64,000 bases of DNA. It comes from Bacteroidales bacterium (GTDB taxonomy: Bacteria; Bacteroidota; Bacteroidia; Bacteroidales; BM520). A program made the position numbers and the translations under genes. The stretch lies in contig JAEEQW010000002.1 in assembly GCA_016285515.1 (NCBI GenBank), forward strand, positions 1-64,000, read 5' to 3'. This document shows positions 1 through 64,000 of the stretch, piece by piece (position 1 is the stretch's first letter; each line of letters begins with the position of its first letter). Below the pieces are notes generated by a model that was not told the origin of the DNA, ran no database searches, and saw only the letters and a program-made list of their open reading frames with translations.

Positions 1-2
1 CG

Positions 3-2156
3 GATAGTGCTTTGACGGTGATGTTGAAGTTTGCGGCAAGCCCCGAGGCGGACAGCTTGGATGAGTTTGAGGGGCATTATTGCCAGATGCTGATTTCGGA
101 ATTGCTGTATAAAAACTATTATGAGCAGAGTAACCGTGAGGAGCTGCTGAAAGCGGTAGATTATTTTGATTCGATAGTGGCAGCGGATGGATATAAAACT
201 GACGGTCGTAGGGACGCACCGCGTGCGTCCGCCAAAAATGTCCAAAACACTGCGTTTTTGGATGCGCGGGCACATTATATTAATGGTGTGGGGTATTATG
301 AAAAAGACGACGTGGTGAATGCCTGTGCGGAATACCTAAGGACATTGGAGGTGATGGAGGGACATTTTGAGGAAAAGGAATTGGTGGGGCATAAGGCGCA
401 GTTTATGTCCTTAACGTATGGACGTCTCGGTGAAATATTTTCGGCGCAGTATATGATGGAATCTGCCATCACTTGTTATGAATACTCGCTTGTATATTGT
501 AAAATAAAGCCCATTTCTCCTATTGGCGTTCCCAAGATATTATATAGAATCGGCAAGCAATATGACAAGATTAATGAGATAGAAAAAGCGAGATTGTATT
601 ATGAGCAGGCTTTGGAAAACATGACAGACACTGACAATTTGGTCTATAGAGATATAGTGTCGAGCAAAGTTATTTCAGATTATCAGTATGGAATTGGGCT
701 TGACCAACTTTTGGATGAACTTAGCCAAATCATCATGCTGGCTGATGATGAAGCAGAGAGATTAAATCGATACTTGATCATTGGGGCTATTTATTATGAA
801 GAGGGCATTTATGATTCAGCACTATATTATTTAACTACTGTTTTTGAAAACACAGATAACACACTATTCCAGATTCAAGCCGCAGAGTATTTGCGCAATA
901 TTTATGACAGTATAGAAGAATCTGAGAAAGCCGATGTTTGTGTGCATTTTTTGGTAGAACATAAGAAACCTGAGGGAGAGAATAAGGCTTTGGTCTCGAA
1001 ACTTGATGACATGTTCAAGAATTACCAGAATCAAAAGCAGGAAAAAGAGGCGGAAGCAGAAAGAGAAAGGTCTATTAAAAAAACAATAAAAATAATCGTG
1101 CCTATTGCCGTTGTAGTTGTAATAACCATCATTATTTTAGCAAAGCTAAAGAGCAAGAAGCTATTGAAGGAACAGCAGGAAGAAGCGGACAGGGTGCTTG
1201 GTGAGACAGAACAAGAGCATGAAAATGAGTTAAGACAATTGCAAGCGGAAGCAGAACAACAGTTAGCCGATGCCAAGCAAAAACATCAGCAAAAGGTGGA
1301 AGAAATAGTGAAAAGGCATGAAGAGGAACTGAAATTACAGAAAGACCAATCGGAGCAAGAAATATCGCAAACGAGGAAGCGGCATGAGGAGGAGTTGGAA
1401 ACAGAACGGTTAGCCTACCAGAAGGAACAAGAAGCCTTGCGACAAAGCCTTCGGCAGCGTGAAACCCAAGTGAATATCTTGGAAACGGCTTTAACCCAGC
1501 AACGCGATGAATCAGAGCGGCAGCGAGAGGCTTTTCTGAAAGAACCGATATGCCAACACATCAATGATCTGCTGCATGGCAAACATATCACTACGCGCGA
1601 CACATCTTTCAAGCATGAAACCATTGCCCTTAAGGAAGAGGATTTCAAACAACTCAAAGATGCCGTGGAAAGACATTACAAGGGTTTTGACAATGTACTT
1701 TTGAGCCGTTACCCTGGTTTGAGGCACACTGACTTGGCACTTTGCCATCTGTATTTGATAGGCTTGGGAGAAAGTGATATAGCGGCGCTGAGAAGCCGAA
1801 CTTATTCGGGAGTCAGGAAACATGGTGAGAATTTACAGGAAAAACTTGGGCTGGACGAAAGCGTAACGAAGTATGTTATGAGGGTTGCGGAAGGGCTTAT
1901 AGGCCATCCGGAAAGGGTTTTGAGTGAAGTTGCATTGGACGAAACACAGGGTTATTCACAGAAAAGTTCACAGAAAAGTCAACAAAGAATTGTGGATTTG
2001 ATTAAGGAGAGGCCAGAAATAACCACCGCTGAAATGGCGGAGATTATTGGCATTACGAGACGGTCTATCGTAAACATTACCAACAGGTTGCAGGAAGAGG
2101 GCATTATTCGCCGTGTCGGGCCTGACAAGGGTGGACATTGGGAAGTGATTGAATGA
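3..2156 (+). CDS. Membrane-anchored TPR protein with C-terminal HTH and winged-helix domains (5' partial)
   Basis: The frame is open to the left edge (codons before the TTG at 12 read D-S-A), so the N-terminus, probably a signal peptide and further TPRs, is missing. Visible parts in order: TPR-like helical repeats to about residue 340; one hydrophobic segment at about 355-385; a charged, Gln/Glu-rich coiled coil to about 510; a helical HTH-like segment at about 564-613 with the pattern found in Bacteroidota TPR regulators; and a winged-helix domain at about 658-710. This looks like a sensor whose repeats and DNA-binding end lie on opposite sides of the membrane. Residues about 62-84 are encoded by a palindromic repeat inserted in frame. 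The target is unknown. Confidence 0.75.
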   Translation, partial: DSALTVMLKFAASPEADSLDEFEGHYCQMLISELLYKNYYEQSNREELLKAVDYFDSIVAADGYKTDGRRDAPRASAKNVQNTAFLDARAHYINGVGYYEKDDVVNACAEYLRTLEVMEGHFEEKELVGHKAQFMSLTYGRLGEIFSAQYMMESAITCYEYSLVYCKIKPISPIGVPKILYRIGKQYDKINEIEKARLYYEQALENMTDTDNLVYRDIVSSKVISDYQYGIGLDQLLDELSQIIMLADDEAERLNRYLIIGAIYYEEGIYDSALYYLTTVFENTDNTLFQIQAAEYLRNIYDSIEESEKADVCVHFLVEHKKPEGENKALVSKLDDMFKNYQNQKQEKEAEAERERSIKKTIKIIVPIAVVVVITIIILAKLKSKKLLKEQQEEADRVLGETEQEHENELRQLQAEAEQQLADAKQKHQQKVEEIVKRHEEELKLQKDQSEQEISQTRKRHEEELETERLAYQKEQEALRQSLRQRETQVNILETALTQQRDESERQREAFLKEPICQHINDLLHGKHITTRDTSFKHETIALKEEDFKQLKDAVERHYKGFDNVLLSRYPGLRHTDLALCHLYLIGLGESDIAALRSRTYSGVRKHGENLQEKLGLDESVTKYVMRVAEGLIGHPERVLSEVALDETQGYSQKSSQKSQQRIVDLIKERPEITTAEMAEIIGITRRSIVNITNRLQEEGIIRRVGPDKGGHWEVIE
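208..260. repeat. Palindromic element inside a coding region
   Basis: Bases 212-219 (GGACGCAC) and 223-230 (GTGCGTCC) form a perfect inverted repeat with a 3-base loop. A second AT-rich inverted pair (CCAAAAA at 232, TTTTTGG near 256) follows. The first hairpin resembles the perfect palindrome at 63924-63951. It lies in frame in the TPR gene and adds an Arg/Ala/Asn-rich stretch between two TPR helices. Confidence 0.6.
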
Positions 2157-2188
2157 TTTTGGCACTTTTTGGTAGCCTTTCGTCTGTT

Positions 2189-2214
2189 CTGGAAAAATTC
2201 CAACATTTTTCCAG
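2189..2214. other. Hairpin downstream of the TPR regulator
   Basis: CTGGAAAAA (2189-2197) pairs with TTTTTCCAG (2206-2214) across an 8-base loop, about 30 bases after the stop codon. No T-tract follows on the plus strand, so it is at best a weak terminator or an mRNA 3' stabiliser. Confidence 0.35.
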
Positions 2215-2220
2215 CATGGT

Positions 2221-2255
2221 TTTGTGATTTATGTTTTTGCGATACTCTACTTTTG
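2221..2255 (+). promoter_or_regulatory. Bacteroidota-type promoter of the type IX secreted protein gene
   Basis: The -7 element TACTTTTG (2248-2255) matches TAnnTTTG exactly. A TTTG at 2221-2224 lies 23 bases upstream, slightly further than usual. The start codon is 65 bases downstream. Confidence 0.5.
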
Positions 2256-2319
2256 CATATAAAAGTTTAAGCGAAAAAATTCAACTTTAAAATCACAGAA
2301 CCATTAAACTAAAACTAAA

Positions 2320-3273
2320 ATGAAAATGAAAAAATTACTTTTATTCTTGGCGATGGTTTTACTGTCAGCCAGCGGATTTGCGCAACCATACAGGTCCTAT
2401 TTCGGCAGTGAATACACTAAATGGTCAATCTTTTCTGAAGTTATTGATGCCGCTTCTAGCATAGAGTATGCGTTACGTCCTGATGCAACCATAATGATAG
2501 ATGATGTGACTTATTATAAACTTGCGATAATTTATATGTGGCCGGACACCTGGTCAAAAAATGTCAATGACAGCTATTTTGATGAATATTTCCTTGCGAG
2601 CAATCATTATCTTAGAGAAGATCAGACCACCGGAAGACTGTATCTCAGAACCTCATCGGATACGGAAGAGGTTATAGTTTCGGACATGAGTCTCAAAGTG
2701 GGAGATTCCATACGACTTTGGGACTATGACGGCTGGCCAATGCCATTTGTTAGGGTGGTTTACGATGATGATATTCCGTATGCCGTGGTGGACAGCGTGT
2801 ATTATGCCGATGGATTGAAACATATACATACATCCGCAATGTTTGACGCCCCTGGTCCGGATGTGAATCTCGAATTTATTGAGGGAATTGGATCAAACCT
2901 AACACCAATTCTGAATTATGATTTTTACTCGACGGAAGGAATGTATTGTGTAATACTCTGCTATGAAAATGAAACATACTGGCAACATTATCCATTCCTT
3001 GGGCTTATTGATACATGCTTCATGGAGGTAGTCGGAATAAACGATATAAAGCAGGCAGAAATCAAGGTTTATCCGTCACCGGCCGAAAAATACATATATG
3101 TGGATTCCGATAGCTGGAATAAGTCTGAAATCATAATAACCAATATCTTGGGACAAGTCGTGAAAGATATCTCATTTGAAGGCACACGTACATCGATTGA
3201 CGTCGCTGATCTTAAATCCGGTATTTATTTTGTGAAATCAGGAGACTCAGTGGTTAAATTTGTAAAGTTGTAA
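2320..3273 (+). CDS. Secreted protein with type IX secretion (Por) C-terminal sorting domain
   Basis: 317 residues. A Sec signal peptide ends near FAQ at residue 22. The body (about 25-235) is rich in aromatic and acidic residues and matches no family I recognise. The last ~75 residues have the type A sorting domain pattern: KVYPSPAEKYIYV, then ITNILGQVVKD, a Thr/Ser-rich strand, and LKSGIYFVK near the end. The product should be exported by Sec, cross the outer membrane through the type IX system and be surface-anchored or released. It has its own promoter and is followed by repeat DNA, so it appears monocistronic. Confidence 0.8.
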   Translation: MKMKKLLLFLAMVLLSASGFAQPYRSYFGSEYTKWSIFSEVIDAASSIEYALRPDATIMIDDVTYYKLAIIYMWPDTWSKNVNDSYFDEYFLASNHYLREDQTTGRLYLRTSSDTEEVIVSDMSLKVGDSIRLWDYDGWPMPFVRVVYDDDIPYAVVDSVYYADGLKHIHTSAMFDAPGPDVNLEFIEGIGSNLTPILNYDFYSTEGMYCVILCYENETYWQHYPFLGLIDTCFMEVVGINDIKQAEIKVYPSPAEKYIYVDSDSWNKSEIIITNILGQVVKDISFEGTRTSIDVADLKSGIYFVKSGDSVVKFVKL

Positions 3274-3277
3274 GCTA

Positions 3278-3387
3278 TTGTAGGGCTGTCACATGGTTGC
3301 TGAGCATATCGAAGCATTGTGGCAGCCATTACAAGGTGGCTGCCGTGATATGAACAATGCGGCTGCCGTGATACAACAGCCCTACAA
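3278..3387. repeat. Small inverted-repeat-bounded element
   Basis: TTGTAGGGCTGT (3278-3289) is the reverse complement of ACAGCCCTACAA (3376-3387). Inside are a hairpin (GGCAGCCA/TGGCTGCC) and a direct repeat beginning GGCTGCCGTGATA. About 110 bases with terminal inverted repeats and no ORF fits a MITE-like or structured intergenic repeat. It occupies the first third of the 333-base gene-free stretch 3274-3606. Confidence 0.5.
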
Positions 3388-3420
3388 ATCCTCTATGGTT
3401 TCACATTTCTCCTGACTTCG

Positions 3421-3600
3421 TCATTGCGTCACCCAGAAGTTTCCGTCAAATAGTTTTTCGATGGGTTTGTGACACTTCATGACCATTGTTGCGGAAGGCT
3501 GGCTCCCTTGCCCCTTGTACTTATTCCCCTCGTGGATGCAGTAGGCCAGCGGGTAACCGTTCAGACTCACCAGCAGACCAAGTGCCGGCTTTTTTGCATA
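3421..3600 (-). pseudogene. Possible transposase remnant (IS1634-like)
   Basis: On the minus strand an open stretch without a start reads GLLVSLNGYPLAYCIHEGN, which resembles the conserved core of IS1634-type DDE transposases as I remember them. It then changes to residues that do not fit and stops at 3421. A stop at 3601-3603 bounds the other end. About 60 codons remain of a protein normally several hundred residues long. No terminal repeats were found. The identification rests on this short match only. Confidence 0.35.
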
Positions 3601-3606
3601 CTACGG

Positions 3607-4062
3607 CTATTCCACCTTATTGCGAATGCGAAAAGTGAATTCCTTGTCAAGTTTTTTGGAGAAAAACAATTTCAGACACAAATAATAAAGTGAAACTGCA
3701 GCGATAGTTATCAAGGCTGATATCCATTCCGTCTTGATAGTAGAAAGGGTTATCACAAGCACAACCATAAGAATGACAAAAGGATAGAAATAGCCATAAA
3801 GGACGGCTTTTGTTCCCTTTGAGGAACTCATATAAACTTCCACCGACTGTCCGACATGATAATCTGAAGGTTCAATATGCCGGCCGTATTCTCCACCGTT
3901 TTTGGTATATATGTCAATGGATTTGTTTTTCATCTCCGACATACCACAGGATGACTTGGCAGCACAACCGCCACATGCCGCATTCGAAGTGATATTCACT
4001 TTTATCAGTTCGTTGCTGACATCTACCACTATGCCATCATGGGCAACCTCATCCTCTTTCAT
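3607..4062 (-). CDS. rseC: SoxR-reducing system protein RseC family
   Basis: 151 residues from the ATG at 4062. The longer frame starts at a TTG inside glmM and is less likely. The N-terminal soluble part carries the cysteine cluster AACGGCAAKSSCG near residues 28-40, as in the RseC/MucC family. Two hydrophobic helices follow at about 85-130 with a charged tail. Family members are inner-membrane proteins of the SoxR-reducing/Rnf electron transport system. It lies 7 bases after glmM and is presumably cotranscribed. No rnf genes are in the window, although rseC often precedes rnf in Bacteroidota. Confidence 0.8.
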   Translation of the reverse strand: MKEDEVAHDGIVVDVSNELIKVNITSNAACGGCAAKSSCGMSEMKNKSIDIYTKNGGEYGRHIEPSDYHVGQSVEVYMSSSKGTKAVLYGYFYPFVILMVVLVITLSTIKTEWISALITIAAVSLYYLCLKLFFSKKLDKEFTFRIRNKVE

Positions 4063-4069
4063 TGCACTG

Positions 4070-5446
4070 TTATCCTTCAATCAATCTAACAATACTATGT
4101 GCCAGTTCCTCAGCCTCATCCTGAGACTTGGCCTCGGAATAGACTCTGATGATAGGTTCAGTGTTGGAAGTGCGAAGATGCACCCACGAATTGTCAAAGT
4201 CAATCTTCAGACCATCTTCTTCGTTATAGAATCCCTGTACAGTATCTTTCACCTTTTGCTTGACATTTTCGAAATTGATTGAACCGTCAAGCGTTATCTT
4301 GTCTTTTGCCATATAGTATTTCGGATATTTTTCACGCAGTTCGGTCATCTTCAATCCGGTTTTTGCCAAATAAGTGAGCAACAGTGCTATGCCAAGCAAG
4401 GCATCACGTCCGTAGTGAAGGTCAGGAAGAATAACGCCACCGTTGCCTTCACCACCGATAACTGCATTGGCCTCCTTCATCTTGTGAACCACATTCACTT
4501 CACCGACAGGGGAGGCATAATAATTTCCGCCATGCTGAATTGTAACATCCCTCAATGCACGTGATGATGAAAGATTTGACACAGTGTTGCCTTTTTTCAT
4601 TGAAAGAATATAGTCAGCACAAGCGACAAGAGTATATTCCTCACCGAAATAGACTCCATTTTCACTCATGAAAGCAAGTCTGTCAACGTCAGGATCAACG
4701 GCAATGCCGAGATTGCAGTGATGGCTTGTGATAGTTGAACTTAAACCTGTGAGGTTCTTTGCCAAAGGTTCGGGATTATGAGCAAATTCGCCGCATATAT
4801 CACCATTTTCAACGAAAATGTTTTCTTTCTTTACTCCCAATTTTTCGAGCAAAAGCGGAACTGAAATGGCACCCGTGGAGTTAACGGTATCAGCACCAAT
4901 TCTGAAATCAGCGGCAGCTATTGCATCTCTGTCAACGTATGGCAGTTCAAGTATCTTATTTATATGATAATCAATCATATCGTTAACAGATTCAACTTTC
5001 CCCAGATGAGTGTATTCCTCGTATGTGAAATCTCTGTTTTCGGCAAGAGCCTTTATTCTTTTCCCATCTTCAGCATTGACAAATTCGCCGTTAGGGTCAA
5101 AAAGTTTAAGAGCATTCCACTGCATGGGATTGTGGCTCGCAGAAATCATAATTCCACCGTCGGACTTGAATCTGATGATAGCCATTTCGATTGTTGGAGT
5201 AGTGGTATAGTCAATGTCAATCACATCCACACCCATCAACTGCAAAGTGCTTATTATTATGTTTTTCACTGTCAGTCCCGTTGACCTTCCGTCTCTGCCG
5301 ACCACAACTTTAGGACAGGATTTTTTTTCTTTTATTACGGTTGCGTATGCAGATGTATAGTTTACGATATCCTGAGGGGTCAGGTTATCACCGGGCTTTC
5401 CGCCAATAGTTCCACGGATTCCGGATATTGATGATATTAATGTCAT
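4070..5446 (-). CDS. glmM: Phosphoglucosamine mutase
   Basis: 458 residues of the alpha-D-phosphohexomutase family. It should convert glucosamine-6-phosphate to glucosamine-1-phosphate for UDP-GlcNAc, peptidoglycan and lipid A synthesis. Seen: the phosphoserine loop ISASHNP with S104, the Mg-binding loop DPDVDR (D251, D253, D255), a sugar-binding GGEGNGG loop, and the C-terminal phosphate-binding RTSNTEPIIRVYSE. The family also includes phosphomannomutase, but the N-terminal SGIRGTIGG and overall pattern favour the Bacteroidota GlmM type. It has its own promoter 20 bases upstream, although it follows aroE. Confidence 0.88.
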   Translation of the reverse strand: MTLISSISGIRGTIGGKPGDNLTPQDIVNYTSAYATVIKEKKSCPKVVVGRDGRSTGLTVKNIIISTLQLMGVDVIDIDYTTTPTIEMAIIRFKSDGGIMISASHNPMQWNALKLFDPNGEFVNAEDGKRIKALAENRDFTYEEYTHLGKVESVNDMIDYHINKILELPYVDRDAIAAADFRIGADTVNSTGAISVPLLLEKLGVKKENIFVENGDICGEFAHNPEPLAKNLTGLSSTITSHHCNLGIAVDPDVDRLAFMSENGVYFGEEYTLVACADYILSMKKGNTVSNLSSSRALRDVTIQHGGNYYASPVGEVNVVHKMKEANAVIGGEGNGGVILPDLHYGRDALLGIALLLTYLAKTGLKMTELREKYPKYYMAKDKITLDGSINFENVKQKVKDTVQGFYNEEDGLKIDFDNSWVHLRTSNTEPIIRVYSEAKSQDEAEELAHSIVRLIEG

Positions 5447-5465
5447 AGTCTTAAGTTATTTTTCG

Positions 5466-5497
5466 CAAAAATAAATCAAATAATGGAAAATATCAAA
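5466..5497 (-). promoter_or_regulatory. Promoter of glmM
   Basis: On the minus strand TTTG (5497-5494) is followed after 20 bases by TATTTTTG (5473-5466), a full match to the Bacteroidota -33/-7 consensus. The ATG of glmM is 19 bases downstream. glmM-rseC can thus be transcribed separately from the nusB operon. Confidence 0.7.
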
Positions 5498-5500
5498 ATT

Positions 5501-6250
5501 TTATTTCATCTCTCTCAAAACCCTCTCATAGAACAGGTCGGCCTGAAGGTGCAGCATTCGAAGTCCGTTTTCCACAACACAGCCTTTTTCCACACCTCTA
5601 CGCTGAAAAGCCGTTGACGGCGGGTTATACACCAAGTCAAAAAGCAAAGAATGGTCATTATATGACACTTCAGGAACATCCGAACATTCAAAACCTGCAG
5701 TACCACAAGGAGTTGCGTTAATAATGATGTTATATTCGTCCATATTGATGTCCTTCAGCCGGTCATAGCAGACAGTCGATTCGTTTTGTTTGGTACGCGA
5801 AACAAACATATATGGTATAGACATGGTTTTAAGTGCAAAAGCCACGGCCTTTGCCACACCGCCGGTTCCCAAAATCAGAGCTGACTTGTGCTCCGGTCTG
5901 ATTATTGTCTGCAACACTTGACGAAACGCAAGATAATCCGTATTGAAGCCATGAAGCAGCGGCCTGTTGTGTTCGCGACTGATAAAAATGCAGTTAACGG
6001 CCCCTATTTCAGCCGCATCATCATCAATTTCGTCAAGAAATCCGATAACGGAAGACTTATACGGAATAGTGACATTCAGTCCGCACAAATTACAGTTATT
6101 ATGGATGATATCCATAATTTTGGCGACATAATCCATCTCAAACAGACGATATTCGGCATCCATGTTGTTTCTCATGAAATAATCGTGAGCATAATCAGCT
6201 GAAAATGAATAGCCGAGCTTAGCGCCGACAAGACCAAACAGAAGTGACAT
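5501..6250 (-). CDS. aroE: Shikimate dehydrogenase
   Basis: 249 residues. It should reduce 3-dehydroshikimate to shikimate with NADPH in the aromatic amino acid/chorismate pathway. Seen: an N-terminal substrate domain with KLGYSFSADY, NVTIPYK carrying catalytic K65, GFNTDY with D105, the nucleotide-binding glycine loop ILGTGGVAKAV, a VSRT turn, and C-terminal ENGLRMLHLQA. The N-terminal substrate loop has the Bacteroidota form rather than the HSxSP form of enterobacteria. The start codon overlaps the stop of the upstream TPR gene (TAATG), so translation is probably coupled. Confidence 0.9.
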   Translation of the reverse strand: MSLLFGLVGAKLGYSFSADYAHDYFMRNNMDAEYRLFEMDYVAKIMDIIHNNCNLCGLNVTIPYKSSVIGFLDEIDDDAAEIGAVNCIFISREHNRPLLHGFNTDYLAFRQVLQTIIRPEHKSALILGTGGVAKAVAFALKTMSIPYMFVSRTKQNESTVCYDRLKDINMDEYNIIINATPCGTAGFECSDVPEVSYNDHSLLFDLVYNPPSTAFQRRGVEKGCVVENGLRMLHLQADLFYERVLREMK

Positions 6251-7701
6251 TATGATTGGTTTAGATTCATGAAATCGCCGAGGACTTCCCGCATATTCGA
6301 ATCTTCAAGCAAATCCGGGTAGTAATCACGAATATCCTGGATAATGTTTTTCTTGGCGTTTATGGCGTCAGCGGTGTCGGAATCGAAATTGAAAGTGCTG
6401 ATGGTGTTGGCAATGCTGACGTATGCCTCCTGTTTTGCACCGCGATAATATTCGGAAATGCCAACCAAAAAATGCAGTCTAGCATCGTTGGGGTTGATTT
6501 GTATCGCCTCGTAAAGTGGTTCCATTGATTCCTTTGGCTCTCCTGTTGAAATCAGGAAATGCACGTAATCAATGACATTGTCGGCATTTGAAGGCTGTAG
6601 CGAAACCGACTTGCTAAGGTCGATTCTGGCACCGACATTGTCTTCAGCAAGCATACGGAGATTACCACGAAGGTTGTAATAATCAGGATTCGACGAATCT
6701 ATTCTGATAGCCTTTTCCACATACTGCATTGACTTCTTGTTGTCATACATCACGTAGTAGCACTGTGCCAACCAATAATTTGCCTCAGCAGAGCCCGAAT
6801 TAAGGAACAGACTTTTATGGAAGCACTTGATTGCATCATTGAGTTTGCCCGCGTAATACAGACTTTCGCCCTTGTAAAGAACAGTCAGCGAATCCTCTCC
6901 TTCAAGCCTTATAACCTCATCATACATCTTAGCCGACAAATCGTATTGTCCTGTCTGCGAATAGATATTGCCAAGATTAAAGAATGCCGAAGAGCTGTCG
7001 GGATTGATTGCAATAGAAAATTTCAGAGCCCTTTCAGCCTCCTTATAGTTGTTAAGGACCAGGTAATTGACTGCCAGGGAAAACCAAGCTGCAGCTGAAA
7101 ACGGTTGGCTACCATAAACCAAAGACTGGTAGAAGTTCACCGCATCCTGTGAATTTCCGAGTTTTTCCCAGCATTTGTTCATGTCATAAATAACATCATC
7201 AGCTTCCGAAAGTTTTTCTTCCGGAATCATCCTGTAAAAAGTTTTGAAATATTCCAAAGCCTTATCGTAATGGCCAAGAGAATAGTAGCAGTGTGCAAGA
7301 TGGTATGCTGACATTCTGCTTTCCTCGAAATTCATCGCTTTGCGGTACCATTTTATAGCAGTATCGTAGTGGCGCATCGCACGATAGATGTCACCTTTCA
7401 GAGCGCATATCGGCCCTTCGTATTCAGGGGCAATATCAATATTCTTGGAAGAGATTATCCGCATTGACTTCTTGTAGTTTTTTTTCAGGCAGTAATATTT
7501 TGACAGATAAATCATTATGGCACAGTCACGAGGATATGTCTCCACTGCCTGTAACATGGCATATCTGAACTTGTTTTCATCATAAGAGGTATAGAAGAAG
7601 TGATCAAGAATGACGAGAAATTCATTCTCTGTCCATTCATGATAAGTCTTACTTTCATAACACTTATTGAAATAGCGTATTAATTTTTTCACATAACTCA
7701 T
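6250..7701 (-). CDS. Tetratricopeptide repeat protein
   Basis: 483 residues from the ATG at 7701; the longer frame begins at a TTG. The protein is almost wholly TPRs: repeats with the Y/W-LA-Y-G-A-P pattern occur at roughly 30-residue spacing from about residue 75 to 440, such as SAYHLAHCYYSLGHYDKALEYF. There is no signal peptide or membrane segment, so it is likely a cytoplasmic scaffold. It lies between a lipoprotein gene and aroE in the nusB operon. The partner is unknown. Confidence 0.8.
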   Translation of the reverse strand: MSYVKKLIRYFNKCYESKTYHEWTENEFLVILDHFFYTSYDENKFRYAMLQAVETYPRDCAIMIYLSKYYCLKKNYKKSMRIISSKNIDIAPEYEGPICALKGDIYRAMRHYDTAIKWYRKAMNFEESRMSAYHLAHCYYSLGHYDKALEYFKTFYRMIPEEKLSEADDVIYDMNKCWEKLGNSQDAVNFYQSLVYGSQPFSAAAWFSLAVNYLVLNNYKEAERALKFSIAINPDSSSAFFNLGNIYSQTGQYDLSAKMYDEVIRLEGEDSLTVLYKGESLYYAGKLNDAIKCFHKSLFLNSGSAEANYWLAQCYYVMYDNKKSMQYVEKAIRIDSSNPDYYNLRGNLRMLAEDNVGARIDLSKSVSLQPSNADNVIDYVHFLISTGEPKESMEPLYEAIQINPNDARLHFLVGISEYYRGAKQEAYVSIANTISTFNFDSDTADAINAKKNIIQDIRDYYPDLLEDSNMREVLGDFMNLNQS

Positions 7702-7717
7702 TGTCAAACTTTTAAAC

Positions 7718-8179
7718 TCAAAGGGTACCCGTCTTCACATTGGCTCTTACATATAGGTTGACAATATTAGGCTGTGCATTGGTAACAACTTTCACCACCT
7801 TATTCTGGAATCCGACTACACCTGTAGGGTCAAACGACACATCAATTCTCCCCTCTTCCCCAGGTTTGATGACGCTTTTAGAAATCTTGGCACTGGTGCA
7901 TTTGCATCCCGATGTCGCTGATGAAATTAGGAGGTCGGATTTGCCTTCATTCTTGAATTTGAAAGCATACATAACCGTTTCTCCCTGTTGCAGTTCCCCG
8001 AAATCATGCGATGTGGTGTTGAAAGTGATTACAGGCAATGATGTGGTGTCTCCCAAGCCATTGGCAGTGTTAGGATTGTTGACCAATGACGGGGACAGTT
8101 TATCGTTTTTCGGGCCGCAACCGGCAACCAGCAGGCATACGGCAATCAGGACAATAATTTTATATATTTTTCCATTCAT
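7718..8179 (-). CDS. DUF1573 lipoprotein
   Basis: 153 residues. Signal peptide with lipobox LVAGC, acylated cysteine C21, then a Ser/Asn/Thr-rich linker. The rest is one DUF1573 domain, an immunoglobulin-like beta-sandwich, with the pattern HDFGELQQGETVMYAFKFKN, then SSATSGCKCTSA and PGEEGRIDVSF. Such proteins are common in Bacteroidota envelopes and their role is unsettled. It lies 15 bases after nusB and 16 bases before the TPR gene, so it is cotranscribed with both. Confidence 0.85.
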   Translation of the reverse strand: MNGKIYKIIVLIAVCLLVAGCGPKNDKLSPSLVNNPNTANGLGDTTSLPVITFNTTSHDFGELQQGETVMYAFKFKNEGKSDLLISSATSGCKCTSAKISKSVIKPGEEGRIDVSFDPTGVVGFQNKVVKVVTNAQPNIVNLYVRANVKTGTL

Positions 8180-8194
8180 AGCAATATCAACAAA

Positions 8195-9151
8195 TTACAT
8201 CAGGCCACGTCCTGTCTTGCGAATTTCACCTGATTTTGTAAGATCGGAAATCAGCTTATCAAGTACGCCATTTATAAAAATCTTACTTTTAGATGAGCTG
8301 AACGCCTTTGACATTTCAATATATTCATTAATCGTAACTTTTACTGGAATCGACGGAAATTCAATAAGTTCGGTAATGGCCATCTGCAGGATTATGACAT
8401 CTGCCGTAGCGATTCTGTCCATTTCCCAGTTTATAATCTTACCTTTTATAAGTTCCAACGTATGTTCCCTGATTTTAATTGTGTTACGCAAAAGTTCAAG
8501 CGCAAAAGCCTTATCTTCCTCATACTGAGTGGATTCCTTCTGCATCATGGAATCTTCTATCTTTGCATCGGTTCCAAAATTTGGCGTAATGTTGTCAAAA
8601 AACTTCATCAAAGTGAACTGTGAAAGGAAGAAGTCGGTGTACCAGTAAATATTTTTTGTTTCATATAAATCAACGAGAAAATCGTCCTCGAAGATAAAAT
8701 TCTGAAAAATGTCAACAACGAATTTTTTGTCATCAGCGTAATCATCGGGTGAGGCGAGATAAGCGGCATAATCCTCTGAAGACTTGATGGCGTTGAAAAT
8801 ACGGCGGATAGCCTCCCCGTGTTCCAGCCATGAAACGTGAAAATCATCAAGCAGCCGTTTATAGTTTCTGTTATCATTCAGCTGAAGGATGACGCGGTTA
8901 TTCAGGAAACGGAGGTTTGGATTGAGGTCTTCTTCCGTAGGCATAAATTTGTTTTTGGCATCTTCCATACGTCTTTCGGCATGGTAATGGAGTTCCGTAA
9001 GAAGGGAGAGCTGCCATATCATGAGCTCGAGGGTTGCATTGATGCACTTCGCAAGATCCTTTTCAGCAACCGCCACATCAGTTTCGCCAGAGCAGAAATA
9101 TGCGTACAAACATTGAAAAACTTTTATTCTGAGTTGTCTCCTGTTAAGCAT
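8195..9151 (-). CDS. nusB: Transcription antitermination factor NusB (long Bacteroidota form)
   Basis: 318 residues, about twice the enterobacterial length. It begins MLNRRQLRIKVFQCLYAYF, the typical RNA-binding Arg-rich start, and ends with the NusB domain (about 205-310): a helix bearing ADVIILQMAITELIEFPSIPVKVTINEYIEMSKAF. The middle insertion is helical and characteristic of the phylum. NusB with S10 binds boxA RNA and supports rRNA antitermination. It heads the minus-strand operon and faces the DUF3276 gene across a 108-base divergent promoter region. Confidence 0.9.
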   Translation of the reverse strand: MLNRRQLRIKVFQCLYAYFCSGETDVAVAEKDLAKCINATLELMIWQLSLLTELHYHAERRMEDAKNKFMPTEEDLNPNLRFLNNRVILQLNDNRNYKRLLDDFHVSWLEHGEAIRRIFNAIKSSEDYAAYLASPDDYADDKKFVVDIFQNFIFEDDFLVDLYETKNIYWYTDFFLSQFTLMKFFDNITPNFGTDAKIEDSMMQKESTQYEEDKAFALELLRNTIKIREHTLELIKGKIINWEMDRIATADVIILQMAITELIEFPSIPVKVTINEYIEMSKAFSSSKSKIFINGVLDKLISDLTKSGEIRKTGRGLM

Positions 9152-9175
9152 AAAGTTTCAAAATTTTATGTTTGG

Positions 9176-9183
9176 CAAAAGTA
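9176..9183 (-). promoter_or_regulatory. -7 element upstream of nusB
   Basis: Minus-strand TACTTTTG (9183-9176) matches TAnnTTTG, 24 bases before the nusB ATG. No TTTG lies at the right distance upstream, where a poly-T/A run sits. Confidence 0.5.
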
Positions 9184-9202
9184 CAACTTTTTTTCTTTTT
9201 TT

Positions 9203-9233
9203 TTTGTTATTAAATCGAAGTATTATATTTTTG
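9203..9233 (+). promoter_or_regulatory. Promoter of the DUF3276 gene
   Basis: TTTG (9203-9206), 19 bases, then TATTTTTG (9226-9233): an ideal Bacteroidota promoter. The start codon at 9260 leaves a leader of about 20 bases. Confidence 0.7.
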
Positions 9234-9259
9234 CAGTTGAATAAAAACTTTATACATGT

Positions 9260-9625
9260 ATGGATAATTTTGATAAGTATGAGAAGAGGGATAGTGCCGA
9301 CAGAGAAGAGGTGTTGTCCATTCCGGTACGTGCCGGCAAAAGAACTTATTTCTTTGACGTAAAGGCCACACGTTCCAATGAGTTTTACCTGACGATAACA
9401 GAAAGCAAGAAACATTTCAACAATGATGACGGACGTGTGTCATACGAAAAGCACAAGATTTTTCTTTACAAGGAAGATTTTGAGAAATTCTCTAATGCTC
9501 TATCCGACAGCATAACATTCATGGAGACAGGAGAGAAGCCGGATTTGAGCCGTTACGCGTCCAACAGAGAGTACCAAGACTTCGGCCAAGATGTGAATTT
9601 TGATGATTTAGGCAACAACTATTAA
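9260..9625 (+). CDS. DUF3276 / PUR-alpha-like nucleic acid-binding protein
   Basis: 121 residues. The core (about 15-95) has the PUR fold pattern of the DUF3276 family: VLSIPVRAGKRTYFFDVKAT, then YLTITESKK and HKIFLYKEDFEKF. The tail is acidic with FDDLGNNY. Family members are small ssDNA/RNA-binding proteins related to eukaryotic Pur-alpha and Borrelia BpuR, often abundant in Bacteroidota. The function here is inferred from the family only. It has a strong promoter and is followed by a hairpin before parA, so it is probably a separate unit. Confidence 0.8.
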   Translation: MDNFDKYEKRDSADREEVLSIPVRAGKRTYFFDVKATRSNEFYLTITESKKHFNNDDGRVSYEKHKIFLYKEDFEKFSNALSDSITFMETGEKPDLSRYASNREYQDFGQDVNFDDLGNNY

Positions 9626-9657
9626 AACATAATTTTAACATAATCAACAGAATACAT

Positions 9658-9682
9658 TAGAGACAGGCAAAACCTGTCTCTA
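9658..9682. repeat. Palindromic repeat before parA
   Basis: TAGAGACAGG (9658-9667) and CCTGTCTCTA (9673-9682) form a perfect 10-base stem with a 5-base loop. The outer TAGAGAC/GTCTCTA matches the ends of the palindrome at 63924-63951. It may act as a weak terminator between DUF3276 and parA or be a dispersed repeat. Confidence 0.6.
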
Positions 9683-9697
9683 CGTGTTTATTTAAAT

Positions 9698-10495
9698 ATG
9701 GCAAAGATAATAGCAGTATCAAATCAAAAAGGAGGTGTCGGCAAGACCACCACAGTCCTCAATCTTGGGAGCAGCCTTGCCGTCCTTGAATACAAGACAC
9801 TTGTAATTGACGCCGACCCACAAGCCAATGCCACTACAGGATTAGGGCTGGATGCACGAACCATTACCAAAAGCATCTATGAATGTATAATTGAGGACAT
9901 TCAGCCTCAGGACGCCATAGTCCATACTGAAATACCCCTTTTCGACATCATACCTGCCCACATCGACCTGGTAGGCGCTGAAATAGAACTTATTGACCTT
10001 GAGGACAGAGAATTCAAGATGAAAAAAGTCATAAACAAAATCAAAGACCAATACGATTTCATCCTCATCGACTGTTCACCTTCACTCGGTCTTATCACCG
10101 TCAATGCACTCACCGCAGCCGACTCGGTGATAATCCCAGTCCAGTCGGAATTCTATGCTCTCGAAGGTCTCGGCAAACTCCTCAACACAATAAAAATCAT
10201 TCAGAACCGTTTAAACAGAGACCTTACCATTGAAGGCATACTCGTTACCATGTACGACAAACGCGAACTCCTTCGACGCAACGTGCTTGAAGAACTGAAG
10301 ACGCACTTCAAGGATATTGTTTTCAGCACCATCATCAACAGAAACACCAAACTGGGCGAGGCTCCGAGTTTCGGAAAACCTGTCATACTGCACGACGCAA
10401 ACAGCACAGGCGCAATAAACTATCTGAACCTCGCAAGAGAAATTCTGAAGAAAAACAACATGCTGAGAGATGCAGAGGAGGAAAGTAAAAAGTAA
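9698..10495 (+). CDS. parA: Chromosome partitioning ATPase ParA (Soj)
   Basis: 265 residues. Deviant Walker A motif KGGVGKTTT (residues 11-19) with the signature Lys of ParA/MinD ATPases, Walker A' VIDADPQANATTGLG, and Walker B FILIDCSPSLGLITVNAL. With parB 13 bases downstream it forms the chromosomal segregation pair: ATP-dependent DNA binding by ParA and parS binding by ParB. No parS site was spotted by eye in the window. Confidence 0.93.
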   Translation: MAKIIAVSNQKGGVGKTTTVLNLGSSLAVLEYKTLVIDADPQANATTGLGLDARTITKSIYECIIEDIQPQDAIVHTEIPLFDIIPAHIDLVGAEIELIDLEDREFKMKKVINKIKDQYDFILIDCSPSLGLITVNALTAADSVIIPVQSEFYALEGLGKLLNTIKIIQNRLNRDLTIEGILVTMYDKRELLRRNVLEELKTHFKDIVFSTIINRNTKLGEAPSFGKPVILHDANSTGAINYLNLAREILKKNNMLRDAEEESKK

Positions 10496-10508
10496 AAGAC
10501 TATAGAAA

Positions 10509-11378
10509 ATGAGCAAACAGAAGAAAGCATTAGGCAGAGGATTGGACTCAATTCTGGAACGTGAAAGCTATGAAGGCAACGACTACCTTGCAACCAATAA
10601 CATTTCCGACATACCTGTAGCCCAAATAGACACAAACCCATACCAGCCCCGTAACGAATTCGAGGAGACAGCATTGCAAGAACTTGCAGCATCTATCAAG
10701 GAACATGGACTGATACAGCCCGTCACCGTCCGCAAAACCGACACCGGCAAATACCAGCTCATATCCGGAGGAAGACGTCTCAAGGCATCCCAGATGCTCA
10801 ATCTGGAGACAATTCCGGCATACATCCGCAGCGCAAACGATGAGGAAATGCTCGAAATGGCTTTGGTGGAAAACATACACAGGAGAAACCTCAACCCGAT
10901 GGAAATAGCATTCAGTTACCAACGCCTGATTGACGAATGCAGTCTGACCCAGGAAGAGGTCAGCAAAAAAGTCAGCATGGACCGCTCCACTATATCCAAT
11001 TTCCTGAGACTCCTGAAACTTCCGGAAATAGTGCAATGCGCTCTGAAAGAAGGCAAAATCTCGATGGGGCACGCCAAATGCCTGCTTTCAACCGATGATG
11101 AGACGAAAATGGTTGACCTGCTACGTACCATCCTCGAGAAAAACCTCTCAGTAAGAGAAACTGAACACCTCGTCTCCAACAACAAGTCAAAAAACACAAA
11201 AAAATCCACTAAATCACCGCAAGTGCTGCCAGTGAGAATGGCCAACTTCCGCCAGAACTTTGAAGAAAAAACAGGTTTAAGTCCTAAAATACAACTGGGC
11301 AAGAACGGCAAAGGCGTCATCACCATTCCTTTCAATTCCAAGAACAATCTTGACGAATTTTTCAAAATGTTCGAATAA
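10509..11378 (+). CDS. parB: Chromosome partitioning protein ParB (Spo0J)
   Basis: 289 residues. It opens with KKALGRGLDSIL, as in chromosomal ParB proteins. The ParB/sulfiredoxin-like CTPase domain covers about 35-125 with NPYQPR, GGRRLKASQ and ENIHRRNLNPMEIA. A parS-binding HTH lies at about 147-170 (TQEEVSKKVSMDRSTISNFLRLLKL). A Lys/Ser linker precedes a short dimerisation tail. It loads at parS and acts with ParA upstream. The next gene starts 6 bases after its stop, so the operon continues. Confidence 0.93.
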   Translation: MSKQKKALGRGLDSILERESYEGNDYLATNNISDIPVAQIDTNPYQPRNEFEETALQELAASIKEHGLIQPVTVRKTDTGKYQLISGGRRLKASQMLNLETIPAYIRSANDEEMLEMALVENIHRRNLNPMEIAFSYQRLIDECSLTQEEVSKKVSMDRSTISNFLRLLKLPEIVQCALKEGKISMGHAKCLLSTDDETKMVDLLRTILEKNLSVRETEHLVSNNKSKNTKKSTKSPQVLPVRMANFRQNFEEKTGLSPKIQLGKNGKGVITIPFNSKNNLDEFFKMFE

Positions 11379-11384
11379 TCTTCC

Positions 11385-12032
11385 ATGGCATTGCACCGAT
11401 ATATAACATTCATATTAATCTCATTCGCTGCCCTGTCAAGTCTCAATGCCCAGGAAGTCAATGACAATCCACATGACACATCAACCGTCATCACTAATGA
11501 CACCATTATCGACAACACCATAATATCCGGCAATATTTTAGTTGCAGATTCAGTACAGAAAGAAACACACTCCCCGAAAAGAGCCGGCATCTATTCTGCC
11601 ATACTTCCCGGATGGGGTCAGGGATACAACCACAAATATTGGAAAATACCAATAATCTGGACCGGTTTCGCCGCAACTGGATATCTGATTTACAGAAATG
11701 CCGTTCCCATGCAGAAGGCATATAACGCCTACATCTGGATTGACCAAGGCTCCGAAGGGACTCCCCCAAACGAATACGCCACACAATACCCTTCTCTCAC
11801 CAAACTCGAAAGTCTTTACAACCAATACCGCCACAATGTGGAACTGTATGGACTGGTATCCGCAGCATGGTATGTACTCAACATAATCGATGCAATCGTA
11901 GATGCACATCTCATGGACTTCGACATCAGTGACGACTTGTCATTAAACATATCTCCCGAGTTCGCTCCGATTACCATAAGCGGAATTCCACAGAACAACT
12001 ATCCGGGAATCACAATGCATATACATTTCTAA
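11385..12032 (+). CDS. DUF5683 domain membrane protein
   Basis: 215 residues. Signal peptide to about residue 22, a low-complexity Asn/Thr/Asp linker, then the DUF5683 core KRAGIYSAILPGWGQGYNHKYWKIPIIW with hydrophobic helices at about 85-105 and 155-175. The C-terminal end is beta-rich and ends in aromatic His-Phe, compatible with envelope location. This gene regularly follows parB in Bacteroidota. The role is unknown. Confidence 0.8.
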   Translation: MALHRYITFILISFAALSSLNAQEVNDNPHDTSTVITNDTIIDNTIISGNILVADSVQKETHSPKRAGIYSAILPGWGQGYNHKYWKIPIIWTGFAATGYLIYRNAVPMQKAYNAYIWIDQGSEGTPPNEYATQYPSLTKLESLYNQYRHNVELYGLVSAAWYVLNIIDAIVDAHLMDFDISDDLSLNISPEFAPITISGIPQNNYPGITMHIHF

Positions 12033-12050
12033 CAACAAATAAATTAACGC

Positions 12051-12764
12051 ATGAAATATATTTTGATGGGCTACGGAAAAATGGGCAAAACCATTGAAAA
12101 AACGCTCAAAACAGAGGAAAACCAACTCATTGCAACCATTGACAATCATGACGAACTTATCGAGAAAGAAGATTATCTTGACCATGCAGATGTGGCTTTC
12201 GAATTTTCCACTCCTGAATCAGCATACGACAACATACTTGCCTGCTTCAAGCACAACCTTCCGGTAGTATGCGGGACGACAGGCTGGACCGACAGGCTTC
12301 CTGAAATCGAAACAGTCTGCAAAAATGAAGGCAAAACCATGATGTATGCCCCGAATTATTCCATTGGCATCAATATATTCATTGCTCTCAACAACCAAAT
12401 TGCCGATATCATCTCCAACCTTAACATGTACAGTATATCCATGTCCGAGACCCATCATGTCCATAAGAAAGATGCACCAAGCGGCACTGCACTGCAAATC
12501 AAGAATCAGATTCTCCAGCATTTGTCAAACAGCAGCATGAAAGACGCCAACATACCTATTTTAAGCATAAGAGAAGGTGAAGTGACAGGCATTCATGAAG
12601 TAAAGTACACTTCTGATTTAGACACCATCGAACTCAAGCATACCGCAAAGACGAGAGATGCCTTTGCATACGGCGCGATTCTTGCCGCAAAATGGATAAA
12701 AGATAAAAAAGGCTGTTTCAAAATGCAGGATATTATAAAATCTTTATATCTTTGTAAGTTTTAA
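12051..12764 (+). CDS. dapB: 4-hydroxy-tetrahydrodipicolinate reductase
   Basis: 237 residues. It reduces the dihydrodipicolinate precursor in lysine/meso-diaminopimelate synthesis, which feeds peptidoglycan. Seen: N-terminal nucleotide-binding GYGKMGKTIE, VCGTTGW (73-79), APNYSIGIN (100-108), and the catalytic/substrate motif ETHHVHKKDAPSGTA (133-147). It is in the parAB-DUF5683 run and only 17 bases before lepB; a -7 element for lepB lies in its last codons. Confidence 0.93.
   Translation: MKYILMGYGKMGKTIEKTLKTEENQLIATIDNHDELIEKEDYLDHADVAFEFSTPESAYDNILACFKHNLPVVCGTTGWTDRLPEIETVCKNEGKTMMYAPNYSIGINIFIALNNQIADIISNLNMYSISMSETHHVHKKDAPSGTALQIKNQILQHLSNSSMKDANIPILSIREGEVTGIHEVKYTSDLDTIELKHTAKTRDAFAYGAILAAKWIKDKKGCFKMQDIIKSLYLCKF
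12747..12754 (+). promoter_or_regulatory. Possible -7 element for lepB
   Basis: TATCTTTG (12747-12754) matches TAnnTTTG, 27 bases before the lepB ATG and inside the end of dapB. No good -33 was seen. Confidence 0.4.
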
Positions 12765-12781
12765 TTTTATTGAAATCAAAC

Positions 12782-14308
12782 ATGGACAGTGTCATATTAT
12801 CAGGATTGATTGTAAAATGGTTTATGCCGATATTCGCATTCAAGATTTTTGAGAATGCGGGATACAAATGGTGGCATACACTTATACCTATATACAATTA
12901 CTACGTTTGGATAAAAATAGTTGGAAAGCCGTGGTGGTGGCTTATAATAGCAGCAATACCATTCATAGGTTATTTCATCATGTTCCTGCTGCTTGTCGAA
13001 ACTGCCAAGGCTCATGACAAACACGCATTGTGGCAAGAGGCTCTGGCAGCCGTTGTACCTTTTGTCTATCTGCCTTACCTCGGTTATAAGGCCACATATT
13101 ATCCGCCTGACAAACGACCGGAATTCAAGAAGAGTTCTCTTCGCGAATGGGTTGATGCGATAATTTTCGCTGTTGTCGGCGTGGGTATTCTGAGGATGTT
13201 TATGTTTGAAGCCTATACCATTCCTTCATCTTCTATGGAAAAGACTCTGCTTGTGGGTGACTATCTGTTTGTCAACAAGATGACATACGGTTCACGAAGG
13301 CCGATGACACCTTTATCCGTGCCTTTCATCCACAACACTCTTCCTCTCAGCAAGCGCAATTCATATTGCGACAAGGTACAGCTCAAATACTACCGCTATC
13401 CTGCCCTGAAAAAACTGAAAAACTATTCGCCCATAGTTTTCAACTACCCGGAAGGAGATACCGTATGCACGGCATTCCAGAGCAATGCAAGCTATTATTC
13501 GCTTGTACGCAACTATGGAAGAAGAAATGTGATCACAAGGAAGGACATGTTCGGCGACATAATCTACCGCCCCGTAGATAAGAGGGAAAACTACATAAAA
13601 CGCTGCATCGCCATTCCTGGTGACACCATGCAGGTCATTGACGGATACGCATATATCAACGGCGTAAAGGAAAATCATAAGGGAAAACTACAGTTCACCT
13701 ACACTGTCAAAACCAATGGCAGCCAATTCAGGCCGGCAATACTCAAGGATGAACTCAAAATCACTGAAAGATACACTTTCAACGCTGCCGACAGCACTTA
13801 TAACCTTACCCTTACCGATGAAGCAGTTGAAATCCTGAAAAAGAATTCTTCCGTTATCTCCATCACCAAAAACATTCAGCGCAAAGAAGACTATTTTGCC
13901 GAGAACTGTAAAATGTATCTGTTTCCGTATGATACCGCATATCAGTGGACTGTAGATAATTACGGACCTTTGTACATTCCAAGGAAAGGTGACACTTTGC
14001 ACCTTACCTTAAAAAATATCTGTTTGTATGAAAGACTTATTGACGTTTATGAAGACAATGACATTGAAGTCAGAAACGGCAAGATTTACATAAATAACGA
14101 ACAAACAGACACTTACGTCACAAAAATGGACTATTATTGGATGATGGGCGACAATCGTCACAATTCAGCCGACTCCCGTTTCTGGGGTTTCGTCCCCGAA
14201 GACCATATCGTGGGCAAACCAGCCTTCGTATGGATGTCTCTTGACAAAGAGAAAGGACTCTTCAACGGAAAAATCAGATGGAACAAAATGTTCAGAACTA
14301 TACATTAA
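12782..14308 (+). CDS. lepB: Signal peptidase I with N-terminal multi-pass membrane domain
   Basis: 508 residues from the ATG at 12782; the upstream TTG is a poorer start. The first ~115 residues hold several hydrophobic helices with the YKWWHTLIPIYNYYVW pattern of DUF5684-like N-terminal extensions. The S26 domain follows: PSSSMEKTLLVGDYLFVNK with nucleophile S151, YIKRCIAIPGDT with general base K273, and GDNRHNSADSRFWGFVP near the end. A ~170-residue insertion separates the Lys motif from the last box. It removes signal peptides at the inner membrane. In related genomes lepB is followed by wbqC; here other genes intervene. Confidence 0.9.
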   Translation: MDSVILSGLIVKWFMPIFAFKIFENAGYKWWHTLIPIYNYYVWIKIVGKPWWWLIIAAIPFIGYFIMFLLLVETAKAHDKHALWQEALAAVVPFVYLPYLGYKATYYPPDKRPEFKKSSLREWVDAIIFAVVGVGILRMFMFEAYTIPSSSMEKTLLVGDYLFVNKMTYGSRRPMTPLSVPFIHNTLPLSKRNSYCDKVQLKYYRYPALKKLKNYSPIVFNYPEGDTVCTAFQSNASYYSLVRNYGRRNVITRKDMFGDIIYRPVDKRENYIKRCIAIPGDTMQVIDGYAYINGVKENHKGKLQFTYTVKTNGSQFRPAILKDELKITERYTFNAADSTYNLTLTDEAVEILKKNSSVISITKNIQRKEDYFAENCKMYLFPYDTAYQWTVDNYGPLYIPRKGDTLHLTLKNICLYERLIDVYEDNDIEVRNGKIYINNEQTDTYVTKMDYYWMMGDNRHNSADSRFWGFVPEDHIVGKPAFVWMSLDKEKGLFNGKIRWNKMFRTIH

Positions 14309-14332
14309 TTTACAAACAACTTTTTCATAGCC

Positions 14333-16312
14333 ATGGCAGATCAAAAAAAGCAACTGACAGAAGAACAACTAAAATTCCTAAACCTGTTATCCGACAAGTT
14401 TCCAACAATACAGGCAGCTTGTACAGAAATAATCAATCTGGAATCAATTCTCAACCTACCTAAGGGAACCGAGCACTTCTTGACCGATATTCACGGAGAA
14501 TACGACACTTTCAGCCATATTCTCAGAAACGCATCGGGAATGGTAAGGAAAAAAATAGACGATGTTTTCGGCAATACCATAAGTGAGAAATCTAAACGCC
14601 AACTGGCGACCTTGATTTATTATCCTGAGCAAAAACTTGAGATAATAATGAAAACCGTTGATGATTTGGAGAACTGGTATTCAGTAACTTTACGCCGTCT
14701 TGTTGACGTGTCACGTGCCGCTGCCGACAAATACACAAGGTCGAAGGTACGTAAGGCCATGCCTAAGGATTATGCGTATATCATTGACGAGCTTCTTAAC
14801 GAAAATCCATCCAAGAAAGAGCCATACTATGACAAGATTATACAGACCATAATTGACATAGGCCGCGCAAATCACTTTATCATTGCCATCAGCTATTTCA
14901 TCCAGCGTTTGCTCATCGACAAACTGCACATCATAGGAGACATCTATGACAGAGGACCTTATCCCGACAAGGTGATGGACAAGCTCATGGAGTTCCATGA
15001 TGTTGACATCCAGTGGGGCAACCACGATATCTTATGGATGGGCGCTGCATCAGGCATAAAGGCATGTATTGCGACAGTCGTCAGAATATCAACAAGATAT
15101 GACAACCTTGACACTCTTGAAGATGTATATGGTATAAATATGCTTCCTCTCGCAACCTTTGCCATGAAATATTACGGCAACGACCCATGTACCGTATTTA
15201 CCCCTAAGACATCGGGACCGTTGGACAAATACGATTCTTCAAACCTCAATCTCGTAGGCATGATGCACAAGGCCATTTCCATCATACAATTCAAAATCGA
15301 AGGTCAGATTATCAAAAGAAATCCCGACTTCAAGATGGAAAGCCGACTGCTGCTTGATAAAATCAACTTCGAGAAAGGAACTGTCATGATTGGTGACAAG
15401 GAATATCCGTTGCTTGACACGAATTTCCCGACAGTTGACCCCAAAAACCCATACCAGCTTTCACCTGAGGAAGATGAACTCATGGAAAAATTGAAATTCT
15501 CATTCCTCAACAGCCAGTCTTTGCAGCGTCATATCAAATTCTTCTTCTCATCAGGCAGCTTATATCTCAAATGCAATGGCAACCTGCTGTTCCACGGCTG
15601 CATACCTCTCAATGAAGACGGTTCGTTCAGAGAGACCGAGCTCGACAACGTAAAATATAAAGGCATGAGCCTTTGCGACAAATTCGAGACTATGACCCGT
15701 GCAGCGTACATCAACAGATGGTCGCTCGATGACAACTCCAAGGAATTCGACTACGTATGGTATATGTGGTGCGGTCCGGATTCACCTCTGTTCGGCAAAG
15801 ACCAGATGACCACATTTGAAAGGTATTTCATCGAAGACAAGGCCACCCACAAGGAACACCTTGACCCATTCTACACTTACCGCAATGACAAGGAAACCTG
15901 CATAAATATCCTCAAGGAATTTGGCCTGCCGGTTGAAAACTCACATATTATCACGGGTCACGTACCTGTTAAAGTTATTAAAGGTGAAAGTCCAATCAAA
16001 GCCGACGGAATGCTCCTTGTAATAGACGGAGGCATGTCGAAACCTTACCAGAAAGAAACCGGTATTGCAGGATTCACGCTGATGTACGACTCCTACAAAC
16101 TGACCGTTATCGAACACCATCCTTTCGTCTCACCGCAAAAGGCCATAGAAGAGGAACTCGATATCAAATCCACAAGAGCTCTCGTTGCTCAAAGCGCTTA
16201 CAGAATAAAAGTTGGAGACACCGACAAAGGCATTGAATTAAAACAACAAATCAAAGACCTTAAAATGCTGCTTGAAGCCTACAAGTCAGGAGAAGTCATC
16301 GTTAAAGGTTAA
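14333..16312 (+). CDS. fbp: Fructose-1,6-bisphosphatase class III
   Basis: 659 residues, the usual size for the Firmicutes/Bacteroidota class III enzyme. It hydrolyses fructose-1,6-bisphosphate in gluconeogenesis. The metallophosphatase-type motifs are present: TDIHGEYDTF near residue 50, GDIYDRGPYPD near 202, WGNHDILWMGA near 228, and ITGHVPVK near 543. It lies 24 bases after lepB and 33 bases before the first C10 protease. A phosphofructokinase at 41969 catalyses the opposing reaction. Confidence 0.93.
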   Translation: MADQKKQLTEEQLKFLNLLSDKFPTIQAACTEIINLESILNLPKGTEHFLTDIHGEYDTFSHILRNASGMVRKKIDDVFGNTISEKSKRQLATLIYYPEQKLEIIMKTVDDLENWYSVTLRRLVDVSRAAADKYTRSKVRKAMPKDYAYIIDELLNENPSKKEPYYDKIIQTIIDIGRANHFIIAISYFIQRLLIDKLHIIGDIYDRGPYPDKVMDKLMEFHDVDIQWGNHDILWMGAASGIKACIATVVRISTRYDNLDTLEDVYGINMLPLATFAMKYYGNDPCTVFTPKTSGPLDKYDSSNLNLVGMMHKAISIIQFKIEGQIIKRNPDFKMESRLLLDKINFEKGTVMIGDKEYPLLDTNFPTVDPKNPYQLSPEEDELMEKLKFSFLNSQSLQRHIKFFFSSGSLYLKCNGNLLFHGCIPLNEDGSFRETELDNVKYKGMSLCDKFETMTRAAYINRWSLDDNSKEFDYVWYMWCGPDSPLFGKDQMTTFERYFIEDKATHKEHLDPFYTYRNDKETCINILKEFGLPVENSHIITGHVPVKVIKGESPIKADGMLLVIDGGMSKPYQKETGIAGFTLMYDSYKLTVIEHHPFVSPQKAIEEELDIKSTRALVAQSAYRIKVGDTDKGIELKQQIKDLKMLLEAYKSGEVIVKG

Positions 16313-16345
16313 TTGAACTGATTTATTAATCACAAATATACCAAC

Positions 16346-18469
16346 ATGAAAATCAAATCATTACTCGTCATTGCAATCGCAATATTAGCATCAATGCTCA
16401 CACAGGCAAAAGATGTAGATATTATCACTGCTGAAAAAGTGGCAAGGAACTACTATTATCAGGAGCAGAACTTTTATGCCACACCTATTGATTTCAGTGA
16501 AATAAAAATAATTAACAGGTTTGTTGAATCAAGAAACGGTGCCAATCTTCTGTACATCTTTGAAATACAGGGAGATGGTTTCATTGTCGTTTCTGCAGAG
16601 GATGTCATGACTCCTGTCATCGCACACATCACAAAGAACGAACCATGGAATCTGGAGAATGCCAATCCGGAATTCAAATATGTTATGGACGAATATCTCG
16701 ACATGGTAGAATACACCCGTGAGAATTCGCTGCCTCAGGAAGCCGAAGTGGCAGCTGCATGGGCTTTATACACAACCGATGACGCTGCAACCCTTATCTC
16801 CTCAAAAGAAGACAGAGATGAAATCGGTCCGTTACTGCGTACCGTCTGGAATCAAGATTATCCATACAACTATTACTGTCCACCTGCTCCAGGCGGTCCC
16901 GGAGGAAGATGTTACGCTGGATGCGTGGCCACCGCAATGTCCGTTCTGATGGAATACTGGAGATGGCCGGAACATGGAAGAGGTTCAACAACTTTCTATT
17001 CAACAATCGGCGGTTTTCTTATTGCAGACTACGAGGACACCTATTACGACTGGGATGCAATGCTGACATCAATAAACCAAAACAGTGAGGATTGTGCAAT
17101 ATTTGCCAATGCACTACTTCAATATCATTGTGGTATCGGGGTGCAGATGAATTACGGTCCTGACGGTTCAGGTGCTTACTCATTTACCGTTCCTTATGTT
17201 ATGAAGACTTTCTTCAGGTATTCGGAAGACATCGATGTGATATCAAAAAGTGACGGTTACACACAAGAGCAATGGAACGAAATAATCTATGATGAACTAT
17301 CACAGCAGCATGTACTATACTATTCCGGTTGTAGTGAAAGCGGCTGTCATGCCTTCAACTGCGATGGCTGGCGTAACACGTCCGGAACAGATTACCACCA
17401 TTTCAACTTCAACTGGAGCGGTTCGGGCAACGGCTGGTATGTCTCAACCAATCCAGGCGGGTTCAACACCAGTAACGACCTTGTCATCAACGCCGTACCT
17501 GACACCGTCAACGAAACATACCCAATGTATGCATCCGGCCAGAAAGTTCTTACCGACAGAGTAGGCAGAGTCATGGATGGAAGCGGTCCTGTCAACAATT
17601 ACATTCCTACTGAAGCTTCATGGCTAATCGACCCGGCAAACGACCCTGCCGATTCAGTAGTAAACATCACAGTATCATGGGAATTCTTCAAACTTGCTGC
17701 CGGCGACTATGTAAGGATTTATGATGGTGCCACTACCGACGACCAGTTGCTCGGCGAATACACAGGCACATCGCTGCCAAGCTCAGTAACTTCAACAGGC
17801 AAACAACTCCTCATAACCTTCTCGGCAGTAGGCTCAGGTGAAGGCTTCACTTTCATATACACTTCAACACGTCCTACATACTGCTCCGGACTGACTCAGA
17901 TAAATGATGACCCATGTACAATTGAAGTGGCTCCTGAAGGAATGTACTACCAGCCTTTATCATTGTGCAGATACAAAGTGGATTATGGTAAACTTGGAAT
18001 AAAAATATCATTCGACTACCTCGACACATACGACCAAAACGACTTTCTTCAAATTTATGACAGCAAAACCGATGAACTGTACACATTCTACGGAAGTGAA
18101 ACCCCTGAAGACCTGTACATTGAAGGCTTCGCTCTCCTGACTTTCAAATCCGACAATTTCAACTCAAGCAATTACGGATTCAGACTTACATGCACCTCAT
18201 GGGACGGCATTGAAGACTGTGAAGAGCAATCTTCCGATATTGTGCTGTATCCTAACCCCGCTTCCGAGACAGTAAGAATTGAACTGACTGCCGATAACGA
18301 TTTTGAATGCAAACTAATCAGTCCGCAGGGTGCCGTAGTTTACTCCGAAATGTTTGATGCGTCAACCAGCAATATCAATCTCAACGTCTCAAACCTTCCA
18401 AAGGGCGTTTATGTTTTGCAACTAATTAATAATGAGGGTATTTTAACAAAGAAGCTCATTATCGAATAA
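16346..18469 (+). CDS. C10 (streptopain-like) cysteine protease with CUB-like domains and type IX sorting domain, copy A
   Basis: 707 residues. Signal peptide to about 21, a Spi-like propeptide at about 25-150, then the C10 catalytic domain: WNQDYPYNYYCP, RCYAGCVATAM with nucleophile C193, and SGCHAFNCDGW with H335. Two CUB-like beta domains follow at about 395-510 and 515-625, the first with VRIYDG and the second with DYLDTYDQNDFLQIYD. The C-terminus is a type A sorting domain (VLYPNPASETVRI to GVYVLQL). It should be secreted by the type IX system as a zymogen and mature by propeptide removal. The usual Gly before the catalytic His is Cys here. The neighbour is a paralogue of identical length. 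Confidence 0.88.
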   Translation: MKIKSLLVIAIAILASMLTQAKDVDIITAEKVARNYYYQEQNFYATPIDFSEIKIINRFVESRNGANLLYIFEIQGDGFIVVSAEDVMTPVIAHITKNEPWNLENANPEFKYVMDEYLDMVEYTRENSLPQEAEVAAAWALYTTDDAATLISSKEDRDEIGPLLRTVWNQDYPYNYYCPPAPGGPGGRCYAGCVATAMSVLMEYWRWPEHGRGSTTFYSTIGGFLIADYEDTYYDWDAMLTSINQNSEDCAIFANALLQYHCGIGVQMNYGPDGSGAYSFTVPYVMKTFFRYSEDIDVISKSDGYTQEQWNEIIYDELSQQHVLYYSGCSESGCHAFNCDGWRNTSGTDYHHFNFNWSGSGNGWYVSTNPGGFNTSNDLVINAVPDTVNETYPMYASGQKVLTDRVGRVMDGSGPVNNYIPTEASWLIDPANDPADSVVNITVSWEFFKLAAGDYVRIYDGATTDDQLLGEYTGTSLPSSVTSTGKQLLITFSAVGSGEGFTFIYTSTRPTYCSGLTQINDDPCTIEVAPEGMYYQPLSLCRYKVDYGKLGIKISFDYLDTYDQNDFLQIYDSKTDELYTFYGSETPEDLYIEGFALLTFKSDNFNSSNYGFRLTCTSWDGIEDCEEQSSDIVLYPNPASETVRIELTADNDFECKLISPQGAVVYSEMFDASTSNINLNVSNLPKGVYVLQLINNEGILTKKLIIE

Positions 18470-18474
18470 TTTTA

Positions 18475-18482
18475 TAAATTTG
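18475..18482 (+). promoter_or_regulatory. -7 element between the two protease genes
   Basis: TAAATTTG (18475-18482) fits TAnnTTTG, starting 6 bases after the first protease's stop. No clear -33. It would let copy B and the thioredoxin be transcribed apart from copy A. Confidence 0.4.
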
Positions 18483-18525
18483 CAGATTCTTAATTGAAAT
18501 TTTTTTTAACCAAAACAATATTAAA

Positions 18526-20649
18526 ATGAAATTCAAATCATTACTCACATTCAGCTTAATTGCGTTGTCGGCAATAGGTATATCAGCAAAAAGCGTTGAC
18601 AAGACAACAGCCGAAAAAGTCGCAAGAAACTATTATTTTCAGCAGGCACACTATTTCGATACTCCAATATCGATTGATGCCATCAATTTTTCTGATTCAT
18701 ACGTAAAAAGTGTTGATGACATACCTGTCATGTATGTTTTCGACATTGAAGGCGGCGGTTTTGTTCTTGTATCTGCCGATGATGCCATGTATCCTGTATT
18801 GGGATATTGTTATGAAGAAGGTGCCAAATTTGACATCGAGTCCCAGGGGCACAATTATAAGTCATTCATCTCCAGCATGATGTATGGAATAAAAGATCTT
18901 ATAACATCAAAAGCAAAGCAGGAACCTGCAGTTGCTGAAGAATGGAAAACATACTCGACTGACAATGCAACAGAGTTAATTACTGCAAAAGATGATGTTG
19001 AAGTAGGTCCTCTAATCACAGCCGTATGGAATCAGGATTATCCTTACAACTATTACGCTCCATTGTGCAGTGCAGGCGGCTCAGGCGGAAGATGTTACGC
19101 AGGCTGTGTGGCTACTGCAATGGCCGTTCAGATGTTCTACTGGGGTTATCCATACGTCGGCGAAGGCTCTTCAAGTTACTATTGCAGCGGTTATGGTATG
19201 CAGAGCGCTTACTACAATGAAGCATATTATGACTGGAAAGCGATGCCTACATCAATTACCAAGAACGATGAAACAGATGCAGTGCTGAACATAGCTCTCA
19301 TACAGTATCACTGCGGTGTTAGTGTAAGAATGCAGTTTGACCCGAATGGTTCAGGTGCTTATTCCGGTGATGTTCCTGCAGCTCTGCACGATCATTTCAA
19401 ATATCCATACGCAACATACGTCCAAAAATCCAATACAAGCACATGGGAAACCATGCTGATGGGTCAGCTTGATAGCGGCTATCCTTTGTATTACAGCGGC
19501 CATAGTCCTACAGAAGGCGGTCACGCATTCAATTGCGACGGATATCGTGTGGTTGGAAACAACAAAACTTTCCACTTCAACTTCAACTGGAGCGGATATA
19601 AAAATTCCTGGTACACTTCAAGTTCTCCAGACGGTTTCTCACAGGACCAGGCTGTTGTTAAAGATTTCTACCCTGACCCAACAGATTATCCAACATATTT
19701 CGAAAACGTGGAAGTCACATCCAAAGTAGGCAGAATCGATGATGGCTCAGGCCCTGTAGAAGACTATCTCCCAGGAACATACAACACATGGCTCATCAAT
19801 CCGCAATCAGAATATGACACCATCAAAACCATCACACTGTCATGGGAATCATTCGACATTGCAGAAGGTGATGTGGTAAACGTTTATGATGGCAGCGATA
19901 CTAACGCTGAACTTCTCGCCTCTTACACAAGCGGTGAGACACCAGGCTCGCTGACTTCAACAGGGAACAAGATGTTCGTTGAATTCTACGGCAATAATTC
20001 AGCTCCAGGATTTGTATTCACTTACACTACCTCCAGACAGAAATACTGCAATACCACTAATCCTATAAGTTCAATATACGGTACCATCGTCAGCAATCCT
20101 GAAGACAAGCACTACAATCCTAAAACCCTGTGCCGTTGGAACTGTACTTATCCTGAATCAACAGATGGTGGTTATATCAAGTTCAACTACCTTAACACTT
20201 ACGATGAAAACGATTTCGTAACTATAACCGATTTTGACACAGAAGAGACATACAAATTCTACGGCACTACACCTGATGAAATTATAAACTATGGAAATAA
20301 AGGCTTCCAACTGGTATTCAGAACCGACGGCTTCATCGAAGAAGGCAACGGATTCTCAGTTTATTTTGCCGACTGGAGTTACGATGGTATGAGAGAATTC
20401 GGGCTTGATGATATCAGAATCTATCCGAATCCTGCAACCGACAAACTATACATCACCATGCCGAATATAGAGGCACAGGACATCAAATACCAGATAGCCA
20501 ACTCCAATGGCATGATAGTTGCTGAAGACACTATGTGCAGCTCTGACATTACAAGCAGCATAAATATCAGTTCATTACCGGCTGGTGTTTATGTCGTCAG
20601 ATTCACCAGCAACACTGGTGTGGCCACAAAGAAATTTGTTGTAGAATGA
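18526..20649 (+). CDS. C10 cysteine protease with CUB-like domains and type IX sorting domain, copy B
   Basis: 707 residues, same architecture and length as the gene before it. Signal peptide ends near ISA; propeptide with TAEKVARNYYFQQ; catalytic WNQDYPYNYYAP, RCYAGCVATAM with nucleophile C194, and GGHAFNCDGY with H333 in the classical form. Two CUB-like domains carry VNVYDGSDT and YLNTYDENDFVTI. The sorting domain runs from IRIYPNPATDKLYI to GVYVVRF. Conservation is strong around the active site and weaker in the CUB domains, which suggests an old tandem duplication with diverged binding. The stop overlaps the thioredoxin start by 4 bases (ATGA). Confidence 0.88.
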   Translation: MKFKSLLTFSLIALSAIGISAKSVDKTTAEKVARNYYFQQAHYFDTPISIDAINFSDSYVKSVDDIPVMYVFDIEGGGFVLVSADDAMYPVLGYCYEEGAKFDIESQGHNYKSFISSMMYGIKDLITSKAKQEPAVAEEWKTYSTDNATELITAKDDVEVGPLITAVWNQDYPYNYYAPLCSAGGSGGRCYAGCVATAMAVQMFYWGYPYVGEGSSSYYCSGYGMQSAYYNEAYYDWKAMPTSITKNDETDAVLNIALIQYHCGVSVRMQFDPNGSGAYSGDVPAALHDHFKYPYATYVQKSNTSTWETMLMGQLDSGYPLYYSGHSPTEGGHAFNCDGYRVVGNNKTFHFNFNWSGYKNSWYTSSSPDGFSQDQAVVKDFYPDPTDYPTYFENVEVTSKVGRIDDGSGPVEDYLPGTYNTWLINPQSEYDTIKTITLSWESFDIAEGDVVNVYDGSDTNAELLASYTSGETPGSLTSTGNKMFVEFYGNNSAPGFVFTYTTSRQKYCNTTNPISSIYGTIVSNPEDKHYNPKTLCRWNCTYPESTDGGYIKFNYLNTYDENDFVTITDFDTEETYKFYGTTPDEIINYGNKGFQLVFRTDGFIEEGNGFSVYFADWSYDGMREFGLDDIRIYPNPATDKLYITMPNIEAQDIKYQIANSNGMIVAEDTMCSSDITSSINISSLPAGVYVVRFTSNTGVATKKFVVE

Positions 20650-21098
20650 AAAAAGCATTAATAACACTTGTTACAGTTTTCGTATGTCTGACATCAAACA
20701 TTGCCTTCGGGCAGGATGCCAAAGACGTTGAAATAGTGCATCTCACAAAAGAGATGTTTCTGAAGGAGATATGGAATTTTGAGAAGAATCCACAGGAATT
20801 CATATATGAAGGCAAAAAACCATGCATCATAGATTTCTATGCTTCGTGGTGCGGCCCGTGCCGTATGTTTTCAACCACCCTTCAGCAAATAGCCAATGAA
20901 TACAAAGGCAAAGTGATTTGTTATAAAGTCAACACCGAAGAGCAAAAAGAACTATCCGCCATATTCGGTGTGAGAAGCATTCCGGCTATTCTATTCGTCC
21001 CCAAAAAGGGCAAACCGCAGATGGGCATGGGCAATCTCCCAAAAGAAACTGTAATTAAAGCCATTGACGAAATCCTACTGACTGATAACAAAAAATAA
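20646..21098 (+). CDS. Periplasmic thioredoxin-family protein
   Basis: 150 residues. Signal peptide ending FGQ (about 23), then a thioredoxin fold with FYASWCGPCRMF (redox CGPC near residues 70-73) and the cis-Pro loop VRSIPAILF. It should catalyse thiol-disulfide exchange outside the cytoplasm; whether it oxidises or reduces cannot be told. Its start is inside the stop of the upstream cysteine protease, which implies coupled translation. A role in protecting or activating the protease thiol, or pairing Cys residues in the CUB domains, is inference. Confidence 0.85.
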   Translation: MKKALITLVTVFVCLTSNIAFGQDAKDVEIVHLTKEMFLKEIWNFEKNPQEFIYEGKKPCIIDFYASWCGPCRMFSTTLQQIANEYKGKVICYKVNTEEQKELSAIFGVRSIPAILFVPKKGKPQMGMGNLPKETVIKAIDEILLTDNKK

Positions 21099-21100
21099 TT

Positions 21101-21676
21101 GTGACTATCTTACCGGTTACATATTTTGGACCTGTCGGCTGGTGGAACAAACTCGATGTCTCAGACTCAACAGTATTCGACATCAACGAAAACTACATCA
21201 AACAAACATACCGCAACCGTTGCAGAATTCTTTCCTGCAACGGTTTGCTTACTTTATCAATACCAGTAAAGAAAGTTGACGGAAACCACACACTGCTGAA
21301 AAACATGCGCATCGACAACAACCAGAACTGGCAGATACGGCACTACAGAGCAGTGTTAAGCGCATACAAGGCTTCCGCCTTCTTCGATTACTATATTGAC
21401 GACATCATACACATCTGGCAGAAACATTACGATTTTCTTGCAGATGTATGCATCGACTCCTACGAGACCATCTGCAATATCATGGACAAACATTATGAAG
21501 CGACTTTTTCCTCATCATATATAATTCCTGATGAAACAGATATGGATTTACGCAAAGACGAGGAATTTGATTTCGGACCATTTGACGAATATTGTCAGGT
21601 TTTTTCTGACAGATTCAGTTTCTTCCCAAACTTAAGCATTATTGACTTATTATTTAACAATGGAACCTCAAAATAA
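21101..21676 (+). CDS. WbqC family protein
   Basis: 191 residues from a GTG two bases after the thioredoxin stop; no ATG fits. It begins ILPVTYFGPVGWWNKL and has YRNRCRILSCNGLLTLSIPVKK, then a helix-rich half with HYRAVLSAYKASAFFDYY, as in the WbqC family of cysteine/histidine-bearing proteins found near O-antigen and core genes. Biochemistry of the family is poorly known. In other Bacteroidota it commonly lies just after lepB. Its last 17 bases overlap the next gene. Confidence 0.82.
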   Translation: MTILPVTYFGPVGWWNKLDVSDSTVFDINENYIKQTYRNRCRILSCNGLLTLSIPVKKVDGNHTLLKNMRIDNNQNWQIRHYRAVLSAYKASAFFDYYIDDIIHIWQKHYDFLADVCIDSYETICNIMDKHYEATFSSSYIIPDETDMDLRKDEEFDFGPFDEYCQVFSDRFSFFPNLSIIDLLFNNGTSK

Positions 21677-23780
21677 CAACAGCACAACTCACAACGACAC
21701 AGAAAAGTCGGAATCATCATGGAATGATTTCCGCGACAAAATGCAAACCGGAAATTTAGGTCTGGTCGTCAGAACCATAATACTTCTGACCATAATAGCC
21801 ATTGCGATGAACGTTATTCCAGACATAACCACATTCAATTACAAATATGAAATCGGCAGCACATGGAATTATCCGACTCTCGAAGCACCCATAAGTTTCC
21901 CGTTATACAAGTCAAGCGAACAACTGATAAGGGAAAAGAAAGAAATTTCAAAAAACGTCAAACCTTTCTATATTTTTGATGAAAATCTGACAAACCAACA
22001 AATAAACAATTTCAGAAACGCCATCAGGACGGTTGACAAAAACAGCCATCACACCAGCCAAATTGACAATATTATATCAACTTTCACTGACATACTGAAT
22101 ACAGGTGTGATAAAACTGGATGATGAAATAACCAACAAAGACTCGGCTTATATAATCTGTCTTGAAAAAGGCAAATACGTATCTTACTCATTCTTAGGTC
22201 AATTATACACTACCGAAAGAGCATACTCATATATCCAATCCAAAGCTAAAAACCTTCCAAATGACATTGCACTGTCGATTGAAAAGATAATCCTTGAAAA
22301 CCTCCGTGAAAATATAACTCTTGACAAAAACAAGACGGATGCCATTATAAATGAAAGATATAAAAATCTTTCCGAGACCTACGGATTAGTGTCGAGAGGT
22401 TCCCTGATTGTCACAGAAGACGAAATTATAACGTACGACACATACAACAAGCTCAATTCCCTTAAGACCTATTACGAAAATAATCACAGAAAAAACGATT
22501 CTATAAATGTCCGTATAGCCAACTTTCTGTTTTTTTGCATCATCATCCTGGCATTCTACCTATACCTGTACATCTACGAGAAGAATTTGCTGTTAAACTG
22601 GCAAAACTTTCATCTGATCACCATCGTAATAGGTGTAACTGTATTTCTCGCAGTCTTACTACAATGGCTCAATCACAAGTATGTGTATATAGTCCCGATA
22701 TGTATCATACCAATCATATTACGAGCGTTTTATGACAACAAGGTCGCCTTATGGGGACTTTTATTGACGACTTTGCTGATAGCGGTTGTGACCTCAGGCG
22801 GATTCAATTACATAATAGTGACCATAGTCACAGGAATCATCACGATTGCATGCATTTCCAAAATCGAAAGACGCGGACAATATTTCGCCATAATCTTTCC
22901 AATTGTCATATCATACGTTGGATTGACAATCCTCAGCGAAATCGTTACAACAGGCAAAATCATACATCTCGACACCCCTGTTCTTCTCTACTATATCATA
23001 AATGCTGGGTTGACACTGACGGCAATGCCGCTCGTTTTTCTCATCGAAAAACTGTCGGGAAAAACCACCGACATAAGTCTCATAGAGTATGCCAACACCA
23101 ACAACAAGCTATTACGGCAGTTCAGTGAAGTGGCTCCAGGCACGTTTGAGCACAGCATACAAGTTGCAAACCTCTCAGAAAGAGCCGCACGCAAAATAGG
23201 CGCTAATGTCCTTATGGTTCGCACAGGCGCATTGTATCATGATATAGGCAAAATGTCCTGTCCGAACTATTTTACAGAAAATCAAGCCAAAAGCAGTAAT
23301 CCGCACGATGAGCTCAATGACCCTAAGAAAAGCGCAGACATCATATTCAAACACGTATCCGATGGAGTTGAAATGGCTAAAAGGAACCGCATTCCAAAAG
23401 ACATCGCAGGTTTTATTTCCACACACCACGGAACACGCCTGCACCGCTTCTTCTACAATAAAGCAGTTGAAATGTACGGAAAGGAAAATGTGAACGAAAA
23501 CGATTACCGTTATCCTGGCAACAATAAGCCAAACTCTCGCGAGACGGCTATCGTAATGATGGCTGATTCAGTTCAGGCAGCATCGAAATCCTGGGACGAC
23601 ATAGCCGACACCAATGCCGCCATACAGCGGATCAAAAACACCGTCAATTCAATCATTGACTCTCAAATTGCCGAGAACCAATTCATCAACACCAATCTCA
23701 CATTCAAGGACATCAATGAGATAAAAGCCACATTCATTGATTATCTGATAGATATTATGCACAAAAGAATTAGATATTGA
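21660..23780 (+). CDS. pgpH: 7TM HD-domain phosphodiesterase, PgpH type (c-di-AMP hydrolase)
   Basis: 706 residues from the ATG at 21660, inside the end of wbqC. One N-terminal helix, an extracytoplasmic 7TMR-HDED domain (about 50-275), seven hydrophobic helices (about 285-470), then a cytoplasmic HD domain with FEHSIQVANLSERAA, RTGALYHDIGKM (H527, D528), NPHDELNDPKKSADII and THHGT. This architecture is that of Listeria PgpH, which cleaves cyclic di-AMP to pApA. The substrate here is inferred from architecture. C-di-AMP controls potassium and osmolyte transport in many bacteria, relevant to the ion transporters further right. Confidence 0.85.
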   Translation: MEPQNNNSTTHNDTEKSESSWNDFRDKMQTGNLGLVVRTIILLTIIAIAMNVIPDITTFNYKYEIGSTWNYPTLEAPISFPLYKSSEQLIREKKEISKNVKPFYIFDENLTNQQINNFRNAIRTVDKNSHHTSQIDNIISTFTDILNTGVIKLDDEITNKDSAYIICLEKGKYVSYSFLGQLYTTERAYSYIQSKAKNLPNDIALSIEKIILENLRENITLDKNKTDAIINERYKNLSETYGLVSRGSLIVTEDEIITYDTYNKLNSLKTYYENNHRKNDSINVRIANFLFFCIIILAFYLYLYIYEKNLLLNWQNFHLITIVIGVTVFLAVLLQWLNHKYVYIVPICIIPIILRAFYDNKVALWGLLLTTLLIAVVTSGGFNYIIVTIVTGIITIACISKIERRGQYFAIIFPIVISYVGLTILSEIVTTGKIIHLDTPVLLYYIINAGLTLTAMPLVFLIEKLSGKTTDISLIEYANTNNKLLRQFSEVAPGTFEHSIQVANLSERAARKIGANVLMVRTGALYHDIGKMSCPNYFTENQAKSSNPHDELNDPKKSADIIFKHVSDGVEMAKRNRIPKDIAGFISTHHGTRLHRFFYNKAVEMYGKENVNENDYRYPGNNKPNSRETAIVMMADSVQAASKSWDDIADTNAAIQRIKNTVNSIIDSQIAENQFINTNLTFKDINEIKATFIDYLIDIMHKRIRY

Positions 23781-23788
23781 ACAAAAAA

Positions 23789-24550
23789 ATGTTAGGAATA
23801 TCACTTCTCCCACAAATACCAATGCGCGCAGAAAAATCACATCGCGCAGAAATGGTCTCACAGATTCTCTTCGGTGAAACATACGAAGTCATTGAATACA
23901 GCGAAGGCTGGATGCATGTCAAAACCGATTTCGACTCATATAAAGGCTGGATAGATGCAAGACAGTTCACCAATTATACCGGCAACCGACAAGAATCCAT
24001 GACCATCAAAGACAAGATGATAACTGTTGCTGATGAAAACAACAATGAGTTCATAATATCTGCCGGCAGCATAATTACAGTCCCTGACAAAAACGGACGC
24101 TTCAATGTCAACGGACAAAATTTTACTGTCAAAGGTACCTTTGGCACCACATCGGGGACAATTCTGGAAACGGCAAAAAAATTCATCGGTTGCCCATATC
24201 TTTGGGGCGGTAAAACATTCATGGGATTCGACTGTTCAGGTTTCGTTCAGACTGTCTTTAAACTGTGTGACATAAATCTCCCGAGAGATGCATCCCAACA
24301 AGTCAACATAGGTGAAACTCTAAGCATAGTCCAGGAAGCCAAAGGAGGAGAACTCGCATTTTTCGGTGATGAGGAAAACATCACTCATGTTGGCATACTC
24401 ATGGACTCCGAGAACATAATTCACTGCAGCGGAAAAGTTAAAGTGGAACGCATCGACAACAATGGTATTTTCAATGGCAATGAATACACTCATTTGCTAA
24501 GGACCATTAAGGTTATTAACAACTTTATTAACAACTTTATTAACATTTAA
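23789..24550 (+). CDS. NlpC/P60 (C40) peptidase with SH3-like domains
   Basis: 253 residues from the ATG at 23789. No signal peptide is visible. The SH3-like region (about 1-110) includes MRAEKSHRAEMVSQILFGE, followed by the C40 domain with YLWGGKTFMGFDCSGF (catalytic C149), ITHVGIL (H200) and IIHCSG. It resembles cytosolic dipeptidyl peptidase VI enzymes that split gamma-D-Glu-diaminopimelate bonds during peptidoglycan recycling. The last residues (NNFINNFINI) come from a short direct DNA repeat. It lies 8 bases after pgpH. Confidence 0.85.
   Translation: MLGISLLPQIPMRAEKSHRAEMVSQILFGETYEVIEYSEGWMHVKTDFDSYKGWIDARQFTNYTGNRQESMTIKDKMITVADENNNEFIISAGSIITVPDKNGRFNVNGQNFTVKGTFGTTSGTILETAKKFIGCPYLWGGKTFMGFDCSGFVQTVFKLCDINLPRDASQQVNIGETLSIVQEAKGGELAFFGDEENITHVGILMDSENIIHCSGKVKVERIDNNGIFNGNEYTHLLRTIKVINNFINNFINI
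24514..24548 (+). repeat. Short tandem repeat at the end of the C40 gene
   Basis: Three tandem copies of a unit like TTATTAACAACT run into the stop codon. They encode repeating Asn-Asn-Phe-Ile. Such arrays can change length by slippage, here altering only the C-terminus. Confidence 0.6.
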
Positions 24551-24765
24551 CCCGTTGTTTCAAATCAATAATCTAACATTCAATGCGTTACAATAAGCGC
24601 ACCCCTTGTTAATAATGATTTTAAGGCAAAACCACAATTTTTTTGTAAATTTTAACTACTTTAGCGACCGAAGAAATTGGGCTTGAAATAGTTTTCAAAA
24701 AAGAGATAAGTAATTCAAAAATAAAGAGTTAGTAAAAAGTTAATGTATTAATCAAATCTTTAAGT

Positions 24766-27700
24766 ATGAAAAGAATTTTACGCTTTGCCCTAGTGGCAAT
24801 TTCAATGTTGTTAAGTGTTGCAGTAAGTGCACAGGTGACAACATCAGGTATTTCTGGTAAAATCACCGGAAGTGACGGCACATTACCAGGAGCAACAATC
24901 GTTGTAAGACATGTTCCTTCAGGAACGACCTATGGAACAACATCCAACAGTGAAGGCCGTTTCAACCTTCAAGGATTACGTTCCGGTGGTCCTTACAGAG
25001 TTGATATTACTTTCGTAGGCTATCATCCTGCAACTTTTGAGAACGTAACTCTCAAATTGGGTGAAACTTATGTATTGAATGCAAATCTTAAACCGACAAA
25101 CGTAAAAATCAATGAAGTTGAAGTCGTTGCTATTCAAGAGAATTCAATTATGAATTCAGAAAAATCAGGTACATCCACCAATATCACCTCCGAGGAAATT
25201 GAGATGCTTCCTACCATTGAACGTAGCATTAACGACCTCGTAAAAATGACCCCTCAGTCAACAGGCATGGCTTTCGGCGGTCGTGACAGTCGTTACAACA
25301 ACTTCACAGTCGATGGTGCAGGTTTCAACAACAATTTTGGTCTGAGCAGCGATCTTCCTGGTGGCAGCAATGGTCCTATAAGCATTGATGCTCTTGAGCA
25401 AATCAGTGTCAACATCGCTCCTTATGACGTTCGTCAGTCACGTTTCACAGGTGCTGCCATCAATGCCATCACAAAATCCGGTACAAATGAAATTAAGGGA
25501 AGCGTTTACACTTTCCAACAATTCCCTGGCTTACACGGTTACAAGGTTGCTGGCGACTCTGTGGCAAACGCAGTCAACATCAGTTCACAGACATACGGCT
25601 TAAGCATTGGCGGTCCTCTCGTTAAGAACAAATTATTCTTCTTCATAAACGGTGAATACTCTCCTATGGTAAATGCAGGTCCATCATGGAAACCATACGA
25701 AGGTGACGATCCAAATTTCGACGGTGATCAGACCACCAACACTTCACGTACAACTGTAGCTGACCTTGCAAGGGTTAAACAATATCTTTTGGAAAAATAC
25801 AACTACGACCCAGGCGAATATGGTCAGGGCGGATGGTCAACTTTCAACGACTACAATTACAAGATTATGGCTCGTTTGGACTGGAATATCAACCGTAACA
25901 ACAAGTTAATGTTCCGTTTCAACAAGGTTCAGAACTCCGTCATGAACCTCACCAATGCAAGCTCCTGCCCTTCAGGACTTTATCGTGACAGAAACTACAG
26001 CCGTATGGGTGTCTATTCAATTGCATTCAGCAATAACTTCTACAGAATGAACAATAACGTCACATCATTTGCATTAGATTGGAACTCACGCATCAGCGAC
26101 AGAGTTTCCAATCAGTTACTTGCTTCATACAATATGATTGGTGACCAGCGTTCAACCCCATCATCAACAGTTTTCCCACACGTTGATATTTTCAAAGACG
26201 GACATCAATACATGTCATTCGGTACTGAACTTTTCTCATATCACAATGAAGTCATCAACAATACTGCTGACATTATCGACAATGTAACCATTGACCTCGG
26301 TAATCATACTATTACAGCAGGTTTCGCTTTCGAATGGATGTATGTTCGTAACTCATATATTCGTGAAGGCACATCATACTATCGTTACGCAAGCGTTGAC
26401 GATTTCCTGAATAATGCAACACCTATAGGAATGGGTATTACCTATGGATACAATGGCAACGATGCTCCTGGCCAGATGCTCACATACGCACAAGAAAGCT
26501 TGTATGCACAGGACGAATGGAACATCACCGACAATTTCAAGTTGACATACGGTATTCGTTTAGAACTTCCTAACTATCTTGACAAGGACATGGTTAAGAA
26601 CAATGTTATTGACAGTATTGCAAGAGCAAATAATTTTGCAGGTGGTGAATGGAACACTGGAACATGGCCAAAATCAAATATTTCAGTCAACCCACGTTTA
26701 GGTTTCAACTGGGACATCAATGGTGACCGCAGTCTTCAGCTCCGTGGTGGAACAGGTATCTTCACTGGTGTCAACCCATTTGTATGGTTCACCAACCAGG
26801 TTGGTAGTGCGGCATTTGTACAATCTCCTGAAATGAGTTTTGACGAAGCTAAAATCGCATCAGAGCTCCCTGGCATAACATTCTATGAAAACTACAAAGA
26901 TCTTCTTGCACAATATCCTAACGTCTTCCCAACAACAGCAGATGCTGATTATCTTCCAACCGGCTCAACAATATGTCTTGTTGACAAAAACTTCAAGTTC
27001 CCGCAAGTATGGAGAAGCAATCTCGCTCTTGACGTTGAACTCCCATGGAACATGGTTCTCACTCTCGAAGCTCTCTACACTCGTGACGTTGTAGGCGTTA
27101 AACAGTTGAATGTCAACCAGACAGATTCCGATCTTAAGATGTTTGGTTCAGACAACCGAACAGTTTGGGAAGGCAGCCCTAATGTATCAAACGATATTGC
27201 CGCAGCAATGCTCTTCACCAATACCACAAAGAAAGGCTACTCAACTCAGCTGACAGCTCAACTCACCAAGAACATGACAAAGGGTTTCTCAGGTATGATA
27301 GCTTATACCTATTCTATTGCTAAGGACCTCACATCAAATCCTGGTTCAGCTGCTTACTCAGCATGGACATCAAGCACAGCTGTCAATTCTCTTAACGATG
27401 AAGAACTCGGATACAGCGTATTCTCTGTTCCTCACCGCGTTGTAGGTGACATTTCCTATCGTATCGACTATGCTAGGCATTTCGCAACAACAATTTCCCT
27501 CTACTATGAAGGTCAGCACAACGGTCGTATCAGCTACGTTTACAACGGCGACGTCAACGGCGACGGTATCAGCGCTGATTTGATATATGTTCCTAAGAGT
27601 GCTGATGAAATCAATTTCGTTGATATGGTTGACAAAGACGGTAACGTCCTTATGACAGCAAGCGCACAAGCAGATGTCTTCATGAACTATATCAACAACA

Positions 27701-28080
27701 ACAAGTACCTCAAATCACGCATGGGCGACTATGCTGAACGTTTCGGCGGTCTCCAGAGATGGGTCAACGAGTTCAATGTGAAACTTGCTCAAGACATCTA
27801 CACCACTTCCAGAACTGACCATCGCTATGGCATTCAGATTACAGCCGACATCCTCAACATTGCTAACATGATTAACAGCAATTGGGGTTGCTACTACACC
27901 AACAAATGGTTAAACTATCAGAATCTTGCTCTCCTCAATGTGGTTGACAAGGGCACAAGCACAACTGCTCCTACATACACACTGAGAAGCAATGACTTTG
28001 AAAAAGATGTTGAATGGACTCCTGCTAAGGTCGCTTCCAACTGCTGGGGCATCTTATTAGGTCTTCGTCTGATATTCTAA
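24766..28080 (+). CDS. Oar-like TonB-dependent outer membrane receptor
   Basis: 1104 residues. Signal peptide to about 22, a carboxypeptidase-regulatory-like beta domain (about 28-115: GISGKITGSDGTLPGATIVV), then a plug domain (about 130-240: EEIEMLPTIERSINDLVKMTPQS, FGGRDSRYNNFTVDGAG), then a large barrel ending in LGLRLIF with terminal Phe. The plug wording is that of the Oar branch rather than SusC proper, and no SusD gene follows. The ligand is unknown; Oar-type receptors have been tied to export or uptake of proteins and peptides, so a link to the upstream proteases is possible but unproven. A 215-base leader precedes it, in which I see no clear promoter. A strong terminator follows. Confidence 0.85.
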   Translation: MKRILRFALVAISMLLSVAVSAQVTTSGISGKITGSDGTLPGATIVVRHVPSGTTYGTTSNSEGRFNLQGLRSGGPYRVDITFVGYHPATFENVTLKLGETYVLNANLKPTNVKINEVEVVAIQENSIMNSEKSGTSTNITSEEIEMLPTIERSINDLVKMTPQSTGMAFGGRDSRYNNFTVDGAGFNNNFGLSSDLPGGSNGPISIDALEQISVNIAPYDVRQSRFTGAAINAITKSGTNEIKGSVYTFQQFPGLHGYKVAGDSVANAVNISSQTYGLSIGGPLVKNKLFFFINGEYSPMVNAGPSWKPYEGDDPNFDGDQTTNTSRTTVADLARVKQYLLEKYNYDPGEYGQGGWSTFNDYNYKIMARLDWNINRNNKLMFRFNKVQNSVMNLTNASSCPSGLYRDRNYSRMGVYSIAFSNNFYRMNNNVTSFALDWNSRISDRVSNQLLASYNMIGDQRSTPSSTVFPHVDIFKDGHQYMSFGTELFSYHNEVINNTADIIDNVTIDLGNHTITAGFAFEWMYVRNSYIREGTSYYRYASVDDFLNNATPIGMGITYGYNGNDAPGQMLTYAQESLYAQDEWNITDNFKLTYGIRLELPNYLDKDMVKNNVIDSIARANNFAGGEWNTGTWPKSNISVNPRLGFNWDINGDRSLQLRGGTGIFTGVNPFVWFTNQVGSAAFVQSPEMSFDEAKIASELPGITFYENYKDLLAQYPNVFPTTADADYLPTGSTICLVDKNFKFPQVWRSNLALDVELPWNMVLTLEALYTRDVVGVKQLNVNQTDSDLKMFGSDNRTVWEGSPNVSNDIAAAMLFTNTTKKGYSTQLTAQLTKNMTKGFSGMIAYTYSIAKDLTSNPGSAAYSAWTSSTAVNSLNDEELGYSVFSVPHRVVGDISYRIDYARHFATTISLYYEGQHNGRISYVYNGDVNGDGISADLIYVPKSADEINFVDMVDKDGNVLMTASAQADVFMNYINNNKYLKSRMGDYAERFGGLQRWVNEFNVKLAQDIYTTSRTDHRYGIQITADILNIANMINSNWGCYYTNKWLNYQNLALLNVVDKGTSTTAPTYTLRSNDFEKDVEWTPAKVASNCWGILLGLRLIF

Positions 28081-28100
28081 CTTTTATCATTGCATTATGA

Positions 28101-28138
28101 AAACGTGGGGATGATTATTCATCCCCACGTTTTTTTTT
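28101..28138 (+). terminator. Rho-independent terminator after the TonB receptor
   Basis: A perfect 14-base stem (28101-28114 with 28119-28132, core ACGTGGGGATGA) with a TTAT loop is followed by an unbroken T run to 28138. It isolates the receptor gene from the operon beginning at 28211. Confidence 0.9.
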
Positions 28139-28210
28139 GCTCAAAAATCAATTCATTAACGTAATTATTTTTATTTTCGCAGTTCGTTTAATTTCAAATA
28201 TAATTTCAAA

Positions 28211-28963
28211 ATGAAAAAGATAATTCTTACAGTTCTTGCAATACTCATATACAATATCGGCTTTGCGCAATATCCGTCTGTTTATGCAGTTACCACCTAT
28301 GAATTGATTTTTTCATCAGCCCAATATAATGTTTTTGACAGCAAAAGCGGCAACGTCCTGCGATTCTCCCCATGGTTCAATCTGGAGGAATCAGTGAACT
28401 TCGACATAAGGCGTGTTGTCGGATTCACCGCCGGAATATCAGTGAAAAACCTTGGTATCATCCATAAACTGAGTGACCCTTCCGCAATTGACCCGGAATT
28501 TGGAAACAAACCCATCAAGAAAGAATTCCGCTCATATAATATAGGTATCCCTGTAAGTTTCAAAATCGGCAACCTATCACAATTTTTCTTATACGGAGGT
28601 TATGAGTTCGAAATCCCAATCAACTTCAGGGAAAAAACTAATATAGATGGGGCTAAGACCAAATACGAAAGCGAATGGTTCAGCAACAAAACACCGAGAT
28701 ACATGCAATCGCTGTTTCTTGGTCTGAAGTTCCCGTATAATTTAGGTATAAAAGCCAAATACTACCTCACCAACTTCTTCGCAAACGATTGTGAGGACTA
28801 TGTACATGACTATCCTGCAATTCAATACAAAGATTTTGAGGCACGGCCTTTCTACTTGAGTCTGACCATTGATTTGTTCAACAAAATGGATACAAGAATT
28901 TCTATTCCATCACTGAACAGCAAAAGCAAAAAAAACAGTGAGCCGCAGTATTATTACGATTAA
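28211..28963 (+). CDS. Predicted outer membrane beta-barrel protein
   Basis: 250 residues. Signal peptide to about 19 (GFAQ). The rest shows alternating hydrophobic/polar strands with many aromatic residues, e.g. YNIGIPVSFKIGNLSQFFLYGGYEFEIPI and NLGIKAKYYLTNFF, as in small porin-like barrels. A final strand (YLSLTIDLF) is followed by a polar tail rather than ending the protein. No family is recognised. Only 2 bases separate its stop from the SLC12 fusion gene, so the two are almost certainly cotranscribed. A weak -7 (TATTTTCG) lies at 28172-28179. Confidence 0.6.
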   Translation: MKKIILTVLAILIYNIGFAQYPSVYAVTTYELIFSSAQYNVFDSKSGNVLRFSPWFNLEESVNFDIRRVVGFTAGISVKNLGIIHKLSDPSAIDPEFGNKPIKKEFRSYNIGIPVSFKIGNLSQFFLYGGYEFEIPINFREKTNIDGAKTKYESEWFSNKTPRYMQSLFLGLKFPYNLGIKAKYYLTNFFANDCEDYVHDYPAIQYKDFEARPFYLSLTIDLFNKMDTRISIPSLNSKSKKNSEPQYYYD

Positions 28964-28965
28964 TA

Positions 28966-31900
28966 ATGACAACACACAACAACAGTAAATTAGGCACCAC
29001 ATCAGGAGTATTTCTTCCATCGCTTCTGACCATCGTCGGGGCAATTATGTTCCTGCGATTGGGTTGGATAATCCAGCATGGCGGGCTGATGCAGTCAATT
29101 TGGATAGTCATCACTGTCTTCGCAATATCCCTGATTACAGGATGTTGCCTTTCGTCAATTGCAACCGACAAGAAGATACAGAATGACGGCATATATCATA
29201 TACTTTCGAGAAGTCTTGGGCTGCCGATGGGAAGCACCATCTGCATTATGATGACACTTGCCTTGATTTTCAGTGCCGCATTGCAGATAATAGGCATATC
29301 AGAATCCCTGCTCGACATTTCCAAAGCAAGCAATTTCCTTCATATTGCACCATCAGCCGCATCATACAGAATTATCGGTTCGATATTGTTACTACCTGTC
29401 TTCGCATTGGTGATGATATCCCGTAAATCCACATTCATTCAGAAATTCAAATATGTGGTCGGCCTCACCATCATCCTTGCAACCATTTCCGTCATAGCCG
29501 GTTTATTTACAAAAGAAGACATTCATCCTCTTGTACCAAGTACAGGAACCGCATCCGACGGTCACTCATGGATTTATATTTTCAGCATATTTTTCCCTGC
29601 ATTATCAGGTTTTGCCACCGGTCTCGCCAATTCAACAGGTTTGAAGAACGCAAAGAAATCCATTCCGAGAGGGATTATTTTCGCAATAATCACAAGTACC
29701 GTCATATATCTTTCAGTAATAATACTGCTTGCGTATGAAGTCAAACCCGACATCCTCAAGACAACCAATTATCTTCCTTCGATATCATGGAATGCCACGA
29801 TAACATTTATATGCTGCTGGATATCACTTGTTTTCATAGCCATAAATGCTCTTACAATCGGATCCGACATAATTCTATCCATGGCTCGTGACAAGGTGCT
29901 GCCAGAGTTCTTCGCCCATTCCTCTGACCATTCTGACAAGCCGGTCATCCACATAGCAATCATATTTGTCCTCACCGAATGTGCAATACTCATCGGTGAT
30001 TTCAACACCTTGGCACGAATAACATCATTTTTCCTGCTTGTTTCATACGCGCTCATCAATCTTGCGCTGATGCTTGAGAAATGGACGAACCCGGATTTCC
30101 GTCCCACATTCAATGTCAGCAAATATATAGGTCTCATCGGATTGTTTATATGCAGTATTGCCTTATACGACATTAATCGCTACGGGATGTTAGGAACAGT
30201 AATTGCCGTAATTCTGCTCTACTTTTTCATCAGACGCAAAAAACTTCTGCTCGAATATGATGATATATGGCAAAACGTACTTCTCGCCATCACAAAAACA
30301 TCTATTTCAAGAATAAACAAAAGAAAACTCGAAAACAGAACGTGGCAGCCCAATATCATCGTTTTCAGCGGTGACAAAGACCAGCGGCCGTATCTTGTAG
30401 ATTTCGGAAAATGGATTGCAGGCAAACATGGATTTGTAAGCAACTTCAACATCACAACATCAAAAGAAAAAAAGAACGCATACAAAAACTCACGTCGTGA
30501 CAGCAATGTCATTGAAAACAAAATATTTCCGTCAAACGACATATACAGCGGAATAGAGACCGTGGCAAGTGTATATGGATTTGCCGGGATCGAACCCAAC
30601 ACCGTATTGTTAGGGTTCAACAGCACCGCCAAGAATCGCGAGAGATACATAACCCTGCTTGCCAACATATCCAAACTCGACAAAAATATCCTTCTCATCC
30701 ATTACAACGAAGACAACGGCTATGGAAACAAGAAGAATTTCGACGTTTGGGTTACTCCGGGAGAAAGAGACAGCCTGTTCGCGCTCAATGTAATCAAGCT
30801 TATTAGCAATTCAACCGAATGGTCACAATGCTCGCTCAGAATCAAAGTGGTGAACAGCAACAATTCCTCATACAATCTTGTGTATAACAAAGTTGAGGAA
30901 ATAATGGCACAACTTCGAATAAGCGGTGAAATCCTAATCATCAACAACGAACTTGAAGACAAGCCGGTAAAAGACTTAATCGCCTCACATTCGACCGATG
31001 CAGATGTCATCTTCATTGCCGTACCCCCTAACGGAAACTATAACGAGAAATACGACTACATGTCCAACCTCTCGCAAATCGACAAGACTATCATATTCGT
31101 CAAGGCCTCAACCGAGTTCCAGTCAATAGGTAACCTCGACATCATCACCAAACAGCTGTTGCAACCCGAACAGACAACAATCACAGAACAGGATGTCGAA
31201 CTGCAACTGCCTATACGTCAGGAAGCCGCATCATTCTTCGTTGACCTTGACAAACAGGTCCAAACAGCCATAGACAAATCATTGAACAACCGTTTTGACC
31301 TGATTTCCAAATATTTCAAAACCAATATCGAGTACATACTCCAAACTGTAAAAAACAACTACGTTCAGACAAATTCCCCGGGGAGATTCCGTCACATCGC
31401 ACATATATCAGGAAAAACCATCAAACAAAAGTTTGTGGAATTCATCAAAAACATACTGCCCGAAATACACAATCTTATTTTAGGCAGCAGTAGGGATTTC
31501 CTCAACGAAATGTCAACAATATGTGCTTCTGTACCTAAAACATTCACAGTATTTTACGAAGAAAATCTATCATATCCTTCCAATAACGACACTCACGACA
31601 TCATCAAATTCAAGAAGAAACTCGCACGTTATTTCAAACACAACAGAGAAGGATTCTACCCTTACGAAGTCAAAATCGACAAGTTCATAACCAACAGGTT
31701 GGATGCCATGTACAACGAAATGATGACCAAAGCATTCGACCAATTCAAGGATTATTGTCTTTCGTATTATTTCAATGTCAACAACATAATCAATTCCATT
31801 GATGACGCCAATGCAATAATAAACGGTTCCTGCAACCTTGAAGGCTTCAATTTCGATGAGGCAGTTGAGAACATATATTCTCACATTGAGACATCCAATG

Positions 31901-34005
31901 ACAAAAACAACAAGACAGTCAATGAGATAAAGAACACTCTTAAGGCTATAAAGAACAAATATTTTGATGAAATACGCAATTATTTTGACGTTCTCAACTT
32001 CGGTGAAATCAAAGTCAAATCCAATGCTGTTAACTGTAACAGCTGTTCAGACGCAGTAACTGACAAATTCGACAGCCTCAGCACAATACTGCCGGCATTG
32101 TTTAACAGACTGGTACTCAACGCCGACCTCACAATCTTCAAAATAAAACTCAAGAGCTATTGTTCTGAAACGCTATCCATCATAACTGATTTCATCAACA
32201 ACAAAGTCATCCCGTTCCATGAGGCATTCATCAGCGAAATCCAGGAAAACAAAAACTTAGAGCTCGTTGAGACGTCCTCCGAATATGACATGAAATCTGA
32301 CATGTTCTCACATCTCAGTGAAATCAACGACAAAATAAACAAGAGTATTCTTCGTTTTCCATCCGAAATAACAATTCTCGACAATCAGGCAGTGGCATGC
32401 CTTGGGGATGAAAACATTCACTCAGTGCATTCATCCAACTTCGCTGCATCGCGACTGCTTGACAATTCAGTGCTCTACTATTATTCCAACAACTTAAAGA
32501 AACAGCTCAACCTCCTCAGTTCCAAAGTTGACATTTCACTCGACAAGCACAAAGACATCATCACACAGCTGTCATTCACCAACGAAGACAATGAAGAGCA
32601 GAAAGATGCCATCATTCTTAACATCTACAATCTGATAATTGACCTCAAAAAATCGCTGAACGAAACATGCCACGAAATACAGTCAACTGAAACCATTACT
32701 GACGAACAACTGCAAATCGAACAGTTCATTGACTCTTCCCACAATCTGCACAACATCATCAGCACTAACATCAACGATAAGAAAAAGGAGACAATTCTTT
32801 CACTGCGTGAAAAGATATCCGTTTCATTCCACAAGACACTGTCGAAAATCTTCTATCGCCAGAACTCAAGCCTCAAATTTGCCAAGAATCTCCAGCAGAG
32901 AAATTCCGACAATGAACTTCTGAAACTTTATATCAATGCAACCAACAAAATATCGCTGAAGCCTGAAGTTGACCAGACACTCCCATACTCCTACAAACAG
33001 TTATTCATCAATAACCAGCAGTACAACAAGGAATTATGGGTCGGAAGAGTCAGGGAAACAAACGACTTCAACGTTCTGCTGAGTCAGTACAACAGTCTGA
33101 AAGCAGGAGCGATTATGGTTACTGGAGGCATAGGCTCAGGCAAAACCTTCTTCTCTTATCACGTTGCCAAGACAGCATTTCCGGACCAGCAGATATTCAC
33201 CATAAAATCCGTCACCGGCGGAAGTGCATCTGTCAGCAAGTTCGAGACTTCATTCCTCAGAGCCATCGAAATGCAGAATATATCTTTATTCAAGGCTATC
33301 CGCGAAATTCCTAAAGGCTCCATTTTCATCCTCGACAATATCGAACAATGGTGGCACCGCGGTGACAAAGGCAATGATGTGATAAAACTAATCATCGACT
33401 TGGTAAACAAATACAGTGAAAACTATCTGTTTATTTTGAATTCAAACACTGAAGGCCTTAACGCTCTGCAACTTACCACCAACATACGAGATATAATAAT
33501 CGGTACTGTCCATCTGCTTCCGTTCAGCGCTGAAGAAATCGAAGCCATCATCACAAGACGTCATAAGGCAGGAAACATGCATATATGCATTGACAACAAG
33601 AATGAAAAACTTCTGCGTCCATGGCACTATGCACAACTGTTCCTGCAATATGACAAATTAACGGCTGGCAACATCAAATCAGCCTTGAGCACATGGCTCG
33701 CATGTATCGACAAAGTTGAAAACGATACCATATTCATACATCATCCTGAGGCTCCGAACTCATTGCCGTTCAATGAATTAACAAAACAACAGATTATATT
33801 TCTCGTACAGTTCATAATACATAACAATATGTCATACGAAAGGATGCAGGCAATTTACAATCGCCCGATATCAAGTCTGAAACAGGATGTCAACGTGCTT
33901 ATTAGGTTAAGGCTTCTTGAAAAGAAGAGCGAAAATGTTATCGGAATAAACAATATCCTATATCCATTTATTATTGAGGAACTTAACAACATAGAAATGA
34001 TTTAA
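28966..34005 (+). CDS. SLC12-type cation-chloride cotransporter fused to a large C-terminal P-loop ATPase region
   Basis: 1679 residues, no internal stop. Residues about 10-430 form ~12 membrane helices with SLC12 hallmarks: SGVFLPSLLTIVGAIMFLRLG at the start and FFPALSGFATGLANSTGLK in the middle. Residues about 455-735 match the cytoplasmic C-terminal domain of SLC12 proteins (IIVFSGDKDQRPYLVDF, FDVWVTPGERDS, ADVIFIAVPP). A further ~620 residues are helical, Asn/Lys-rich and unrecognised. Then comes a P-loop domain: Walker A GGIGSGKT at 1387-1394, Walker B FILDN with D1457, and a likely winged-helix tail. The transporter part probably moves Na/K with chloride; an ATPase on such a secondary carrier is unexpected. 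It could be a regulatory STAND/AAA-type switch. Followed 4 bases later by an MscS channel gene. Confidence 0.75.
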   Translation: MTTHNNSKLGTTSGVFLPSLLTIVGAIMFLRLGWIIQHGGLMQSIWIVITVFAISLITGCCLSSIATDKKIQNDGIYHILSRSLGLPMGSTICIMMTLALIFSAALQIIGISESLLDISKASNFLHIAPSAASYRIIGSILLLPVFALVMISRKSTFIQKFKYVVGLTIILATISVIAGLFTKEDIHPLVPSTGTASDGHSWIYIFSIFFPALSGFATGLANSTGLKNAKKSIPRGIIFAIITSTVIYLSVIILLAYEVKPDILKTTNYLPSISWNATITFICCWISLVFIAINALTIGSDIILSMARDKVLPEFFAHSSDHSDKPVIHIAIIFVLTECAILIGDFNTLARITSFFLLVSYALINLALMLEKWTNPDFRPTFNVSKYIGLIGLFICSIALYDINRYGMLGTVIAVILLYFFIRRKKLLLEYDDIWQNVLLAITKTSISRINKRKLENRTWQPNIIVFSGDKDQRPYLVDFGKWIAGKHGFVSNFNITTSKEKKNAYKNSRRDSNVIENKIFPSNDIYSGIETVASVYGFAGIEPNTVLLGFNSTAKNRERYITLLANISKLDKNILLIHYNEDNGYGNKKNFDVWVTPGERDSLFALNVIKLISNSTEWSQCSLRIKVVNSNNSSYNLVYNKVEEIMAQLRISGEILIINNELEDKPVKDLIASHSTDADVIFIAVPPNGNYNEKYDYMSNLSQIDKTIIFVKASTEFQSIGNLDIITKQLLQPEQTTITEQDVELQLPIRQEAASFFVDLDKQVQTAIDKSLNNRFDLISKYFKTNIEYILQTVKNNYVQTNSPGRFRHIAHISGKTIKQKFVEFIKNILPEIHNLILGSSRDFLNEMSTICASVPKTFTVFYEENLSYPSNNDTHDIIKFKKKLARYFKHNREGFYPYEVKIDKFITNRLDAMYNEMMTKAFDQFKDYCLSYYFNVNNIINSIDDANAIINGSCNLEGFNFDEAVENIYSHIETSNDKNNKTVNEIKNTLKAIKNKYFDEIRNYFDVLNFGEIKVKSNAVNCNSCSDAVTDKFDSLSTILPALFNRLVLNADLTIFKIKLKSYCSETLSIITDFINNKVIPFHEAFISEIQENKNLELVETSSEYDMKSDMFSHLSEINDKINKSILRFPSEITILDNQAVACLGDENIHSVHSSNFAASRLLDNSVLYYYSNNLKKQLNLLSSKVDISLDKHKDIITQLSFTNEDNEEQKDAIILNIYNLIIDLKKSLNETCHEIQSTETITDEQLQIEQFIDSSHNLHNIISTNINDKKKETILSLREKISVSFHKTLSKIFYRQNSSLKFAKNLQQRNSDNELLKLYINATNKISLKPEVDQTLPYSYKQLFINNQQYNKELWVGRVRETNDFNVLLSQYNSLKAGAIMVTGGIGSGKTFFSYHVAKTAFPDQQIFTIKSVTGGSASVSKFETSFLRAIEMQNISLFKAIREIPKGSIFILDNIEQWWHRGDKGNDVIKLIIDLVNKYSENYLFILNSNTEGLNALQLTTNIRDIIIGTVHLLPFSAEEIEAIITRRHKAGNMHICIDNKNEKLLRPWHYAQLFLQYDKLTAGNIKSALSTWLACIDKVENDTIFIHHPEAPNSLPFNELTKQQIIFLVQFIIHNNMSYERMQAIYNRPISSLKQDVNVLIRLRLLEKKSENVIGINNILYPFIIEELNNIEMI

Positions 34006-34009
34006 CGTT

Positions 34010-34741
34010 ATGGAAGGGACTGAAATTCAATACAATCTGACGCAAACGATAATCATTATAATCGTTGTCACACTGATTCTTTTGCTCATACTGAGGCTGC
34101 TGAAATACATATTCCCGCTGCTTCCGCGTAAAGAACGCACCAGAGAATGGATAAAAAAGAATTTCGTTTATGCCGAAAGTATCATTTGGATGATTTACAT
34201 CGCCATCATCATTCCCTACCTGCACAAGACCAATATCATTTTTGAAATAATTGCAGTCTCCATCATCCTGATTGCAATCATATTGATAGGATATTATTTC
34301 GGAAGGGATTTCTTTGCCGGAATTGTGTTCAAGTTTGCCTATAAAATAAAGGAAGGTGACTTCATACAATACAAAGACACAGTCGGAAAAGTCAAAAAAC
34401 TCGGAATGCAGAACATTGAAATGGAATCAGATGACAACCGACTGATATTCATCCCATACACATCAGCCAAACGCGGTATCCTCAGCAAGATATTCAACAA
34501 TGAACAAAGTCTGACCTGCACTTTTTCATTCACCATTAACTCTCCAACCGTCAGCAAGGAAACGATTTCATCAATCAAAACGTATCTGTTATCCCACCCT
34601 TCTGTCTCCACGCAATACGAACCGATAATAAAATTCAATCAGGACGAAAAAATGAACACTTTGGTAACTGTTTCATTTACAACGCTTGACGAATCAATGG
34701 ATGACACCATAATAGAAAATGTTAAAAACAAATTCAAATAA
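34010..34741 (+). CDS. Small MscS-family mechanosensitive channel
   Basis: 243 residues. Hydrophobic helices at about 12-35, 50-70 and 75-95, then the MscS core: DFFAGIVFKFAYKIKEGDFIQ (pore helix and start of the beta domain), GKVKKLGMQNIEMES and IPYTSAKRGILSK. The C-terminal alpha/beta part is short. MscS channels release solutes when membrane tension rises after osmotic downshock. The pore helix is less Gly/Ala-rich than in E. coli MscS, so conductance may differ. It starts 4 bases after the SLC12 fusion and is the last gene of that operon. Confidence 0.78.
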   Translation: MEGTEIQYNLTQTIIIIIVVTLILLLILRLLKYIFPLLPRKERTREWIKKNFVYAESIIWMIYIAIIIPYLHKTNIIFEIIAVSIILIAIILIGYYFGRDFFAGIVFKFAYKIKEGDFIQYKDTVGKVKKLGMQNIEMESDDNRLIFIPYTSAKRGILSKIFNNEQSLTCTFSFTINSPTVSKETISSIKTYLLSHPSVSTQYEPIIKFNQDEKMNTLVTVSFTTLDESMDDTIIENVKNKFK

Positions 34742-34830
34742 TTCAGGTTTTCAAAACATATTAGCACGATTTTTGAGAAAAGAATTTACAAAGACAAGAT
34801 ATTATTAACAATTAATCTATTTATATCACT

Positions 34831-35805
34831 ATGAAAAGAATCGCTTTATTAGTATCGGTGTTGATTTTTTCAACATTTATGGTATCAGCACAATCAATTA
34901 ACGATGCAGGTGCAAAATTCAACGAAGCCAATGAATCTTTCAAAGCCAAAGATTACGCCAAAGCAATAGAGAGTTATACTGAAGCTCTGAACATGTGCGA
35001 AGCTCTCGGTGAAGAAGGGGCAGAATTGGGAGAAAAAATCAAGAAACAGATCCCAAACGCATACGTGAATCAAGGTAAAACTCAAATGCAGAGCAAGGAT
35101 CTTGACGGAGCAATCGCCACTCTGACCACTGCTATAGCAGAGTCACAGAAATACAATAATGTGAAGGCCGAGAAGAGTGCCAACAAACTCCTGAGCAATG
35201 CATATCTTGCAAAGGCCGGCAACGCATATCAGGCAAAGGACTTTGACAATGCCCTTGACTTGTGTGGAAAGGCAATTGCAAGCAACGAAGCAGCCACAAA
35301 GGCATATCTTTATGAAACCCTCATTTACAGCGAACAGAATGATGAAGAAAAGATGATTGAAGCTGCCAACCTGACAATCAAATATGCAATGGAAGCCAAA
35401 GAACCAGACGAAAAAACAGCATCACAAGCCAAATCAACAGCTTACACATATTTCATCAACAAAGCTCAAGAAGCATTTGGAAAGAAGAAATATGCTGATG
35501 CCGTTACCGATCTTGACAAAGCATTACAATTCGACGAACAAAGTCAGACTGCCCTTTACCTCAAAGCTTCCAGCCTCAACTTCCAAGGGAAAAACGATGA
35601 TGCCATCAAAACAGCACTGCTCGGTCTCGAAGCACCGGACAACGACCATACACAGTTCCTCGGCATCAACCTCGAACTTGCAAGGGCTTACGAAGCCAAA
35701 GGTGACACCGAAAACGCTTGCAAATACTACAAGATTGCTGCACAGTCTCCTAACTTCAAAGCTGAAGCTGAAGGTAAGATGAAAGATGTTCTCAAATGTA
35801 ACTAA
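34831..35805 (+). CDS. Exported tetratricopeptide repeat protein
   Basis: 324 residues. Signal peptide ends near VSAQ (residue 21). At least six TPR-like helix pairs follow, including FKAKDYAKAIESYTEALNM, KDLDGAIATLTTAI, KDFDNALDLCGKAI and KKYADAVTDLDKAL. It is Lys/Ala/Glu-rich and should be a periplasmic helical scaffold. The partner is unknown. It lies 19 bases before the TrmH gene and 89 bases after the MscS gene. Confidence 0.8.
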   Translation: MKRIALLVSVLIFSTFMVSAQSINDAGAKFNEANESFKAKDYAKAIESYTEALNMCEALGEEGAELGEKIKKQIPNAYVNQGKTQMQSKDLDGAIATLTTAIAESQKYNNVKAEKSANKLLSNAYLAKAGNAYQAKDFDNALDLCGKAIASNEAATKAYLYETLIYSEQNDEEKMIEAANLTIKYAMEAKEPDEKTASQAKSTAYTYFINKAQEAFGKKKYADAVTDLDKALQFDEQSQTALYLKASSLNFQGKNDDAIKTALLGLEAPDNDHTQFLGINLELARAYEAKGDTENACKYYKIAAQSPNFKAEAEGKMKDVLKCN

Positions 35806-35824
35806 CATACTATCAAAGGAATAA

Positions 35825-36355
35825 ATGCGCAAGCTTTTAAATTCCGAACTGAACCGAATCGATATTAAAACCTTCAAGAGTGCCGAGAAGACTCCTGTCG
35901 CAGTAGTCCTCGACAACATAAGAAGCCTCAATAATATCGGTTCGGTTTTTCGTTCGTCAGATGCCTTCCTTATTTCAAAAGTATATCTGTGCGGCATCAC
36001 CTGCTGTCCGCCTCACCGCGATATCCAAAAGACAGCATTAGGGGCAACGGAATCAGTGGACTGGGAATACTTTCCCACTACCATTGAATGCATAAAAAAA
36101 CTCAAATCAGAAGGCGCTTTGATAGCTTCCATTGAACAAACCGATGAAAGCGTAACTCTGCAAAATTTCATCCCCGACAGGGACAGGCTTACTGCCGTGG
36201 TCATGGGCAACGAAGTGAAAGGCGTTGAAGATGAGGTAATCAGCCTCTCAGATGTCTGCATCGAAATACCTCAAGCCGGCACGAAACATTCGCTGAATGT
36301 TGCAGTCTGCACCGGCATCGTTCTGTACGATTTGTACAATAAATTGAAAGACTGA
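35825..36355 (+). CDS. TrmH/SpoU family RNA 2'-O-methyltransferase
   Basis: 176 residues, a single SPOUT domain with all three motifs: NIRSLNNIGSVFRSSDAF (motif 1), AVVMGNEVKGV (motif 2) and IEIPQAGTKHSLNVAVCTGIVLYDL (motif 3, trefoil knot SAM site). It probably methylates a ribose in tRNA or rRNA. Without an N-terminal L30e-like domain it resembles TrmH/TrmL more than RlmB; the exact target cannot be assigned. A terminator shared with the convergent tRNA follows. Confidence 0.85.
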   Translation: MRKLLNSELNRIDIKTFKSAEKTPVAVVLDNIRSLNNIGSVFRSSDAFLISKVYLCGITCCPPHRDIQKTALGATESVDWEYFPTTIECIKKLKSEGALIASIEQTDESVTLQNFIPDRDRLTAVVMGNEVKGVEDEVISLSDVCIEIPQAGTKHSLNVAVCTGIVLYDLYNKLKD

Positions 36356-36380
36356 CATTAATTGAAAAACTAACTTCCAC

Positions 36381-36417
36381 AAAAAAAGAAGGGTTCCAAG
36401 GAATCCTTCTTTTTTTT
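36381..36417. terminator. Bidirectional terminator between trmH-like gene and tRNA-Pro
   Basis: A 17-base stem (36381-36397 with 36400-36416, one mismatch; core AAGAAGGGTTCC/GGAATCCTTCTT) has A-rich and T-rich flanks on the two sides. It can end transcription of both the plus-strand methyltransferase and the minus-strand tRNA. Confidence 0.85.
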
Positions 36418-36423
36418 GCAAAG

Positions 36424-36497
36424 TCGGGATGAGAGGACTTGAACCTCCGGCCTCTTCGTCCCGAACGAAGCGCGCTAGCCAACTGCGCCACATCCCG
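36424..36497 (-). tRNA. tRNA-Pro (CGG anticodon)
   Basis: 74 nt. Acceptor stem CGGGATG/CATCCCG with discriminator A at 36424, D-arm with AGTTGGC, anticodon stem CTTCG/CGAAG around loop TTCGGGA (anticodon CGG, reads CCG), and T-arm containing GGTTCAAGTCC. CCA is not encoded. Confidence 0.93.
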
Positions 36498-36510
36498 ATT
36501 ATTTACGCTG

Positions 36511-36518
36511 CAAAATTA
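36511..36518 (-). promoter_or_regulatory. -7 element of tRNA-Pro
   Basis: Minus-strand TAATTTTG (36518-36511) matches TAnnTTTG. It lies 13 bases upstream of the tRNA 5' end, the expected distance for a very short leader. Confidence 0.55.
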
Positions 36519-36551
36519 CTCTTTTTTTTCATTTATTTCCATTTCATTTTT

Positions 36552-36559
36552 TATTTTTG
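36552..36559 (+). promoter_or_regulatory. -7 element of the sigma factor gene
   Basis: TATTTTTG (36552-36559) matches TAnnTTTG, 16 bases before the ATG at 36576. No clear -33. Confidence 0.5.
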
Positions 36560-36575
36560 TAACCATTTGAGAAAA

Positions 36576-37133
36576 ATGCGTCAAAAGGTAATGGACAGTA
36601 TTAATGAAAACGATATCATTGAAAGAATAATCGGCGGTGACACCGAAGCTTTCTCATATATAGTTGACAAATATAAAGATATGGTTTTCAATATTGTACA
36701 CAAGATTATACCAGACTGTCAGGACGCTGAGGACATCACCCAGGACGTATTCATCAAGGTGTTCCAGAAACTTGACAGTTTCAAATCCAAGTCGAAACTG
36801 ACGACATGGATTTACACTATAGCTTACAATGAAGCCATAACCGCAACTCGCAAAAAGACACACGATTTCATCGCAATACCCGACAACTTTGACATTAAGG
36901 ACGATGACACAATTGAGGAAGTCACATATTCCGATGAACTGCTTGAACTTCTGAAAAAGGAAATGGAAAATCTCGACCCGCTCGACAACCTGATCCTTAC
37001 TCTTTACTACAACATGGAAAACTCTATTGAAGAAATAGCTGAAATCACAGGATTGACCCAGGCCAACGTGAAAGTCAAACTCTTCAGGACAAGAAAAAAA
37101 CTATTGTATAAATTAAAAGATAAAACTCATTAA
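36576..37133 (+). CDS. ECF-type RNA polymerase sigma factor
   Basis: 185 residues from the ATG at 36576; the open frame upstream runs through the antisense of the tRNA and is not real. Region 2 at about 10-80 (GDTEAFSYIVDKYKDMVFNIVHKI, DAEDITQDVFIKVFQKL, KLTTWIYTIAYNEA) and region 4 at about 125-180 (LDPLDNLILTLYYNMENSIEEIAEITGLTQANVKVKLFRTRKKL). Directs RNA polymerase to its own promoter set, likely envelope or stress genes. The next gene begins 2 bases after its stop and is probably its regulator. Confidence 0.9.
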   Translation: MRQKVMDSINENDIIERIIGGDTEAFSYIVDKYKDMVFNIVHKIIPDCQDAEDITQDVFIKVFQKLDSFKSKSKLTTWIYTIAYNEAITATRKKTHDFIAIPDNFDIKDDDTIEEVTYSDELLELLKKEMENLDPLDNLILTLYYNMENSIEEIAEITGLTQANVKVKLFRTRKKLLYKLKDKTH

Positions 37134-37135
37134 AA

Positions 37136-37540
37136 ATGCAGAACGACATAAATAACCAGAGTGAGAAAGATCCATTAAAAGAATTCTTTCAACATATTGA
37201 ACTTGAAAAACTGCCTGACAGTTTCACCGAAAATGTCATGCTAAAAGTCAGAGAGGAAGAAAGCCTGTCTGTAAGCCGTAAAAAATCATTACTCGTTTTG
37301 TTATTGGGTGCAGCAGTCATGTCACTGTTACCTGTAATCGTTCTTGTTATAATCTTACATACAAACATAGCCCCATTTTTCAATTCGTTGGCTATAAACA
37401 TGTTAATGCAAATATCAAAGCTTCTAAGACCTAATTTCCTAATCCCGTTCATATATATATCCGGCACTTTCATTAGCGGAACATTGCTCTACGCCATCCT
37501 GAAGGATTTGAATTATTCGAACAGAGAAAGCACAGTCTGA
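37136..37540 (+). CDS. Small two-helix membrane protein, possible anti-sigma factor
   Basis: 134 residues. A cytoplasmic N-terminus of about 50 residues contains LEKLPDSFTENVMLKVREEE, which resembles the helix found before the membrane segment in Bacteroidota sigma-factor partner proteins. Two hydrophobic helices follow at about 52-75 and 100-120. There is no zinc-binding HxxxCxxC motif and no periplasmic sensor domain. Position 2 bases after an ECF sigma gene is the main reason to suspect an anti-sigma role. Confidence 0.6.
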   Translation: MQNDINNQSEKDPLKEFFQHIELEKLPDSFTENVMLKVREEESLSVSRKKSLLVLLLGAAVMSLLPVIVLVIILHTNIAPFFNSLAINMLMQISKLLRPNFLIPFIYISGTFISGTLLYAILKDLNYSNRESTV

Positions 37541-37574
37541 CCTTAGTATGGGTACATCTGAAACCTGCCCCTAC

Positions 37575-38726
37575 TCATATACGTGTTATTCCCAAAGGCC
37601 ATTCATGCGAAATGATATCTAACATGTAACGATAATCCCCATCATTATTCACAAAATCAAGAGAACTGGTGTTTACAATCACTATTCGTTTCCCGCTTTC
37701 CTGACGGAAATAATCCATATACCCATCCTGTATCGACTGCAGATAGTCATCGGATATGTTAATCTCATAGCTGCGGCCGCGTTTTCTGATGTTACTCTGC
37801 AATTTTTCAACCGGCAGATGAAGATATACCAACAAATCGGGTTCCGGCAATTTTGTCTTTATGATATTGAACAGCACGGAATAAAGACGAAAGAGGTCAT
37901 CAGACAAAGTCTTTCCGGCAAAAATATACGATTTGGACAAAAAATAATCCGATACCACGAGGTTATGGAATAAGTCCATATTTATCAGGTTATCAGTCAA
38001 TTGTCTGTATCTCGCAGCAAGAAATGAGAGTTCCACAGGAAAAGCGTACTTGTCTTTATCGGCATAAAACATTGGGAGAAACGGATTGTCGGCAAACTGT
38101 TCGAGAATCAATTTTGCATTGAGGTCTTTTGCAATACGAGTTGAAAGCGATGTTTTTCCTGCGCCTATGCAGCCTTCTATGGCAATATAAGAATAAGCAG
38201 GTTCGATATTATGCTGTAAATCAGCACCATAATTATCGCGGTCTATTTTTTTGACTTTCAGTGAATCAGTGCATTCAAGATAAATCTGACTGACAGTTTT
38301 ATGAAGTACAGGGTGCATGAAATCAGGGATGAGGTCATTAAGCGGTTCCAATACAAACCTGCGTTCTGTAAGCTGGTGATGCGGAATTTGCAGATACAGT
38401 TCATTTACGACCAATTCGCCGTATAGGATTATATCCACATCAATTATTCTGTTCTCATACCTGCGGTCGAAAGTCTTCCTGCGTCCCATTTCAATCTCCA
38501 CAGACTTGCATACATGCAGAATCTCAAAAGGCAGCAGGTCGGTGGTGTAAACTACCGCACGATTATAGAACATTTTGTCGGTGTCATATCCCCAAGGTTC
38601 CGTTTCATATATGGCACCCATCAGCTTGGGTGAGCCGAAAAAAGCATTCAGGCGATGAATGGCAGTGCTTATATTTGACTCCCTGTCGCCGAGATTTGTT
38701 CCAATCATTAAAACTAAGTCTCTCAT
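37575..38726 (-). CDS. folK: FolK-deoxynucleoside kinase fusion
   Basis: 383 residues from the ATG at 38726. Residues 1 to about 155 are 6-hydroxymethyl-7,8-dihydropterin pyrophosphokinase: LMIGTNLGDRESNI, YETEPWGYDTD, EIEMGRRKTFDRRYENRIIDVDIILYG. Residues about 180-383 form a deoxynucleoside kinase: IEGCIGAGKTS (P-loop K191), EQFADNPFLPMFY, and a LID-like NIRKRGRSYE. The two halves act in folate synthesis and nucleotide salvage. I recall this fusion as recurrent in Bacteroidota. Divergent from sppA. Confidence 0.88.
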   Translation of the reverse strand: MRDLVLMIGTNLGDRESNISTAIHRLNAFFGSPKLMGAIYETEPWGYDTDKMFYNRAVVYTTDLLPFEILHVCKSVEIEMGRRKTFDRRYENRIIDVDIILYGELVVNELYLQIPHHQLTERRFVLEPLNDLIPDFMHPVLHKTVSQIYLECTDSLKVKKIDRDNYGADLQHNIEPAYSYIAIEGCIGAGKTSLSTRIAKDLNAKLILEQFADNPFLPMFYADKDKYAFPVELSFLAARYRQLTDNLINMDLFHNLVVSDYFLSKSYIFAGKTLSDDLFRLYSVLFNIIKTKLPEPDLLVYLHLPVEKLQSNIRKRGRSYEINISDDYLQSIQDGYMDYFRQESGKRIVIVNTSSLDFVNNDGDYRYMLDIISHEWPLGITRI

Positions 38727-38781
38727 TTTCAAAAAAATTCTTTTTACGGAAATATTTTAGCAATATTACAAAAAAAATATA

Positions 38782-38789
38782 TATCTTTG
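38782..38789 (+). promoter_or_regulatory. -7 element of sppA
   Basis: TATCTTTG (38782-38789) matches TAnnTTTG. An imperfect -33 (TTTA at 38756-38759) lies 22 bases upstream. The ATG is 45 bases downstream. Confidence 0.5.
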
Positions 38790-38834
38790 TGGTTTGAATC
38801 AAAACTTTATAAACAAAAAATAGTATTTCTGATT

Positions 38835-40613
38835 ATGAAAGGATTTTGGAAGTATGTTCTTGCTACGATAGTGGGAATAATCATTTTGTGTATTATCTCC
38901 ACAATAATGTTCTCACTCATAGCATCGTCCGCAATGAAAAGAAGCAACAAGTCAGCAGAAGTCAAGCCGAATTCAGTGCTATATCTCAATTTCGACAAGA
39001 CGATGTATGACAAAGCCCCATCTGACCTCATGTCCATTCTCAACAACAAGTCCCAAGACATACAAGGCATGAACACCGTCCTTGAATGCATTGAAAAAGC
39101 TGGAAGAGATTCAAATATAGACGGTATATTTATAGAAACGCAGACATTCAACGGAGGTATCGCATTAAACGAGGAAATCAGGGAAGAACTTCTGAAGTTC
39201 AAGAAGGACCATCCTGAAAAGTTCATTGTAACTTACTCGAAGTCAATGACAACAAGCGCATACTATCTTGCAAGCGTATCCGACAAGATTTTCCTGAATC
39301 CGGCAGGGTCCATAACCCTCCAGGGACTCAGCGCATCAATAATGTTTTACAAAAACCTTCTTGATAAATATGATATAGAAGTTGATGTCTTCCGTCCTGA
39401 AGGATGCAAGTTCAAAAGCGCCGTGGAGCCTTATATCCTGGACAAAATGAGCGATGCCAACAAAGAACAGATGAACAGATATGTCTTCAACATCTGGAAC
39501 AGAATAGTTGACGGCATCTCTGCCCAGCGCAACATTTCCACTGAAAAGCTCAATGAAATAGCTGACAACCTGCTTTTAGGCAATGCCGAGAATGCAAAGC
39601 AATACGGATTAATTGACGAGGTTGCACCATACGATGTGGCAATCGATTATATGAAAACTCTCACATCAACCGAATCGGACAAAAAACTCAAAACGATAAA
39701 TGTTGAGAACTATAAAAACAATGATGTCGATGATGGGAAGAGTTTTACAAAAGACAGAATAGCAGTCATTTATGCTATCGGTCAAATATCGGATGGCAAA
39801 GGCACCGACACACAGATTGGTGATCAGACACTGGTGAAGTCAATAAGAAAAGCCCGTGAAGACAAGAATATCAAAGCTGTCGTTTTCAGGGTAAACAGTC
39901 CTGGTGGCAGTGCACTTGCTTCAGAAGTCATTCTCAGAGAGATAGAACTCCTCAAGAAGGAAAAACCTGTTGTAGCATCATACGGAAACTACGCAGCATC
40001 AGGCGGATATTATATTTCTTGTCTCTGTGACAAGATTATATGCAACCCATTATGCCTTACCGGTTCCATCGGCGTTTTCGGAATGTTCCCGAACTTCCAG
40101 AATTTTCTCAACAAAAGAATCGGCATAACCACCGACAATGTTCAGACCAACAAGAACGCCATGGGTGTAAACCTGACAAATGAACTTACTGATGACACCA
40201 AGAACTATTGGACCAATCAGGTCAACGACATATACAAGACATTCATAGGCCACGTTTCCGAAGGCCGCAATATGACCACCGGGGCAGTTGATTCCATCGG
40301 CCAAGGAAGAGTTTGGACCGGTGATGACGCCATAAAAATAGGACTTGTTGATGAACTTGGAGGTTTAAACAGAGCTATTGAGGTTGCTGCCGAAATGGCA
40401 AAGCTTGACAATTACAGAATCACCAATTTCCCAAAAGAGAAAGATATGACAACCATATTCGCCGAGTTAATCTCCAACAACTCTGATGACGAAATATTTT
40501 TAACTTCATCACAACTTGGCATACTTTTTGAACCATATAATGCGTTAAAAACATTAAGTGAGATGGACGGTGTGCAGGCAAGAATGCCATTCGAAATCTC
40601 AATTAATTATTAA
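38835..40613 (+). CDS. sppA: Signal peptide peptidase SppA, 67K type
   Basis: 592 residues from the ATG at 38835. One N-terminal membrane helix, then two tandem S49 domains as in E. coli SppA. The general base lies in the first half (KFKSAVEPYILDKMS, K194) and the nucleophile in the second (YAASGGYYIS, S389), just after VNSPGGSALASEVI. It should degrade cleaved signal peptides at the membrane as a tetrameric bowl. Length and residues are those of the long form. Confidence 0.9.
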   Translation: MKGFWKYVLATIVGIIILCIISTIMFSLIASSAMKRSNKSAEVKPNSVLYLNFDKTMYDKAPSDLMSILNNKSQDIQGMNTVLECIEKAGRDSNIDGIFIETQTFNGGIALNEEIREELLKFKKDHPEKFIVTYSKSMTTSAYYLASVSDKIFLNPAGSITLQGLSASIMFYKNLLDKYDIEVDVFRPEGCKFKSAVEPYILDKMSDANKEQMNRYVFNIWNRIVDGISAQRNISTEKLNEIADNLLLGNAENAKQYGLIDEVAPYDVAIDYMKTLTSTESDKKLKTINVENYKNNDVDDGKSFTKDRIAVIYAIGQISDGKGTDTQIGDQTLVKSIRKAREDKNIKAVVFRVNSPGGSALASEVILREIELLKKEKPVVASYGNYAASGGYYISCLCDKIICNPLCLTGSIGVFGMFPNFQNFLNKRIGITTDNVQTNKNAMGVNLTNELTDDTKNYWTNQVNDIYKTFIGHVSEGRNMTTGAVDSIGQGRVWTGDDAIKIGLVDELGGLNRAIEVAAEMAKLDNYRITNFPKEKDMTTIFAELISNNSDDEIFLTSSQLGILFEPYNALKTLSEMDGVQARMPFEISINY

Positions 40614-40659
40614 TAAGGCAATTAACAATTTTGATTTAATAACTTAAAAAAAAGAAAAA

Positions 40660-41481
40660 ATGAAAAAATTAAGTTCCTTGCTGTTAGTAGCAGCAGCAGC
40701 TGTATTTTCTTTTACAAGCTGCAACCATGATCCATTGGTAACGATTGTTCCTAATGAAAATCCATTAACCTACACTATCGGTGAAAGCAACTCCATGACA
40801 GGTACAATCACAGCAGATTACGATGTTATTCTGTCAGAAACCTTCACATTGTTATTCACAGAACCAATTGAAACTATCGGAAACGTAGATACATACGATT
40901 TCAAGACTGTTACTTATACCGAAGCAGAGGGCATCGTCTCCGACTTATACAAAATTGATTTTGATGATTACAAATGGCTTACAGCAAGCGTAGCAAGACT
41001 CATCAAGAGTGTTAAAATCACAGTAGCAGGCAAAGAATACGGTTCAACATTCATTGAAATTCCTGTAACTCTTGTTGACGAATCACTCGCAAAGAACACA
41101 TTCACATGGGAAAGAACAGGCAGCACACAAGGAACCGGTCTGTCTCAATTCGGTCTGGAATGGAAACAGAATGTTAAGGATATCAATTGTATAATTACTC
41201 CTATGGCAGGTACAAAATTAGTTGATATTACAGGTACAGCCAACTTCAATGACTTCGCAACATATACACAAGTCAAGAATGCTATTGACAATGCACCATC
41301 ACTTGATGAATACAAGAAGATCTCTGCAACCAGATCAAATACTTACGATGAAGTTATCGGTACTTACTACAATGGTGTTTATTATCTTTTAAACATCACA
41401 AAGGGAACCGTTGAAAGTACTGACGCTGGAACTCATATCACAATCACCGGTGATTATGTATCAGGTTATTTAACAAAGTAA
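40660..41481 (+). CDS. Orphan lipoprotein with beta-rich domain
   Basis: 273 residues. Lipobox FTSC with acylated C21. The mature part is Thr/Ile/Asp-rich with alternating strands; it begins NENPLTYTIGESNSMTGTITADYD and has no family motif I recognise. The N-terminal pattern resembles that of the lipoprotein at 41551, suggesting a shared domain. It has a terminator 23 bases after the stop and stands alone. Confidence 0.6.
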   Translation: MKKLSSLLLVAAAAVFSFTSCNHDPLVTIVPNENPLTYTIGESNSMTGTITADYDVILSETFTLLFTEPIETIGNVDTYDFKTVTYTEAEGIVSDLYKIDFDDYKWLTASVARLIKSVKITVAGKEYGSTFIEIPVTLVDESLAKNTFTWERTGSTQGTGLSQFGLEWKQNVKDINCIITPMAGTKLVDITGTANFNDFATYTQVKNAIDNAPSLDEYKKISATRSNTYDEVIGTYYNGVYYLLNITKGTVESTDAGTHITITGDYVSGYLTK

Positions 41482-41504
41482 CATATTATCAATCAATTAA
41501 TAGC

Positions 41505-41536
41505 AAAAGCCGAATCATCTGATTCGGCTTTTTTTT
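41505..41536 (+). terminator. Rho-independent terminator
   Basis: A 13-base perfect stem (41505-41517 with 41520-41532, core AAAGCCGAATCA) with a 2-base apex and T-tract to 41536, placed between the two lipoprotein genes. Confidence 0.88.
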
Positions 41537-41550
41537 AAAATTATCATACA

Positions 41551-41964
41551 ATGAAAAAAGTATTATCATCAATAATTATAATACTGGCTGCAGTATTGTG
41601 CATAACAGGCTGTTCAAAACCATCCATCAGCATTTCTGCAGATCAAGAGAAAGTGGAAATCAATCCTGTCGATTATTCAACTCAATTCCTTTCAGGTGAA
41701 GTCACATCTAAAAATGACGACATAAGCAAACTTACAGCAAAATTTGACCTTCAAGGTGCAGATCTCAGCAGTTTTTCACTGGTGCTTTCATTTACCAGCG
41801 CAAGTGTCAGCAGTTATTTTTATGGATATTCGATAAACTCTCTTAAGTCAACCAACTTCGATTACACCTCATACGTTCCTTACATCAAGAGAATAACACT
41901 GAAAGCAGAAAGCGTAAGTGGTGCAACTGATGAGAAGGCATTTGATGTGACAATATTACAGTAA
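41551..41964 (+). CDS. Small orphan lipoprotein
   Basis: 137 residues. Lipobox ITGC with acylated C21. The mature part starts with Ser/Ile strands (SISISADQEKVEINPVDYS) and continues as a short beta-rich domain ending in FDVTILQ. No known family. It resembles the first domain of the lipoprotein at 40660 in layout (P-x-Y, then SGEVT/TGTIT). It lies only 4 bases before the phosphofructokinase start, so it may share its transcript. Confidence 0.6.
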   Translation: MKKVLSSIIIILAAVLCITGCSKPSISISADQEKVEINPVDYSTQFLSGEVTSKNDDISKLTAKFDLQGADLSSFSLVLSFTSASVSSYFYGYSINSLKSTNFDYTSYVPYIKRITLKAESVSGATDEKAFDVTILQ

Positions 41965-41968
41965 CATT

Positions 41969-43063
41969 ATGAACAGAGTAATGCTGGTCACAGGCGGTGG
42001 TGACTGTCCTGGACTGAATGCAGTAATCAGAGCCGTTGTCAACAGAGCCAGTCAGGAGAAAAACTGGGAAGTGATAGGCTCAATAGAAGCCTTTAACGGG
42101 GTGCTGCGCGAACCGACAGAAATAGTAGTCCTCGATTCAGCAAAAGTCGCAGGAATACATTATCTCGGCGGTACAATTCTACAGACGACCAATAAGGGAG
42201 GTCCTTTTTCATGGCCTGTCAAAAACAATGACGGGACATGGAGCTGCGTTGACCGTTCCGATGAGATGATACGCAAGCTCAGCTATCTGGGCGTAGATGC
42301 GGTCATAAACATCGGGGGAGACGGCTCACAGCGCATTTCGCAGAAACTTTTCGAAAAAGGCCTGAACATCATCGGTGTTCCTAAGACCATCGACAACGAC
42401 CTTTCTGCAACCGAATCGACATTCGGTTTCCAGACGGCTGTTCAGATTGCTACGGAAGCTGTTGACAAGCTCGTAACCACAGCCCAAAGTCACAACCGGG
42501 TGCAGATTCTTGAAGTCATGGGACGCGATGCCGGATGGATTGCTCTTCATTCAGCCATCGCCGGCGGTGCTGAGATATGCCTGCTTCCTGAATTTCCGTA
42601 TGACATCAACAAGGTGATGGAAAAGATTGAAAGCCGCTTCCACAAAGGAAGAGGGTTTGTCAACATCGTGATTTCCGAAGGTGCAAGAAGCATCAACGGC
42701 TACAACGTTGCACAGCTCAGCACGGAACCGGGCTATGAAAACAGGGTTCTCGGCGGAATCGGATTCCAGCTTGAAAAGGAATTGAAAGCGGCAGGCTGCG
42801 AATACAGCATCCGTACAACAGTCCTTGGACACTTGCAACGCGGAGGCATTCCAAACGCTTACGACCGAATACTCGCCTCACGTTTCGGTGTCAAAGCTTT
42901 CGAACTTGTTCTCGAAAAGAAATTCGGCAACATGGTTTCGTACAAGCACAACGAAGTCACTTATGTCCCAATTAAGGAAGCCATTGAGAAGCTCAATAGG
43001 GTGACCCCAGATACGGACTTGCTGAAAACAGCATTGGGACTGGGTATCTGTATAGGCATATAG
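41969..43063 (+). CDS. pfkA: 6-phosphofructokinase
   Basis: 364 residues. Phosphorylates fructose-6-phosphate in glycolysis. Seen: TGGGDCPGLNAVIRAVV near the start, GGDGS at 116-120, PKTIDNDL with K139, MGRDAGWIA, and LGHLQRGGIPNAYDR. The Gly in GGDGS indicates ATP use, because PPi-dependent enzymes have Asp there. However, PKTIDND has the Lys typical of group III and PPi enzymes where E. coli has Gly. That combination points to a group III ATP-dependent form, with substrate preference not certain. It is convergent with apbE, 9 bases apart. Confidence 0.9.
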   Translation: MNRVMLVTGGGDCPGLNAVIRAVVNRASQEKNWEVIGSIEAFNGVLREPTEIVVLDSAKVAGIHYLGGTILQTTNKGGPFSWPVKNNDGTWSCVDRSDEMIRKLSYLGVDAVINIGGDGSQRISQKLFEKGLNIIGVPKTIDNDLSATESTFGFQTAVQIATEAVDKLVTTAQSHNRVQILEVMGRDAGWIALHSAIAGGAEICLLPEFPYDINKVMEKIESRFHKGRGFVNIVISEGARSINGYNVAQLSTEPGYENRVLGGIGFQLEKELKAAGCEYSIRTTVLGHLQRGGIPNAYDRILASRFGVKAFELVLEKKFGNMVSYKHNEVTYVPIKEAIEKLNRVTPDTDLLKTALGLGICIGI

Positions 43064-43072
43064 ACAATAATT

Positions 43073-44095
43073 TTATTTGTCGTTACGCCATACACCGTAA
43101 CCATCATCGGTGGAATAAATTATATAAGCCGTCATCTCCGGGTGACGGCTTAATATTTTTTTAGCCTCATCCAAACCGACAACCATGAAAGTAGTAGCCC
43201 AAGCGTCAGCGTATGCCGGATCATCGTGAATGACCGTAGCGCTCAACACTCCGTTGTCGGCAGGATAGCCTGTCCGCGGATCAATAGTATGCGAATAACG
43301 TTTGCCGTCAAGGATGTAATATTTGCGGTAATTGCCAGAAGTCACCACCGATTTGTCGGTTATTTCAATAACCTCGTTGAAATTTCGTGTGCTTTCAGAA
43401 GAATCAGCAGGCTGTTCTATGCCAACACGCCACATCCTGCCGGAAGCATTCTTTCCCTTGGCATAGACCTCACCACCAATTTCAACCAAATAATTGTCAA
43501 TACATTTAGAATCAAGGAATCTACAAACGACACCAACCGAATACCCTTGAGCTATTGCATTGAAATTCAGTCTCATGCCAGGTTGGGCAAAATCGACTCT
43601 CCCTGTAACAGTATCATAACTCACCTTATCAAATCCGATTACATCAAGCAGTTTTCTCACTTCCTCATCCTGTTCCTGAGGATTTGCCACTTTCGTCATA
43701 AAGTCCGAATTGCCGGAACCAAATCCCCAGAAATCGAACAGCGGGGCACCTGACACATCAAAAGCTCCACCCGTTTCATGATACATATAATCGGAAAGTC
43801 TGAGATTATCCAACAAATATTTATCAGCCACTGCAGTAGTATCACCTGAATTGATGCGTGACACCAACGACTTAGGATTATAGACTGACATTGACATATC
43901 AAAGTCACTCAAAATGCTGTCTATTTCGGCTTTATAATTGGTGGCATCAGGAGTGTAATATATTATAGAATAATAAGTTCCCTGAGCCCTGCCTTTTAGT
44001 TCGACACGTTTGGGGCTATGTCCGCAAGAAGTGAAAACGGATGCAATCAGGACAGCCAACGCCAATTGGGCCAATGAATTACGTTTGATACACAT
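43073..44095 (-). CDS. apbE: FAD:protein FMN transferase ApbE (lipoprotein)
   Basis: 340 residues. Lipobox VFTSC with C24. ApbE domain: GRAQGTYYSIIYY, FDVSGAPLFDFWGFG, LNFNAIAQGYSVG, VEIGGEVYAKGKN, RYSHTIDPRTGYPA and AYADAWATTFMVVG. It attaches FMN covalently to Thr of target proteins such as NqrB/C or RnfG/D at the outer face of the inner membrane. No such target is in the window, though rseC at 3607 belongs to the same electron-transport context. Confidence 0.9.
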   Translation of the reverse strand: MCIKRNSLAQLALAVLIASVFTSCGHSPKRVELKGRAQGTYYSIIYYTPDATNYKAEIDSILSDFDMSMSVYNPKSLVSRINSGDTTAVADKYLLDNLRLSDYMYHETGGAFDVSGAPLFDFWGFGSGNSDFMTKVANPQEQDEEVRKLLDVIGFDKVSYDTVTGRVDFAQPGMRLNFNAIAQGYSVGVVCRFLDSKCIDNYLVEIGGEVYAKGKNASGRMWRVGIEQPADSSESTRNFNEVIEITDKSVVTSGNYRKYYILDGKRYSHTIDPRTGYPADNGVLSATVIHDDPAYADAWATTFMVVGLDEAKKILSRHPEMTAYIIYSTDDGYGVWRNDK

Positions 44096-44123
44096 TGATT
44101 GAGACCATTAATAATATTCTATG

Positions 44124-44154
44124 CAAAAATATACATTTCCCTTGTCTTTACAAA
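44124..44154 (-). promoter_or_regulatory. Promoter of apbE
   Basis: Minus strand: TTTG (44154-44151), 19 bases, TATTTTTG (44131-44124), 28 bases before the ATG. A full match to the Bacteroidota consensus. Confidence 0.7.
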
Positions 44155-44236
44155 CAAACGAAAACACAAAAACTCAGACGGCAACAAAAAAACAAAAAAA
44201 GTGGATTATTAATAAAAGAAAAAGAGAAAAAAAGAT

Positions 44237-44244
44237 TATTTTTG
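44237..44244 (+). promoter_or_regulatory. -7 element of the peptide transporter gene
   Basis: TATTTTTG (44237-44244) matches TAnnTTTG, 54 bases before the ATG, in an A-rich divergent region. No clear -33. Confidence 0.5.
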
Positions 44245-44298
44245 CAGATAAGAGTTGATTTTATAACTAAAATATAACAAATAACAAATCAAAACATC

Positions 44299-45942
44299 AT
44301 GACAACTCTAAATTGGGTAATGCTTATTGTCGCTATAATAGTTATAGTGGCAGTAATTCTCTATGTCAGAGAGGCTAAAAACGGGCATCCTAAAGGGCTT
44401 ATTGCAGCTGCATTAAGCAACATGGGAGAGCGTTTCGGCTACTACATCATGAATGCTGTACTGGTACTGTTCATCTGTTCGAAATTTGGTATTCCGGACC
44501 ATGTGGCAGGTATCATTTACAGTATTTTTTATTTCTCCATCTACGTGTTAAGTCTGCCGGGAGGTATCATTGCCGACCGTTTGCAGAACTACAAAGGCAC
44601 GATTCAAGCCGGTCTGCTTACGATGGCAGCCGGTTACATCATTCTGTCCATCCCAATCATGGCAACAAGCGGAAGCAAGGGATGGATACTTGGTTTGACA
44701 TGTTTTGCTTTATTTGTAATCGCATTTGGTAACGGTCTTTTCAAAGGCAACCTTCAGGCAATTGTAGGACAGCTTTATGACAATTTTGAAGCTGAAGCAG
44801 CAAAGAAGGGTCCTGAAGCCCTCAAGGCAGCACAGGCAAAACGTGATCCGGGATTTCAGATTTTCTATGTATTCATCAACATAGGCGGTGTTGTAGCACC
44901 ATTTATCGCTCCGGTACTGCGTCAGTGGTGGCTCGGTGTTAAGGGGATGACATACAATGCAGGTCTTCCTGCACTCTGTCATCAGTTCCTTGATGGTACA
45001 ATAAACGCAACTCCACAGGCAATGGACAACCTCAACACATTGATGGCTCAATGCAATCCAAGTGGAATGTCAGACATGGCTACTGCATGTACAAATTATC
45101 TGACAACATTCAACACAGGTGTCCATTTCTCATTTATCGCATCGGTTTGCGCAATGCTCATTTCATTCATCATCTTTGTCAGCACAAAGAATGTGATGCC
45201 TGATCCTGTAAAGAAGGCTGCTGCAAAAGATGTGGCAGTTACATACACAGCAGCTGAAAAAGCAGCTATGGCAAAGGATATCAAACAGCGTATGGCAGGT
45301 CTGTATGCAGTTCTCGGCGTTTGCGTGTTCTTCTGGATGTCATTCCACCAGAACGGTGAATCACTGTCATTCTTTGCACGTGACTTCGTCAACTCCGAAG
45401 CAATAGCACCGGAAATCTGGCAATGTGTCAATCCATGCCTCGTCATTCTTCTGACACCATTAATCATGTGGATATTCGGGACAAAGAGAGGCAGCAAGAT
45501 TTCAACACCTCGCAAGATAGCCCTCGGCATGGGAATCACAGCATGTGCATATCTGTTCCTTACTGTTCTCAGTTCCATCCACGGTTATCCTTCAGGGGAT
45601 TCATTCCGCGCCCTCAGCACTGCAGAGCAAACTGCAATGAAGACAGGACCATGGGTAATGCTCGTGGTGTATTTCTTCCTCACAGTTGCAGAATTATTCA
45701 TTTCCCCATTGGGACTTTCATTTGTATCAAAGATTGCTCCAAAGCACATTCAGGGTATTTGCCAAGGATTGTGGCTCAGTGCCACGGCAATAGGCAACCT
45801 GCTCATCATGCTGGGACCTATCTTCTACAACAAGTTACCACAACTGTGGCAATGCTGGGCTGTATTCTTGGTCATCTGCGTAATAGCCATGTGTATCATG
45901 TTCGGTATGGTCAGATGGCTCGAAAAGGTTACTAACCAATAA
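44299..45942 (+). CDS. POT/PTR family proton-dependent oligopeptide transporter
   Basis: 547 residues with about 12-14 hydrophobic helices. POT hallmarks: NMGERFGYYIMNAVLVLF in the first helices, GGIIADRLQNYKG, GNGLFKGNLQAIVGQLY, the PTR2 signature region FQIFYVFINIGGVVAPFIAP, and FWMSFHQNGESLSFFA. It should import di- and tripeptides with protons. An extra loop at about 165-190 and a soluble insertion at about 225-275 lengthen it. In a protease-rich asaccharolytic or proteolytic cell it would take up peptide products; that link is inference. Confidence 0.87.
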   Translation: MTTLNWVMLIVAIIVIVAVILYVREAKNGHPKGLIAAALSNMGERFGYYIMNAVLVLFICSKFGIPDHVAGIIYSIFYFSIYVLSLPGGIIADRLQNYKGTIQAGLLTMAAGYIILSIPIMATSGSKGWILGLTCFALFVIAFGNGLFKGNLQAIVGQLYDNFEAEAAKKGPEALKAAQAKRDPGFQIFYVFINIGGVVAPFIAPVLRQWWLGVKGMTYNAGLPALCHQFLDGTINATPQAMDNLNTLMAQCNPSGMSDMATACTNYLTTFNTGVHFSFIASVCAMLISFIIFVSTKNVMPDPVKKAAAKDVAVTYTAAEKAAMAKDIKQRMAGLYAVLGVCVFFWMSFHQNGESLSFFARDFVNSEAIAPEIWQCVNPCLVILLTPLIMWIFGTKRGSKISTPRKIALGMGITACAYLFLTVLSSIHGYPSGDSFRALSTAEQTAMKTGPWVMLVVYFFLTVAELFISPLGLSFVSKIAPKHIQGICQGLWLSATAIGNLLIMLGPIFYNKLPQLWQCWAVFLVICVIAMCIMFGMVRWLEKVTNQ

Positions 45943-45953
45943 AAACCAAACAC

Positions 45954-46883
45954 TTGCACTATTGTTCTTATCCCGATTATTTACGTAATCTTTTAGGAGA
46001 ACGAGTGCAAAAGCTATCTATCAACGCCGGATTTACCTGTCCAAACCGTGACGGTACTTCCGGTGTTGGTGGATGTAGCTTCTGCAACGGACTGGCTTTC
46101 AATCCCGCCTACTGCAACAACAAAACCTCAATAACACAACAGATTGATGACGGGATAGCATTCCATAAAAACCGCTCGCACAAAAACAATTCCAACACAA
46201 AGTATCTCGCCTACTTTCAAACTTTTTCAAACACTTATCAGCACATTGACAACCTGAAAAAAATCTATTCGGAGGCACTTAGCCATCCTGACATAACAGG
46301 AATCATCATTGCCACGCGACCCGACTGCATCGATAACGAAAAACTCGACTACCTGCAACAACTGTCTGAATCCTACTTCGTTAAGATAGAATACGGAATA
46401 GAATCAACCTATAATTCAACACTGCAAAAGATAAACAGAGGCCATGACTTCGAAACCACTGCCACAGCCTTTGAAGAAACAGCAAAACGTAATATTCATT
46501 CGGGCGGACATCTGATATTCGGACTTCCGGGAGAAACGCCCGAAATGATGACAGATGAGGCCAAGGTAATTTCCGCCCTGCCAATAGAATCCATCAAACT
46601 TCACCAACTGCAGATAATGCGTGGGACCAGATTGGCTGACGAATACAAATCAAATCCCGATATTGTCCACCTGTTCAGCCTTAACGAATACATCGACACT
46701 GTAACCAAATTCATAGAACGGCTTCGACCCGACATAGCCATAGAGCGTATCGCCAGCGAAGTGCCGCAAAGGTTTCTCGCTGTTCCATCGCAATGGGGGT
46801 TCATAAAATATGACACCGTTCTGCAGAAATTCGAAAAACACCTTGCCGACACAGGGTCATTCCAAGGAAAACACTTCAACTGA
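45954..46883 (+). CDS. Radical SAM protein, TIGR01212/YhcC family
   Basis: 309 residues. It seems to start at the TTG at 45954, because no in-frame ATG lies nearby and the family motif begins within 20 residues. Motif ERVQKLSINAGFTCPNRDG followed by GGCSFC supplies the iron-sulfur cysteines (C-x11-C-x2-C rather than the classic CxxxCxxC). Also YFQTFSNTY, IIIATRPDCI and SGGHLIFGLPGE. The family's reaction is not firmly established. It is 11 bases after the transporter and 6 bases before yjjG-like, so it is part of a run. Confidence 0.82.
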   Translation: MHYCSYPDYLRNLLGERVQKLSINAGFTCPNRDGTSGVGGCSFCNGLAFNPAYCNNKTSITQQIDDGIAFHKNRSHKNNSNTKYLAYFQTFSNTYQHIDNLKKIYSEALSHPDITGIIIATRPDCIDNEKLDYLQQLSESYFVKIEYGIESTYNSTLQKINRGHDFETTATAFEETAKRNIHSGGHLIFGLPGETPEMMTDEAKVISALPIESIKLHQLQIMRGTRLADEYKSNPDIVHLFSLNEYIDTVTKFIERLRPDIAIERIASEVPQRFLAVPSQWGFIKYDTVLQKFEKHLADTGSFQGKHFN

Positions 46884-46889
46884 CCTGCC

Positions 46890-47600
46890 ATGAAATACGC
46901 CACCTTATTCTTTGATCTCGACAATACGATATGGAACTTCAGCGAAAGTTCCGAGCTCGCGATAGCTGACATCTACAACATCTACAATATCAAAGAATTA
47001 TGCGGCTGCTCTTACCAACGGTTTCATGACATTTACGAAAAAAACAACACGCTGGCATGGGACAAATTCGAACTGGGACTGACATCCATTTCAGAACTGA
47101 AAATTTCACGTTTCAAAAACACTTTCCACGAACTTGGCCTCGAAATCGATGATAATAAAAGTCTTGAAATCAACGATCGGTACCTTGAAATTCTGCCTAC
47201 CAAGGCCATTACTTTTCCCGAAACTCACGAAGTGCTCGAAAAACTGAAAAATCGCTTCAAAATGCACATCCTGTCGAATGGATTTCAGAAAACGCAAATC
47301 AAAAAGCTCAAATTATCAGGACTTTACGACTATTTCGACAAGATAATCACCTCCGAAAATGCCAATGTTCAGAAACCGAATCCAGGCATCATAGAATTTG
47401 CCCTCAATCTGACAAACTCCAAGCCGTTTGAAAGCGTCTATATCGGCGACAATTTCAACAATGATGTCGTTTGCGCCTTCAATGCAGGCATTGACAGCAT
47501 TTGGGTAAACAGAAAAATGCAGCCGGTTCCCGACAGCTATGCACGACCGACGTATATTATCAGTTCACTTACCGAACTTATGTCCATATTAGAACCATGA
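46890..47600 (+). CDS. HAD-family nucleotidase, YjjG-like
   Basis: 236 residues. HAD motif I FFDLDNTIW (D9, D11), motif II HILSNGF, motif III Lys in NVQKPNPGI, motif IV YIGDNFNNDV. The pattern DLDNTIWNFSESSELAI is that of YjjG, a 5'-nucleotidase acting on non-canonical pyrimidine nucleotides (house-cleaning). The substrate is inferred. Its stop overlaps the next start by 4 bases (ATGA), pairing it with a nucleoside kinase. Confidence 0.82.
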   Translation: MKYATLFFDLDNTIWNFSESSELAIADIYNIYNIKELCGCSYQRFHDIYEKNNTLAWDKFELGLTSISELKISRFKNTFHELGLEIDDNKSLEINDRYLEILPTKAITFPETHEVLEKLKNRFKMHILSNGFQKTQIKKLKLSGLYDYFDKIITSENANVQKPNPGIIEFALNLTNSKPFESVYIGDNFNNDVVCAFNAGIDSIWVNRKMQPVPDSYARPTYIISSLTELMSILEP

Positions 47601-49267
47601 TACAGATTTATTGCAAAAATACCAAGACAACCAAGAATTTCACCGAAGGCACCTCTCTGCAGGAGATGCTCCCCCATTTCACGTTTGACCAGCCATTTCA
47701 AATTATCTCCGCCAAGGTCAACAACGTGTCTCAGGGACTTAAATTCCGCGTTTTCACCAATAAGGACGTGGAGTTTCTTGATGCACGCGAGGCAAGCGGT
47801 CTGCGAGTCTATTGCAGGTCGCTGTGTTTCCTTCTCTACAAAGCTGCAAACGACATCTTCCCCAACTGCAGACTCTTCGTTGAACTACAAATATCAGGAG
47901 GATTATTTTGTAATCTTCACAAGGCTGATGGCAGTCCCCTGACCAAACAGGACATCAAAAAACTGAGCAGCCGTATGACTGAAATAGTCAACAAGGACAT
48001 GGTTTTCCACCGTTATCAGGTTCAGAGAGAAGAAGCCTTGAGGATATTTCGTGACAGAGGTTATGATGACAAGGTCAAGTTGTTGGAAACCAGCGGACAA
48101 GTATATACCGATTACTACACTTTGGGTGATACGGTAGATTACTACTACGGACGTCTTGTTCCATCAGCAAACTATCTGAAAGTATGGAAATTGCAACCAT
48201 TTCACAATGGATTTCTGCTCCGCATCCCCGACAAGCATAACCCCAACCGACTATCACCCTTCATCAGACAGCCAAAGGGTTTCTCTATGTTTACAGAGAA
48301 TCTGCGATGGAATATCATCATGGGGCTGAACACTGTTGGGGATGTTAATCACTCTTGTCAGGCAGGTCATGCAAGGGAGCTGATACAGGTTGCTGAAGCC
48401 TTGCAGGAAAAGAAGATAGTTCAGATAGCCGAATCCATCGACAGACGGTTCCACTCCGAAAAGCCTGTAAGACTGGTTCTGATTACAGGCCCGAGCAGCA
48501 GCGGCAAGACGACATTCTGCCGCCGCCTCAGCATACAGCTTAAAGCCTGCGGTTTACGACCGCTGTCGTTATCCACCGATGACTATTTCGTCAACAGAGT
48601 GGAAACCCCACGTCTGCCGAATGGCCAATACGATTTCGACAATTTCGACACCGTGGACCACGAGAAATTACAGGAGGACCTGGTTGCACTGATGCACGGA
48701 GCAACCGTTGAAGTTCCGGAATACAACTTCACAACCGGAAAGCGTGAATACAACGGAAAGCGACTCAACATAGAAGGAAGCACTGTCATTCTGCTTGAAG
48801 GTCTTCACGCCCTAAACCCTGAACTCACATCAAAAATTCCGGATGAATACAAATACAGAATATTCATCAACACACTGACAAACAACGCATTGGACAATCA
48901 TAACTGGATACCAACAAGTGACAACCGACTATTGAGACGTATTGTCCGCGACTACAATAACAATTCGTTTACAGCAACAGAAACGATAAGACAATGGCCA
49001 AGTGTACTTGACGCTGAAGAAAAGTGGATATATCCATACATGGAGAATGCCGATGCCATGTTCAACTCCGCATATCTGCTTGAATTTGCAGTATTGCGTT
49101 CTCACGCCGAACCGATTCTGGCAACAGTTCCGCAGAATTGTCCGGAATACAGCGAAGCACACCGACTATTAACATTCATACATTATTTCACAGCCGTCTC
49201 AGACAAAGAAATACCATCAACATCGTTGCTCAGGGAATTTCTTGGCGGAAGCAGTTTCAATATTTAA
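47597..49267 (+). CDS. Nucleoside (uridine) kinase with TGS and ThrRS-like N-terminal domains
   Basis: 556 residues from the ATG at 47597. The N-terminal ~65 residues are TGS-like (IYCKNTKTTKNFTEGTSLQEM); about 90-240 resembles the editing/SAD region of threonyl-tRNA synthetase; about 290-500 is a uridine kinase-type P-loop domain (ITGPSSSGKTTFCRRL, K304; STDDYFVNR; LLEGLHALN). Such three-domain proteins are common in Bacteroidota and Firmicutes and are annotated as nucleoside kinases. The N-terminal domains' role is unknown. Translationally coupled to the YjjG-like gene. Confidence 0.87.
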   Translation: MIQIYCKNTKTTKNFTEGTSLQEMLPHFTFDQPFQIISAKVNNVSQGLKFRVFTNKDVEFLDAREASGLRVYCRSLCFLLYKAANDIFPNCRLFVELQISGGLFCNLHKADGSPLTKQDIKKLSSRMTEIVNKDMVFHRYQVQREEALRIFRDRGYDDKVKLLETSGQVYTDYYTLGDTVDYYYGRLVPSANYLKVWKLQPFHNGFLLRIPDKHNPNRLSPFIRQPKGFSMFTENLRWNIIMGLNTVGDVNHSCQAGHARELIQVAEALQEKKIVQIAESIDRRFHSEKPVRLVLITGPSSSGKTTFCRRLSIQLKACGLRPLSLSTDDYFVNRVETPRLPNGQYDFDNFDTVDHEKLQEDLVALMHGATVEVPEYNFTTGKREYNGKRLNIEGSTVILLEGLHALNPELTSKIPDEYKYRIFINTLTNNALDNHNWIPTSDNRLLRRIVRDYNNNSFTATETIRQWPSVLDAEEKWIYPYMENADAMFNSAYLLEFAVLRSHAEPILATVPQNCPEYSEAHRLLTFIHYFTAVSDKEIPSTSLLREFLGGSSFNI

Positions 49268-49278
49268 CAAACCACATC

Positions 49279-51525
49279 ATGGAAGGAAATCTGGAATTAG
49301 TTTACGACCTCGCCGTAATATTCATCACAGCAGGCATCACAACGCTGATATTCAAAATCCTAAAGCAGCCTCTCATTTTGGGATATATAGTTGCCGGTTT
49401 GCTTGTGGGCCCTCACCTCGGTTTGTTCCCTCATGCAATCGGAGCTGAATCCGTGGAACAATGGTCAGAGATAGGCATAATATTCCTGCTCTTCGGGCTT
49501 GGGTTGGAATTCAGTTTCAAAAAACTTCTCAACGTGGGAAGCAGCGCACTGATAACCGCAGGAACCATCTTTATCGGAATGTTCGTCACAAGCATAGGAT
49601 TGGGCAAGCTGATAGGCTGGACCAACATGGAATGTATTTTTCTCGGAGGCATGCTGTCTATGTCTTCCACCACAATCATCATCAAGGCATTTGACGACCT
49701 CGGCATGAAAAAACTGCCGTTCACGGAAGTCGTCTTCGGAACGCTGGTTGTGGAAGACCTGCTCGCTGTCATCCTGATGGTCCTGTTGTCAACGATGGCA
49801 GTAAGTCAGAAATTTGCCGGCGGAGAAATGTTGTGGGCGTTACTTAAACTGTTGTTTTTCATCGTACTTTGGTTTTTGGTCGGGATGTTTGTCATTCCGT
49901 TATTACTCAAATGGGGACGAAAATTCTTCAATGATGAGATGCTGACGGTGTTGTCGATAGGACTGTGTTTCGGTATGGCAATTATTGCGAACTCTGTGGG
50001 ATTTTCATCTGCACTCGGAGCTTTCATCATGGGTTCAATGTTATCGGAAACCATTGAAGGTGAACGTATTGAGAGACTGACAAGCAGCATTAAGGACTTG
50101 TTTGGAGCGGTATTTTTCATTTCAGTAGGTATGCTCGTTGATCCACAGATAATAATCGAATTCTGGAAGCCAATCCTCATACTGATACTGGTTGTATTGA
50201 CCATACTTCCATTTTTTGCCACTACGGGTGTGCTGCTTTCTGGCAAAGGATTGCATTCGGCAATACGAGCAGGCTTCAGCTTTGCTCAAATCGGTGAATT
50301 TGCATTCATCATAGCCTCACTCGGCTCATCACTCGGCGTCATCTCCCATTTTATTTATCCGGTTATAGTTTCTGTATCGGTAATCACCACATTCACAACC
50401 CCTTACTATATGAAAATGGCAGAACCGCTCAGTATCTGGCTGTCGAAAAAGCTACCACAGAACATTTTAAGCCGCCTCACACCTGCTGCCAGCACAAACA
50501 AGACTCCAGCAAAGAAAAGCGAATGGAAGCAACTTCTTACGATGTATGGCATACGTATCGTCACATATTCGGTACTTCTGATTGCAATATACATAGTATC
50601 AGACATTTATCTCAGGAACTTTATTACAGAACATCTTACCGCAGCTAACAAGCTGACAATAGATTTTATATGTGCGGGCATAACCCTCGCTGTCATGTCG
50701 CCTTTCATAATTGGACTGATAATGTCAACAGGCAAGCAACAGGAACTGTTCCAGACATTGTGGAACAACGACCAGCCCAACAAAGGCATTCTCGTTGCTC
50801 TCATACTGCTGAGGATATTTATTGCCGTGACATTCGTTCTGAGCGTCATTTTCCATTATTTCCATCTGTCATGGTGGATAATTCTTCTGCTCATAATCGG
50901 CATCAGCACATTACTGATTCTGGCGCGCAAAAACATCCAAAAGATGAACAGAATGGAACAGCGTTTTCTTGAAAATTTGAGCGAAAAAGAGAAATATGAA
51001 AGAATGCAGAAACCTATGACTTCTTCCATAAAAGACAAACTTGAAGGCTATGATATTCATATTGAACAGGTTACAGTATCACAGAATTCAATGCACATGG
51101 GCAAGCAGCTTAAAGATATTCCTATCAGAAGCAAATACGGGGTCAACATTATCAAGATAACCCGAGGCAACAAAATTATCAACATACCATCGGCTAACGA
51201 CTATCTTTATCCTGGCGACCAAATATTAGTAGTTGGGACAGAAAATCAGATAAAATCATTCATGAGCGCTTTGGAGGCTTCCAAAGAAGAGGAGACACCA
51301 CGCAACAAAGACGCAACTAAAGTACAGCAGGCGGTATTAACTGCGGATTCTCTGCTGACCAACAAGTCGCTGAAGATGGTTGACATGCGCAACTCAGGCT
51401 GTATGCTGATAGGTATAGAGCGTGGCGGTGAAGCTTTCATGAATCCAAGTCCGGATTTCATCATGATAGAAGGCGACACCGTGTGGATTATCGGTGAAGA
51501 GAATGCGGTGAAATCGTACGTATAA
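49279..51525 (+). CDS. CPA2-family cation:proton antiporter with two TrkA-C (RCK_C) domains
   Basis: 748 residues from the ATG at 49279. Residues about 5-385: Na+/H+ exchanger fold (KQPLILGYIVAGLLVGPHLG, FLLFGLGLEFSFKKL, MSSTTIIIKAF, GAFIMGSMLSE). Residues about 420-575: further helices not found in KefB/KefC. Residues about 605-680 and 700-748: two RCK_C-type domains ending DQILVVGT and DTVWIIGEE. There is no nucleotide-binding TrkA-N domain. It probably exports K+ or Na+ in exchange for protons. RCK_C domains bind c-di-AMP in some K+ transporters such as CpaA; whether these do is untested. It ends exactly where the convergent S9 peptidase gene ends. Confidence 0.85.
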   Translation: MEGNLELVYDLAVIFITAGITTLIFKILKQPLILGYIVAGLLVGPHLGLFPHAIGAESVEQWSEIGIIFLLFGLGLEFSFKKLLNVGSSALITAGTIFIGMFVTSIGLGKLIGWTNMECIFLGGMLSMSSTTIIIKAFDDLGMKKLPFTEVVFGTLVVEDLLAVILMVLLSTMAVSQKFAGGEMLWALLKLLFFIVLWFLVGMFVIPLLLKWGRKFFNDEMLTVLSIGLCFGMAIIANSVGFSSALGAFIMGSMLSETIEGERIERLTSSIKDLFGAVFFISVGMLVDPQIIIEFWKPILILILVVLTILPFFATTGVLLSGKGLHSAIRAGFSFAQIGEFAFIIASLGSSLGVISHFIYPVIVSVSVITTFTTPYYMKMAEPLSIWLSKKLPQNILSRLTPAASTNKTPAKKSEWKQLLTMYGIRIVTYSVLLIAIYIVSDIYLRNFITEHLTAANKLTIDFICAGITLAVMSPFIIGLIMSTGKQQELFQTLWNNDQPNKGILVALILLRIFIAVTFVLSVIFHYFHLSWWIILLLIIGISTLLILARKNIQKMNRMEQRFLENLSEKEKYERMQKPMTSSIKDKLEGYDIHIEQVTVSQNSMHMGKQLKDIPIRSKYGVNIIKITRGNKIINIPSANDYLYPGDQILVVGTENQIKSFMSALEASKEEETPRNKDATKVQQAVLTADSLLTNKSLKMVDMRNSGCMLIGIERGGEAFMNPSPDFIMIEGDTVWIIGEENAVKSYV

Positions 51526-54036
51526 TTACAAATTTCTGTCAGGATACATAGACTGCCACCAGGAGTCGTCGTCCTGCAGCCATTTGGCAAACCACGCCAA
51601 TATTGTCCGATGCCACTGGAGGTGATTCTCATATTTGTTGATATGATGGTCCTCACCGTCAACAAGAATCAGTTCAACTGGACGGCCTAATATTTTCAAT
51701 GCACTGTAAAGCTGGATGCTGTTGCCGACAGGGACATTGGTATCTGAATTTCCATGCAGCAAAAGCAGAGGGGTAGTTATCTTGTCGGCATTGTAAAGCG
51801 GACTGTGTCCGATGAAGAATTCCGGGTCATTCCAAGGATACGTGCCCGCATTTGCCACAGAGCAATAGCCTGTACCCCAGTTTCCTATGCCCCAGTAATT
51901 TGCAAGATCACTGATACCGGCATGACTTACAGCGGCAGCAAAGAAATCTGTCTTAGTCTGCAAATACTGTGTCATGAAACCTCCGTAACTTGCACCTATA
52001 CAGCCCACCTTGGTGGAATCCACGAAACTGTGCTGACGGCAGAACAGCTTGGAGCCGTAAATTATTTCATCGGCAGTAGGGTCTCCCCACGCATTAACGT
52101 GCCGTGCGCTGAATTCCTGTCCGTAACCCACGGTACCGCTCGGATTCAAGGCATAGACCACATACCCCTGTGCCGCAAACATCTGCACGGAATATCTCAG
52201 TTCAAGTTTCCGCTGCGTAGGGGTTGTCCCGCCATAATAATACACTATAAGCGGATATTTCCTTGAATTGTCGAAATCAGGTGGAAGGCAGTAGAATCCG
52301 GTGATTTCAGTGCCGTCGGTATAATTGAAGTTCCAATCCTTCACCTCTCCCAATTCCACATCTTCAAGTTTTTCAGCCGAAAGGTCAAGGACACATAACG
52401 CCTTCTGTTTCTTTGCATTATAATAATATACCCTGTCGGCATTCGTCAGACTCTGTCCCGCACATACCAGTTCGGAACTGTTTTTGGCAACAGACATTCT
52501 CGCTATCATATCCTCCGGAATATCAAGCATGACATATTTGCCGTTCTCCGGATTCATCCTGAAAATATGCTGACAGTCCTTGTCTGTGGCCAACACATAC
52601 AGCATATTGTCACTTCCGTTCCAAACAGCGGAGCCTACCGAAGGGTTAAAGTGCTTTGTAATCGGATTGATTTCCTTATTTGCTATATCATAGATGAAAA
52701 TCTGCGTATCGTAATCATTTCCAACAGGTTCATCTCCAGCATCAAATCCGATTTTACCGAAAGCCTCAGGTCCACCGAAAATCAGCAATTTGCTGTCATC
52801 AGGAGAAAACTCGACATCCTTCAGATACGGTTCATCGTAAAATATTGTATCTATGGCACTTGTCTGCAAATCCATTATGAAAACATTTGTAAATGAAAAC
52901 GGATAAAGTGTGTCATTATCAACGCTGTAAGTGAGTATTAAATAACGTCCGTCATGGCTGATAGAGTTAACCGACATATTTCTGTTGCCATACGTCAACC
53001 TTTCATAATTACCCGAAGTCAAATCGAATCTGAAGATATTATAACGGTTTCTCCATCCTTTGATAATATCATCATGATTGGCAAAACGTTTCAATGACTT
53101 ATCAGCGTCCGGGCCTTTTTCCATAATTGAATACAGCAGGTTTTTTTCATCGGGCGAGACCACAAAATGTCCCTCCGGAATATTTTCACAGACAGTTTCC
53201 TTGACCATAGTCACAGGGTCAATTGTCACGAAAGCCCGTTTATCATTATTTTTAGTGACATAATACAATTTGTTGCTTACAGGCATCCAATGCGCATTTC
53301 TGAGCCAGTCACTGTTGCCGGACAGCAATTTGCCATTCGATGATTCCACCAGCATTGTGTATCTCTCGGTATTGCCTTCCTTGGAATCAGAAATCCTAAT
53401 CAAGGAATATTTGCCGTTATTCGACATGGAGACATCATACACACTCTTGCCGTTAAGCATATTGAGAATGGTATAACGCATCTTCAAATCAGCACCTGCA
53501 GTAATTACAGCATTTTTGTTGTCTGCCATGACCGTTGCCGACAAAGTCGGCTCCAGGGTATCCTTTGATGAAAGCAGGCATTTTATCTGTACTTCACAAC
53601 GCTGAGGCAGCAGTTCCAAATCAGTTTTGACTGCATAGACAGTGTCAGACACATTCTTTTCAGATTTCATCTTCTCCCCGTCAACATAAACATGAAACAT
53701 AAACGGTGCGGAGACTTCCAGTTTACCTGTGGAATAATGGTCGGAATTGATGTAAAACGACACTATGGAAATAGAATATTCGCCTTCTGAATCAAGGTGA
53801 ATCCTTCCATCTTCGTCAGCATCGGCAACAACCGAAGCCGGTATTTCATTCATTGACATATTATTCTGCAATAGGTTTTTGACATCGTATTTTTTATTGT
53901 TCACATCCGAGCTGTCGGACATAAAAGGTGTATTAACCTTATAAGGAGCAGAAACGAGAAACTGCCTTACGGTTGTCTGTGAAAATGCGCTGCCATAAAA
54001 CACAAGCAGGCTTATTACCATTATTAGTCTTTTCAT
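51526..54036 (-). CDS. S9 family (prolyl oligopeptidase/DPP-like) serine peptidase
   Basis: 836 residues from the ATG at 54036, which gives a proper signal peptide (to FSQ, about 20); the longer frame is noncoding leader. Beta-propeller repeats at about 170-560 include a TolB-like region, then an alpha/beta-hydrolase domain: GCIGASYGGFMTQ with nucleophile S683, LLLHGNSDTNVP with the Asp, and DGEDHHINKYENH with the His. It should cleave peptides in the periplasm or at the surface, upstream of peptide uptake. The next gene on the minus strand is pruA, upstream of its promoter. Confidence 0.85.
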   Translation of the reverse strand: MKRLIMVISLLVFYGSAFSQTTVRQFLVSAPYKVNTPFMSDSSDVNNKKYDVKNLLQNNMSMNEIPASVVADADEDGRIHLDSEGEYSISIVSFYINSDHYSTGKLEVSAPFMFHVYVDGEKMKSEKNVSDTVYAVKTDLELLPQRCEVQIKCLLSSKDTLEPTLSATVMADNKNAVITAGADLKMRYTILNMLNGKSVYDVSMSNNGKYSLIRISDSKEGNTERYTMLVESSNGKLLSGNSDWLRNAHWMPVSNKLYYVTKNNDKRAFVTIDPVTMVKETVCENIPEGHFVVSPDEKNLLYSIMEKGPDADKSLKRFANHDDIIKGWRNRYNIFRFDLTSGNYERLTYGNRNMSVNSISHDGRYLILTYSVDNDTLYPFSFTNVFIMDLQTSAIDTIFYDEPYLKDVEFSPDDSKLLIFGGPEAFGKIGFDAGDEPVGNDYDTQIFIYDIANKEINPITKHFNPSVGSAVWNGSDNMLYVLATDKDCQHIFRMNPENGKYVMLDIPEDMIARMSVAKNSSELVCAGQSLTNADRVYYYNAKKQKALCVLDLSAEKLEDVELGEVKDWNFNYTDGTEITGFYCLPPDFDNSRKYPLIVYYYGGTTPTQRKLELRYSVQMFAAQGYVVYALNPSGTVGYGQEFSARHVNAWGDPTADEIIYGSKLFCRQHSFVDSTKVGCIGASYGGFMTQYLQTKTDFFAAAVSHAGISDLANYWGIGNWGTGYCSVANAGTYPWNDPEFFIGHSPLYNADKITTPLLLLHGNSDTNVPVGNSIQLYSALKILGRPVELILVDGEDHHINKYENHLQWHRTILAWFAKWLQDDDSWWQSMYPDRNL

Positions 54037-54133
54037 TATCAAATATTTAATATTGTTTCCAAAGTGTTGACACCACACAACTTGCATTCTGAAGGGCCTC
54101 TTAAAGCTGAAATCAGTCAGAAAGCAAGTTTTG

Positions 54134-54141
54134 CAAAAATA
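54134..54141 (-). promoter_or_regulatory. -7 element of the S9 peptidase gene
   Basis: Minus-strand TATTTTTG (54141-54134) matches TAnnTTTG, about 98 bases before the ATG at 54036, leaving a leader of about 90 bases. No -33 at the right distance. Confidence 0.5.
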
Positions 54142-54201
54142 AGAAATTTTCAATTCAGAATTATTTTCTTTTTGCAAAAACAAATTCTGTAACAGCGATA
54201 C

Positions 54202-54233
54202 AAAAAAAGACGCCCCATGCAGATGAAGCGTCT
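54202..54233 (-). terminator. Rho-independent terminator after pruA
   Basis: On the minus strand AGACGC (54233-54228) pairs with GCGTCT (54213-54208), with an inner CAT/ATG pairing, and is followed by a run of seven T (54208-54202). Confidence 0.75.
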
Positions 54234-54280
54234 AAATGAAAAAAACAACTAAAAAATTTATCCCATACAGGAATAAAAAA

Positions 54281-55906
54281 TTATCTCATATATGGATAAT
54301 CAAAATATGTAGGCGGGACGAATGTTTCCTTGATGGATCTTGTATTAATCCAACGATAAAGGTTCAGGCTGCTGCCTGCCTTATCGTTTGTGCCGGAAGC
54401 TCTTCCACCACCGAATGGCTGCCAGCCGACTGTTGCACCTGTCGGCTTGTCATTGATATAGAAGTTACCTGAAGCATAACGCAGACAATTGAAAGCTTTG
54501 TCGATAGCTTTTCTGTCGCTTGCGAAGATTGAACCCGTAAGTGCGTACGGTGATGTGGTGTCGCACAGATGCAATGTTTCCTCATACTTGTTGTCATCAT
54601 ATACATAAACTGTAATGACCGGGCCAAACAGTTCGGTGAACATAGTCGGTGACTGCGGATTGGTAGTCTTGATGACCGTCGGTTCAATGAAAAAGCCCTT
54701 TGTCTTGTCGCCGTTGCCGCCGCAAACGATTTCGCAATCCTTGTCGGTTTTAGCCTCATTGACATATTTCATAATCTTGTCGAATGAAGCCTCATCAATG
54801 ACAGCATTCATCAAGTTGCTGAAGTCCTTCACATCACCCATTTTTATGTTGGAAACCTGACGTTCAATTTCTTTTCTGATTTCTTTCCACAATGACTGAG
54901 GAATATAAGCACGAGAAGCTGCAGAGCATTTCTGTCCCTGATATTCGAAGGCGCCACGAACGATAGCTGTAGCGACTTCTATCGGATTAGCCGAATTATG
55001 GACAAAGATGAAGTCCTTGCCGCCTGTTTCGCCGACAATTCTTGGATAAGTTGCATATTTGTCGATATTGTTTGCCATTATTTTCCAGAAGTTTCTGAAA
55101 GTGGAGGTTGAGCCTGTGAAGTGAACACCTGCAAAAGCCTTATGGTTGAAAGCAACATCACTGATGACGCTGCCGGAACCTGGCAGGAAGTTGAACACAC
55201 CGGCAGGAACTCCAGCCTCAATGTATATCTGAGCTATGATGTAGTTGGAAAGGACAGCCGTTGAAGCCGGTTTCCAAATTGTGGTGTTACCCATGAGAGC
55301 AGGTGACATATTCAGGTTGGAAGCGATAGAAGTGAAATTAAATGGAGTGATTGCATATACGAAACCTTCCAAAGCCCTGTATTCGTTATAGTTAAGTTGT
55401 CCGTGGTCGGATTTGGGCTGCTGAGCATATATTGTCCCTGCATAATATGCATTATATCTCAAAAAGTCAACGAGTTCGCAGGCAGAATCGATTTCAGCCT
55501 GGAACGGGTTTTTGCTCTGGCCAAGCATAGTGGCTGCATTGACTTTCGCACGATACTTTTTTGAAATAAGTTCTGCTGCACGAAGAAGAATGGATGCTCT
55601 CTCAATCCACGGCATGTTCTCCCACTCTATTTTTGCCTTCAAGGCTGCATCAATAGCCTGTTTCACAGTTTCAGTGGTTGCGCACTGATAAACAGCAAGC
55701 AGTTGATTGCGGTCATGAGGACATCTTATTTCTTTGGTAACACCTGTCTCTACAGGCTTTCCGTCAATAATCAAAGGGATCTGTTCTACAGTTTTAGTCT
55801 GTCTGTCGAGTTCTGCAACGAGTTCTTCACGCTCAGGACTTCCTTTCAAATAACCTTTAATCGGTTCATTTTCAGGATTAGGAAAATTGAATAATAAGTT
55901 GTTCAT
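54281..55906 (-). CDS. pruA: 1-pyrroline-5-carboxylate (L-glutamate gamma-semialdehyde) dehydrogenase
   Basis: 541 residues of the aldehyde dehydrogenase superfamily. It oxidises glutamate semialdehyde from proline or ornithine catabolism to glutamate with NAD+. Seen: ITPFNFTSIASNLNMSPALMGNTTIWKPAS, GVHFTGSTSTFR, VGETGGKDFIFVH with the general-base Glu, EYQGQKCSAASRAYIP with the nucleophile Cys, and FGPVITVYVY. Length and the N-terminal NEPIKGYLKGSPER fit the mitochondrial-type P5CDH rather than the bifunctional PutA. The stand-alone gene has its own promoter and terminator. Confidence 0.92.
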   Translation of the reverse strand: MNNLLFNFPNPENEPIKGYLKGSPEREELVAELDRQTKTVEQIPLIIDGKPVETGVTKEIRCPHDRNQLLAVYQCATTETVKQAIDAALKAKIEWENMPWIERASILLRAAELISKKYRAKVNAATMLGQSKNPFQAEIDSACELVDFLRYNAYYAGTIYAQQPKSDHGQLNYNEYRALEGFVYAITPFNFTSIASNLNMSPALMGNTTIWKPASTAVLSNYIIAQIYIEAGVPAGVFNFLPGSGSVISDVAFNHKAFAGVHFTGSTSTFRNFWKIMANNIDKYATYPRIVGETGGKDFIFVHNSANPIEVATAIVRGAFEYQGQKCSAASRAYIPQSLWKEIRKEIERQVSNIKMGDVKDFSNLMNAVIDEASFDKIMKYVNEAKTDKDCEIVCGGNGDKTKGFFIEPTVIKTTNPQSPTMFTELFGPVITVYVYDDNKYEETLHLCDTTSPYALTGSIFASDRKAIDKAFNCLRYASGNFYINDKPTGATVGWQPFGGGRASGTNDKAGSSLNLYRWINTRSIKETFVPPTYFDYPYMR

Positions 55907-55927
55907 AGCGTTCTATTATTTTTTTTG

Positions 55928-55959
55928 CAAAAATAATCATTTTTTCAATCATTTTCAAT
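55928..55959 (-). promoter_or_regulatory. Promoter of pruA
   Basis: Minus strand: ATTG (55959-55956; TTG core kept), 20 bases, TATTTTTG (55935-55928), 21 bases before the ATG. Divergent from the promoter at 55960. Confidence 0.6.
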
Positions 55960-55967
55960 TACTTTTG
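55960..55967 (+). promoter_or_regulatory. -7 element of the alpha-2-macroglobulin gene
   Basis: TACTTTTG (55960-55967) matches TAnnTTTG, 30 bases before the ATG. It abuts the divergent pruA -33 element, so the two promoters may compete. Confidence 0.55.
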
Positions 55968-55997
55968 CAATAAATTGGATATTAAAATTTCATCATC

Positions 55998-58900
55998 ATG
56001 AAAAAATTTTTGTCAGTATTTTTGATAGTATTAGCTGCAATTGCGTTATCTTTAACATCTTGCAGAAAGGGCTCCAATGCAGTCACATTGACGATTCCTG
56101 ACACTGGAGCGTCAACAGATGCCAACTATTTCGGAATAATCTCAGGATACACCTGCGGTTTTATTTCAGAAGGGACACCTTTACAGGTTCAGTTTACACC
56201 TGGAGTGAAATTTAAAATCAATTACAACGAAAAACTTCCTAAAAACACTTTCACGATTTCACCTAACGTTGCCGGCAATGCATATTGGATTGACGAAAAC
56301 ACTATCGGCTACCAGTTCACTGAGAGTCCAAAAGAGAAGACCAAATATGATGTAAAATTCAATGTGGACAACTTCATCAGTATGCCAAACGAATCGAAGA
56401 CACTTGATTTCTGCTTCATGATTAATGCGCAGGATTTCAACATTGTCAACACTTTATACCGTGCGGCAGACAACAAGTCCTGCTCATACAACTTCGACCT
56501 GTCTTTTGTCAACCCGGTTAATCCGGATGCGACATTAGCAATGCTCGACAAATCGATAACCGACAACTATCACGTATCGGCAACCGCCCTGTCACCAAAC
56601 AAAGTCAGAATTTCCGTCAACGATATTCCCCGTTCCGGCAATTCAGAAAAAATGAAGGTGACTTTCGATGGAAGCAAAATGTCGATTAAGAAAAATCTGT
56701 CAACCGATGTCGTAATACCTTCCTCAAATGATTTTTCAATTGTAGGCTACAATATCAACCAATCAGAAAAGTCTATCGATGTCCAGTTCTCCAATCCGCT
56801 TAAAGCCAATCAGATACTCTCAGATTTCACACTGCCTAACAATATCAAATACAACATAGACATTGTCGGCAGTTCGGCTCTCATCTATCTTGACCCACAA
56901 AACGACTATGATGACGATTTCAACGTAACAATCGAGAGCAACTCAACTATAGACAATTACGGCAACACTCTGAAGAAAGGGCTGACAATCGATAATATTC
57001 AAATAAACAGGTTGATTCCTGAAGTCCAATGGGTAGAAGACGGTACAATAATTCCTAATACCGAAAACACAACCATTTATTTCAAGTCAATATGCCTCAA
57101 CAGCGTAATTGTCAAGATTGTAAGGATTTACGACAACAACATCATACATTTCCTTCAAGACAACGAGATTTCCTCCGCAAATATGTATGATATTAAGAAG
57201 GTAGGACGTCTGGAAAAGAAATTCAGGCTTCAACTTACTGCTGGAAACAAAGAGGATTGGAACACTTACGGCATTAAGCTCGCCGATTACATCGAAGTCA
57301 AACCAGGCGACATGTTCAATATCACCCTGGATTTCGACCTAAGCGACTATGCTTTTGCAAAAGAATACTCTCAAAGCATGCCATTAACCGATGATTCAGA
57401 ATATTGGGACAATGACAGCTACAGCTACAAGACATACTATTACGATGACGATTACGACTGGTATTATTACAGTGACCCGAATTCAAAATCATTCTACAAC
57501 TATGTTGAAATCAAGAAAAATTTCTTAGTGTCAAATGTTGCTCTTATAACAAAATCTGACAATGGCAAGGATGTAAGCGTTTTCGCAAGAAACATAAAAA
57601 CAGCCGGACCGGTTGCAAAAGCTGATGTTACAGCATACAACTACCAGCTGCAGCCTGTTGGAACCGCAACCACTGATGCCAACGGCTACTGCCTGTTGAA
57701 ATGTACCGCAAAACCTTACATCGTCACCGCAAAAGACCAAAACGGCAACGAAGCGTACATAAAGACCGACAAGAGTCTGTCACTTTCACTCAGCAAATTT
57801 GACGTCAGCGGCAACATAATAAACAACAACATCGACGGGTTCATATACAGCAACAGAGATTTATGGCGTCCCGGCGATTCCATCGTCATCAACTTCATGC
57901 TCGCCGACAAGGACAATGTGCTTCCGGAAAACTTCCCTGTAATTTTCGAACTTAACGACATCAACGGAATCACTCGTGACAAACAGATAAACAATGAGCC
58001 TATAGGTCGCATTTACAGTTTCTCTACTGCAACAGGCGTCACCGATGAAACAGGCTTATGGTCAGCAAACATCAGAGTTGGTAACACCACTTTTTCAAAA
58101 CAGCTGCGTATCGAGACAATGAAACCCAACAAGCTTGAAATCAATTTCAAGACTCCTAAGATAATCTATCTGTCAAAGAATGAACCTATTACACTTTCAT
58201 CAAAATGGCTCAACGGCATGGCTGCCTCCAACCTGTCAGCCAATATTGATGTCAAGCTGATGCCGACAGAAACAACATTCAGTTCCTTCCCGGAATATAC
58301 ATTTGAAGATGCGACAAAGAACACGTATTCTACCGAAGTGTCACTGTACAACTCATCACTTGACGCATCAGGCAATAGAAATATTTCCATGAGTCCAATC
58401 AAAGACATTGATGCAAGCGGATTTATGAGAGCCTTGTTCACCATCAAGGTTTTCGAGCCAAGCGGTGACTTCAGCATAACATCAAGAAGTGCAGAAATTT
58501 CCCCCAATGAACGTTACGTGGGCGTTTCCCTTCCTGAACCTGCTTCAAGATGGGGCAACTATTATTTCACAAACAGAGAATGGAAATTCCCTATCGTCAT
58601 AGTCAACGAAAGCGGAAGTCTTTGCAAAGCCACAACGACATTAAACTACAAGCTCTTCAAACTCGACTCATATTGGTGGTGGTCGAGTAATGAAGACTTA
58701 TCATCCTATACATCAAGCAATTACTACAAACCTGTTATGGCAGGCGATTTCACTGTAAGCAATGGGAAATACACTCTTCCAATAAAGATTGAAGACGAGG
58801 ATTGGGGTGCATATCTTCTTGTAGTACAGGACAAACAATCCGGTAGCACATTTGCAAAGGTCATATACTTTGACTGGGAATATGGTGCAAGGTCGTCATC

Positions 58901-61505
58901 TTTGGCACAGGCTCCGGCAATTGTCAATCTTTCAAGTGACAAAGACACATATAAAGTAGGTGAAACCGTCAACATTTCCTTCGCAGCAAATGATAAAGCC
59001 AAAGGAATTGTCACCATTGAATCAGCCTCAAAGGTTCTTCAGATAATCAATGCCGACAATCTGAGCAACAACTCAAATGTTTCCTTCAAGATTACGGAAG
59101 ACATGGTTCCTAACGTATATGTTTATCTGTCACTTATCCAGCCGTATGCTGCCGAAAATGACTTGCCGCTCAGGATGTATGGTGTTTTGCCGTTAAAGGT
59201 TGAATCACCAAATTCTGTGCTGAATCCTGTAATCAAGATGGCCGACAATGCCAACTCGAACCAAAAATTCGACATCACCGTTTCAGAAAGTTCCGGCAAA
59301 CCGATGTATTACACACTCGCCTTCGTTGATGAGGGAATCCTTGGAATCACCGGATACAGGACTGCTAATCCGTATGACCATTTCTACGCAAAACAGGCTC
59401 TCAACATACGCACATGGGATAACTACAAAGACGTGATAGATGCCTACACAGGAGAAATGCTTTCAGTCATGGCCGCCGGTGGTGACGGTATGCTTTTCAA
59501 CCAGGAATCACTGCTGAATGAAAGATTCTCATCTATAGCCTACTCTCTCGGTCCGTTCAAACTTGATGCCGGCAAGTCAGCGACACACAGTGTCGAAATC
59601 AACGACTATATCGGTGCTTTACGCGCCATGGTTGTTGCCTGCGATGACAACAACGCATACGGCTCCACACAACAGACAGTGAAAGTAAAGAATCCTCTTA
59701 TGCTCATTCCTGCCGCTCCGAGAATCGTATCCCCAGGCGACAAATTCACAATTCCTGTTCAAGTGCTTTCACCTGACAATTCAGGAAAAGACGTGAAAGT
59801 CTCAATCTCCTGCAAGAACCTCAATACCACAAAGACCGATGCCAACGTGACTTTGAGCAAATCAGACGAAGGCATGGCCGAATTCGATGTAACAGTACCT
59901 AACGTTTCAGGCAATGCAGAAATAACCGTCAACGCATCAATAGGTTCACACAAGGCCACTTCGAATATCAAGATACCTATCAGGACCCCGTTCACATCCA
60001 AACACGAAAAAATCGTTCAGGAAATCGGTCCTGGCAAGAGCTACAACGGCACCGTTGAATGCAATGCAATAGAGGGAACATCCATAGGCAATGTCACCAT
60101 CAACTCACTGATACCTATTGATATTGATTCCCGCATCAAATATCTTGACTCCTATCCTTACGGATGCCTCGAGCAGATAACGTCCAAAGGTATGGCCAAA
60201 CTGTATCTTGAAACATTGACAAGCCTGACCGATGATGAAAAAGCCAAAGTCAAAGACGACATTGAATCAGTCATATCTTCATTCAATGGTTATCTCAAGT
60301 CGGATTACTCACTTACCAACTGGAAATCAGGCACATACGTTAATTCATGGACTGAATTGTATGCAGCACATTTCCTCATTGAAGCCAAAAACCGCGGCTA
60401 CAATGTCCCTGACGACATGCTCAAAGGCATCATCAAACATCAAACATCAATAGCAAAATCATGGAGAGACTTATACGACAACAAGGGCGGCGATGTGATC
60501 CAGGCTTATAGGCTTTTTGTCCTTGCTCTCAACAACTCACCTGAGACAGGTGCCATGAACAAACTGAAGAATTCGGAGAACATGATGCCTCTGTCAAAAG
60601 CACTGCTCGCCTCATCATACGCACTCGCAGGAAAGACGTCAGTTGCCAAGGATATTCTTCCAACAATTGACTACTCTTCAAACGATATGTTGTCGAATTA
60701 TTACACCTGCTATGGTTCAAGATACCGTGACTTTGCATTCCTAACTCTTGCTGAAATGCTCTGCAAGGTGGATGACGCAACTGTCAGAAACCACATCGAT
60801 ATCATTGCGAAAATCTATGAATCAGACCGTTGGATAAGCACTCAGACAACTGCATTCACATTGTTTGTACTTGGCAAATATGCCGATATTAAAGGCTTCA
60901 ACAACGCGCCTATCAATGCCATCATCAAAATCAACAATGACGAAAAGGCATATACGACCAACAAACTTTCCGTTGTGGATAATTTCATTCCAGAGAAGAG
61001 CAACAACATTTCCGTCACCAACAAGTCTGATGGTCTTGTATATGCAACCATCTACACCAAGTACATGACTCCGGAATACAACTACAAGGAAGAAGGTAAC
61101 GGTTACAAGATGACCGTCAAATATTTCGACAAAAACGGCAAAGCCATCGATGTTGCAAGTCTTAACAGAAACACCGATTTCAAGGCTGAAATCACCGTCA
61201 CGAACACTTACACTACATATCCTATCACCGACAATGCACTGACATACTGCGTGCCGGCTGGCTGGGAAATCATCAACGACCGTATGCTCAACAATTTCAG
61301 CGACAATGGTTGCAGCCATATTGATGTCAGAGACGACAGAGTTTACTTCTTCTTTGACCTGGATCCTTCAGAATCAAAGACTTTCAAAGTCAATCTGACA
61401 GCCACATACAAGGGAAGCTACACCATCCCGTCAGTAACGGTTGAAGATATGTACAACTCCGATATTTTCTACAACATTCCAGCTAAAAATGTCGTCGTTA
61501 AATAA
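55998..61505 (+). CDS. Bacterial alpha-2-macroglobulin (lipoprotein)
   Basis: 1835 residues, close to other Bacteroidota family members. Lipobox LTSC with acylated C22. Macroglobulin (MG) beta domains through about 1330, with GFIYSNRDLWRPGDSIVINFML typical of the MG2/MG3 region, and a Tyr/Asp-rich segment near 475-495. The thioester motif CLEQ (C1390-Q1393, within YPYGCLEQ) is intact, then an alpha/alpha TED domain to about 1660. The protein should trap periplasmic proteases by covalent thioester bonding. It lies two bases before the PBP1c gene, the conserved partner. Confidence 0.9.
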   Translation: MKKFLSVFLIVLAAIALSLTSCRKGSNAVTLTIPDTGASTDANYFGIISGYTCGFISEGTPLQVQFTPGVKFKINYNEKLPKNTFTISPNVAGNAYWIDENTIGYQFTESPKEKTKYDVKFNVDNFISMPNESKTLDFCFMINAQDFNIVNTLYRAADNKSCSYNFDLSFVNPVNPDATLAMLDKSITDNYHVSATALSPNKVRISVNDIPRSGNSEKMKVTFDGSKMSIKKNLSTDVVIPSSNDFSIVGYNINQSEKSIDVQFSNPLKANQILSDFTLPNNIKYNIDIVGSSALIYLDPQNDYDDDFNVTIESNSTIDNYGNTLKKGLTIDNIQINRLIPEVQWVEDGTIIPNTENTTIYFKSICLNSVIVKIVRIYDNNIIHFLQDNEISSANMYDIKKVGRLEKKFRLQLTAGNKEDWNTYGIKLADYIEVKPGDMFNITLDFDLSDYAFAKEYSQSMPLTDDSEYWDNDSYSYKTYYYDDDYDWYYYSDPNSKSFYNYVEIKKNFLVSNVALITKSDNGKDVSVFARNIKTAGPVAKADVTAYNYQLQPVGTATTDANGYCLLKCTAKPYIVTAKDQNGNEAYIKTDKSLSLSLSKFDVSGNIINNNIDGFIYSNRDLWRPGDSIVINFMLADKDNVLPENFPVIFELNDINGITRDKQINNEPIGRIYSFSTATGVTDETGLWSANIRVGNTTFSKQLRIETMKPNKLEINFKTPKIIYLSKNEPITLSSKWLNGMAASNLSANIDVKLMPTETTFSSFPEYTFEDATKNTYSTEVSLYNSSLDASGNRNISMSPIKDIDASGFMRALFTIKVFEPSGDFSITSRSAEISPNERYVGVSLPEPASRWGNYYFTNREWKFPIVIVNESGSLCKATTTLNYKLFKLDSYWWWSSNEDLSSYTSSNYYKPVMAGDFTVSNGKYTLPIKIEDEDWGAYLLVVQDKQSGSTFAKVIYFDWEYGARSSSLAQAPAIVNLSSDKDTYKVGETVNISFAANDKAKGIVTIESASKVLQIINADNLSNNSNVSFKITEDMVPNVYVYLSLIQPYAAENDLPLRMYGVLPLKVESPNSVLNPVIKMADNANSNQKFDITVSESSGKPMYYTLAFVDEGILGITGYRTANPYDHFYAKQALNIRTWDNYKDVIDAYTGEMLSVMAAGGDGMLFNQESLLNERFSSIAYSLGPFKLDAGKSATHSVEINDYIGALRAMVVACDDNNAYGSTQQTVKVKNPLMLIPAAPRIVSPGDKFTIPVQVLSPDNSGKDVKVSISCKNLNTTKTDANVTLSKSDEGMAEFDVTVPNVSGNAEITVNASIGSHKATSNIKIPIRTPFTSKHEKIVQEIGPGKSYNGTVECNAIEGTSIGNVTINSLIPIDIDSRIKYLDSYPYGCLEQITSKGMAKLYLETLTSLTDDEKAKVKDDIESVISSFNGYLKSDYSLTNWKSGTYVNSWTELYAAHFLIEAKNRGYNVPDDMLKGIIKHQTSIAKSWRDLYDNKGGDVIQAYRLFVLALNNSPETGAMNKLKNSENMMPLSKALLASSYALAGKTSVAKDILPTIDYSSNDMLSNYYTCYGSRYRDFAFLTLAEMLCKVDDATVRNHIDIIAKIYESDRWISTQTTAFTLFVLGKYADIKGFNNAPINAIIKINNDEKAYTTNKLSVVDNFIPEKSNNISVTNKSDGLVYATIYTKYMTPEYNYKEEGNGYKMTVKYFDKNGKAIDVASLNRNTDFKAEITVTNTYTTYPITDNALTYCVPAGWEIINDRMLNNFSDNGCSHIDVRDDRVYFFFDLDPSESKTFKVNLTATYKGSYTIPSVTVEDMYNSDIFYNIPAKNVVVK

Positions 61506-61507
61506 CG

Positions 61508-63820
61508 ATGAAAACCAAAACAAAGAAAACTCTCACAATAATACTTGCTGCAATTGCAGCAAGTATTATTGTCTTTTTAATCATACCTGTTCCCAAATTT
61601 CATGATTCATATTCAACTGTTCTGACCGCAGAAAACGGCGAATTGCTCGGTGCAAGAATTGCAGAGGACGGACAATGGAGATTTCCTGCAACCAACACAT
61701 TTTCCGACAAATACATGCGATGTGTGGTCGAATATGAAGACAAATATTTCTTCCGGCACTGTGGAATAAATCCTATTTCCTTTATTGACGCCGCCATAGA
61801 CAATATCAAGGCCGGAGAAGTGGTGCGTGGTGGAAGCACTCTGTCGATGCAGGTGGTGAGACTTGCCCGCAAAGGCAAAAACAGAACGTACAAAGAGAAA
61901 ATCATCGAGATTATTCTTGCTTTAAGACTCGAAATGCGTTACTCCAAAAGGGAAATATTCGAGCTTTATGCAGCACATGCGCCATTCGGCGGAAACGTTG
62001 TAGGCATTGATGCGGCAGCATGGCGGTATTTCAACACCACTCCCGACAACCTCACGTGGAGCGAAGCTGCAACTCTCGCGGTCCTGCCCAATACCCCGTC
62101 ACTCATCAATCTCGACAAAAATCGTCAAAGACTCCTCGACAAACGCAACAAACTTCTTTCACAACTACCCGATTCCAAAAACAGACTTCCCCGCAAATAT
62201 CGCAAAAACACCTCTTTCAACGATGAAGACTTGGAACTGTCGCTTATGGAAACCCTCCCCGACAGCCCCTACCAAATGCCCCAACTCGCATACCACTACC
62301 TATCGGATATTGACCTGACCAAACACGGAGAATTAGTCCATTCCCATATTGACTGCAATCTTCAGAAATCGGTTATCGAAATACTCAACCGCCACTACAG
62401 GCACAACAGCCCCAATGGAATAGAGAACAGCGCTGTATATATTTACAACTACAAGGACGAGCAGATAATAGCATACGTGGGGAATCTTATGCAGTCGAAA
62501 GATGCAGCGATGGTTGACATGGTTAAGGCACAACGTTCCACTGGCAGCATTCTGAAGCCGTTTCTGTATGCAGCCATGCTTGATGACGGTGAACTGTTGC
62601 CAGAAATGATACTTCCGGATATTCCAATGAACATCTCCGGATATGCTCCAAAAAACTACTCCGGCGAATTCTGCGGTGCAGTCAAGGCCAACTACGCACT
62701 CGCCAAATCACTGAATGCACCGTTTGTGTATCTTCTGCGAAAATACGGAATCAACAAGTTTTATAACGTGCTCAAAGACTTGAAATTATCCGGTCTCGTA
62801 TTTCCGGCCGACCACTATGGATTGTCGCTCATCCTAGGTGGAGCCGAAGCCTCACTCTATGATATTGTCAATGCCTATTCACACATGGCTCAAATCATGA
62901 AATTCACCGATGGGGAGGGATCCACTACCGTCAAAAATCCAGTGTTCTCGCCTGCTGCCGTTTACCTCACCTTCCAAGCCATGAACGAACTGACACGGCC
63001 GAGCGAACAACAGGCTGGTTGGCACAATTTATCGTCATCACGGACAGTGGCATGGAAAACCGGCACCAGTTTCGGATTCAAAGACGCCTGGTCGGTAGGT
63101 ATTGTTGACGACTATGTAATAGGTGTGTGGGTCGGTAATTCCGATGGCGAAGGACGGACAGGGCTCACCGGCATCAATTCCGCAGCACCAATCCTCTTCG
63201 ACATCCTCAACGTAATGAATGCCAACCTGACTCTTCAAGACTACAACTGCGACTTCATCGAAGTGGAAGTCTGCGAAGAATCAGGACTCCCGAAATCCCA
63301 AGTATGCAATCACACCAAAACAATTCGCGTCCCCAACCACGAAACTATGACTGGCGTATGCAGGTATCACAAGAAAATATTCCTTGACGAAACAAGGCAA
63401 TTCCGCGTCCTGCCCGACTGCTACAATATTGACATTGACAATTACGACATATATTTTGTACTGCCGCCAACAATGGAATGGTTCTATAAAAAAAACAACC
63501 CTACCTACCGTCGGCTACCTCCTCTATATCACGGCTGCCGCAATGACAAAGATGACAGAATCATGTCGTTCATTTATCCGGAAGAATCCATGACGCTTAT
63601 CATTCCAACAGGAATTGAAGGGACGAAGCAGTCGATAGTTTTTGAAATAGCGCACCGTAACCCGGAAAAGACAATCTACTGGAACCTGAACGACAAATAT
63701 CTGGGTGCCACGACAAGTATTCACCAGATGCCAATCCAAGAGAAAAAAGGAAAATACCTGCTACGCTGCATCGACGAGGACGGTAATGAAATCACCCGTA
63801 GGTTTGAAATCGCAGAATGA
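61508..63820 (+). CDS. pbpC: Penicillin-binding protein 1C
   Basis: 770 residues. One N-terminal membrane helix (about 9-28). Glycosyltransferase 51 domain with VEYEDKYFFRH (catalytic E77) and GGSTLSMQVVRLARK; transpeptidase domain with GSILKP (nucleophile S347, K350) and KTGTSFGFKDAW (K517). The BiPBP_C domain follows at about 690-770. It polymerises and may cross-link peptidoglycan. Paired with the alpha-2-macroglobulin gene two bases upstream, as in E. coli yfhM-pbpC, consistent with protecting and repairing the wall after breach. Confidence 0.92.
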   Translation: MKTKTKKTLTIILAAIAASIIVFLIIPVPKFHDSYSTVLTAENGELLGARIAEDGQWRFPATNTFSDKYMRCVVEYEDKYFFRHCGINPISFIDAAIDNIKAGEVVRGGSTLSMQVVRLARKGKNRTYKEKIIEIILALRLEMRYSKREIFELYAAHAPFGGNVVGIDAAAWRYFNTTPDNLTWSEAATLAVLPNTPSLINLDKNRQRLLDKRNKLLSQLPDSKNRLPRKYRKNTSFNDEDLELSLMETLPDSPYQMPQLAYHYLSDIDLTKHGELVHSHIDCNLQKSVIEILNRHYRHNSPNGIENSAVYIYNYKDEQIIAYVGNLMQSKDAAMVDMVKAQRSTGSILKPFLYAAMLDDGELLPEMILPDIPMNISGYAPKNYSGEFCGAVKANYALAKSLNAPFVYLLRKYGINKFYNVLKDLKLSGLVFPADHYGLSLILGGAEASLYDIVNAYSHMAQIMKFTDGEGSTTVKNPVFSPAAVYLTFQAMNELTRPSEQQAGWHNLSSSRTVAWKTGTSFGFKDAWSVGIVDDYVIGVWVGNSDGEGRTGLTGINSAAPILFDILNVMNANLTLQDYNCDFIEVEVCEESGLPKSQVCNHTKTIRVPNHETMTGVCRYHKKIFLDETRQFRVLPDCYNIDIDNYDIYFVLPPTMEWFYKKNNPTYRRLPPLYHGCRNDKDDRIMSFIYPEESMTLIIPTGIEGTKQSIVFEIAHRNPEKTIYWNLNDKYLGATTSIHQMPIQEKKGKYLLRCIDEDGNEITRRFEIAE

Positions 63821-63923
63821 ATTGGCCGTGTAACCGGTAATTTCGCGTCGTCAATTTTTGGCAGACAAGAATCGACAAAGATGTATCATTACGTTGACTC
63901 GGAAGGGGCAACGGAGTGCATCC

Positions 63924-63951
63924 GTAGAGACGCACGGCCGTGCGTCTCTAC
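63924..63951. repeat. Perfect 28-base palindrome
   Basis: The first half is GTAGAGACGCACGG (63924-63937); the second half (63938-63951) is its exact reverse complement. The outer TAGAGAC/GTCTCTA matches the hairpin at 9658-9682, and its GACGCAC/GTGCGTC core matches the copy at 208-230. It sits between pbpC and a convergent gene, so it could also act as a bidirectional terminator-like hairpin, without a T-tract. Confidence 0.75.
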
Positions 63952-63967
63952 ATGACAGAAACAAAGG

Positions 63968-64000
63968 TTAGTTCTGACGGACAGGTCGTACACTGTAGCC
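63968..64000 (-). CDS. C-terminal end of a gene running off the right edge (FISUMP/SUMF1-like tail)
   Basis: Ten codons before a TAA read GYSVRPVRQN. The SVRPVR ending is characteristic of Fibrobacter-succinogenes-paralogous (FISUMP) and some formylglycine-generating-like surface proteins in Bacteroidota. Only the tail is in the window, so the assignment is weak. Confidence 0.4.
   Translation of the reverse strand, partial: GYSVRPVRQN

Follow-up and report, generated by a model that had tools for sequence, protein, structure and literature searches.

An exported thioredoxin beside tandem C10 proteases in a Bacteroidales genome: probably a general periplasmic TrxP in an inherited neighbourhood

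Two secreted cysteine proteases of peptidase family C10 stand in tandem before a gene for an exported thioredoxin in the genome of a Bacteroidales bacterium. They lie in what we call the window, the whole stretch of DNA that we analysed, 64,000 nucleotides in length. We consider it probable that the thioredoxin is a general periplasmic TrxP in an inherited gene neighbourhood, with the proteases as possible, non-exclusive clients. On this account two C10 proteases precede an ordinary TrxP because both belong to an old inherited Bacteroidales block, of which the adjacency in the window is a derived, tight version. A dedicated partnership between protease and thioredoxin is possible but less likely. 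Coordinates are collected in Table 1.

Table 1. Positions of the C10–thioredoxin locus and its neighbours in the window
Feature	Position	Strand	Basis
Signal peptidase I, upstream, same-strand run	12770..14308	+	Profile matches
FBPase_2 gene directly upstream of protease 1	14333..16312	+	ORF, Pfam, neighbourhood comparison
C10 protease 1, 707 aa	16346..18469	+	ORF, Pfam, TIGR04183, phmmer
Parts of protease 1: signal peptide; I69/Spi propeptide aa 21-119; C10 domain aa 168-365; CUB aa 440-497 and second CUB; type IX sorting domain aa 634-706			
TAAATTTG in 56-nt gap between the proteases	18475..18482	+	Matches Bacteroides -7 box (presumed consensus)
C10 protease 2 (Trx-proximal), 707 aa	18526..20649	+	ORF, Pfam, structure model
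Parts of protease 2: I69 aa 21-117; C10 aa 168-363; CUB aa 397-496; second CUB to about aa 616; type IX sorting domain aa 632-706			
Catalytic Cys194 codon, protease 2 (RCYAGC, extra Cys at -4)	19105..19107	+	Sequence; invariant; alignment column 31
Catalytic His333 codon, protease 2	19522..19524	+	Invariant in alignment
ATGA overlap, thioredoxin start and protease 2 stop	20646..20649	+	Sequence
Exported thioredoxin, TrxP group, 150 aa, without sorting domain	20646..21098	+	ORF, Pfam, PDB matches
CGPC active site of thioredoxin	20850..20861	+	Sequence
WbqC-family gene, most constant TrxP neighbour	21101..21676	+	ORF, Pfam, neighbourhood comparison
PgpH-like HD protein (presumed name), conserved-block member	21642..23780	+	HDIG match; neighbourhood comparison
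NlpC/P60 protein, conserved-block member	23777..24550	+	Pfam; neighbourhood comparison

The two proteases are paralogues, 41% identical, and Pfam finds Inhibitor_I69, Peptidase_C10, CUB and Por_Secre_tail in both. Their Peptidase_C10 scores are 172 and 162 bits (Pfam cut-off 26), with C194 and H333 invariant, and their propeptides are of I69/Spi type (37.1 and 44.6 bits, cut-off 25). Type A sorting domains (TIGR04183, 48.7 and 48.6 bits) mark them as type IX cargo, and the same genome has a PorU-type sortase above cut-off. Pfam counts one CUB domain per protease. Residues 423-621 of protease 1 match cubilin in phmmer, and the AlphaFold model of protease 2 (pLDDT 83.9, pTM 0.75, 27 rows), nearest to prointerpain A and the SpeB zymogen, also matches the multi-CUB chains PCPE-1 and neuropilin, so that two CUB domains in each protease is a fair reading. 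ORFs, Pfam, phmmer and model thus agree with the first-pass annotation, which had described two 707-residue paralogues with propeptide, C10 domain, two CUB-like domains and type IX sorting domain. The zymogen fold and the catalytic Cys and His are held in common with interpain A and SpeB; unlike these C10 peptidases, the window proteases have a pair of CUB domains and a sorting domain for type IX export in addition, and they are Cys-rich (14 and 11 cysteines). Streptopain homologues occur in 26 genomes of S24-7 ('Ca. Homeothermaceae'), where, like the window proteases, they are among the proteins likely to be secreted by the type IX route; a link to thioredoxin is not mentioned in the part of that paper available to us (PMC4936053). 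We rejected a candidate promoter between the two proteases: motifs like TAAATTTG occur at chance frequency in the window, and the -33 box is absent there.

The thioredoxin frame matches Pfam Thioredoxin (PF00085) at 2e-22. In the PDB its sequence is closest to 2l5l and 3hxs/3hyp, the latter of which we take to be B. fragilis TrxP. With its CGPC motif and an N-terminal signal, judged by eye, it is by sequence a member of the Bacteroides TrxP group, a common bacterial type. Scanning with Pfam and TIGR04183 found no type IX sorting domain in it, which should restrict its contact with the protease to the periplasm. Its ATG occupies 20646-20648 and the TGA of protease 2 occupies 20647-20649; coordinates and sequence alike confirm the earlier description of an exported CGPC thioredoxin whose start codon overlaps the protease stop. 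B. fragilis TrxP, also exported, represents the closest characterised sequence group. In the accessible part of its description it is reported to have oxidase as well as reductase activity and to complement a dsbC mutant of E. coli, and its gene sits in another operon, different from the C10–TrxP arrangement of the window (PMC6158253).

The favoured reading implies a simple path. TrxP would be exported by Sec and would remain in the periplasm, acting as a general thiol-disulfide reductase/isomerase probably recharged by DsbD. Cys-bearing C10 precursors would traverse the same compartment ahead of type IX export, which would make them plausible TrxP clients among many. A DsbD_TM match is present in the window's genome and in six of the eight genomes of its family, while profile searches for VKOR and DsbB found neither in any of the eight. 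This combination makes DsbD the likely electron source and speaks against recharging of the thioredoxin as an oxidase by VKOR or DsbB.

The window's genome (G000) is 2.58 Mb in size and 98% complete. It carries nine C10 genes, seven of them outside the thioredoxin locus, and two strong thioredoxins, the window's TrxP and one in a 111-residue frame elsewhere that is probably cytosolic. A second tandem C10 pair lies at G000:C41:230276-232803 with no TrxP nearby. Two tandem genes (G000:C19:16978-20301 and 20731-24036) each score above the type IX sortase cut-off, and a sortase-like paralogue is found beside PorU in most family genomes (also G001-G004, G007). Within the family, which comprises eight genomes in two genera, the best TrxP match lies directly 3' of a same-strand C10 gene every time. 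C10 lies within 5 kb of all eight WbqC-adjacent TrxP loci and of none of the six other TrxP paralogues. The family has 35 C10 matches in total, 11 of them in the thioredoxin locus. Gaps between C10 and TrxP are -4, -4, 10, 70, 71, 72, 75 and 75 nt, the 4-nt overlap being confined to G000 and its relative G004 (thioredoxins 96% identical). A further -4 junction joins PgpH and NlpC downstream, within a compact same-strand run that begins well upstream, so the ATGA overlap is not special to the C10–thioredoxin pair.

Outside the family the picture changes. Across 295 genomes of the order, with TrxP counted as present at E 1e-25 or better, TrxP occurs in 245 and C10 in 195; 160 genomes have both, 35 have C10 only, 85 TrxP only and 15 neither, and the two show no genome-level association (odds ratio 0.81, p 0.62). 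Those without TrxP at this threshold include the C10-rich genomes G087 and G190, with seven and nine C10s, respectively. We compared 100 TrxP regions, 13 from the family and 87 that are the best-scoring loci outside it. There is no C10 within 5 kb in 63 of these best 87, which as top-scoring rows are not a random sample and some of which are cut by contig ends. C10 lies within that distance in 19 of the 33 that adjoin WbqC vs 5 of the 54 others among the best 87; all five of the latter have a zinc-ribbon gene beside the thioredoxin, and in one (L144) the C10 gene is on the other strand. Direct same-strand contact, with a gap of at most 150 nt, is seen at the eight family loci and at four others among the best 87 (L101, L102, L104, L185). 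A named collection gave C10 near 6 of 80 TrxP loci, all six in the same block, and none in the locus for the remaining 74. Seen from the protease side, a sample of 80 other regions (L188-L267) contained 93 C10 ORFs, none of which has TrxP within 6 kb; this is not an unbiased rate, since already-linked rows, along with second rows per genome, were left out of the sample. Of 109 C10 arrays with the CUB-CUB form, 31 have a TrxP from among the matches listed no more than 8 kb away, with up to three candidates scored per genome; this share may be too high, since the query alignment came almost wholly from thioredoxin-linked loci, or too low, since TrxP was limited to matches listed.

C10–TrxP linkage is therefore far from random and almost confined to one neighbourhood. 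The first-pass annotation had suggested surveying C10 loci for adjacent thioredoxins, and had held that a thioredoxin found equally often without C10 neighbours would tell against its idea. Adjacency did prove constant in the family, and beyond it the counter-observation was largely what we found: C10-free TrxP loci abound in both locus sets, and the order-wide genome counts are indifferent. In the open-access papers that we searched we met no description of a C10–thioredoxin linkage.

What the linked loci share is a block in the order FTCD-HutI-[C10]n-zinc ribbon (opposite strand)-TrxP-TrxP-WbqC-PgpH-NlpC-TonB, where HutI, PgpH and TonB are labels that we gave to clusters of amidohydrolase, HD and unscanned proteins. 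In 18 of the 24 order-level loci with C10 the zinc-ribbon gene, drawn between C10 and TrxP, adjoins the thioredoxin; most of these loci therefore do not have C10 and TrxP in a single transcription unit. The ancestral Bacteroidales form would have run from FTCD and HutI through the C10 genes, the opposite-strand zinc ribbon and two TrxPs to WbqC, PgpH and NlpC. At the window family's locus neither the zinc-ribbon gene nor a second TrxP is left, FBPase/LepB stand in place of the HutI side, and C10 has stayed with TrxP; these losses would have brought C10 directly against TrxP, and in two sister species the genes would then have come to overlap by 4 nt. The block breaks both ways. In the f5 genomes the proteases were kept with HutI and without TrxP (L247, FTCD-HutI-C10-C10; L238, C10-C10 near HutI), and another f5 locus (L162) has TrxP-WbqC without C10; in f58 the block is kept as HutI-ZNR-TrxP-WbqC, again without C10 (L171). 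For the C10–TrxP junction itself this amounts to one retention, in the window family, and one separation, in f5, too few for any rate. The zinc-ribbon gene itself is small, about 142 aa (L110:9050-9520 and orthologues), and conserved on the opposite strand upstream of TrxP pairs. We considered it as a MarR-type redox regulator (BmoR-like) and dropped the idea, a transposase-type zinc ribbon being its sole Pfam match.

In the C10 tree (164 rows from 170 ORFs, partial and duplicate domains dropped) the thioredoxin-proximal proteases fall in more than one clade. Different ancient C10 paralogues adjoin TrxP in the window's genus (g1) and in the other genus (g2); the two types occur together in arrays elsewhere, and the two proteases of the window cluster with the other g1 sequences. 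A weakly resolved TrxP tree (160 rows, 116 columns) places the family locus TrxP with the longer TrxPs that come first in the pair; the short ones in second place make up a clade of their own. At 24 other C10-bearing loci the first TrxP is lipoprotein-like in 22 cases, by a simple lipobox pattern, and 19 have CKPC or CRPC (e.g. L136, L139, L101, L185), the active-site pairs of the set being CKPC, CRPC, CAPC and CQPC. Those of the family are lipoprotein-like in none of eight, with CGPC in five and CRPC in three; the TrxP of the window is of the soluble kind with CGPC.

The proteases of the window carry a Cys four positions ahead of the catalytic one. Among aligned C10s, a Cys at this -4 position is found in 18 of 26 thioredoxin-proximal sequences, 7 of 21 array sequences (further from the thioredoxin in the same run, and tallied separately) and 22 of 117 unlinked ones. 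The raw comparison of linked with unlinked, which ignores kinship, gives Fisher 1.2e-6; on tree-independent pairs there is no association, in eight pairs within which the Cys seldom differs, so that power is low. With no support from independent pairs, we dropped a redox switch at the -4 Cys as evidence, and covariation of Cys columns gave no clear disulfide partner for it. Nor is Cys richness a reason for the thioredoxin, since linked, array and unlinked C10s all have a median of 10 cysteines. The CUB-CUB form is found in all 46 full-length C10s of the block vs 20 of 99 unlinked ones; it is a lineage trait that may or may not have relevance to the thioredoxin. Some unlinked C10 domains sit in ORFs of roughly 1500 to 2350 residues, unlike the 707-residue form (L203, L205, L188, L216).

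How, then, are the alternatives to be weighed? A dedicated redox partner is an explanation we regard as possible but doubtful: the co-translated TrxP would reduce or isomerise the cysteines of the C10 precursor in the periplasm, so that the catalytic Cys is free at the type IX translocon. Family-wide same-strand adjacency, the ATGA overlap, and cysteine-rich proteases with the raw enrichment of the -4 Cys speak for it, and the last of these fades on independent pairs. Most C10s of the window's own genome lie away from the thioredoxin, TrxP is missing, at the threshold used, from 35 of the 195 genomes with C10, the two genes do not co-occur beyond expectation, the active-site pair varies, and unlinked C10s are just as rich in cysteine. 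In a narrower form, which we think rather unlikely, the family-specific TrxP would be a periplasmic reductase/isomerase dedicated to type-IX-bound CUB-CUB C10s, whose catalytic and -4 cysteines it would hold reduced until export; if true, type IX cargo would pass a redox checkpoint before it is exported. Some of our observations do count against the inherited-neighbourhood reading. Adjacency persisted throughout the family although the locus had lost its HutI side, as well as the zinc-ribbon gene and one of the two TrxPs, an outcome that selection for C10–TrxP co-expression would also give, and different C10 paralogue clades were kept beside TrxP in different genera. To these can be added the same-strand contacts outside the family, the linked thioredoxin being the sole strong TrxP match in G000 and G004, and the uniform CUB-CUB form of the block proteases. 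Function, too, can preserve inherited neighbourhoods.

Two other readings move the protease aside or the thioredoxin outside. TrxP might be tied functionally to the WbqC, PgpH and NlpC envelope genes, with C10 as bystander: 14 of the 33 WbqC-adjacent loci among the best 87 have no C10, and trxP and wbqC are 2 nt apart in the window. The other 54 of the best 87 do not lie beside WbqC, and we judge this reading improbable; we know of no biochemical link between TrxP and WbqC, PgpH or NlpC. Extracellular protection, in which a secreted thioredoxin would keep the exported protease in its reduced form at the cell surface, seems to us extremely unlikely, as the window thioredoxin has no sorting domain and should stay periplasmic. 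There is a surface thioredoxin in P. gingivalis, HBP35, which has thioredoxin activity in a bacterium that likewise uses a C-terminal-domain secretion route; it reaches the surface with a C-terminal sorting domain of its own, where the window thioredoxin has none (PMC2907840). According to the part of that paper available to us, hbp35 mutants are unchanged in Rgp and Kgp gingipain activity (PMC2907840), a precedent against a thioredoxin requirement in another family of secreted cysteine proteases. Of the maturation or protection system first proposed for the locus, periplasmic folding or maturation fits the anatomy; the extracellular half does not, and the linkage is not general.

The main lesson of the survey is a caution about guilt by association at C10 loci, since conserved adjacency at this one can be explained by an inherited block. 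The locus also offers a natural test pair for the periplasmic redox state of type IX cargo; to our knowledge, redox control of cysteine-bearing type IX cargo in the periplasm has not been worked out.

Elsewhere in the window, the 1679-residue ORF at 28966-34005 resembles a transporter of the amino acid permease/SLC12 type and has a long extension at its C-terminal end, in which residues 1382-1525 match AAA_14 weakly. At 55998-63820 a gap of 2 nt separates a bacterial alpha-2-macroglobulin (1835 residues) from a PBP1C-like protein after it, a known pairing.
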